This document shows positions 1-23,533 of a stretch of DNA of 23,533 nt, piece after piece. Source of the DNA: a virus; the IMG/VR virus record IMGVR_UViG_3300032073_000258, positions 1 to 23,533 of that record. One strand, written 5' to 3'. The notes under the pieces were generated by a model, which was not told where the DNA came from, ran no database searches, and saw nothing but the letters and a program-made list of their open reading frames with translations. The translations under genes were made by a program, and so were the position numbers. Numbering within the stretch: the first letter of the stretch is position 1; each line of letters opens with the position of its first letter.

Positions 1-1
1 A

Positions 2-3000
2 AACAAAGTACAAAAACCTAAATCTCCTTTTAATTTTAAAGAGAAAAAGAAGATTATGACTACAATGTTTCCATTACCTTCTAATAAAATTATAAAAGTA
101 AAAAATAATTACAATCCAACTGAGATATTAAGTAAGTATGATAAAAAAACTACTGCTTATGTAACTGTTGTTGGACAAAAAGATGCCTCACGATTTAATA
201 GTAGTTATTTTCAAAAGTGGGATGGTAATCCAATGGAAGGATATGAAGATAGAGGATATCTTTACATTGCACCAATGCAAGGAAATTCAGTAAGTGGTAC
301 TGAAGTAAGAAATGGATTATCAGTTGGTTCAGATGACCAAAAAGAAAAGTTTTTTAAATCAAGAGCATATAGCAAATTCAACAAAACAGTTTTTAACATG
401 ATTACAGATAGATTAAACGAATCTATCGAAGTTAAAAAGGATTGGATTTACGATTCAATAAATGAAATCTCAAAAATAGCAGGAGATGGTCTTGATGTTG
501 ATGATGGACCAAATATTATTTATCCATCAGCACCATTATTTAAAAAAATATCAATTCAAAGAGCAGCACAAATAGGATTCGATGTTGTTAATGATATATT
601 AGGTGGTCAAGAGGCAATAGATAAAACAGATTATAGAGTATATGATGATGGACCAGTAGGAGCAGTAACATTCTTCCCAGCTGGTGTAATCGGAACAATG
701 ACCCCAAACAACCAAGTAGATATTTACTCAAGAGGTGCATATTCTAAGTGGTTTACACACGCAACTCGTAAGGCATCTTTAGTTGGATATCAAGTAGTTA
801 GAGGATTGGGTATTAATAAAGCTGAAAAATCACAATCAGGCGATGATGCAAAAGGAGCTAAGGATGTAAAGAAAGAATTTGAAGCATCTTTAAATGAAAA
901 TATAGTACTACCAATTAAAGTAGGAGATACTATTATGACTGGTAGATTTAAAAACAAAAAAACAGTTGTTAAAACTATCGGTAAAGATGAACATGGAATG
1001 CCAACAATTAATGGTAGAAAAGTGGTTACCTTTAGAATGGTTAAAGAAGGATTTATTTCAGAACTTGCAGGTACTGAGATAAGTTGTCCAAAATGTAATC
1101 ATCAATGGGAATTAGAATCTGATGATGATGAAAAATATCTTTGTCACAATTGTGGATGGGATTCACAAAAAGCAGAATATGATTATGACGCATTTGATTC
1201 TTGGCAAGAAAAGAATGGGATGTTAGATGAAAAAAGTGGAAAATTAAGACCCTCTCAAAAACTGGCTAGAAAAAGAGCAATGGCTGGAAAGGCTAGACAG
1301 ATTGCAAGAAAAAGGAAAAGAACAATGATGAGAAGAAAGGGATATGATAAACTTAAAAAGATTGCATACAAAATGGCATATAGACAAGTTTATGATGAAT
1401 TCCTAAAAGATTTATTTCCAGGTGTAAAAAAATCGGAGTTATCTATTCAACAATCTAAAGTTGTTCATAGAAATGTATTAAGAAAAAAGAAAAGAGTTTT
1501 TAAAAGAGCAAAATTCAGATTCTTACCAGCATTAAGAGCAAAAGAAGTTGAAAAGTTTACTAAAAAAGAAGAAGCCAATGAATTGATGATTGGATATGCT
1601 GGACCTGAAGATATGAAAAGGTTCGATAAAAGAAATAAAGAATATAGAAAGACTGCAGATTCCAATAAAGAATATCAATACGATACTGTAAACGAAGGTA
1701 GACCAATTCCTATGGATACTCCTAATGAGTTTGTATATTTAGATTTTAAAAAGTATGCATACAAAAATAGAGGAATGTTTAAAAGAGAACTTTTAAAACA
1801 TAAAGATAATGGTGGAAAGATGTTTTTAACTCTATCTGCATTATGGTACAAATGGGCTAGAAAAAATGAACCAGAATTTACTCACATTAAAGATAAGTTA
1901 AAGTTCGGTAGAGCACTAATGATAATGATGGTAAAGGATGATTTGGTATTTAGTAAAAAAGCTTGGAAAAAAACAAGTAAAATAACAAAGTTAAAAGAAG
2001 GGTTACCAACTAAAGTAACAGATAAATACAAATCAGTTAAACACGATAAAGATTCAACTGAATCAGAAAAAGATTTTAACAAACATCATAATACTTCAAT
2101 GTATGCACCAATGGGTTCTATTGCTGAACCAGATACGATTGATTTTGATGATGATGATAAAGAAGGTGGACATCAATCTAAAGAAAAAGATAATAAAAAG
2201 AAGGGATATGAACCAGTAAAAGAAGGTTTAAAAGAATTAGGAATAAAAGATTTCAAATCCTTATTCAAAAAGATGCCTTCTGATTTACAAAAGAGAGTTT
2301 ATAATCTAAAGAACTTTGGACAGAGAGTAGATAAACATCCAGAGGGTAATGTTCTTAAACATACTATTATGGTTGTGAATCGTTCAATCAAAGATGATGA
2401 TATTGATATTGCAATTGCTGCAATGTTACATGATATAGGAAAAGATGAAACTGCTGGTATTCATCCAAAGAAAGGACACATTACACACTTTGGACATGAG
2501 AAAGTATCTGCTTCATTAGTAAAGAAATACAAAAAGTTTATAGAAGATGTTGGTGGTAATGCTGCAAATGTATTTTATATTGTTAAAAACCATATGAAGT
2601 ATAAACAACTATCTGTAATGACCCCAAAGAAAGTAAATAAAGTTAAATCATTCAGAGCATTTGATAAATTAGGTAAATTTTCTAAACACGATAGAGGTGG
2701 ATTGGGTGAAGGAATACTTACAGAAGGTGGTGCGTATGGACATATGTCTCATCCATTTGATACTGATATCAATTTAACATTTGGACAACTTAAAGATATC
2801 GTAAATCGTGCATTAGAGGGTACATTAGAATTTACACGAGAAAAAACAGATGGACAGGCACTAGCAATTTCATGGAAAGATGGGAGATTAGTTGCAGCAA
2901 GAAATAAAGGACATTTAAAAAACAAAGGTGAGAATGCTTTAGATATAAAAGGAGTATCGGATAAGTTTCAAGGAAGAGGTGGATTAAGTGATGCTTATAA

Positions 3001-3922
3001 TTTTGCTATGAAGGATTTATCTAAAGCAATCTCATCTTTATCGGATAAACAAAGAGATAAGGTATTTAAACAAGGTTCGTGTTTTATGAATCTTGAAGTA
3101 ATATACCCAACATCTGTTAATGTAATTGCTTATGGACAAGCATTACTTGTATTTCATGGAACGATGGAATATGATGATAGTGGTAGTGCAATTGGTGAAA
3201 ATAAAGAATCTGCAAGAATATTGGCAGGTATGATTAAACAAGTGAACAAAGATGTACAAGATAGTTACACAATTCAAGGCCCACCTGTTGTACAATTACC
3301 AAAATCACAAGATTTATCTAAAAAAAGAGGTAAATACTCATCACAGATATCCAAATTACAGAAAGAATTTAGTTTAAAGGATACTGATGGTGTTGCAAAC
3401 TATCACCAATCATGGTGGGAACAATGGGTTGATAAGAATTCTCCATCATCACTTGATAACAAAACCAAAATGGGGTTAGTTAAGAGATGGGCGTTTATGG
3501 ATAAGAAGTTTAGATTAGATAAAAAGAGCATTACTGATGAAAAAACATTAGAATGGGCTAAGAAAACAGATAAAGATAATCATAAGAAGATATCTAAGGA
3601 TAATTTAATGAAGTTTGAAAAAATCTTCTTAGGATTGGGAGCTGAAGTATTAGAATTTACTTCATCTGCACTAACAGTTAATCCTGATAAGGCAATTCGT
3701 GATATAAAGAAACGAATCGATAAGACAATTAAAGATGTTAAGAAATCAGGTGACCCTAAAAAGATAGAAAAACTAAAATTAGAGTTAGGAAGGTTAAATT
3801 CTATTGGAGGAACTAAAAAAATAGTTCCAAATGAGGGTATCGTATTCGATTATAAAGGGAAAACCTTCAAATTGACTGGAACATTTGCTTCAGTTAATCA
3901 AATACTCGGAATTTTCTTCTAA
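2..3922 (+). CDS. Large multidomain nucleotidyltransferase / zinc ribbon / HD hydrolase / ligase-like protein (5' partial)
   Basis: The frame is open to the left edge: no stop occurs upstream of the first ATG (nt 56), and the residues read there (KSPFNFKEKKKIMTTMF) continue smoothly into the domain, so the true start probably lies outside the window. Seen in order: the C-terminal part of a cytidylyl/adenylyltransferase-like fold with SGTEVR (nt 293-310), the family's S-x-T-x-(V/I)-R signature; a CxxC...CxxC zinc ribbon (1085-1153); a Lys/Arg-rich stretch (about 1260-1560); an HD domain with His at 2360, His-Asp at 2429-2434 and further His at 2477, 2486 and 2495; and a covalent nucleotidyltransferase module with KTDG (2843-2854, motif I), NLEVIYP (3089-3109), NEGIVF (about 3830) and FKLTG (about 3866, motif V). 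The (T/H)xGH motif of the first domain would lie upstream. I infer a nucleotide- or RNA-processing enzyme, possibly RNA repair; the substrate is unknown. Strongly basic regions suggest nucleic-acid contact. Confidence 0.8.
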   Translation, partial: NKVQKPKSPFNFKEKKKIMTTMFPLPSNKIIKVKNNYNPTEILSKYDKKTTAYVTVVGQKDASRFNSSYFQKWDGNPMEGYEDRGYLYIAPMQGNSVSGTEVRNGLSVGSDDQKEKFFKSRAYSKFNKTVFNMITDRLNESIEVKKDWIYDSINEISKIAGDGLDVDDGPNIIYPSAPLFKKISIQRAAQIGFDVVNDILGGQEAIDKTDYRVYDDGPVGAVTFFPAGVIGTMTPNNQVDIYSRGAYSKWFTHATRKASLVGYQVVRGLGINKAEKSQSGDDAKGAKDVKKEFEASLNENIVLPIKVGDTIMTGRFKNKKTVVKTIGKDEHGMPTINGRKVVTFRMVKEGFISELAGTEISCPKCNHQWELESDDDEKYLCHNCGWDSQKAEYDYDAFDSWQEKNGMLDEKSGKLRPSQKLARKRAMAGKARQIARKRKRTMMRRKGYDKLKKIAYKMAYRQVYDEFLKDLFPGVKKSELSIQQSKVVHRNVLRKKKRVFKRAKFRFLPALRAKEVEKFTKKEEANELMIGYAGPEDMKRFDKRNKEYRKTADSNKEYQYDTVNEGRPIPMDTPNEFVYLDFKKYAYKNRGMFKRELLKHKDNGGKMFLTLSALWYKWARKNEPEFTHIKDKLKFGRALMIMMVKDDLVFSKKAWKKTSKITKLKEGLPTKVTDKYKSVKHDKDSTESEKDFNKHHNTSMYAPMGSIAEPDTIDFDDDDKEGGHQSKEKDNKKKGYEPVKEGLKELGIKDFKSLFKKMPSDLQKRVYNLKNFGQRVDKHPEGNVLKHTIMVVNRSIKDDDIDIAIAAMLHDIGKDETAGIHPKKGHITHFGHEKVSASLVKKYKKFIEDVGGNAANVFYIVKNHMKYKQLSVMTPKKVNKVKSFRAFDKLGKFSKHDRGGLGEGILTEGGAYGHMSHPFDTDINLTFGQLKDIVNRALEGTLEFTREKTDGQALAISWKDGRLVAARNKGHLKNKGENALDIKGVSDKFQGRGGLSDAYNFAMKDLSKAISSLSDKQRDKVFKQGSCFMNLEVIYPTSVNVIAYGQALLVFHGTMEYDDSGSAIGENKESARILAGMIKQVNKDVQDSYTIQGPPVVQLPKSQDLSKKRGKYSSQISKLQKEFSLKDTDGVANYHQSWWEQWVDKNSPSSLDNKTKMGLVKRWAFMDKKFRLDKKSITDEKTLEWAKKTDKDNHKKISKDNLMKFEKIFLGLGAEVLEFTSSALTVNPDKAIRDIKKRIDKTIKDVKKSGDPKKIEKLKLELGRLNSIGGTKKIVPNEGIVFDYKGKTFKLTGTFASVNQILGIFF

Positions 3923-3944
3923 AATTTCGGTTTCTCTATTTTCA

Positions 3945-3954
3945 TATATTTATA
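3945..3954 (+). promoter_or_regulatory. Candidate late promoter, TATATTTATA
   Basis: TATATTTATA lies in the 59-nt gap after the large enzyme gene, 27 nt before the next start codon. The same or a one-base variant motif occurs in four other longer intergenic gaps of this window. No sigma-70 -35 box is obvious. The role is inferred from repetition and position. Confidence 0.45.
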
Positions 3955-3981
3955 TATACTAACATAACCTAATATGTAATA

Positions 3982-4644
3982 ATGGGTAAAGAATTTAAGA
4001 AAAAGTTTATGCATCCAACTCGTAGAAAGTTGGTAGATATGGTTCAGACAGGTGATTATAACAAAAATACATCAGTTGGTTGGACTAAAGAGAAGGAAAC
4101 TCACGAAGTTGGTGATAAATGGGAAGATGACCATTACAAATATGAGAAAAAGGATGGATACACTCTTAAAACAGGTAAAAATTCAGAAACATTTCAAGAA
4201 ATAAGACAATATTTATCTAAGCTTGAAGAATGTAACAACACAAAGTGTACTCATGTAGGAAACTTTGGGCCAACTAATAAAAAATCAATAAAAGATTTTG
4301 GTTATTGTATAGATTGTATGACACAATTCGAATTAGATTTAAAAGAACACGATTTACTTGAATCATTCGTTGCATATCAAATATATACTAAAAGAATAAA
4401 GGAAGGTGAGATGGTAATTGATAGAATCGAAGGAGATATTGATGAATTAAAACAACAATACGATGAAATCGATGAAAAAGGAAAAATTGTTAACTCATAT
4501 GTACTTCCAAGACCTGTAGATGAGATGAAAGAGGAAATGAGAGGGTTTGTTGATAGAAGTAAAGATGAAATACAAGAGATAAGAGAAGCGAGAGAAGAAC
4601 ACTTTAAAAAATTAAAAGAAAAAAACTATGATAGCTATCTTTAA
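3982..4644 (+). CDS. Conserved phage protein of unknown function with Cys pairs and coiled-coil C-terminus
   Basis: This is a 220-aa protein. It opens with a basic segment containing HPTRRKLVDM. The middle holds two Cys pairs (CNNTKC near residues 84-89 and CIDC near 114-117) that could bind zinc. From about residue 135 it is a charged, Glu/Lys-rich predicted coiled coil ending in KNYDSYL. I recognise its general look from AT-rich marine T4-like phages, where related proteins sit beside the large terminase, but I know no function. The ATG at 3982 has no clear Shine-Dalgarno sequence, although a candidate late promoter lies 27 nt upstream. The 3' end overlaps the following membrane-protein gene by 17 nt, which suggests co-translation. 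A role near packaging is only a guess from neighbourhood. Confidence 0.75.
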   Translation: MGKEFKKKFMHPTRRKLVDMVQTGDYNKNTSVGWTKEKETHEVGDKWEDDHYKYEKKDGYTLKTGKNSETFQEIRQYLSKLEECNNTKCTHVGNFGPTNKKSIKDFGYCIDCMTQFELDLKEHDLLESFVAYQIYTKRIKEGEMVIDRIEGDIDELKQQYDEIDEKGKIVNSYVLPRPVDEMKEEMRGFVDRSKDEIQEIREAREEHFKKLKEKNYDSYL

Positions 4645-5335
4645 TATATTATCAAAGTATTTCAAGGAAATACTAATAATAGGATTAGTAATTGTTATAT
4701 TACTAATGCGTTCATGTAGTGGTGGAGGTGATGAACCACAAAAAGAATTAGTAAATGTTGATGGTGAGGATTTTGAACTACTTAAACAAACAGTAGATAC
4801 TGTTTTTGTAGATAAAATAGTAGAAGTAAAAAAATATATACCAAAATACATTACAAAAATAGAAACAGTTAGAGTAGAAGTTCCAGCTGATGTAGATTCT
4901 TTACAAATAGTAGAGGATTATTATTCAAAATACATAGTAAAGGATACTTTAGACCTTACTTATGAGTTCGACCCTACAATTACAATCGATTCAATAGGAA
5001 CTAAACCTAATTCAACACTAGGATTTGGTATTCTTACCGATACTATATCTCAAAACCAAATAGTAAGTAGAGATATAAAGTGGAATTTCCAAATTCCAAC
5101 AATTTACGATACAAAGATTGTTAAAGAGTTACCTAAAAGACAATTTTATTATGGACTTGGTCTTGGTTTTAATAAAACTGATTTTGTAAATAGTGCAAAG
5201 TTTGGTATTTTATACAAAGACAAGAAAGATAAAGTATATGGTTTAGATTTAGGTGTACTAAATGTAAACAACAATGTATCTCCCTATCTTGGAGGTTCTA
5301 TTTATTGGAAACTTTCATTCAAGAAGAAAAAATAG
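4628..5335 (+). CDS. Membrane-anchored envelope protein of unknown function with beta-strand C-terminus
   Basis: This 235-aa protein has an N-terminal hydrophobic helix (about residues 14-27, EILIIGLVIVILLM) followed by RSCSGGG. It continues with a polar stretch of many short Val/Ile-Thr-Lys alternations. The last 65 or so residues alternate hydrophobic and polar residues with Gly turns (YYGLGLGF, YGLDLGVLNV, YLGGSIYWKL), as in outer-membrane-type beta hairpins, and end in a Lys run. A likely topology is an inner-membrane anchor with a periplasmic or envelope-facing body. Similar one-helix proteins occur in phages of Bacteroidota, but I cannot name a family. It could act in lysis (spanin-like) or envelope modification; neither is shown. 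The segment before Cys30 (MRSC) is a poor lipobox. It overlaps the upstream gene by 17 nt and ends 3 nt before the terminase start. Confidence 0.75.
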   Translation: MIAIFNILSKYFKEILIIGLVIVILLMRSCSGGGDEPQKELVNVDGEDFELLKQTVDTVFVDKIVEVKKYIPKYITKIETVRVEVPADVDSLQIVEDYYSKYIVKDTLDLTYEFDPTITIDSIGTKPNSTLGFGILTDTISQNQIVSRDIKWNFQIPTIYDTKIVKELPKRQFYYGLGLGFNKTDFVNSAKFGILYKDKKDKVYGLDLGVLNVNNNVSPYLGGSIYWKLSFKKKK

Positions 5336-5338
5336 TTA

Positions 5339-6931
5339 ATGGCTAAACAATCGCTAAAGGATATAATCAAATTAGAGTATCAGAAATGTGCTAATGACCC
5401 AATACACTTTATGAAGAAGTATTGTATGATTCAACATCCTGTCCGCGGTAAAATTCCATTTCATTTATTTCCATTTCAAGAGAAAACTCTTACTGAGTTT
5501 GATGCAAATAGATATAATGTAATTTTAAAATCTCGTCAAACAGGTATATCCACTTTAACCGCTGGTTTTGCATTATGGAAAATGTTATTTAATCAAGATT
5601 TCAATGCATTAGTAATAGCAACCAAACAAGAGGTTGCTAAGAACCTTGTAACGAAGGTTAGAGTGATGAATGATTTCCTACCATCTTGGTTAAAACAAAC
5701 AACAGTAGAAGATAACAAATTATCCTTAAGATATTCAAATGGTTCTCAGATTAAGGCAACATCATCGAGTGGTGATGCTGGTCGTTCTGAAGCATTATCC
5801 CTTTTAGTATTTGATGAGGCAGCATTTATTGATAACATTGAAGATATATGGATATCTGCACAATCTACCTTATCGACTGGTGGTAATGCGATTATTCTTT
5901 CTACTCCAAATGGTGTTGGAAACTTTTTTCACAAAACTTGGGTAGAAGCAGAAGAAGAGGTTAATGGATTTAATCCAATAAGATTACATTGGAGTGTACA
6001 TCCTGAAAGAGACCAAGATTGGAGAGATAAACAAGAAATATTATTAGGACCAAAAGGAGCAGCACAAGAATGTGATTGTGATTTTGTATCTTCTGGTGAT
6101 ACTGTAATTGAACCACAACTTTTACAATTCTATAAAGAATCATTTTGTCAAGAACCATTAGAAAAGACCGGGTTTGATAGTAATTTATGGAAATGGGAAT
6201 ATCCAAACTATGCTAAAGGATATATGGTAGTTGCGGATGTTGCTCGTGGAGATTCAACAGATTATTCGGCATGTCATGTGATTGATATAGAAGAAGCATC
6301 TCAAGTAGCAGAATATAAAGGTAAATTAGATACAAAAGAGTTTGGAAATTTCTTAGTTGGACTATCAACTGAATATAATAACGCATTACTTGTGGTTGAA
6401 AACGCAAACATAGGTTGGGCAGTAATACAACAAGTAATTGATAGAGGATATCAAAACTTATTCTATATGAGTAAGGATTTAAAATATGTAGATGTTGAAA
6501 ATCAAATGACAAATAAATATCGTGCAGAAGAACGAGGAATGGTTGCAGGATTTAGTACAACATCTAAAACAAGACCACTTATTATTTCTAAATTAGATGA
6601 TTACTTCAGAGATAAATCAGTAACAATTCGTTCTACTAGATTAATTGATGAATTATTTACATTTATATGGAATGGTAATAGGGCAGAGGCTATGAGAGGA
6701 TATAATGATGATTTAGTTATGAGTTTTTCAATCGGATTGTGGGTAAGAGATACTGCACTACGATTAAGACAAGAAGGAATAGATTTAACTAAAAAAGCTT
6801 TAGGTGGTATAGGAACTGCAACTCATGGTGCGGTTTATGGAGGTAATGCACTACCAGATAATCTGGAAAACAACCCGTGGAAACAAAAGATAGGTGATAA
6901 CGAAGAAGATTTGACATGGTTAATTGGTTAA
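5339..6931 (+). CDS. terL: Terminase large subunit, gp17-like (packaging ATPase and nuclease)
   Basis: This is the motor protein that drives DNA into the prohead through the portal and cuts the concatemer. It has 530 aa; T4 gp17 has 610. The N-terminal ATPase shows a Walker A-like SRQTGIS (residues 65-71), the variant typical of T4-type terminases, and Walker B LLVFDE (155-160) followed by the catalytic acidic pair. A coupling-motif-like ILSTPNG follows at about 186-192. The C-terminal RNase H-fold nuclease shows VVADVARGDSTDYSA (Asp300), LVVENANIGW (Glu354) and GYNDDLVMSF (Asp457/458), which match the three acidic metal ligands of gp17. The start is the ATG 3 nt after the previous stop; no strong Shine-Dalgarno sequence is visible, so coupling is likely. 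No small terminase (gp16) was recognised in the window. Confidence 0.96.
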   Translation: MAKQSLKDIIKLEYQKCANDPIHFMKKYCMIQHPVRGKIPFHLFPFQEKTLTEFDANRYNVILKSRQTGISTLTAGFALWKMLFNQDFNALVIATKQEVAKNLVTKVRVMNDFLPSWLKQTTVEDNKLSLRYSNGSQIKATSSSGDAGRSEALSLLVFDEAAFIDNIEDIWISAQSTLSTGGNAIILSTPNGVGNFFHKTWVEAEEEVNGFNPIRLHWSVHPERDQDWRDKQEILLGPKGAAQECDCDFVSSGDTVIEPQLLQFYKESFCQEPLEKTGFDSNLWKWEYPNYAKGYMVVADVARGDSTDYSACHVIDIEEASQVAEYKGKLDTKEFGNFLVGLSTEYNNALLVVENANIGWAVIQQVIDRGYQNLFYMSKDLKYVDVENQMTNKYRAEERGMVAGFSTTSKTRPLIISKLDDYFRDKSVTIRSTRLIDELFTFIWNGNRAEAMRGYNDDLVMSFSIGLWVRDTALRLRQEGIDLTKKALGGIGTATHGAVYGGNALPDNLENNPWKQKIGDNEEDLTWLIG

Positions 6932-6944
6932 TATATAAAAACTT

Positions 6945-6954
6945 AATATTTATA
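6945..6954 (+). promoter_or_regulatory. Candidate late promoter, AATATTTATA
   Basis: This is a one-base variant of the TATATTTATA motif in the 40-nt gap between terminase and the next gene. It lies 17 nt before the ATG and directly upstream of a Shine-Dalgarno sequence (aaggag). The call is inferred from recurrence. Confidence 0.4.
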
Positions 6955-6971
6955 AAGTAAGGAGTCAAACT

Positions 6972-7376
6972 ATGGAAGATATAACAAAAGCACTTTATTC
7001 GAATTTTGTAAGCACTATCAGAGAAACCGCTAGTGATATACAAGAATACGATTGTGAAAACCAAGAAGATTTAAAAGAGATAATTGAATTTTTAAAAACC
7101 TACAAACCTGATGTGAACGAAGCAGAATATCAAGGTAGAGAAGTTAAGTTGGGTAAACCAACAAGAGGTGATAGTAAAAAATTCAAAGTATATGTTAAAA
7201 ACCCAAAAGGTAATGTGGTAAAGGTAAACTTTGGTCACAAGGGTAAGGGTGGTGAAAAAACTATGAGAATAAAAAAATCAGACCCGGCAAGAAGAAAAGC
7301 ATTTAGGGCAAGACACAATTGTGATAATCCTGGTCCTAGACACAAAGCAAGATATTGGTCTTGTAGAGCTTGGTAA
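6972..7376 (+). CDS. Small basic protein with conserved C-terminal Cys/Trp motif; possible processed head protein
   Basis: This 134-aa protein lies between terminase and portal and is preceded by aaggag. The first 50 residues are acidic and helical. After V48-N49-E50|A51 the character changes to a strongly basic domain: YQGREVKLGKPTRGD, KKFKVYVKNPKGNVVKVNFG, then FRARHNCDNPGP and KARYWSCRAW at the very end. This C-terminal block with its invariant-looking RARHNC...ARYWSC ending is one I associate with marine T4-like phages, with no assigned function. The VNE|A junction matches the form of T4 prohead-protease sites. An acidic leader removed from a basic, DNA-binding remainder would fit an internal head protein, but this is inference. 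Two Cys residues and a His near the C-terminus could bind metal. Confidence 0.8.
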   Translation: MEDITKALYSNFVSTIRETASDIQEYDCENQEDLKEIIEFLKTYKPDVNEAEYQGREVKLGKPTRGDSKKFKVYVKNPKGNVVKVNFGHKGKGGEKTMRIKKSDPARRKAFRARHNCDNPGPRHKARYWSCRAW

Positions 7377-7407
7377 AATAAAAGTTATAATTTAAAATTA
7401 GAATAGA

Positions 7408-9168
7408 ATGGCAGATACTTCATTTTTTGGTAGATTAACTCGACTGTTTTCAACACAGGCGATTGTTCGTGTCGATAAAGACGGTAAACGAAAAGTTGCG
7501 GATACTGATGATAGACAAAGAACAAATCTTTCATCTTTAAGAGATAGATATACCAAATTACAAAAAACACAATACGAAATGGCGGGTGGGGCTCAATCAA
7601 TGGCTTACCAACAAGTTCGTAGAGAAATATTCAGAGATTACGATGCAATGGATAATGACCCGATAATGGCATCGGCTCTTGATATATTCGCAGATGAATC
7701 TACACTTAAGAATGAATTTGGAAACATATTAACAGTTCGTTCTTCAAACGAAAATATACAAGAAATACTTAATAACTTATTTTACGATATTATGAACATA
7801 GAATTTAATCTATGGCCATGGGTAAGAAATATGTGTAAGTATGGAGATTTCTTTTTAGGTTTAGAAATGGCAGAAGGAAAGGGTATCGTAAATGTTACAC
7901 CTTATTCGGTTTATAATACAGAAAGATTAGAAAGAACAGACCCAGATAATCCAAACTATGTAAAATTTCATATAGAAGATGATGTAAATGGAAAAGTTGA
8001 TTATGAAAATTGGGAAATTGCTCACTTTAGATTATTAGCAGATACCAATTGGTTACCATATGGTAAATCGATGGTTGAAAATGGTAGAAGATTGTGGAAA
8101 CAATTATCTCTTATGGAAGATGCAATGTTAATTCATAGAATTATGAGAGCACCTGAAAAAAGAGTTTTCAAAATTGATATAGGAAATATTCCACCAAACG
8201 AAGTGGATAACTATATGCAAAGAATTATCAATAAAATGAAAAAAGTTCCTTTCCTAGATAGAAACACAGGAGAGTATAACTTAAAATATAATATGCAAAA
8301 CCTAACAGAAGATTTTTATCTACCAGTTAGGGGTGGTGATAGTGGAACACAGATAGATAATCTTAGTGGATTAGAATACTCATCAATTGATGATATTGAT
8401 TACCTAAAGAACAAATTATTTGCTGCACTTAAAATACCAAAAGCATATTTAGGATATGATGAGAATGTTAATGGTAAAGCAACTTTAGCAGCAGAAGATG
8501 TTAGATTTGCAAGAACAATCGAAAGAATACAAAGAATAGTTGTATCTGAATTAAGTAAGATTGCAATAGTTCATTTATATTCACAAGGTATCCAAGATGA
8601 AGAGATGACAAACTTCGAATTACAATTAGTAAACCCATCTACAATATACGAACAAGAAAAAGTTAACTTGTGGAGTGAGAAGATAAGATTGGCCACAGAT
8701 ATCAAAGATTTAAATATGTTATCTAAAGATTGGTTATATGAAAATATATTTAAAATGTCCAATCAAGAAGCTGAAACTCAAAGAGGTAAAATAATTGATG
8801 ATTTAAAAGATAGATTTAGACATCGTTCTATTGAAGATGAGGGTAATGACCCTGCTCAAGAAGATGATGTAGAAGATGTAGAAGAATCATTAGAAAAAAT
8901 TAAACAAGAAATTAAAAACAAAGGTGGTAGACCTAGAGAAGGGGGAACTTACAAAAAGGATAAACATCCATATGGAAGAGACCCATTAGGTGATGACGAC
9001 CGTACTAAACCTCGAAAGAGACAGACCAGAGAAAATGCTACAAGTAGTATTAAGGTTTCTCCACAAAAGGCAAAAGAGATTGTCAATGGTGTTTCATCAA
9101 AGCGAAAAGTTTTGAAAGAAAACGATATGTTAAATGAAGAGAATCTTCTATCTGACAGAGAAATTTAA
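7408..9168 (+). CDS. gp20: Portal vertex protein, gp20-like
   Basis: This forms the dodecameric ring at the unique head vertex that initiates head assembly, docks terminase and later joins the neck. It has 586 aa; T4 gp20 has 524. Typical portal features are YQQVRREIFRDYDAMDNDP (about residues 67-85) followed by IMASALDIFADE, the wing region LWPWVRNMCKYGDFFLGL, the stem/clip-adjacent KMKKVPFLDRNTGEYNLKYN, and DDIDYLKNKLFAALKIPKAY with GKATLAAEDVRFARTIERIQ. The extra C-terminal tail after about residue 490 is charged, with GGRPREGGTYKKDKHPYGRD, and probably accounts for the added length. It ends with MLNE|ENLL, which loosely resembles a gp21 site. No good Shine-Dalgarno sequence precedes the ATG. 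A candidate late promoter follows the gene. Confidence 0.95.
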   Translation: MADTSFFGRLTRLFSTQAIVRVDKDGKRKVADTDDRQRTNLSSLRDRYTKLQKTQYEMAGGAQSMAYQQVRREIFRDYDAMDNDPIMASALDIFADESTLKNEFGNILTVRSSNENIQEILNNLFYDIMNIEFNLWPWVRNMCKYGDFFLGLEMAEGKGIVNVTPYSVYNTERLERTDPDNPNYVKFHIEDDVNGKVDYENWEIAHFRLLADTNWLPYGKSMVENGRRLWKQLSLMEDAMLIHRIMRAPEKRVFKIDIGNIPPNEVDNYMQRIINKMKKVPFLDRNTGEYNLKYNMQNLTEDFYLPVRGGDSGTQIDNLSGLEYSSIDDIDYLKNKLFAALKIPKAYLGYDENVNGKATLAAEDVRFARTIERIQRIVVSELSKIAIVHLYSQGIQDEEMTNFELQLVNPSTIYEQEKVNLWSEKIRLATDIKDLNMLSKDWLYENIFKMSNQEAETQRGKIIDDLKDRFRHRSIEDEGNDPAQEDDVEDVEESLEKIKQEIKNKGGRPREGGTYKKDKHPYGRDPLGDDDRTKPRKRQTRENATSSIKVSPQKAKEIVNGVSSKRKVLKENDMLNEENLLSDREI

Positions 9169-9185
9169 GGTTAACTCAATATTTT

Positions 9186-9195
9186 TATATTTATA
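9186..9195 (+). promoter_or_regulatory. Candidate late promoter, TATATTTATA
   Basis: This exact copy of the motif lies in the 66-nt gap after the portal gene, 39 nt before the ATG at 9235. It may start a transcript running through the unknown head block and protease. The call is inferred. Confidence 0.45.
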
Positions 9196-9234
9196 TAAGA
9201 GTTTTAGTATGTATATCAAATTGTAGGGTAAAAA

Positions 9235-10101
9235 ATGAAAAAAATAAAACATAGCAAATTTAAGAACACTGGTATATTGTTCGAACTACTCGTTAGACAA
9301 ATAACAGTTGAGATACTTAATGGTACAGACGAAGTAGCAAAGGGTATAATAAAAGAGTTCTTTAAAACAGGCACTGAAATTTCTAAGGAGAAGAAATTAT
9401 ACGATTTATTACTTAAAGAAAAGTATAATACAGAATCTAGAGCAGAAAAATTTATAGATGTAGTCTTAGAAGCTCATTCTAAAATTAAATCTAAGCAAAT
9501 TTTAAAAGAAAAATATAACCTTATTAAAAAGATACAAGAATCTTTTGATATCAACGAATTTTTAAACTCACCACTTACAAACTACAAAACTTACGCATCT
9601 ATATACAAAATATTTGAATCATCAAATGTTGAAAATAGTGATATTAAAGATAATCTAAATGCTAGATTTACATTGGTAGAGCATATTATTAATGATTCAA
9701 TTAAAAACAAAAATAAATTAGTTGAAGATAGGGCAATACAACAGTATCAAAAACAAGAAAAAGATGTAAGATTATTATCTTATAAAATTCTTGTTGAGAC
9801 CTTTAACAAAAAATATACAACACTTGATGGAAATCAAAAAGGATTGTTAAAAGAATATATCAACAATATTAATAATACTTCTAAATTTAAAGATTATTAT
9901 AATGATAAATTAAAAGGTATAGTTACCTCCTTACATGAACAATATACTAAAACTCAAGATAAAGTAACAAAAATCAAGTTGAAGGAAACTATTAATGTTT
10001 TAAAGAAAAACAAAGTTAGAAAAAAAGTATCTGATTCCCAAGTTTCAGCCTTAATGTTAGGATATGAACTAATGAAAGAGTTAAAGTATGTTAGAAAGTA
10101 A
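9235..10101 (+). CDS. Conserved T4-like phage protein of unknown function downstream of portal
   Basis: This 288-aa protein is highly charged and Lys/Asn/Ile-rich. It begins KKIKHSKFKNTGILFELLVR, a conserved-looking N-terminus that I associate with proteins found next to the portal/protease genes of marine T4-like phages. Predicted structure is almost entirely helical, with no membrane segment or signal peptide. A second block, KYNLIKKIQESFDINEFLNS (about residues 94-113), followed by SPLTNYKTYASIYKIFES, looks like a compact helical core. T4 keeps its core genes 67 and 68 at this position, but no convincing sequence match is visible. A role in head assembly is inferred from position only. The start has only a weak aggg upstream. 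The 3' end overlaps the next gene by 14 nt. Confidence 0.75.
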   Translation: MKKIKHSKFKNTGILFELLVRQITVEILNGTDEVAKGIIKEFFKTGTEISKEKKLYDLLLKEKYNTESRAEKFIDVVLEAHSKIKSKQILKEKYNLIKKIQESFDINEFLNSPLTNYKTYASIYKIFESSNVENSDIKDNLNARFTLVEHIINDSIKNKNKLVEDRAIQQYQKQEKDVRLLSYKILVETFNKKYTTLDGNQKGLLKEYINNINNTSKFKDYYNDKLKGIVTSLHEQYTKTQDKVTKIKLKETINVLKKNKVRKKVSDSQVSALMLGYELMKELKYVRK

Positions 10102-10540
10102 ATATAAAAAATTTATTGACGAACTAATTAAGGAAGTTGAAGAAGAATTAGAAGAACAAACAACAACTGCAAATGTAGATGGTTATCAAACACCATTTGC
10201 TTTTTCAGGTAAAGGAAAGAAAGATAGAAGAAAGAAAATTGCAACACAATTAGGATATAGTGTTGTAGGTGAAGGAAAAAAAGTTAAAAGACCAGTTAAT
10301 AGGTGGTTAGAGTTAAAGAATGATGAAACTCGTTCTCCTAATCAAAAATTAGCAGTTGGTCTTAAAGAATTAAAATACCAATTAGCTGAAGTTGAGAAAT
10401 TTTTTAACTGGTACAATAAAATAAAAACGATGAATGAGCTTGATAAAAATAATTATTGGAAGAGGACTCATCGTCATATTTATAATGTAAAGGAAAGATT
10501 AATCAACATTGCAAATAGTATAAAGGAGTTAGACCAATGA
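10088..10540 (+). CDS. Unknown head-region protein with N-terminal acidic helix
   Basis: This 150-aa protein overlaps the previous gene by 14 nt and the next by 4 nt (ATGA), so it is almost certainly co-translated. Residues 1-25 form an amphipathic, very acidic helix (KKFIDELIKEVEEELEEQ). It is followed by TTTANVDGYQTPFAFSGKGK, a short motif I have seen in other marine T4-like phage proteins without known role. A basic segment (KKDRRKKIATQLGYS) and a helical C-terminus follow. The acidic-helix leader resembles in a general way the capsid-targeting leaders of T4 internal proteins, but no clear cleavage-like xNE site is present. The function is not known. Confidence 0.75.
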   Translation: MLESKYKKFIDELIKEVEEELEEQTTTANVDGYQTPFAFSGKGKKDRRKKIATQLGYSVVGEGKKVKRPVNRWLELKNDETRSPNQKLAVGLKELKYQLAEVEKFFNWYNKIKTMNELDKNNYWKRTHRHIYNVKERLINIANSIKELDQ

Positions 10541-10980
10541 AAATAACAAAATCAAGATTAAAAGAAATCATAGCTGATGTTCTAAAAGAAGAATCAGAAT
10601 ATCAGAAGTTTTTTGCTAAAGCATTAAAGGCTGCTGGAAAATCAATACCTCAAATGTCCGATGAAGAAAAAAAGGCATTTTTTAACAAGATAGAAAAATC
10701 TTGGAAAGGTAAAGGAGAGAAATCAGAAGCATATGATAAAGATGGAAATTATACAACCGATGTAACTGATGTTCAATCTAAGACTGCAGATGTAGATGAA
10801 GCTGCACCTAAGATGAAAAAAAACCCAAATGTTAAAGCAATTCAATCTGTTTTTTCACAAACCCTTAATTTAAAAAAAGGTGGAATGCAAAGTAGATATA
10901 TGAGAGAATTCGAAAGTGCAAGAAAAAGAGCACTAAAGGCATTACAGGCTATGGAAAAATTCAGTAAGATAGGTGTATAA
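10537..10980 (+). CDS. Small head-region protein with MKITKSRLKEII leader
   Basis: This 147-aa protein overlaps the previous stop by 4 nt. It begins with MKITKSRLKEIIADVLKEES, an amphipathic leader of a kind that recurs at the start of unrelated proteins in T4-like marine phages and broadly resembles the N-terminal capsid-targeting sequences of T4 internal proteins. The next block (YQKFFAKALKAAGKSIPQMS, then DEEKKAFFNKIEKSWKGKG) looks like a small conserved helical module. A junction V86-D87-E88|A89 fits the (hydrophobic)-x-E|small pattern of gp21 cleavage. After it comes a basic C-terminal part rich in Lys, Arg and Met. I infer an internal head or core protein, with low certainty. The last codon overlaps the start of a 57-aa gene. 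Confidence 0.75.
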   Translation: MKITKSRLKEIIADVLKEESEYQKFFAKALKAAGKSIPQMSDEEKKAFFNKIEKSWKGKGEKSEAYDKDGNYTTDVTDVQSKTADVDEAAPKMKKNPNVKAIQSVFSQTLNLKKGGMQSRYMREFESARKRALKALQAMEKFSKIGV

Positions 10981-11153
10981 TGAACAAAACTAAATTATTA
11001 GAGATTATCGACCAAGAAATCATTAATATCAAATATGGTGTTAATGAAGAATTATCTGATAGGGACGAAGATAAAATTCGTAAACTTATTAGACAAGAGG
11101 TATCGGCAATCTTTTTTGATTTATTTAAGAAAAGAAAAAATTGGGGAGCATAA
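10980..11153 (+). CDS. Short 57-aa conserved-looking protein upstream of the prohead protease
   Basis: The ATG at 10980 overlaps the previous stop (TAATG), and its own stop at 11151-11153 overlaps the protease ATG (TAATG), so it fills the gap exactly. The product reads MNKTKLLEIIDQEIINIKYG, then VNEELSDRDEDKIRKLIRQE and VSAIFFDLFKKRKNWGA. It is a charged helical protein with an aromatic, basic C-terminal helix. Proteins with a similar R-x-L-I-R-x-E-(V/I)-x-x-I-x-F-D-L-F-K-K pattern are familiar from marine T4-like phages, but I know no function. Its position directly before gp21 suggests a prohead core or protease partner role. It contains VNE|E at residues 21-23, a weak cleavage-like site. 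Confidence 0.8.
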   Translation: MNKTKLLEIIDQEIINIKYGVNEELSDRDEDKIRKLIRQEVSAIFFDLFKKRKNWGA

Positions 11154-11737
11154 TGGGACAATTATTAATAGAAACTAGATTATTCGAAGGTAAGGTAAAC
11201 GAAGATGCCGATGGGAGAACACTTGTTAAAGGAGTTCTTCAAAGAGCTGAAGCTCCTAACCAAAATGAAAGAGTATATCCTAAGCAAATCTTAATGAGAG
11301 AAGCTAAGAAATATGAAGTACTCATTAAAGAAAGAAGAGCATTAGGTGAGTTAGACCATCCAGATTCTTCTGTAATAAATTTAAAGAATGTATCACACAA
11401 TGTTAGAGAGATACATTGGGAAGGCAACGATTTAGTAGGCACAGTAGAAATACTTCCTACACCTTCTGGTAATATCTTAAAAGAATTATTAAAAGCAGAC
11501 ATCCTTCTAGGAATATCTTCAAGAGGTATGGGTTCAGTAGAACCTATCGGTAAAGGAAAGGTTCAAGTAGGAGAAGATTTTGAGTTACTTGGTTGGGATT
11601 TTGTATCCAATCCATCAACACATGGTGCATTTATGACACCTTTAAAAGAATCAAAACATTATGCAACTGCAGATATCTGTGGAGATTATTGTAAAGCACA
11701 AAACTTAATGAGGGAAATAATAACAGAATTGGTATGA
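11153..11737 (+). CDS. gp21: Prohead core protease, gp21-like (S78-type serine protease)
   Basis: This maturation protease sits in the prohead core and cleaves scaffold, capsid protein and internal proteins before packaging. I choose the ATG at 11153 (194 aa), which has ggggag 4 nt upstream and overlaps the previous stop; an in-frame TTG at 11141 would add four residues and is less likely. Conserved elements are NERVYPKQIL (about 38-47), LGELDHP with the catalytic His69, HNVREIHWEGNDLVGTVEIL, and LLGISSRGMGS with the catalytic Ser at 122/123, followed by GWDFVSNPST. These match the herpesvirus-like fold of T4 gp21. The protein carries K14-V15-N16-E17|D near its N-terminus, a possible self-processing site. 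The last codons overlap the next start by 4 nt. Confidence 0.93.
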   Translation: MGQLLIETRLFEGKVNEDADGRTLVKGVLQRAEAPNQNERVYPKQILMREAKKYEVLIKERRALGELDHPDSSVINLKNVSHNVREIHWEGNDLVGTVEILPTPSGNILKELLKADILLGISSRGMGSVEPIGKGKVQVGEDFELLGWDFVSNPSTHGAFMTPLKESKHYATADICGDYCKAQNLMREIITELV

Positions 11738-12147
11738 TAAAATTAGCAGGAATAGTAGATTTAAAATCAGTAGGAACTGTAAACGAAGGAACTCGTTCAC
11801 AAGTTGGTATTATTAATAGAAGTGGAAAGATTGCATCAACATATGTTCATTATGATGGATATCCAAGAAACATGAAACCAGGAATTAAGAAACATTTGAA
11901 GAATGAGAAAGATGTTCTTCAACTTATTAAAAGAGGTGGTGCACGAGGAATATATAATGATAAAGATATAGAATACTATGATGATTCTAAAATGAAACCA
12001 ACAAAAGGTGATTTTAAAGATATTGCTAAATATTTAGATAGAACTAAAGACAATTGGGCAGATTTTGTATATTTATATAATATGAAAGATAAGAAATGGT
12101 ATTATGCAGACCCATACAAAGATAAAGAACTAATAAAATTATTCTAA
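11734..12147 (+). CDS. Protein of the GTRS/DGYP type behind a short cleavable-looking leader
   Basis: This 137-aa protein overlaps the protease stop by 4 nt. Residues 1-18 (MIKLAGIVDLKSVGTVNE) form a leader ending in V16-N17-E18|G19. A domain then starts abruptly at GTRSQVGIINRSGKIASTYV followed by HYDGYPRNMKPGIKKHL. That domain resembles small phage and bacterial proteins that normally begin at or near the T-R-S-x-I-G-I-x-N-x-D/S-G motif and continue with H-x-D-G-Y-P, so the leader looks like an addition. This arrangement parallels T4 internal proteins, whose short N-terminal capsid-targeting sequence is removed by gp21. The biochemical function of the DGYP domain is unknown to me. The end of the gene (12068-12077) contains an exact copy of the candidate promoter motif. 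Confidence 0.8.
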   Translation: MIKLAGIVDLKSVGTVNEGTRSQVGIINRSGKIASTYVHYDGYPRNMKPGIKKHLKNEKDVLQLIKRGGARGIYNDKDIEYYDDSKMKPTKGDFKDIAKYLDRTKDNWADFVYLYNMKDKKWYYADPYKDKELIKLF

Positions 12148-12159
12148 GGAGAGTACAAT

Positions 12160-12909
12160 ATGAAACTAATCAATATACTTAAGGAATCAGAAGATAGAGG
12201 ATTATCTAATGAAGTTAAAAAACACTTCTTAGAAATCGTTTCTACTTACAACAAGTATCAAGAATCAATGGATAGAAAATCTGATATCATTCAAGTTGCT
12301 GAAACTTTAGGTGGAATCACAGAAGCTGCAAGAGAACTTGCCTTAAGAGAATCAGATGATTGGTTTGATAAACATACTGTAAAAAGAAATATGGGTGAAC
12401 TAAGTAAATTAGGTGCTCAATTTGATAAAGTTGCTAAAGAGGCAAGAGGTTTAGACCAAAGGATGAATGGTTTGTATGAGGATATGGGTAACATTCTTTC
12501 AAGATACTATAAAATCGGTGAAATTAGTGAAGATGAAATGAAATCAAGATTAGGTATCAAAGAATCTAAAGAAGATTGTGGATGTGGCTGTAAAGGAACT
12601 ACGCCAGGCGGATGTGGTGATAAATCAGTAAACGAAGAATCAGTATCAATTTCAACAAGAGATGACAAAGGAACGATTACAACTCGTATTAAAGAAGAAA
12701 ACGAATTGAATGAACAAGAAATGGCATTATATGAGTTTGGTCAAAAAGTAACGAAATTAATGGAAAAAAGTTGTCCAAATGATGCCGGTAAATGGGCAGC
12801 ATCTAAAGCAGCTGCAAAAAAGAAATTTGATGTTTATCCTTCCGCATATGCTAATGGATGGGCAGCAAAAAACTACAAATCCAAAGGTGGAACTTGGAAA
12901 AACTGTTAA
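12160..12909 (+). CDS. Modular head-region protein with Cys cluster, xNE linkers and C-terminal YPSAYAN domain
   Basis: This 249-aa protein is preceded by aaggag with good spacing. It has three apparent parts. Residues 1 to about 137 are helical and begin with a leader-like MKLINILKESEDRG. A Cys-rich patch follows (C140, C142, C144, C152 in DCGCGCKGTTPGGCGDK) that could bind metal. S156-V157-N158-E159|E and L183-N184-E185|Q then bracket a short Ser/Thr/Arg segment. The C-terminal part contains CPNDAGKWAASKAAAKKKFD and VYPSAYANGWAAKNYKSKGG, ending in Cys. The YPSAYAN block is a small domain of unknown function found in many phage and large-virus proteins. The linkers match those of the following gene, so the two proteins probably share a processing or assembly route. 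Exact function unknown. Confidence 0.8.
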   Translation: MKLINILKESEDRGLSNEVKKHFLEIVSTYNKYQESMDRKSDIIQVAETLGGITEAARELALRESDDWFDKHTVKRNMGELSKLGAQFDKVAKEARGLDQRMNGLYEDMGNILSRYYKIGEISEDEMKSRLGIKESKEDCGCGCKGTTPGGCGDKSVNEESVSISTRDDKGTITTRIKEENELNEQEMALYEFGQKVTKLMEKSCPNDAGKWAASKAAAKKKFDVYPSAYANGWAAKNYKSKGGTWKNC

Positions 12910-12921
12910 GGAGAATTTAAA

Positions 12922-14646
12922 ATGCCAAAGTACAACTACAAAGATGATGCAATGACAGCCTTTATGAAAGGTAAAATTTCTGCACAAGAATTAGATAAGA
13001 TTTCAAAAAATCAATTCAAAACATCAGTGGCCACCAAACAAGAATTACAAAACTTTTTGAAATCAGGATACATGAAAGAGTTGATGGCAAACACATACGG
13101 ACTCAAAGTACCTGCTATGGAAAAGAAAGTAAAAGAACTAATGAGGTTTGCAGAATCAATGCAATTCGAAGGAATGTTCTCAACAATAGACCAAATCAGA
13201 CAAGATTCTAAAGATGTTAGAGATTTCGTAAAGAATGTATTTAAGGATAGAGATTTTAAGAAGATGAGTAATGATAAAGACTTCATTAAGTATCTTAAAT
13301 CTATCTATGAAGGATTTGCAAGTGATGCACAACGAAAAGCAGCATTCGCAAATGGATATGAAGAAAAGGGTAAAAAGAAAGAATCAATCTCAGACCATCC
13401 AAAGGCTTCTTGGAAAAAGAAGAAAGATGAATCAGTAAACGAAGCATTTGTTGTAGCATATGGAAAAGGACCTAAACCTATCAAACCTGCATTTGCAGCC
13501 TACGCTGATAAAAAGATGGCTCAAAAGTTTATGGGTGATATGAAAAAGGATGGGTACAAAGTAATGATGACCCAAAAGAAAATCAAAGGTGTTGATGAAT
13601 CAATAAACGAAATATCTGCTAAAAAAGGATTAGAACAAGTTGTTAAAGGTAATACTAAAGATGTAGAAGGAATCAAGGTATCTAAGGAAATGGCACAAGC
13701 TATGTTAGATTGGTTCAACTCATCTCCTTATGGTAGAAAGTATCCAAAAGCAAAAAACTCAAGACTTCATATATCAATTGGTATAATGTTATCATTTGGT
13801 TTAGAAAGATATGCTAAACATAAAGGTGCTAAAGAAGAACTTAAGTATCTTAAGAGCATGAGAGAATCAGTAAACGAAGGTAAGAAAAGATACTACCAAA
13901 AAGATGGTATTGGTAAAGCAAAATATACAATCTCCTATCACGATGGTAAAAATAAACATAAAGATGGTAGTGATTTCTTTGATATTCAAATTTTCAGAAA
14001 CAAAAAAGATTTAGCAAAGTTCGTTAACACTTTACACAAAAGTGGATATGTTTATGGATTTAATGAATCAATAAACGAGGCATCAATCAAAGGTAGAAAT
14101 AACAAAACTGGTGAAACATTTGGAATGGTTATCGGTTCTGATAAGAAGAATAGAGAAGGAAATTTTGAACTAACCATAAGAGTTTCTTATAGTTCAAGAA
14201 TATCTGCTTATAAACTTACCTTCAATAGTAACAATGAACTTATTAGTTTTTTAGATTACGGATATTCAATGGATGGTAGACCACCTGATATGAAAGGTAG
14301 TGGAAGTGGAAAAAGTGTTAAAGCAGATAAAAGAAAAACAATTATCTTTATTGCTAAAATTACTTCACCTGCATTTGCAAACAAAATTTACAAACATCTT
14401 CAAAAAGTAAACGAATCAGTAAACGAATCCAAAACAAAAGAAAGTAAAGCTGTTCAAGCGATTTACAAGTATGATAAAAAAGAAAAAAAGTTTTATGATA
14501 AAATGGCTGAACATGAAAAAAGAATCGGTACAAGTGAATATAAAAGATTTATAGCAAAAGCTCTTAGAGGATTTGATATCAATCCACAAAAATATAAATT
14601 CATACCTGATGCAGAAGAAATATTGTATCAAACAGTATCAAAGTAA
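12922..14646 (+). CDS. 574-aa multi-segment protein joined by five ES(V/I)NE linkers; possible protease-processed polyprotein
   Basis: The ATG follows aaggag. Five near-identical linkers divide the protein: D169-E174|A, D225-E230|I, R314-E319|G, N381-E386|A, and V496-N-E|S-V-N-E502|S. The segments are 1-174 (helical, containing FASDAQRKAAFANGY), 175-230 (AFVVAYGKGPKPIKPAFAAY, a small mixed alpha/beta unit), 231-319 (KVSKEMAQAMLDWFNSSPYG and a helical core), 320-386 (YTISYHDG, DFFDIQIFRNKKDLAKFV), 387-502 (beta-rich) and 503-574 (basic helical). Most segments are basic. The linker form, hydrophobic-Asn-Glu followed by Ala/Gly/Ser, matches the T4 gp21 rule ((L/I)-x-E|(A/G/S)), and the gene lies between gp21 and gp22. 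I infer a precursor for several small internal head proteins. The alternative is a stable bead-on-string protein. Confidence 0.85.
   Translation: MPKYNYKDDAMTAFMKGKISAQELDKISKNQFKTSVATKQELQNFLKSGYMKELMANTYGLKVPAMEKKVKELMRFAESMQFEGMFSTIDQIRQDSKDVRDFVKNVFKDRDFKKMSNDKDFIKYLKSIYEGFASDAQRKAAFANGYEEKGKKKESISDHPKASWKKKKDESVNEAFVVAYGKGPKPIKPAFAAYADKKMAQKFMGDMKKDGYKVMMTQKKIKGVDESINEISAKKGLEQVVKGNTKDVEGIKVSKEMAQAMLDWFNSSPYGRKYPKAKNSRLHISIGIMLSFGLERYAKHKGAKEELKYLKSMRESVNEGKKRYYQKDGIGKAKYTISYHDGKNKHKDGSDFFDIQIFRNKKDLAKFVNTLHKSGYVYGFNESINEASIKGRNNKTGETFGMVIGSDKKNREGNFELTIRVSYSSRISAYKLTFNSNNELISFLDYGYSMDGRPPDMKGSGSGKSVKADKRKTIIFIAKITSPAFANKIYKHLQKVNESVNESKTKESKAVQAIYKYDKKEKKFYDKMAEHEKRIGTSEYKRFIAKALRGFDINPQKYKFIPDAEEILYQTVSK
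13429..14427 (+). repeat. Dispersed 15-nt repeat GAATCAGTAAACGAA
   Basis: Exact copies lie at 13429-13443, 13864-13878 and 14413-14427. One-base (13597-13611) and two-base (14065-14079) variants lie between, and a one-base variant lies in the previous gene at 12622-12636. All are in frame and encode E-S-(V/I)-N-E linkers (K-S-V-N-E in the earlier gene). Confidence 0.9.
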
Positions 14647-14670
14647 AATAATAACAAGTTACATAAATAA

Positions 14671-14675
14671 AGGAG
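14671..14675 (+). promoter_or_regulatory. Shine-Dalgarno sequence unusually close to the bS21 start
   Basis: aggag (extended aaaggag) ends one nucleotide before the ATG at 14677. Other genes here with the same sequence keep a gap of about 5-9 nt. The next in-frame alternative, TTG at 14695, would instead lie too far downstream (19 nt). Confidence 0.6.
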
Positions 14676-14676
14676 A

Positions 14677-14946
14677 ATGGGTAATAAAATAAAATTGGTC
14701 TCTATTAAAGTTAGAAATGGAGATATTCAAAAGGCATTAAAAGTTTTTAAAAGAAGAGTAAGTGATTCTGGTCACTTGTTCGAAGTACGAAAAAGACAAG
14801 AGTACACAAAACCCACCACTATCCGAAGAAAACAAAAACAACAAGCTATCAGAGCTAATCAAAGACAAGTAATCCTAGATAAGATAGAAGATGGGAATAC
14901 TAGACTTAGATTAACAACCAAAAAGAAGAAAAAAGGTCAAAGATAG
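14677..14946 (+). CDS. rpsU: Phage-encoded ribosomal protein bS21
   Basis: This 89-aa, very basic protein matches the bS21 family along its core. SIKVRNGDIQKALKVFKRRV (residues 9-28) corresponds to the bacterial [20 protein letters not shown], and GHLFEVRKRQEYTKPTTIRRKQ continues as in bacterial [21 protein letters not shown]. After residue 63 a tail not found in the 71-aa E. coli protein ends in a Lys run. bS21 binds the 30S platform near the 3' end of 16S rRNA, by the anti-Shine-Dalgarno sequence, and takes part in initiation. Virus-encoded bS21 is known from aquatic phage genomes and may replace or compete with host bS21 to favour viral mRNAs. It sits directly upstream of the scaffold/capsid transcription unit. 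The start lies only 1 nt after the Shine-Dalgarno sequence. Confidence 0.92.
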   Translation: MGNKIKLVSIKVRNGDIQKALKVFKRRVSDSGHLFEVRKRQEYTKPTTIRRKQKQQAIRANQRQVILDKIEDGNTRLRLTTKKKKKGQR

Positions 14947-14964
14947 CGGTTTTTAATATATTAT

Positions 14965-14974
14965 AATACTTATA
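14965..14974 (+). promoter_or_regulatory. Candidate late promoter variant, AATACTTATA
   Basis: This differs from TATATTTATA at two positions and lies 18 nt after the bS21 stop, in the longest intergenic gap before the scaffold and capsid genes. It is the weakest of the five intergenic copies. The hairpin at 14980 begins 5 nt downstream, so a transcript from here would start at or in the hairpin. Confidence 0.3.
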
Positions 14975-14979
14975 TACAG

Positions 14980-15008
14980 AACACACACATCTTGTGTGTT
15001 TTATTTTT
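14980..15008 (+). terminator. Hairpin followed by T-rich run after bS21
   Basis: AACACACA (14980-14987) pairs with TGTGTGTT (14993-15000) around the 5-nt loop CATCT, and is followed by TTATTTTT. The form is that of a modest intrinsic terminator that would end the upstream transcript after bS21. It has few GC pairs, so it may be leaky, or may act as a protective 5' stem for a transcript beginning at the motif just upstream. Confidence 0.55.
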
Positions 15009-15061
15009 AGTTGGTTAATGAATACTCATCCTTATATGTAGTGACCAAACAACCGACCTAA
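15007..15061 (+). promoter_or_regulatory. Possible stem in the 5' leader of the scaffold-capsid transcript
   Basis: TTAGTTGGTT (15007-15016) can pair with AACCGACCTAA (15051-15061) through one G-T wobble and one bulged C. ACCAA at 15044-15048 offers a competing partner for TTGGT. The arms enclose an AT-rich loop of 34 nt. The rest of the 164-nt gap up to 15110 shows no gene; a weak aaagg lies before the scaffold ATG. The regulatory role is speculative. Confidence 0.25.
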
Positions 15062-15110
15062 CATCATTGGAAATCCCTAATATTTTCAGACTAAAAAACG
15101 AAAGGCTAAT

Positions 15111-16280
15111 ATGGCAAATTCTAAATTACTAAAAGAAGCCATCGCTGACGCTAAAGCTGTGAGAGAAACTGCAATCGCTAATGCTAAAATTGCATTAGAA
15201 GAAGCATTTGCTCCTAAACTTCAATCAATCTTATCTAAGAAACTTCAATCAGAAATGAATGAAGAAGAAGAAGATGAGGTAGAAGAACAAGTAGAAGAAG
15301 TAGCAGAAGAAGTAGGTTCATCTGATATTGGTAAGAGTGATAACTCTAAACCATCTAAAGATGCATCTGATTCATCTGATATTGCTGAAACTAAAGAAGA
15401 AGAAGACGCAGAAGAAGTATCAGAGAATGGTGAAAACGCTGAACCATCTTTAAAAGAAGAAGAAACTGAAGAAGAAGTATCTGAGGAAGTATCTGAAGAA
15501 GAAGAAGAAGAAGTTGAAGAAACTTACAAATCTGAACAAGAAGATATGGACGAAGAAGAAATCGAAGAAGATTCTCACGAAGAAGATGAGGAAGTAGACG
15601 AAGAACTAGACCTGGAAGCTATCATTAAAGAGTTAGAATCTGATATGGAAGAAGAACTCGATGATGAAGAAGAAGGTGAAGTTGAAGATATCGCAGCAGA
15701 TGCTGTTGATTCTCACGAAGATGACCATCATGAAGAAGGAGAAGAACACGAAAGTGAAGATGCTCCTAAAGATGAGGAAGTTGGAGTAGAAGAAGAAGCA
15801 GAAGATGATGAAGATATCGACTTAGATGAAATTCTAAGAGAAATGGGATACGGAGAAAAAGAACCAGCAAACGAAGGTGACCACGATGAAGAAGAAAATA
15901 AAGAGTTAGAAGAAACAAAATCTGAACTATCAGAAGCAATTTCTACTATCAAATCTTTAAAGAAAACTATCAACGAGGTAAATCTTTTAAATGCTAAACT
16001 TTTATTCGCAAATAAATTATTCCGTTCTTACAATCTAAACAACGACCAAAAGGTTAAAGTTGTAGAAACTCTTGACAGAACAAACTCTGTAAGAGAAGTG
16101 AAATTGGTTTTTAGTACACTTGCAGAATCATTGAAATTCAATGGAAACAGTAAAAAGCAAAAAATCTCAGAAGGAATAGCTTCTAAGGCATCTGCTTCAA
16201 CTGCTCCAAAGAAAGAAATAATCGAAGAGAGTACAAATGAAATCGCTAACAGATTTAAAAAGTTAGCAAACATAATTTAA
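15111..16280 (+). CDS. gp22: Prohead scaffolding (core) protein, gp22-like
   Basis: This forms the internal core on which the capsid assembles and is later degraded by gp21. It has 389 aa, longer than T4 gp22 (about 269). Residues 1-50 form a helix (MANSKLLKEAIADAKAVRET onward). Residues 51 to about 275 are an extreme Glu/Asp tract. The C-terminal part is a helical domain with VNLLNAKLLFANKLFRSYNL, DQKVKVVETLDRTNSVREVK and LVFSTLAESL, the conserved gp22 signature in this phage group; it ends IANRFKKLANII. Possible gp21 sites include L29-E-E31|A and L-S-E|A. The N-terminal helix next to an acidic tract resembles T4 gp67, so a gp67-gp22 fusion is possible. C-ending codons are more common than in the neighbouring unknown genes, as in the capsid gene. 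Confidence 0.92.
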   Translation: MANSKLLKEAIADAKAVRETAIANAKIALEEAFAPKLQSILSKKLQSEMNEEEEDEVEEQVEEVAEEVGSSDIGKSDNSKPSKDASDSSDIAETKEEEDAEEVSENGENAEPSLKEEETEEEVSEEVSEEEEEEVEETYKSEQEDMDEEEIEEDSHEEDEEVDEELDLEAIIKELESDMEEELDDEEEGEVEDIAADAVDSHEDDHHEEGEEHESEDAPKDEEVGVEEEAEDDEDIDLDEILREMGYGEKEPANEGDHDEEENKELEETKSELSEAISTIKSLKKTINEVNLLNAKLLFANKLFRSYNLNNDQKVKVVETLDRTNSVREVKLVFSTLAESLKFNGNSKKQKISEGIASKASASTAPKKEIIEESTNEIANRFKKLANII

Positions 16281-16308
16281 TTTATTAACAATAAGGAGAG
16301 AAATAAAA

Positions 16309-17919
16309 ATGGCAAATTTTGATTTATCTAAACTAACAGAAGGAAAGAACCCACAATCTGTAATGCTCGAGGAAACAAGAGGATTAAAGAGCAAATGGGA
16401 AAACACTGGACTTCTTGAAGGTTTAAAAGAAAGAGACAGTCATCAGATGGCTGTTCTTTTAGAGAACCAAGCAAAACAATTGCTTGATGAAGCTAACTCT
16501 ACATCCGCTGGAAGTGGAAACGAAGAGTGGAGTGGTGTAGCTTTACCATTGGTAAGACGTATCTTCGGTGAAATAAGTGCGAAGGAATTCGTTTCTGTTC
16601 AACCGATGAACTTACCATCAGGTCTAATATTTTATTTAGACTTTAAATATAACAACGGTCAGTTCGGTGGAGCTAACTATTCTGGGTCATCTATCTATGG
16701 TGGTGATGGTTCAGATTTAGGTTCTACTAATGTAGCTAAAAACGGTCTTTATGGAGACGGTAGATTTGGTTACACACAACCTGACAATAACAAGTTTATC
16801 GCAAAAGCTGACGCAACTGTTGCATCTGCTTCTGTATATGATGACTTAAACTATGATGGAAGATATACTGCTTCTGTTGCTGCTGGAAACATTTTCAAAG
16901 TAACAATCGCAAAATCTGATATTGATAGTTCTGCTGATAACGACGGTATCAGAAGTTTTACTTTAACAACTAACTCTGGTTCATTTATAGATGAAAATCT
17001 TAGTGCATTCAACAAGGTTGATGGTGCTAATTATGTATTCTTCTATTCTGGTTCAGAAAAAGTACAAGATGTTGAAGTAAATTATTCTAAACTTAACTCT
17101 GCAGGAGATAGAGGTGATTTTGAAGATAGAGATGCTATCTTAAACACATCTGGTTCTTCAGGAACTGCATTAGATATTCCAGAAATCGACCTAGAGTTGA
17201 AATCTGAGGCTATCGTTGCTAAGACTAGAAAACTAAAAGCAGTTTGGACGCCTGAGTTAGCTCAAGACCTTAATGCTTATCACTCAATTGATGCTGAAGC
17301 TGAATTAACTTCTATGTTATCTGAGTACATCTCATTAGAGATTGACCTAGAAATCTTAGATTTATTAAGAAGCAATGCGTTAACTAAAGAGTACTGGTCA
17401 GTTAACATCGGTGAAGAATGGAATGGTGCTGGTTGGACTGCAGCTTCTACGGGACTTGCATACCAAAAGAACACTTGGTTCCAGACTCTTGGTACGAAAC
17501 TTAACAAAGTTTCTAACAAGATTCACCAATTAACACTTAGAGGTGGAGCGAACTTCGTAGTTGCTTCTCCAGATGTATGTACTATCTTAGAATCTATCCC
17601 AGCTTTCTCTGTGAATGCTGATAAAGATTCTGGACAGTTCGCAGCTGGTGTATCAACTGTTGGTTCACTTGCAAACAGATATACAGTATATAAGAATCCT
17701 TACCAAACTAATAACGAAATCCTTATGGGCTTCAAAGGTAGTAACTTCTTAGAAACTGGAGCTGTTTATGCACCATATGTTCCACTTATCATGACTCCAT
17801 TAGTATATGACCCTCAAAACTTCACACCAAGACGTGGCGTTATGACGAGATATGCTAAGAAGATGGTAAGACCTGAATTCTATGGTAAAGTTTTAATCAA
17901 AGATATACAGAATGTATAA
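16309..17919 (+). CDS. gp23: Major capsid protein, gp23-like
   Basis: This is the HK97-fold subunit that forms the head shell. It has 536 aa; T4 gp23 has 521. A clear aaggagag lies 9 nt before the ATG. The first 61 residues form a helical N-terminal region comparable to the 65-residue propeptide of T4; the best cleavage site is L59-D60-E61|A62 (nt 16491/16492). Beyond it, LVRRIFGEISAKEFVSVQPM followed by NLPSG aligns with MVRRAIPNLIAFDICGVQPM of gp23, and RKLKAVWTPELAQDLNAYHS aligns with RQLKAAYSIELAQDLRAVHG, followed by DAEAELTSMLS. The C-terminal region shows YAPYVPLIMTPLVYDPQNFT and FTPRRGVMTRYAKK. A Ser/Asp/Gly-rich stretch at about 100-290 is the variable surface part. An intrinsic terminator follows. 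Confidence 0.97.
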   Translation: MANFDLSKLTEGKNPQSVMLEETRGLKSKWENTGLLEGLKERDSHQMAVLLENQAKQLLDEANSTSAGSGNEEWSGVALPLVRRIFGEISAKEFVSVQPMNLPSGLIFYLDFKYNNGQFGGANYSGSSIYGGDGSDLGSTNVAKNGLYGDGRFGYTQPDNNKFIAKADATVASASVYDDLNYDGRYTASVAAGNIFKVTIAKSDIDSSADNDGIRSFTLTTNSGSFIDENLSAFNKVDGANYVFFYSGSEKVQDVEVNYSKLNSAGDRGDFEDRDAILNTSGSSGTALDIPEIDLELKSEAIVAKTRKLKAVWTPELAQDLNAYHSIDAEAELTSMLSEYISLEIDLEILDLLRSNALTKEYWSVNIGEEWNGAGWTAASTGLAYQKNTWFQTLGTKLNKVSNKIHQLTLRGGANFVVASPDVCTILESIPAFSVNADKDSGQFAAGVSTVGSLANRYTVYKNPYQTNNEILMGFKGSNFLETGAVYAPYVPLIMTPLVYDPQNFTPRRGVMTRYAKKMVRPEFYGKVLIKDIQNV

Positions 17920-17943
17920 TCTAGTTTAATACTTATTTTTATT

Positions 17944-17972
17944 AAAGGGGGTGATTTTTCATCCCCTTTTTT
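17944..17972 (+). terminator. Strong intrinsic terminator after the capsid gene
   Basis: AAAGGGGGTGA (17944-17954) pairs with TCATCCCCTTT (17959-17969) around a TTTT loop, giving 11 pairs including one G-T, and a T run follows. It would end the scaffold-capsid transcript 25 nt after the stop codon. Confidence 0.92.
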
Positions 17973-17979
17973 ATTGTCT

Positions 17980-17989
17980 TATATTTATA
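17980..17989 (+). promoter_or_regulatory. Candidate late promoter, TATATTTATA
   Basis: This exact copy of the motif starts 7 nt after the capsid terminator and 32 nt before the gp13 start, with aaaggagag between. A promoter is needed here if the terminator is efficient, which makes this the best supported copy. Confidence 0.55.
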
Positions 17990-18021
17990 GATGGTAAACT
18001 ATATAAAGGAGAGACAAAAAC

Positions 18022-19173
18022 ATGAGTACATTAACATACTGGACAGGTTCGGTTTCAACCGATATTTCGGGTTCAACACCATTTGGTATCTATGATAATG
18101 ATTCCACATTCCAATCCGATGGCCCTAAAGTAGCCAATTGGTGTGCTAGAAGGATGGGGTATCCGATTATAGATGTAGAATTACTTGATTTAAATTTTTA
18201 TGCTTGTTTTGAAGAAGCAGTATCAGAATATGGTGCACAAATAAATCAATTTAACATAAGAAATAACTTAGGGTCTGTATTAGGTAAACCTACTGGTTCA
18301 AATCTAACACATCAACAAGTTGCAGGTTCACCACTACCTCACACAATAAAATTATCAGAATCATATGGTACATATGCAAATGTAGGTGGTAGAACTGATA
18401 TTAAAAAAGGATATGTTGAAACAAATCCTTATACACAATCATACGATTTACAATCTTTATGGGCAGATGTTAGTGAAAGTAACAAAAGATTAGATGTAAC
18501 AAAAGTATTTTACGAAGGTACACCATCAATTAATAGATTCTTTGACCCTTATTCAGTAAGTGGACAAGGAACACTTAACTTAGTTGATGAATTCGGATTC
18601 GGTTCATTCTCACCAGCAGCACAATTTATGTTGATGCCTATATTTGAAGATTTACAGAGATTTCAACACATTGAATTTAATGACCAAATAAGAAAATCAG
18701 CATTTACATTTAATATAGTAAACAATAAATTACAAATATGGCCAAGACCAACTTCATCTTATAAACTTTGGTTTGAATATCTCGTAAAAGATGAGTATGA
18801 TAATAATTCAACAGTAGTAACACCAGGAGTAGTTGCAGATTATTCAAACATTGGATATGATTTTATGACTTACTCTCAAATAAACGATGTTGGTAAACAA
18901 TGGATTAGAAAATATTCATTAGCATTGGCAAAAGAGTTACTAGGTGCAGTTAGAGAAAAATATTCTACTGTTCCAATACCAGGTTCAGAAGTTTCTTTAG
19001 ATGGAGCTGCATTAAGAGCAGAAGCACAAACAGAAAAAGATGCTTTAGTAGAACAATTAAGAGAAAATTTAGAAGAAGTATCTAATAAAGTTAGATATCA
19101 AACAGAAGCTGAAAATGCTGAAAACCAACAGAAGTTAATGGAAAAAGTTCCAATTAACATTTATATAGGATAA
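18022..19173 (+). CDS. gp13: Neck / head-completion protein, gp13-like
   Basis: This is one of the two neck proteins that close the filled head and make the site for tail joining. It has 383 aa; T4 gp13 has 309. Two parts match T4 gp13 well. Near the N-terminus, VANWCARRMGYPIIDVELLD with FYACFEEAVSEYG corresponds to [20 protein letters not shown] with IYDCIQRALELYG. Near the C-terminus, KQWIRKYSLALAKELLGAVR, PGSEVSLDGAALRAEAQTEK and DALVEQL correspond to gp13 [20 protein letters not shown] and the following [25 protein letters not shown]. The middle, with RFFDPYSVSG, FGFGSFSPAAQFMLMP and EFNDQIRKSAFTFNIVNNKL, is the family's variable body. A good Shine-Dalgarno sequence and a new promoter precede it. 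Confidence 0.88.
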   Translation: MSTLTYWTGSVSTDISGSTPFGIYDNDSTFQSDGPKVANWCARRMGYPIIDVELLDLNFYACFEEAVSEYGAQINQFNIRNNLGSVLGKPTGSNLTHQQVAGSPLPHTIKLSESYGTYANVGGRTDIKKGYVETNPYTQSYDLQSLWADVSESNKRLDVTKVFYEGTPSINRFFDPYSVSGQGTLNLVDEFGFGSFSPAAQFMLMPIFEDLQRFQHIEFNDQIRKSAFTFNIVNNKLQIWPRPTSSYKLWFEYLVKDEYDNNSTVVTPGVVADYSNIGYDFMTYSQINDVGKQWIRKYSLALAKELLGAVREKYSTVPIPGSEVSLDGAALRAEAQTEKDALVEQLRENLEEVSNKVRYQTEAENAENQQKLMEKVPINIYIG

Positions 19174-19176
19174 ATT

Positions 19177-19632
19177 ATGGCTAGGTTTACAGGTCCAAAT
19201 GATATAACTCTTTTCAAACACTTTTCAGAAGAGTTAGTAGAAGATATAGTTACCACCACAATTCAGTTATTTAAACTTTCAATACATGAAAGTGTAACTA
19301 ATTTGTATGGTGAATCATTAGGTAAGCAATATATTCAAGGAGTTTCTGTAAATTGTTTAATAGAAAGAAGTGATTCGGAAGCAAACTATGAAGGATTTGG
19401 ATTTGATAAATCTCAAACTGTTGAATATAGATTTAACAGACATACTTTAGAAGAAAAAGAATTATATCCTGAGATAGGTGATGTAATATTTCACAATAAT
19501 GGATATTTTGAAATCGATAATGTAAGAGAAGATTATATGTTGGCAGGTAGAACTGATTCTAAGTTCTCAATAACTTGTTCAACATTTATGATGAGACGTT
19601 CTCAACTTAATATAGAACAAAGGGCAGTATAA
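19177..19632 (+). CDS. gp14: Neck protein, gp14-like
   Basis: This 151-aa protein starts 3 nt after gp13 and overlaps the next start (TAATG). It is shorter than T4 gp14 (256 aa). The best matching block is TVEYRFNRHTLEEKELYPEI then GDVIFHNNGYFEIDNVREDY, which corresponds to the gp14 stretch with [20 protein letters not shown]. Position between clear gp13 and gp15 homologues supports the assignment. Gp14 assembles with gp13 below the portal and, in T4, contacts the neck and whiskers. Residues 95-135 look beta-rich; the N-terminus is helical. An N-terminal FTGPNDITLFKHFSEELVED takes the place of the T4 start region. The identification is good but less certain than for gp13. Confidence 0.72.
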   Translation: MARFTGPNDITLFKHFSEELVEDIVTTTIQLFKLSIHESVTNLYGESLGKQYIQGVSVNCLIERSDSEANYEGFGFDKSQTVEYRFNRHTLEEKELYPEIGDVIFHNNGYFEIDNVREDYMLAGRTDSKFSITCSTFMMRRSQLNIEQRAV

Positions 19633-20783
19633 TGAGAGAATCAAAAAATACACAAGAACCATTCGGAGGTAATAAACAAAAAAATAGAGCTGAAGATATT
19701 TCTTTACCTAAAAAAGAAAATTTCTCAGTAACTCTCTATGATGTTGATTTAGCAATCATGGAATACATGAGAGATGTGGTTTTGCCTGAATTAGATGAAG
19801 ATGGAACAAAAATAAAAGTACCAGTCCTATATGGTAATCCAGAAAGATGGAAATCTGCAAGGAAAGATGGTGTTTTAAGAGATGTTAGAGGAAGATTACA
19901 GTTACCACTCGTAATGTATAAAAGAAACTCAATAGAGAGAGATGCTGCATCCAATTCTATTAACAGATATTTATCGTATCCAACATATCAAAAATATAAT
20001 AAAAAGAATAAGTACGATAAATTCAGTTTAATGAATGGAGTACAACCGAATACACAAAATTATAATATAACAGTACCTGATTATGTTAGTATAACATATG
20101 AAGTAATGGTATGGACATCATTTACAGAGCATATGAATAAAATTGTTGAACAATATCAATATGCTACTGATGATTATTGGGGAGATAAGGATAAATTTAA
20201 GTTTAGAGTAAGAATTGATTCATTTGATAATCAAACTGAAGTAGGACAAGGTTCTGAGAGAATAGTTCGTACTACTTTTAATATGGTTGCAAATGCTTAC
20301 CTTCTACCTGAACAATTTAACAAGAAAGAAACTAATATTTTATCTTTCGGCCCTAAAAAAATAGTAATAGGTTTAGAAACTGATATGACAGGTGGAGAAC
20401 TTACATATACAAAACCTAAAATGATTAATGAATATGCAGATATATTAAATTACTTATCATTAAGAGGTGCATCTTCTGGTTCATACCTAGACGATGATAC
20501 ATTTGAAGTTAAAAATGTTGAAGTTCCTCAAACTCCACCATCTTTAGTAAGTTCATTTGATAATACACGAAGATTTACAATCTATATAAATGGAGTAAAT
20601 GTTCCATCTGCAAAATGGAGTACAGAAGTTAGTGGTAGTAGTTTATTAGTAAACTTTAATACAGGTTCTTTATCAGAAGGAGGTTCATATCCTGATGATT
20701 TAATAACAACAGCAACAGAATTAGGTTATCACTTGACTGGAAGTGATGAATTTGGTATAACAGGTAAATTTATTGAACTATGA
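19632..20783 (+). CDS. gp15: Tail terminator / sheath stabiliser, gp15-like, with C-terminal beta-module
   Basis: This protein caps the tail and joins it to the neck. It has 383 aa; T4 gp15 has 272. Residues 30-230 match gp15: IKVPVLYGNPERWKSA against IRVPITYASKEHF; RLQLPLVMYKRNSI against LPRINLHLVDFSY; then VSITYEVMVWTSFTEHMNKI with VEQYQYA against MIYELSIFTRYEDDMFQIVEQ; and FRVRIDSFDN with RTTFNMVANAYLLP against IKIVLMSAAID with LTFEVNGWMYPP. Residues from about 295 are an added domain that begins VEVPQTPPSLVSSFDNTRRF and carries FTIYINGVNVPSAKW (315-329). This domain resembles the next two small proteins. It overlaps the neighbouring genes by 1 nt and 4 nt. Confidence 0.83.
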   Translation: MRESKNTQEPFGGNKQKNRAEDISLPKKENFSVTLYDVDLAIMEYMRDVVLPELDEDGTKIKVPVLYGNPERWKSARKDGVLRDVRGRLQLPLVMYKRNSIERDAASNSINRYLSYPTYQKYNKKNKYDKFSLMNGVQPNTQNYNITVPDYVSITYEVMVWTSFTEHMNKIVEQYQYATDDYWGDKDKFKFRVRIDSFDNQTEVGQGSERIVRTTFNMVANAYLLPEQFNKKETNILSFGPKKIVIGLETDMTGGELTYTKPKMINEYADILNYLSLRGASSGSYLDDDTFEVKNVEVPQTPPSLVSSFDNTRRFTIYINGVNVPSAKWSTEVSGSSLLVNFNTGSLSEGGSYPDDLITTATELGYHLTGSDEFGITGKFIEL

Positions 20784-21109
20784 TAAAGGATTTAAAAAAA
20801 TTACTTCAACAAATACACGAACCTGATTCTATTCAGCTATCAGAACACGATGGCTCGCACCCAATATTCCATATATTTAAACTATCTAATTCAAAATTTA
20901 AAGATTTAGATTTACAATTAAGAAAATTTAGACCCGAGCACGCAAGATTTGATATATTTATAAATGGCCAGTATATTTTAGAAAATGACTACATCTTTAT
21001 ACAAGATAATAAAGATATCTTAATAAAATTTAAAAAGGCTAACTTCGATTATACACTTGGTTCAAGTGACGAAGTGTTTATTAAAGGAGATATTGAGATA
21101 GATGGCTAA
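20780..21109 (+). CDS. Small neck-region protein with INGxxxxxxxY beta-module (first copy)
   Basis: This 109-aa protein overlaps gp15 by 4 nt (ATGA). Residues 1-50 are a helical, charged lead with IHEPDSIQLSEHDGSHPIFH. Residues 57-107 form a beta-module beginning FDIFINGQYILENDY, followed by an Ile-rich strand (DILIKFKKA) and ending DEVFIKGDIEIDG. The same order of elements occurs at the gp15 C-terminus and in the next gene. Comparable I-N-G modules occur in phage tail and fibre proteins, where they mediate oligomerisation or attachment. I infer a small structural protein that decorates the neck or tail tip. The gene encloses, at 20953-20962, a copy of the promoter-like motif that is explained by its codons. 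Confidence 0.75.
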   Translation: MIKDLKKLLQQIHEPDSIQLSEHDGSHPIFHIFKLSNSKFKDLDLQLRKFRPEHARFDIFINGQYILENDYIFIQDNKDILIKFKKANFDYTLGSSDEVFIKGDIEIDG

Positions 21110-21485
21110 GATTTTAAGTAAAAGTAGAAAAAAACCTGATATTGTTGTACCACACAGCAACAAATCACTAACAAACTCATTAATTAACGATGTTATTAAT
21201 GATTTTTTCATATACAGACACACTCCAGATTCATTAAATCTTGATGGTGTACTCTTTACTTTAACTTTAAACAATAAAAAATTTGTATATCAAGAAATAA
21301 AACTTGATAAAGACCATGATTATGTAGATATTTATTTACAAGGTACATTTGTTCCTAGTAATACTTATAGTATAGTAGAAAGTGGTAACAATATAGTTAT
21401 AACATTTAATCAAACAATAACTTTAGACCCTGGCTCAATAGTAGTTAGTGATTTTGAAGTTAGAGGAAAAATAGTGAACATATAA
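21102..21485 (+). CDS. Small neck-region protein with beta-module (second copy)
   Basis: This 127-aa protein overlaps the previous gene by 8 nt. The N-terminal 45 residues are basic, then helical (LTNSLINDVINDFFIYRHTP). From about residue 52 it is beta-rich: FTLTLNNKKFVYQEIKL, then VDIYLQGTFVPSNTY (75-89), NNIVITFNQTITLDPGS and a final DFEVRGKIVNI. Aligned by eye, the block matches gp15 residues 315-380 and residues 57-107 of the preceding protein in strand order and in the final (I/V)-x-G-(K/D)-(F/I)-x-(E/N) ending. It is probably a paralogue of its neighbour, arisen by tandem duplication. It ends 1 nt before the long fibre gene, so the two are likely translated together and may form one complex. 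Confidence 0.75.
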   Translation: MAKILSKSRKKPDIVVPHSNKSLTNSLINDVINDFFIYRHTPDSLNLDGVLFTLTLNNKKFVYQEIKLDKDHDYVDIYLQGTFVPSNTYSIVESGNNIVITFNQTITLDPGSIVVSDFEVRGKIVNI

Positions 21486-21486
21486 T

Positions 21487-23533
21487 ATGGCTACATTAAT
21501 TTCAAGTAAACAGATATCAGGTGTAGTAACCGCATCAGTAATAAATGGTGAGTTTCTAGTAAGTGGTTCATCTACTTTAACTGGTTCTATGTTCATACAA
21601 GGAGATGTAAGTGCATCTTCAATATCAGCCTCATCATTTCAAGGTAGTGGAACTAATCTAACCTTCGGTGGTAGTGGATTTATAACAAGTTCTGCACAAG
21701 TTTCCTTACCAAGTGTTGCTGGATACACATTTTTTAGTCAATCTATATCTTCAAGTATTGCAGAAGAAATTGCAGAACACGCTGGAATACCACATGGATT
21801 ATTTAGTGGTTCATCTCAAGTTGATTATGATGAATTAACAGATAAACCTGCTTTTATTGGTGGAACAAATGTTACAGTTACCTCAGGTAGTGGAGGAATT
21901 ACCTTTACTGCAGTATTAGAGGGTTCTGCTGATGCATCAGTAATTAAATTAAATGCATTTACTGAATCGGCTGATTTAAGATTAGACCAAATTGAAACAT
22001 TTACATCTTCAAATGCTTCACCAGCAGGAACAGTTAGTAGTTCTGCTCAGATTACGGCGTTCGGATTCGTATCAGAAAGTAGTGCAACACCTGCAGGAAC
22101 AGTTAGTAGTTCAAAACAAATAACAGATTTAGGATTTATATCATCTTCTGATTCAACTACATCCTTAAATTCTTTTACTGCTTCAATAGATACAACGATT
22201 AAAACCAAAATAAATACAGATGGTGTAGTTAGTGGTTCATTATCATCTTCAATTGCATACAATGGAAATAGAACAGTATCAAATACAGATTTACCAAGTG
22301 GTGTTTATAACAATAACTTTGGAACAAGTGGTTCTGTAATTGATTTTGTAGAGGCAGTATTCTTTCCAAACACTGCACCAACAATATCATCTACTCAATT
22401 TACAATAGCAGAATTTTTGGCAAGTGGTTCAACAGTTGGTACAATATCTGCAACAGATGCAGAAGGACAATCAATAACATTTACTACACAATCTGCATAT
22501 ACTGATGATAAAGTAAAAGTTTCAACTGGTGGAATTATAACACTAACAGAAACTGCAACATCATCATCATATAATACAACATTAAGTGGAAGTATCCACA
22601 CACATGAACTTGAAGTAACTGCTACAGATACATTTAGTGGAACTACAAATAAAACAATACACATTATAGTTACTCCAAATGAAGCTCCAAAATTTAGAGA
22701 AGGTTCAACTGGTGGAAATGTAATTACAAATGTTACCTCAAGTTTAAATGAAAATACAACAAATTCAACATTAGTAAAAAGAGTATTCTTTACTGATGCA
22801 GAAAGTGATTCAATTACAATTAATTCATCATCTATTTCACCAGCTGGAGGTTCAACACATTTTACAATTGTAAAATCTTCAACTTATATTGATATATCAA
22901 CAAATACTGGTTCATTAGATTATGAAACATATCCATCATATAACTTTAGTTTAACCGCTTCTGATGAACACAAAATTGCAGGACAAGATGCAGATTCATT
23001 TGTAACATTACCAGTTAGTATAAGTGTTGCCGATAATGCACATCCTACGATTAATAACCAATCTCTTTCATCTATAAGTGAAAATAGTTCAAATGGTGCA
23101 TCAGTTGGTTCAATATCAGCTGCAGATGTTGATTCAGATACAATAACATTTAGTGATTTTACATTATACAAATTAGAATTAGATAATGCAAATGTTGGTA
23201 GTGGTTCTTATGGAGGAACATCACAAGCTTCAGACCCACATGAAAATCCATTCCAAATGACATCTGCTGGAGTAGTAACAAGAAAAACTGGAGTACATAT
23301 TAACTCAGATATAATAAATGAATATCAATATACAGTAATTGTTAAAGATAATTTTAATACAGCATCAAATGAAGGTATTATTACAATACCAATTAGTGAT
23401 GATACTCCAGCAAGTATTTCTACTAATGGAACATTTAGAATTGTTGAATCAGCAGTAAGTGGTGCATTAATTAGAACAAATGCAAATGGATTTAGTGGTA
23501 CACAAGCAGATTTAAGTTCAAATCAAAGTGGTA
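21487..23533 (+). CDS. Long cadherin-like fibre or neck-appendage protein (3' partial)
   Basis: The frame from the ATG at 21487 is open to the right edge (682 codons, no stop). It is Ser/Thr/Asn/Gly-rich with no Cys seen and no signal peptide. Residues 1 to about 250 hold short Ser-rich phage-tail repeats, such as GTVSSSAQITAFGFVSES followed by GTVSSSKQITDLGFISSS (two 23-aa units, nt about 22020-22155). From about 22374 come cadherin/Ig-like units of roughly 100-115 residues. Each opens with (A)P-x-(I/F), then I-x-E or L-x-E, G-(S/T)-x-V-G-x-I-x-A-x-D-(A/V)-(E/D), and I-T-F; examples are STVGTISATDAEGQSITF and ASVGSISAADVDSDTITF. The Asp/Glu residues suggest Ca2+ binding. Such proteins act as adhesins or fibres. 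Placement after gp15 suggests attachment at the neck or tail. Confidence 0.88.
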   Translation, partial: MATLISSKQISGVVTASVINGEFLVSGSSTLTGSMFIQGDVSASSISASSFQGSGTNLTFGGSGFITSSAQVSLPSVAGYTFFSQSISSSIAEEIAEHAGIPHGLFSGSSQVDYDELTDKPAFIGGTNVTVTSGSGGITFTAVLEGSADASVIKLNAFTESADLRLDQIETFTSSNASPAGTVSSSAQITAFGFVSESSATPAGTVSSSKQITDLGFISSSDSTTSLNSFTASIDTTIKTKINTDGVVSGSLSSSIAYNGNRTVSNTDLPSGVYNNNFGTSGSVIDFVEAVFFPNTAPTISSTQFTIAEFLASGSTVGTISATDAEGQSITFTTQSAYTDDKVKVSTGGIITLTETATSSSYNTTLSGSIHTHELEVTATDTFSGTTNKTIHIIVTPNEAPKFREGSTGGNVITNVTSSLNENTTNSTLVKRVFFTDAESDSITINSSSISPAGGSTHFTIVKSSTYIDISTNTGSLDYETYPSYNFSLTASDEHKIAGQDADSFVTLPVSISVADNAHPTINNQSLSSISENSSNGASVGSISAADVDSDTITFSDFTLYKLELDNANVGSGSYGGTSQASDPHENPFQMTSAGVVTRKTGVHINSDIINEYQYTVIVKDNFNTASNEGIITIPISDDTPASISTNGTFRIVESAVSGALIRTNANGFSGTQADLSSNQSG
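22020..22158 (+). repeat. Two 69-nt direct repeats in the fibre gene
   Basis: The first 20 bases of each unit are identical (22024-22043 and 22093-22112), spaced 69 nt apart (23 codons). The rest of the unit has diverged at DNA level but is conserved in protein (AGTVSSS.QIT..GF(V/I)S.S). They encode Ser-rich shaft-like repeats. Confidence 0.75.

Follow-up and report, generated by a model that had tools for sequence, protein, structure and literature searches.

A polyprotein gene within a T4-like head gene cluster

The window (the whole stretch of DNA analysed here, 23,533 nucleotides) is a 23.5-kb fragment of an uncultured marine virus of bacteria with a T4-like head gene cluster comprising terminase, portal, gp21-type prohead protease, gp22-like scaffold and major capsid protein (Table 1). 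The nearest named relatives of the capsid protein, at about 50-55% identity, come from an uncultured phage, Microcystis phage Mel-JY01 and Flavobacterium phage immuto. The assignment of the gene at 15111 as a gp22-like acidic scaffold is our own reading of its sequence, and the gene had no PHROG match. A ribosomal protein S21-like gene (14677-14946; PF01165, E 4e-14) lies between the polyprotein gene and gp22, a position kept in relatives. From 21500 to the end of the window at 23533, a long Ser/Thr-rich repetitive protein begins that runs past the window end and is probably a tail or fibre protein.

Table 1. Features of the head gene cluster and of the polyprotein gene (a slash in a motif marks the candidate cut)
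Feature	Positions (nt)	Strand	Remarks
Large multi-domain protein with LNE, SINE and VNE sites	56..3922	+	1288 aa
Gene for module AEYQGREVKL..	6972..7376	+	VNE/A before the module (nt 7113-7121)
gp20 portal	7408..9168	+	phrog_213, E 3.3e-63
Gene with site VGE/G (nt 10265-10273)	10088..10540	+	relatives insert from 0 to at least 4 linkers' worth of modules there
gp21-type prohead protease	11141..11737	+	PF03420 Peptidase_S77, E 6.9e-26; phrog_207, E 1e-48
gp21, own candidate site VNE/D	11195-11203	+	kept in relatives
Small head-cluster gene	11734..12147	+	N-terminal site TVNE/G (nt 11779-11787)
Head-cluster gene with SVNE and LNE sites	12160..12909	+	C-terminal module ..VYPSAYANGWAAKNYK..; phrog_27331
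Head polyprotein gene (protein P0001)	12922..14646	+	574 aa, pI ~9.7, net charge +46, about 8 modules
Module 1 (YNYKDDAMTAFMKGKIS..)	12922..13167	+	aa 1-82; ends near FAE/S; 13 other loci
Module 2 (GMFSTIDQIRQDSKDVRDFV..)	13168..13314	+	aa 83-131; 22 other loci
Module 3 (FASDAQRKAAFANGY..), linker 1 at its end	13315..13443	+	aa 132-174; 14 other loci
Linker 1, ESVNE/A, GAATCAGTAAACGAA	13429..13443	+	L001 collinearity ends at 13451
Module 4 (AFVVAYGKGPKPIKPAF..)	13444..13611	+	aa 175-230; 24 other loci
Linker 2, VDE/SINE/I, GAATCAATAAACGAA	13597..13611	+	local pLDDT <50 across the linker
Module 5 (ISAKKGLEQVVKGNTKDVEG..)	13612..13878	+	aa 231-319; 10 other loci
Linker 3, MRE/SVNE/G	13864..13878	+	
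Module 6 (GKKRYYQKDGIGKAKYTISYHDG..)	13879..14079	+	aa 320-386; 38 other loci
Linker 4, FNE/SINE/A	14065..14079	+	first base opens the cassette common to L001
Module 7 (ASIKGRNNKTGETFGMVIGSDKK..)	14080..14427	+	aa 387-502; 11 other loci
Linker 5, VNE/SVNE/S	14413..14427	+	last base closes the cassette common to L001
Module 8 (SKTKESKAVQAIYKYDKKEKKFYDKM..)	14428..14643	+	aa 503-574; 23 other loci
gp22-like acidic scaffold (our reading)	15111..16280	+	from sequence; position before gp23 as in L018, L019
gp23 major capsid protein	16309..17919	+	candidate maturation site LDE/A (nt 16483-16491)

The pentapeptide ES[VI]NE occurs five times in P0001, at residues 170, 226, 315, 382 and 498. When the protein was shuffled 20,000 times, one ES[VI]NE arose in 16 shuffles and two or more in none, so the five linkers that the original prediction had reported in this open 574-aa frame are real and lie far above chance. 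Four of the five are followed by Ala, Gly or Ser (A, I, G, A and S, in order), where it had stated this of most, and at four of the five a further [hydrophobic]-x-E/S directly precedes the linker to form a tandem site. The accompanying division of the protein into five or six products needed revision: the five linkers stand, but the 174-aa first segment is not a single unit. As relatives carry its parts apart, it comprises at least three modules (1-82, 83-131 and 132-174), giving about eight in all. The placement of the gene between gp21 and gp22 held broadly but not as direct adjacency, since the genes at 11734 and 12160 follow gp21 and the S21-like gene precedes gp22.

All eight modules of P0001 were found again, each in 10 to 38 other loci. 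Module 1 is N-terminal, directly after Met, in the window and in relatives such as L001, L023, L024, L030 and L031, and internal after a Glu site in other relatives; module 2 is preceded in relatives by LYE/G, MAE/G or MNE/S; and the cluster of module 8 (M3) is C-terminal in every case, with a single right partner. The N-terminus of P0001 has no obvious targeting peptide: module 1 begins directly, and the sites sit between modules. P0001 had no Pfam, PHROG or PADLOC match at the thresholds used and, searched as a whole against INPHARED phages, none even at E 1, and the close relatives that we found were uncultured IMG/VR contigs throughout. Among 61 relatives, LPD5 matched once, and the three single weak PADLOC matches were too few to make a case for anti-defence.

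The internal segments (n=197) are small and basic, with a median length of 75 aa, 15.7% Lys and a net positive charge in 95%. Because one MAFFT alignment put modules in the wrong place when short fragments were aligned to P0001, structures were predicted with AlphaFold2 for one module and one two-module stretch. Module 6 was predicted as a compact beta-beta-beta-alpha domain (mean pLDDT 85.6). In the two-module stretch, module 4 was predicted as beta-beta-alpha-beta and module 5 as mainly alpha-helical, making them two different predicted domains with pLDDT below 50 across linker 2. Linker 2, the one examined, is therefore not buried within one fold but has a predicted domain on either side. 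Fold searches of the predicted modules against PDB and BFVD returned nothing with E ≤0.001, so the folds reveal no function. One alignment hinted that modules 4 and 6 share an origin, but profile comparison did not support this (probability 4.9%).

Related viruses swap modules at the linkers

An initial scan of viral contigs yielded 16 relatives, which carry the same small domains in differing orders and combinations with the same linkers between them. With further scans, based on gp21, two modules and a linker-pair pattern, the collection grew to about 190 loci. Some of these are the same contig, and the collection, drawn from uncultured phages, is redundant in part. In IMG/VR, 91 proteins with at least two linkers, found in 84 loci, had 89 distinct architectures, and 208 of 231 distinct ordered module pairs were seen once. 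Module clusters, whose counts vary with thresholds, numbered 166 with 107 singletons, indicating a pool far from exhausted. A protein with at least two linkers was present in 36 of 80 gp21-anchored loci, many of them incomplete. Across 1,788 pooled ORFs of related loci, ESVNE was the commonest pentamer, occurring 160 times compared to 0.6 expected from composition; the runner-up occurred 77 times.

Where proteins match without gaps at 80% identity or more, 76% of internal homology ends fell within 12 aa of a linker, compared to 34% for random positions. Break-points from gapped BLAST gave a weaker signal, as those alignments run on through unrelated modules, and were set aside in favour of the ungapped matches. 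The exchange is visible at base resolution between the window and one close relative, L001, whose DNA is about 90-94% identical in shared stretches. The collinear block stops 8 bases beyond linker 1 and collinearity restarts within linker 5, while the cassette at 14065-14427, bounded exactly by linkers 4 and 5, lies elsewhere in L001 (6859-7224). Architecture changes between close relatives while the core head genes stay. The comparison of relatives that had been proposed as a check accordingly revealed segments gained, lost and reordered at linkers, and we conclude from these alignments that related viruses swap modules like cassettes at the linkers.

The swapping extends beyond a single gene. 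The same modules occur in homologues of the genes starting at 10088, 10537, 11734, 12160 and 6972, and the original view of one isolated polyprotein gene needs revising: the cassette system also fills neighbouring head genes. The L001 homologue of the gene at 11734 carries about 800 extra bases at its TVNE/G site; homologues of the gene at 12160 hold inserted modules, among them module 3 in three relatives; and the AEYQGREVKL.. module serves as the C-terminal polyprotein module in five relatives. The ends of the large protein encoded at 56-3922 (residues 12-131 and 882-1287) match a 639-aa Mel-JY01 protein annotated as cytidylyltransferase-like, and the roughly 750 residues between them contain an HD domain (PF01966) and sites of the same kind as in the polyprotein. 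The shortest of its homologues have a few hundred residues and the longest 1917, with four linkers, and it therefore looks like another host for inserted modules. This protein also has a zinc-ribbon-like stretch, and its ends are cytidylyltransferase-like. No sequence similarity was found between it and cargo candidates of cyanophages and pelagiphages, the HTVC008M version included.

The linker is conserved as DNA as well as protein. GAATCAGTAAACGAA accounts for 91 of 150 ES[VI]NE linkers, although codon usage predicts it for about 4% of ESVNE words, and two random ESVNE copies are identical with a frequency of 0.44, compared to 0.31 for one word from a module and 0.03-0.24 for core-gene pentamers. 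Two copies of GAATCAGTAAACGAA spaced 165-195 bp apart were found in 54 IMG/VR stretches, whereas the synonymous pair GAATCTGTTAATGAA, about equally likely by codon usage, was found in none; paired GAATCAGTAAACGAA was absent from bacterial and archaeal genomes. Spacings between neighbouring linkers are multiples of 3 in 109 of 115 cases. Homogenisation of linkers within a genome was slight (0.41 versus 0.34 identical), and we do not claim it. The simplest reading is that the linkers are of common descent and spread by recombination between cassettes, in which case each linker also offers a short homology for the next exchange. The conserved word probably serves as a recombination foothold as well, although this pattern falls short of proving that the word itself is selected as DNA.

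Junctions and the prohead protease

T4 gp21 cuts after L/I-x-E (PMC9026906), and a protease gene of the same S77 family lies upstream of the polyprotein gene in the same head cluster. Among the first 61 proteins collected that had at least two linkers, the P1' residue was Ala, Gly or Ser at 122 of 189 linkers, compared to about 20% of all residues. In the contigs studied, gp23 carries a [LVI]xE/[AS] site in 45 of 45 cases, and the N-terminal site of gp21 itself is mostly VNE/D or INE/D. Since P3 here is Val or Ile where T4 has Leu or Ile, VNE as a site rests on the lineage's own pattern. We also collected 187 distinct octamers located upstream of homologous module starts that lack ES[VI]NE just before them; these had Glu at P1 in 79% and L, I, V, M or F at P3 in 76%, the remaining positions being variable. 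The tandem arrangement [hydrophobic]xE/S[VI]NE/ was present in 61% of 217 distinct contexts, compared to 23% in the control. As these regularities follow position and not DNA sequence, they point to proteolysis. One of the five linkers in the window, linker 2, speaks against it by having Ile at P1'. P0001 otherwise has the hallmarks of an S77 substrate, namely an S77 gene in its cluster, hydrophobic-x-Glu at P3-P1 and a small P1' residue, as at gp23, and these patterns support the view that the junctions match the cutting preference of the gp21-type protease encoded nearby.

The strong synonymous-site conservation and the exact cassette boundaries would also be accounted for if GAATCAGTAAACGAA served recombination or belonged to a mobile element, and the protein motif merely resulted from reading it in frame. 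We consider this highly improbable, as many junctions consist of other residues, and so of other DNA, yet keep [hydrophobic]xE (KGIDE, PTMAE, YTLAE and others). Similarly, orthologues of the gene at 10088, which carry 0 to 4 ES[VI]NE linkers upstream of the junction, have [VIL]xE just before the segment leading into RP[VI]NRW in 48 of 48 cases among the matches listed, despite differing DNA, and an unsystematic look noticed no recombinase or flanking element. A role as DNA is most readily understood as an additional one of the linker site.

ES[VI]NE could alternatively be a mere flexible spacer in an uncut, multi-domain head or late protein resembling beads on a string. The linker is probably flexible, given its low-confidence prediction, and shuffling at a spacer would be tolerated too. 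A spacer nevertheless leaves unexplained why P1 Glu and P3 hydrophobic residues are kept while other positions vary, why P1' is biased towards Ala, Gly and Ser, why the site type is that of gp23 and gp21, and why free-standing modules start at P1', and we regard this explanation as very unlikely.

One module serves as a natural control. The AEYQGR.. module follows [LIVM]xE/[AGS] in phages with an S77 protease (C48C1, HTVC008M, Melnitz, immuto and the window), but is a gene of its own in Kolga, CRP-901, HTVC026P and HTVC111P, where it begins MA-KYQGR, MA-TYKGK or MA-KYKGR, with the start codon immediately before the position homologous to P1'. A related short gene occurs in CRP-3, its start having diverged further. 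PF03420 had no match in any of these five phages. Among the phages with S77, the predicted new N-terminus is GEYRGKDV.. after ELDE in immuto and AEFQGKKV.. after LEE in HTVC008M. The predicted cleavage product is thus a whole protein made by other phages. More broadly, relatives of the AEYQGR..ARYWSC module are free-standing in six phages (Kolga, Aegir, CRP-901, HTVC026P, HTVC111P and CRP-3), and as these are smaller SAR11 and Roseobacter phages, the module pool crosses phage groups. In Roseobacter phage CRP-2 (positions 197-653 of the locus) and in CRP-207, two polyprotein module families are encoded by adjoining separate small genes. C48C1, HTVC008M and Melnitz also have gene clusters whose products open with a stretch of about 10 residues that closes on hydrophobic-x-Glu, with Ala or Gly next (for example MKKFSEIIE/A, MTRYNKTMSE/A and MIPFILKE/G), resembling T4 capsid-targeting propeptides; these clusters are possible head cargo of cultured marine phages.

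Together, the positional constraint, the free-standing modules and the gp23/gp21 site type support, but do not prove, cleavage by gp21 in the prohead; on comparative grounds the case that the polyprotein would be cut is strong. A further question is what becomes of the pieces. In T4, gp21 cuts core proteins, gp22 and gp67 among them, into several fragments, most of which do not stay in the head (PMC9026906). P0001 could likewise be a core component of the gp67, gp68 or gp22 kind, whose gp21-generated pieces exit the head, creating space for the DNA, and have no role in the next host, and its position in the head cluster fits such a component equally well. We find this unlikely, though it is the main rival: the modules are conserved and basic, those tested are predicted to be folded, architecture turns over between close relatives in which core head genes are stable, and a module that is a free-standing gene in unrelated phages without S77 would be unexpected for a disposable scaffold.

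Proposed mechanism and comparison with known systems

We consider it likely that P0001 is a precursor of about eight basic proteins, cut by gp21 in the prohead and carried to the next host, with the linkers as exchange points. The polyprotein would be made alongside the late head genes and, judging from gene position and protease logic, would enter the prohead core. There the gp21-type (S77) serine protease would cut it after hydrophobic-x-Glu, often at the tandem [hydrophobic]xE/S[VI]NE/ followed by Ala, Gly or Ser, freeing about eight small, separately folded, basic proteins. By analogy with T4 internal proteins, these could stay alongside the DNA and travel through the portal to the next host, where they would presumably act. 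The 15-bp linker word would supply the short homology through which phage recombination swaps, inserts and drops whole cassettes in frame, and neighbouring head genes would take up the same modules through the same sites. A broader proposal, for which we see even chances, is that one 15-bp word acts as both protease site and recombination foothold in a general cassette system through which marine T4-like phages assemble, trade and deliver sets of small proteins, effectors or DNA binders, drawn from an open-ended pool.

T4 internal proteins have been a puzzle for decades, being abundant, variable and delivered to the host, with mostly obscure function. The modules described here provide a large natural collection of small internal-type proteins. 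Because their boundaries are marked by sequence, the pool lends itself to computational readout and its modules to testing one by one. The arrangement suggests that virus heads are loaded with small proteins through a plug-in system, in which a processing site can double as an evolutionary exchange point. P0001 would be the first phage head precursor known to us to resemble an RNA-virus polyprotein yet be cut in trans by the capsid protease. We found no earlier description of a shuffled head polyprotein with a double-duty linker in the open-access literature searched, and a text search for the linker sequence returned no phage paper among the matches listed.

The ingredients are already known from internal proteins, prohead proteases and polyvalent proteins; a shuffled precursor cut in trans is not among them. 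Polyvalent proteins of phages and conjugative elements (Iyer et al. 2017; PMC5512222), for which co-delivery with DNA and proteolytic separation were proposed and a comparison with RNA-virus polyproteins was drawn, resemble P0001 in joining several distinct or unrelated domains in one polypeptide. They contain LPD or enzymatic domains and often an embedded metallopeptidase, whereas P0001 has modules of about 75 aa without recognised enzymes and is predicted to be cut in trans by the prohead protease. In the heads of giant phages, an S77 relative processes many internal proteins after x-Glu, some at several sites, with phiKZ proteins cut at S/A-x-E and SPN3US gp245 at A-x-E (PMC9026906, PMC10052503); the multiple cuts there chop propeptides, and a chain of separate functional modules is not described. 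A putative cytidylyltransferase, T4-GC190, is present in virions of the marine T4-like cyanophage S-SM1 (PMC3037559), and the protein at 56-3922 can be likened to it through the annotation of its Mel-JY01 homologue, by analogy only, as direct similarity to the HTVC008M version was not detected. An integron-like gene-cassette system relies on a dedicated recombinase acting on a recombination site, and on the side of the window we see the conserved 15-mer.

The closest parallel is with the internal head proteins of T4 (IPI, IPII, IPIII and Alt), which have capsid-targeting sequences. The T4 internal proteins are small and basic, are released by gp21 after hydrophobic-x-Glu and vary between relatives, and at least one of them, IPI, acts against host restriction (PMC9026906). 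Small basic modules, a short hydrophobic-x-Glu motif and variability are shared by P0001, where they are known from sequence. Each T4 internal protein has one gene and an N-terminal propeptide of 10-19 residues, whereas the window polyprotein joins several domains in one precursor, with a site at each junction and cassettes swapped at near-identical linkers.
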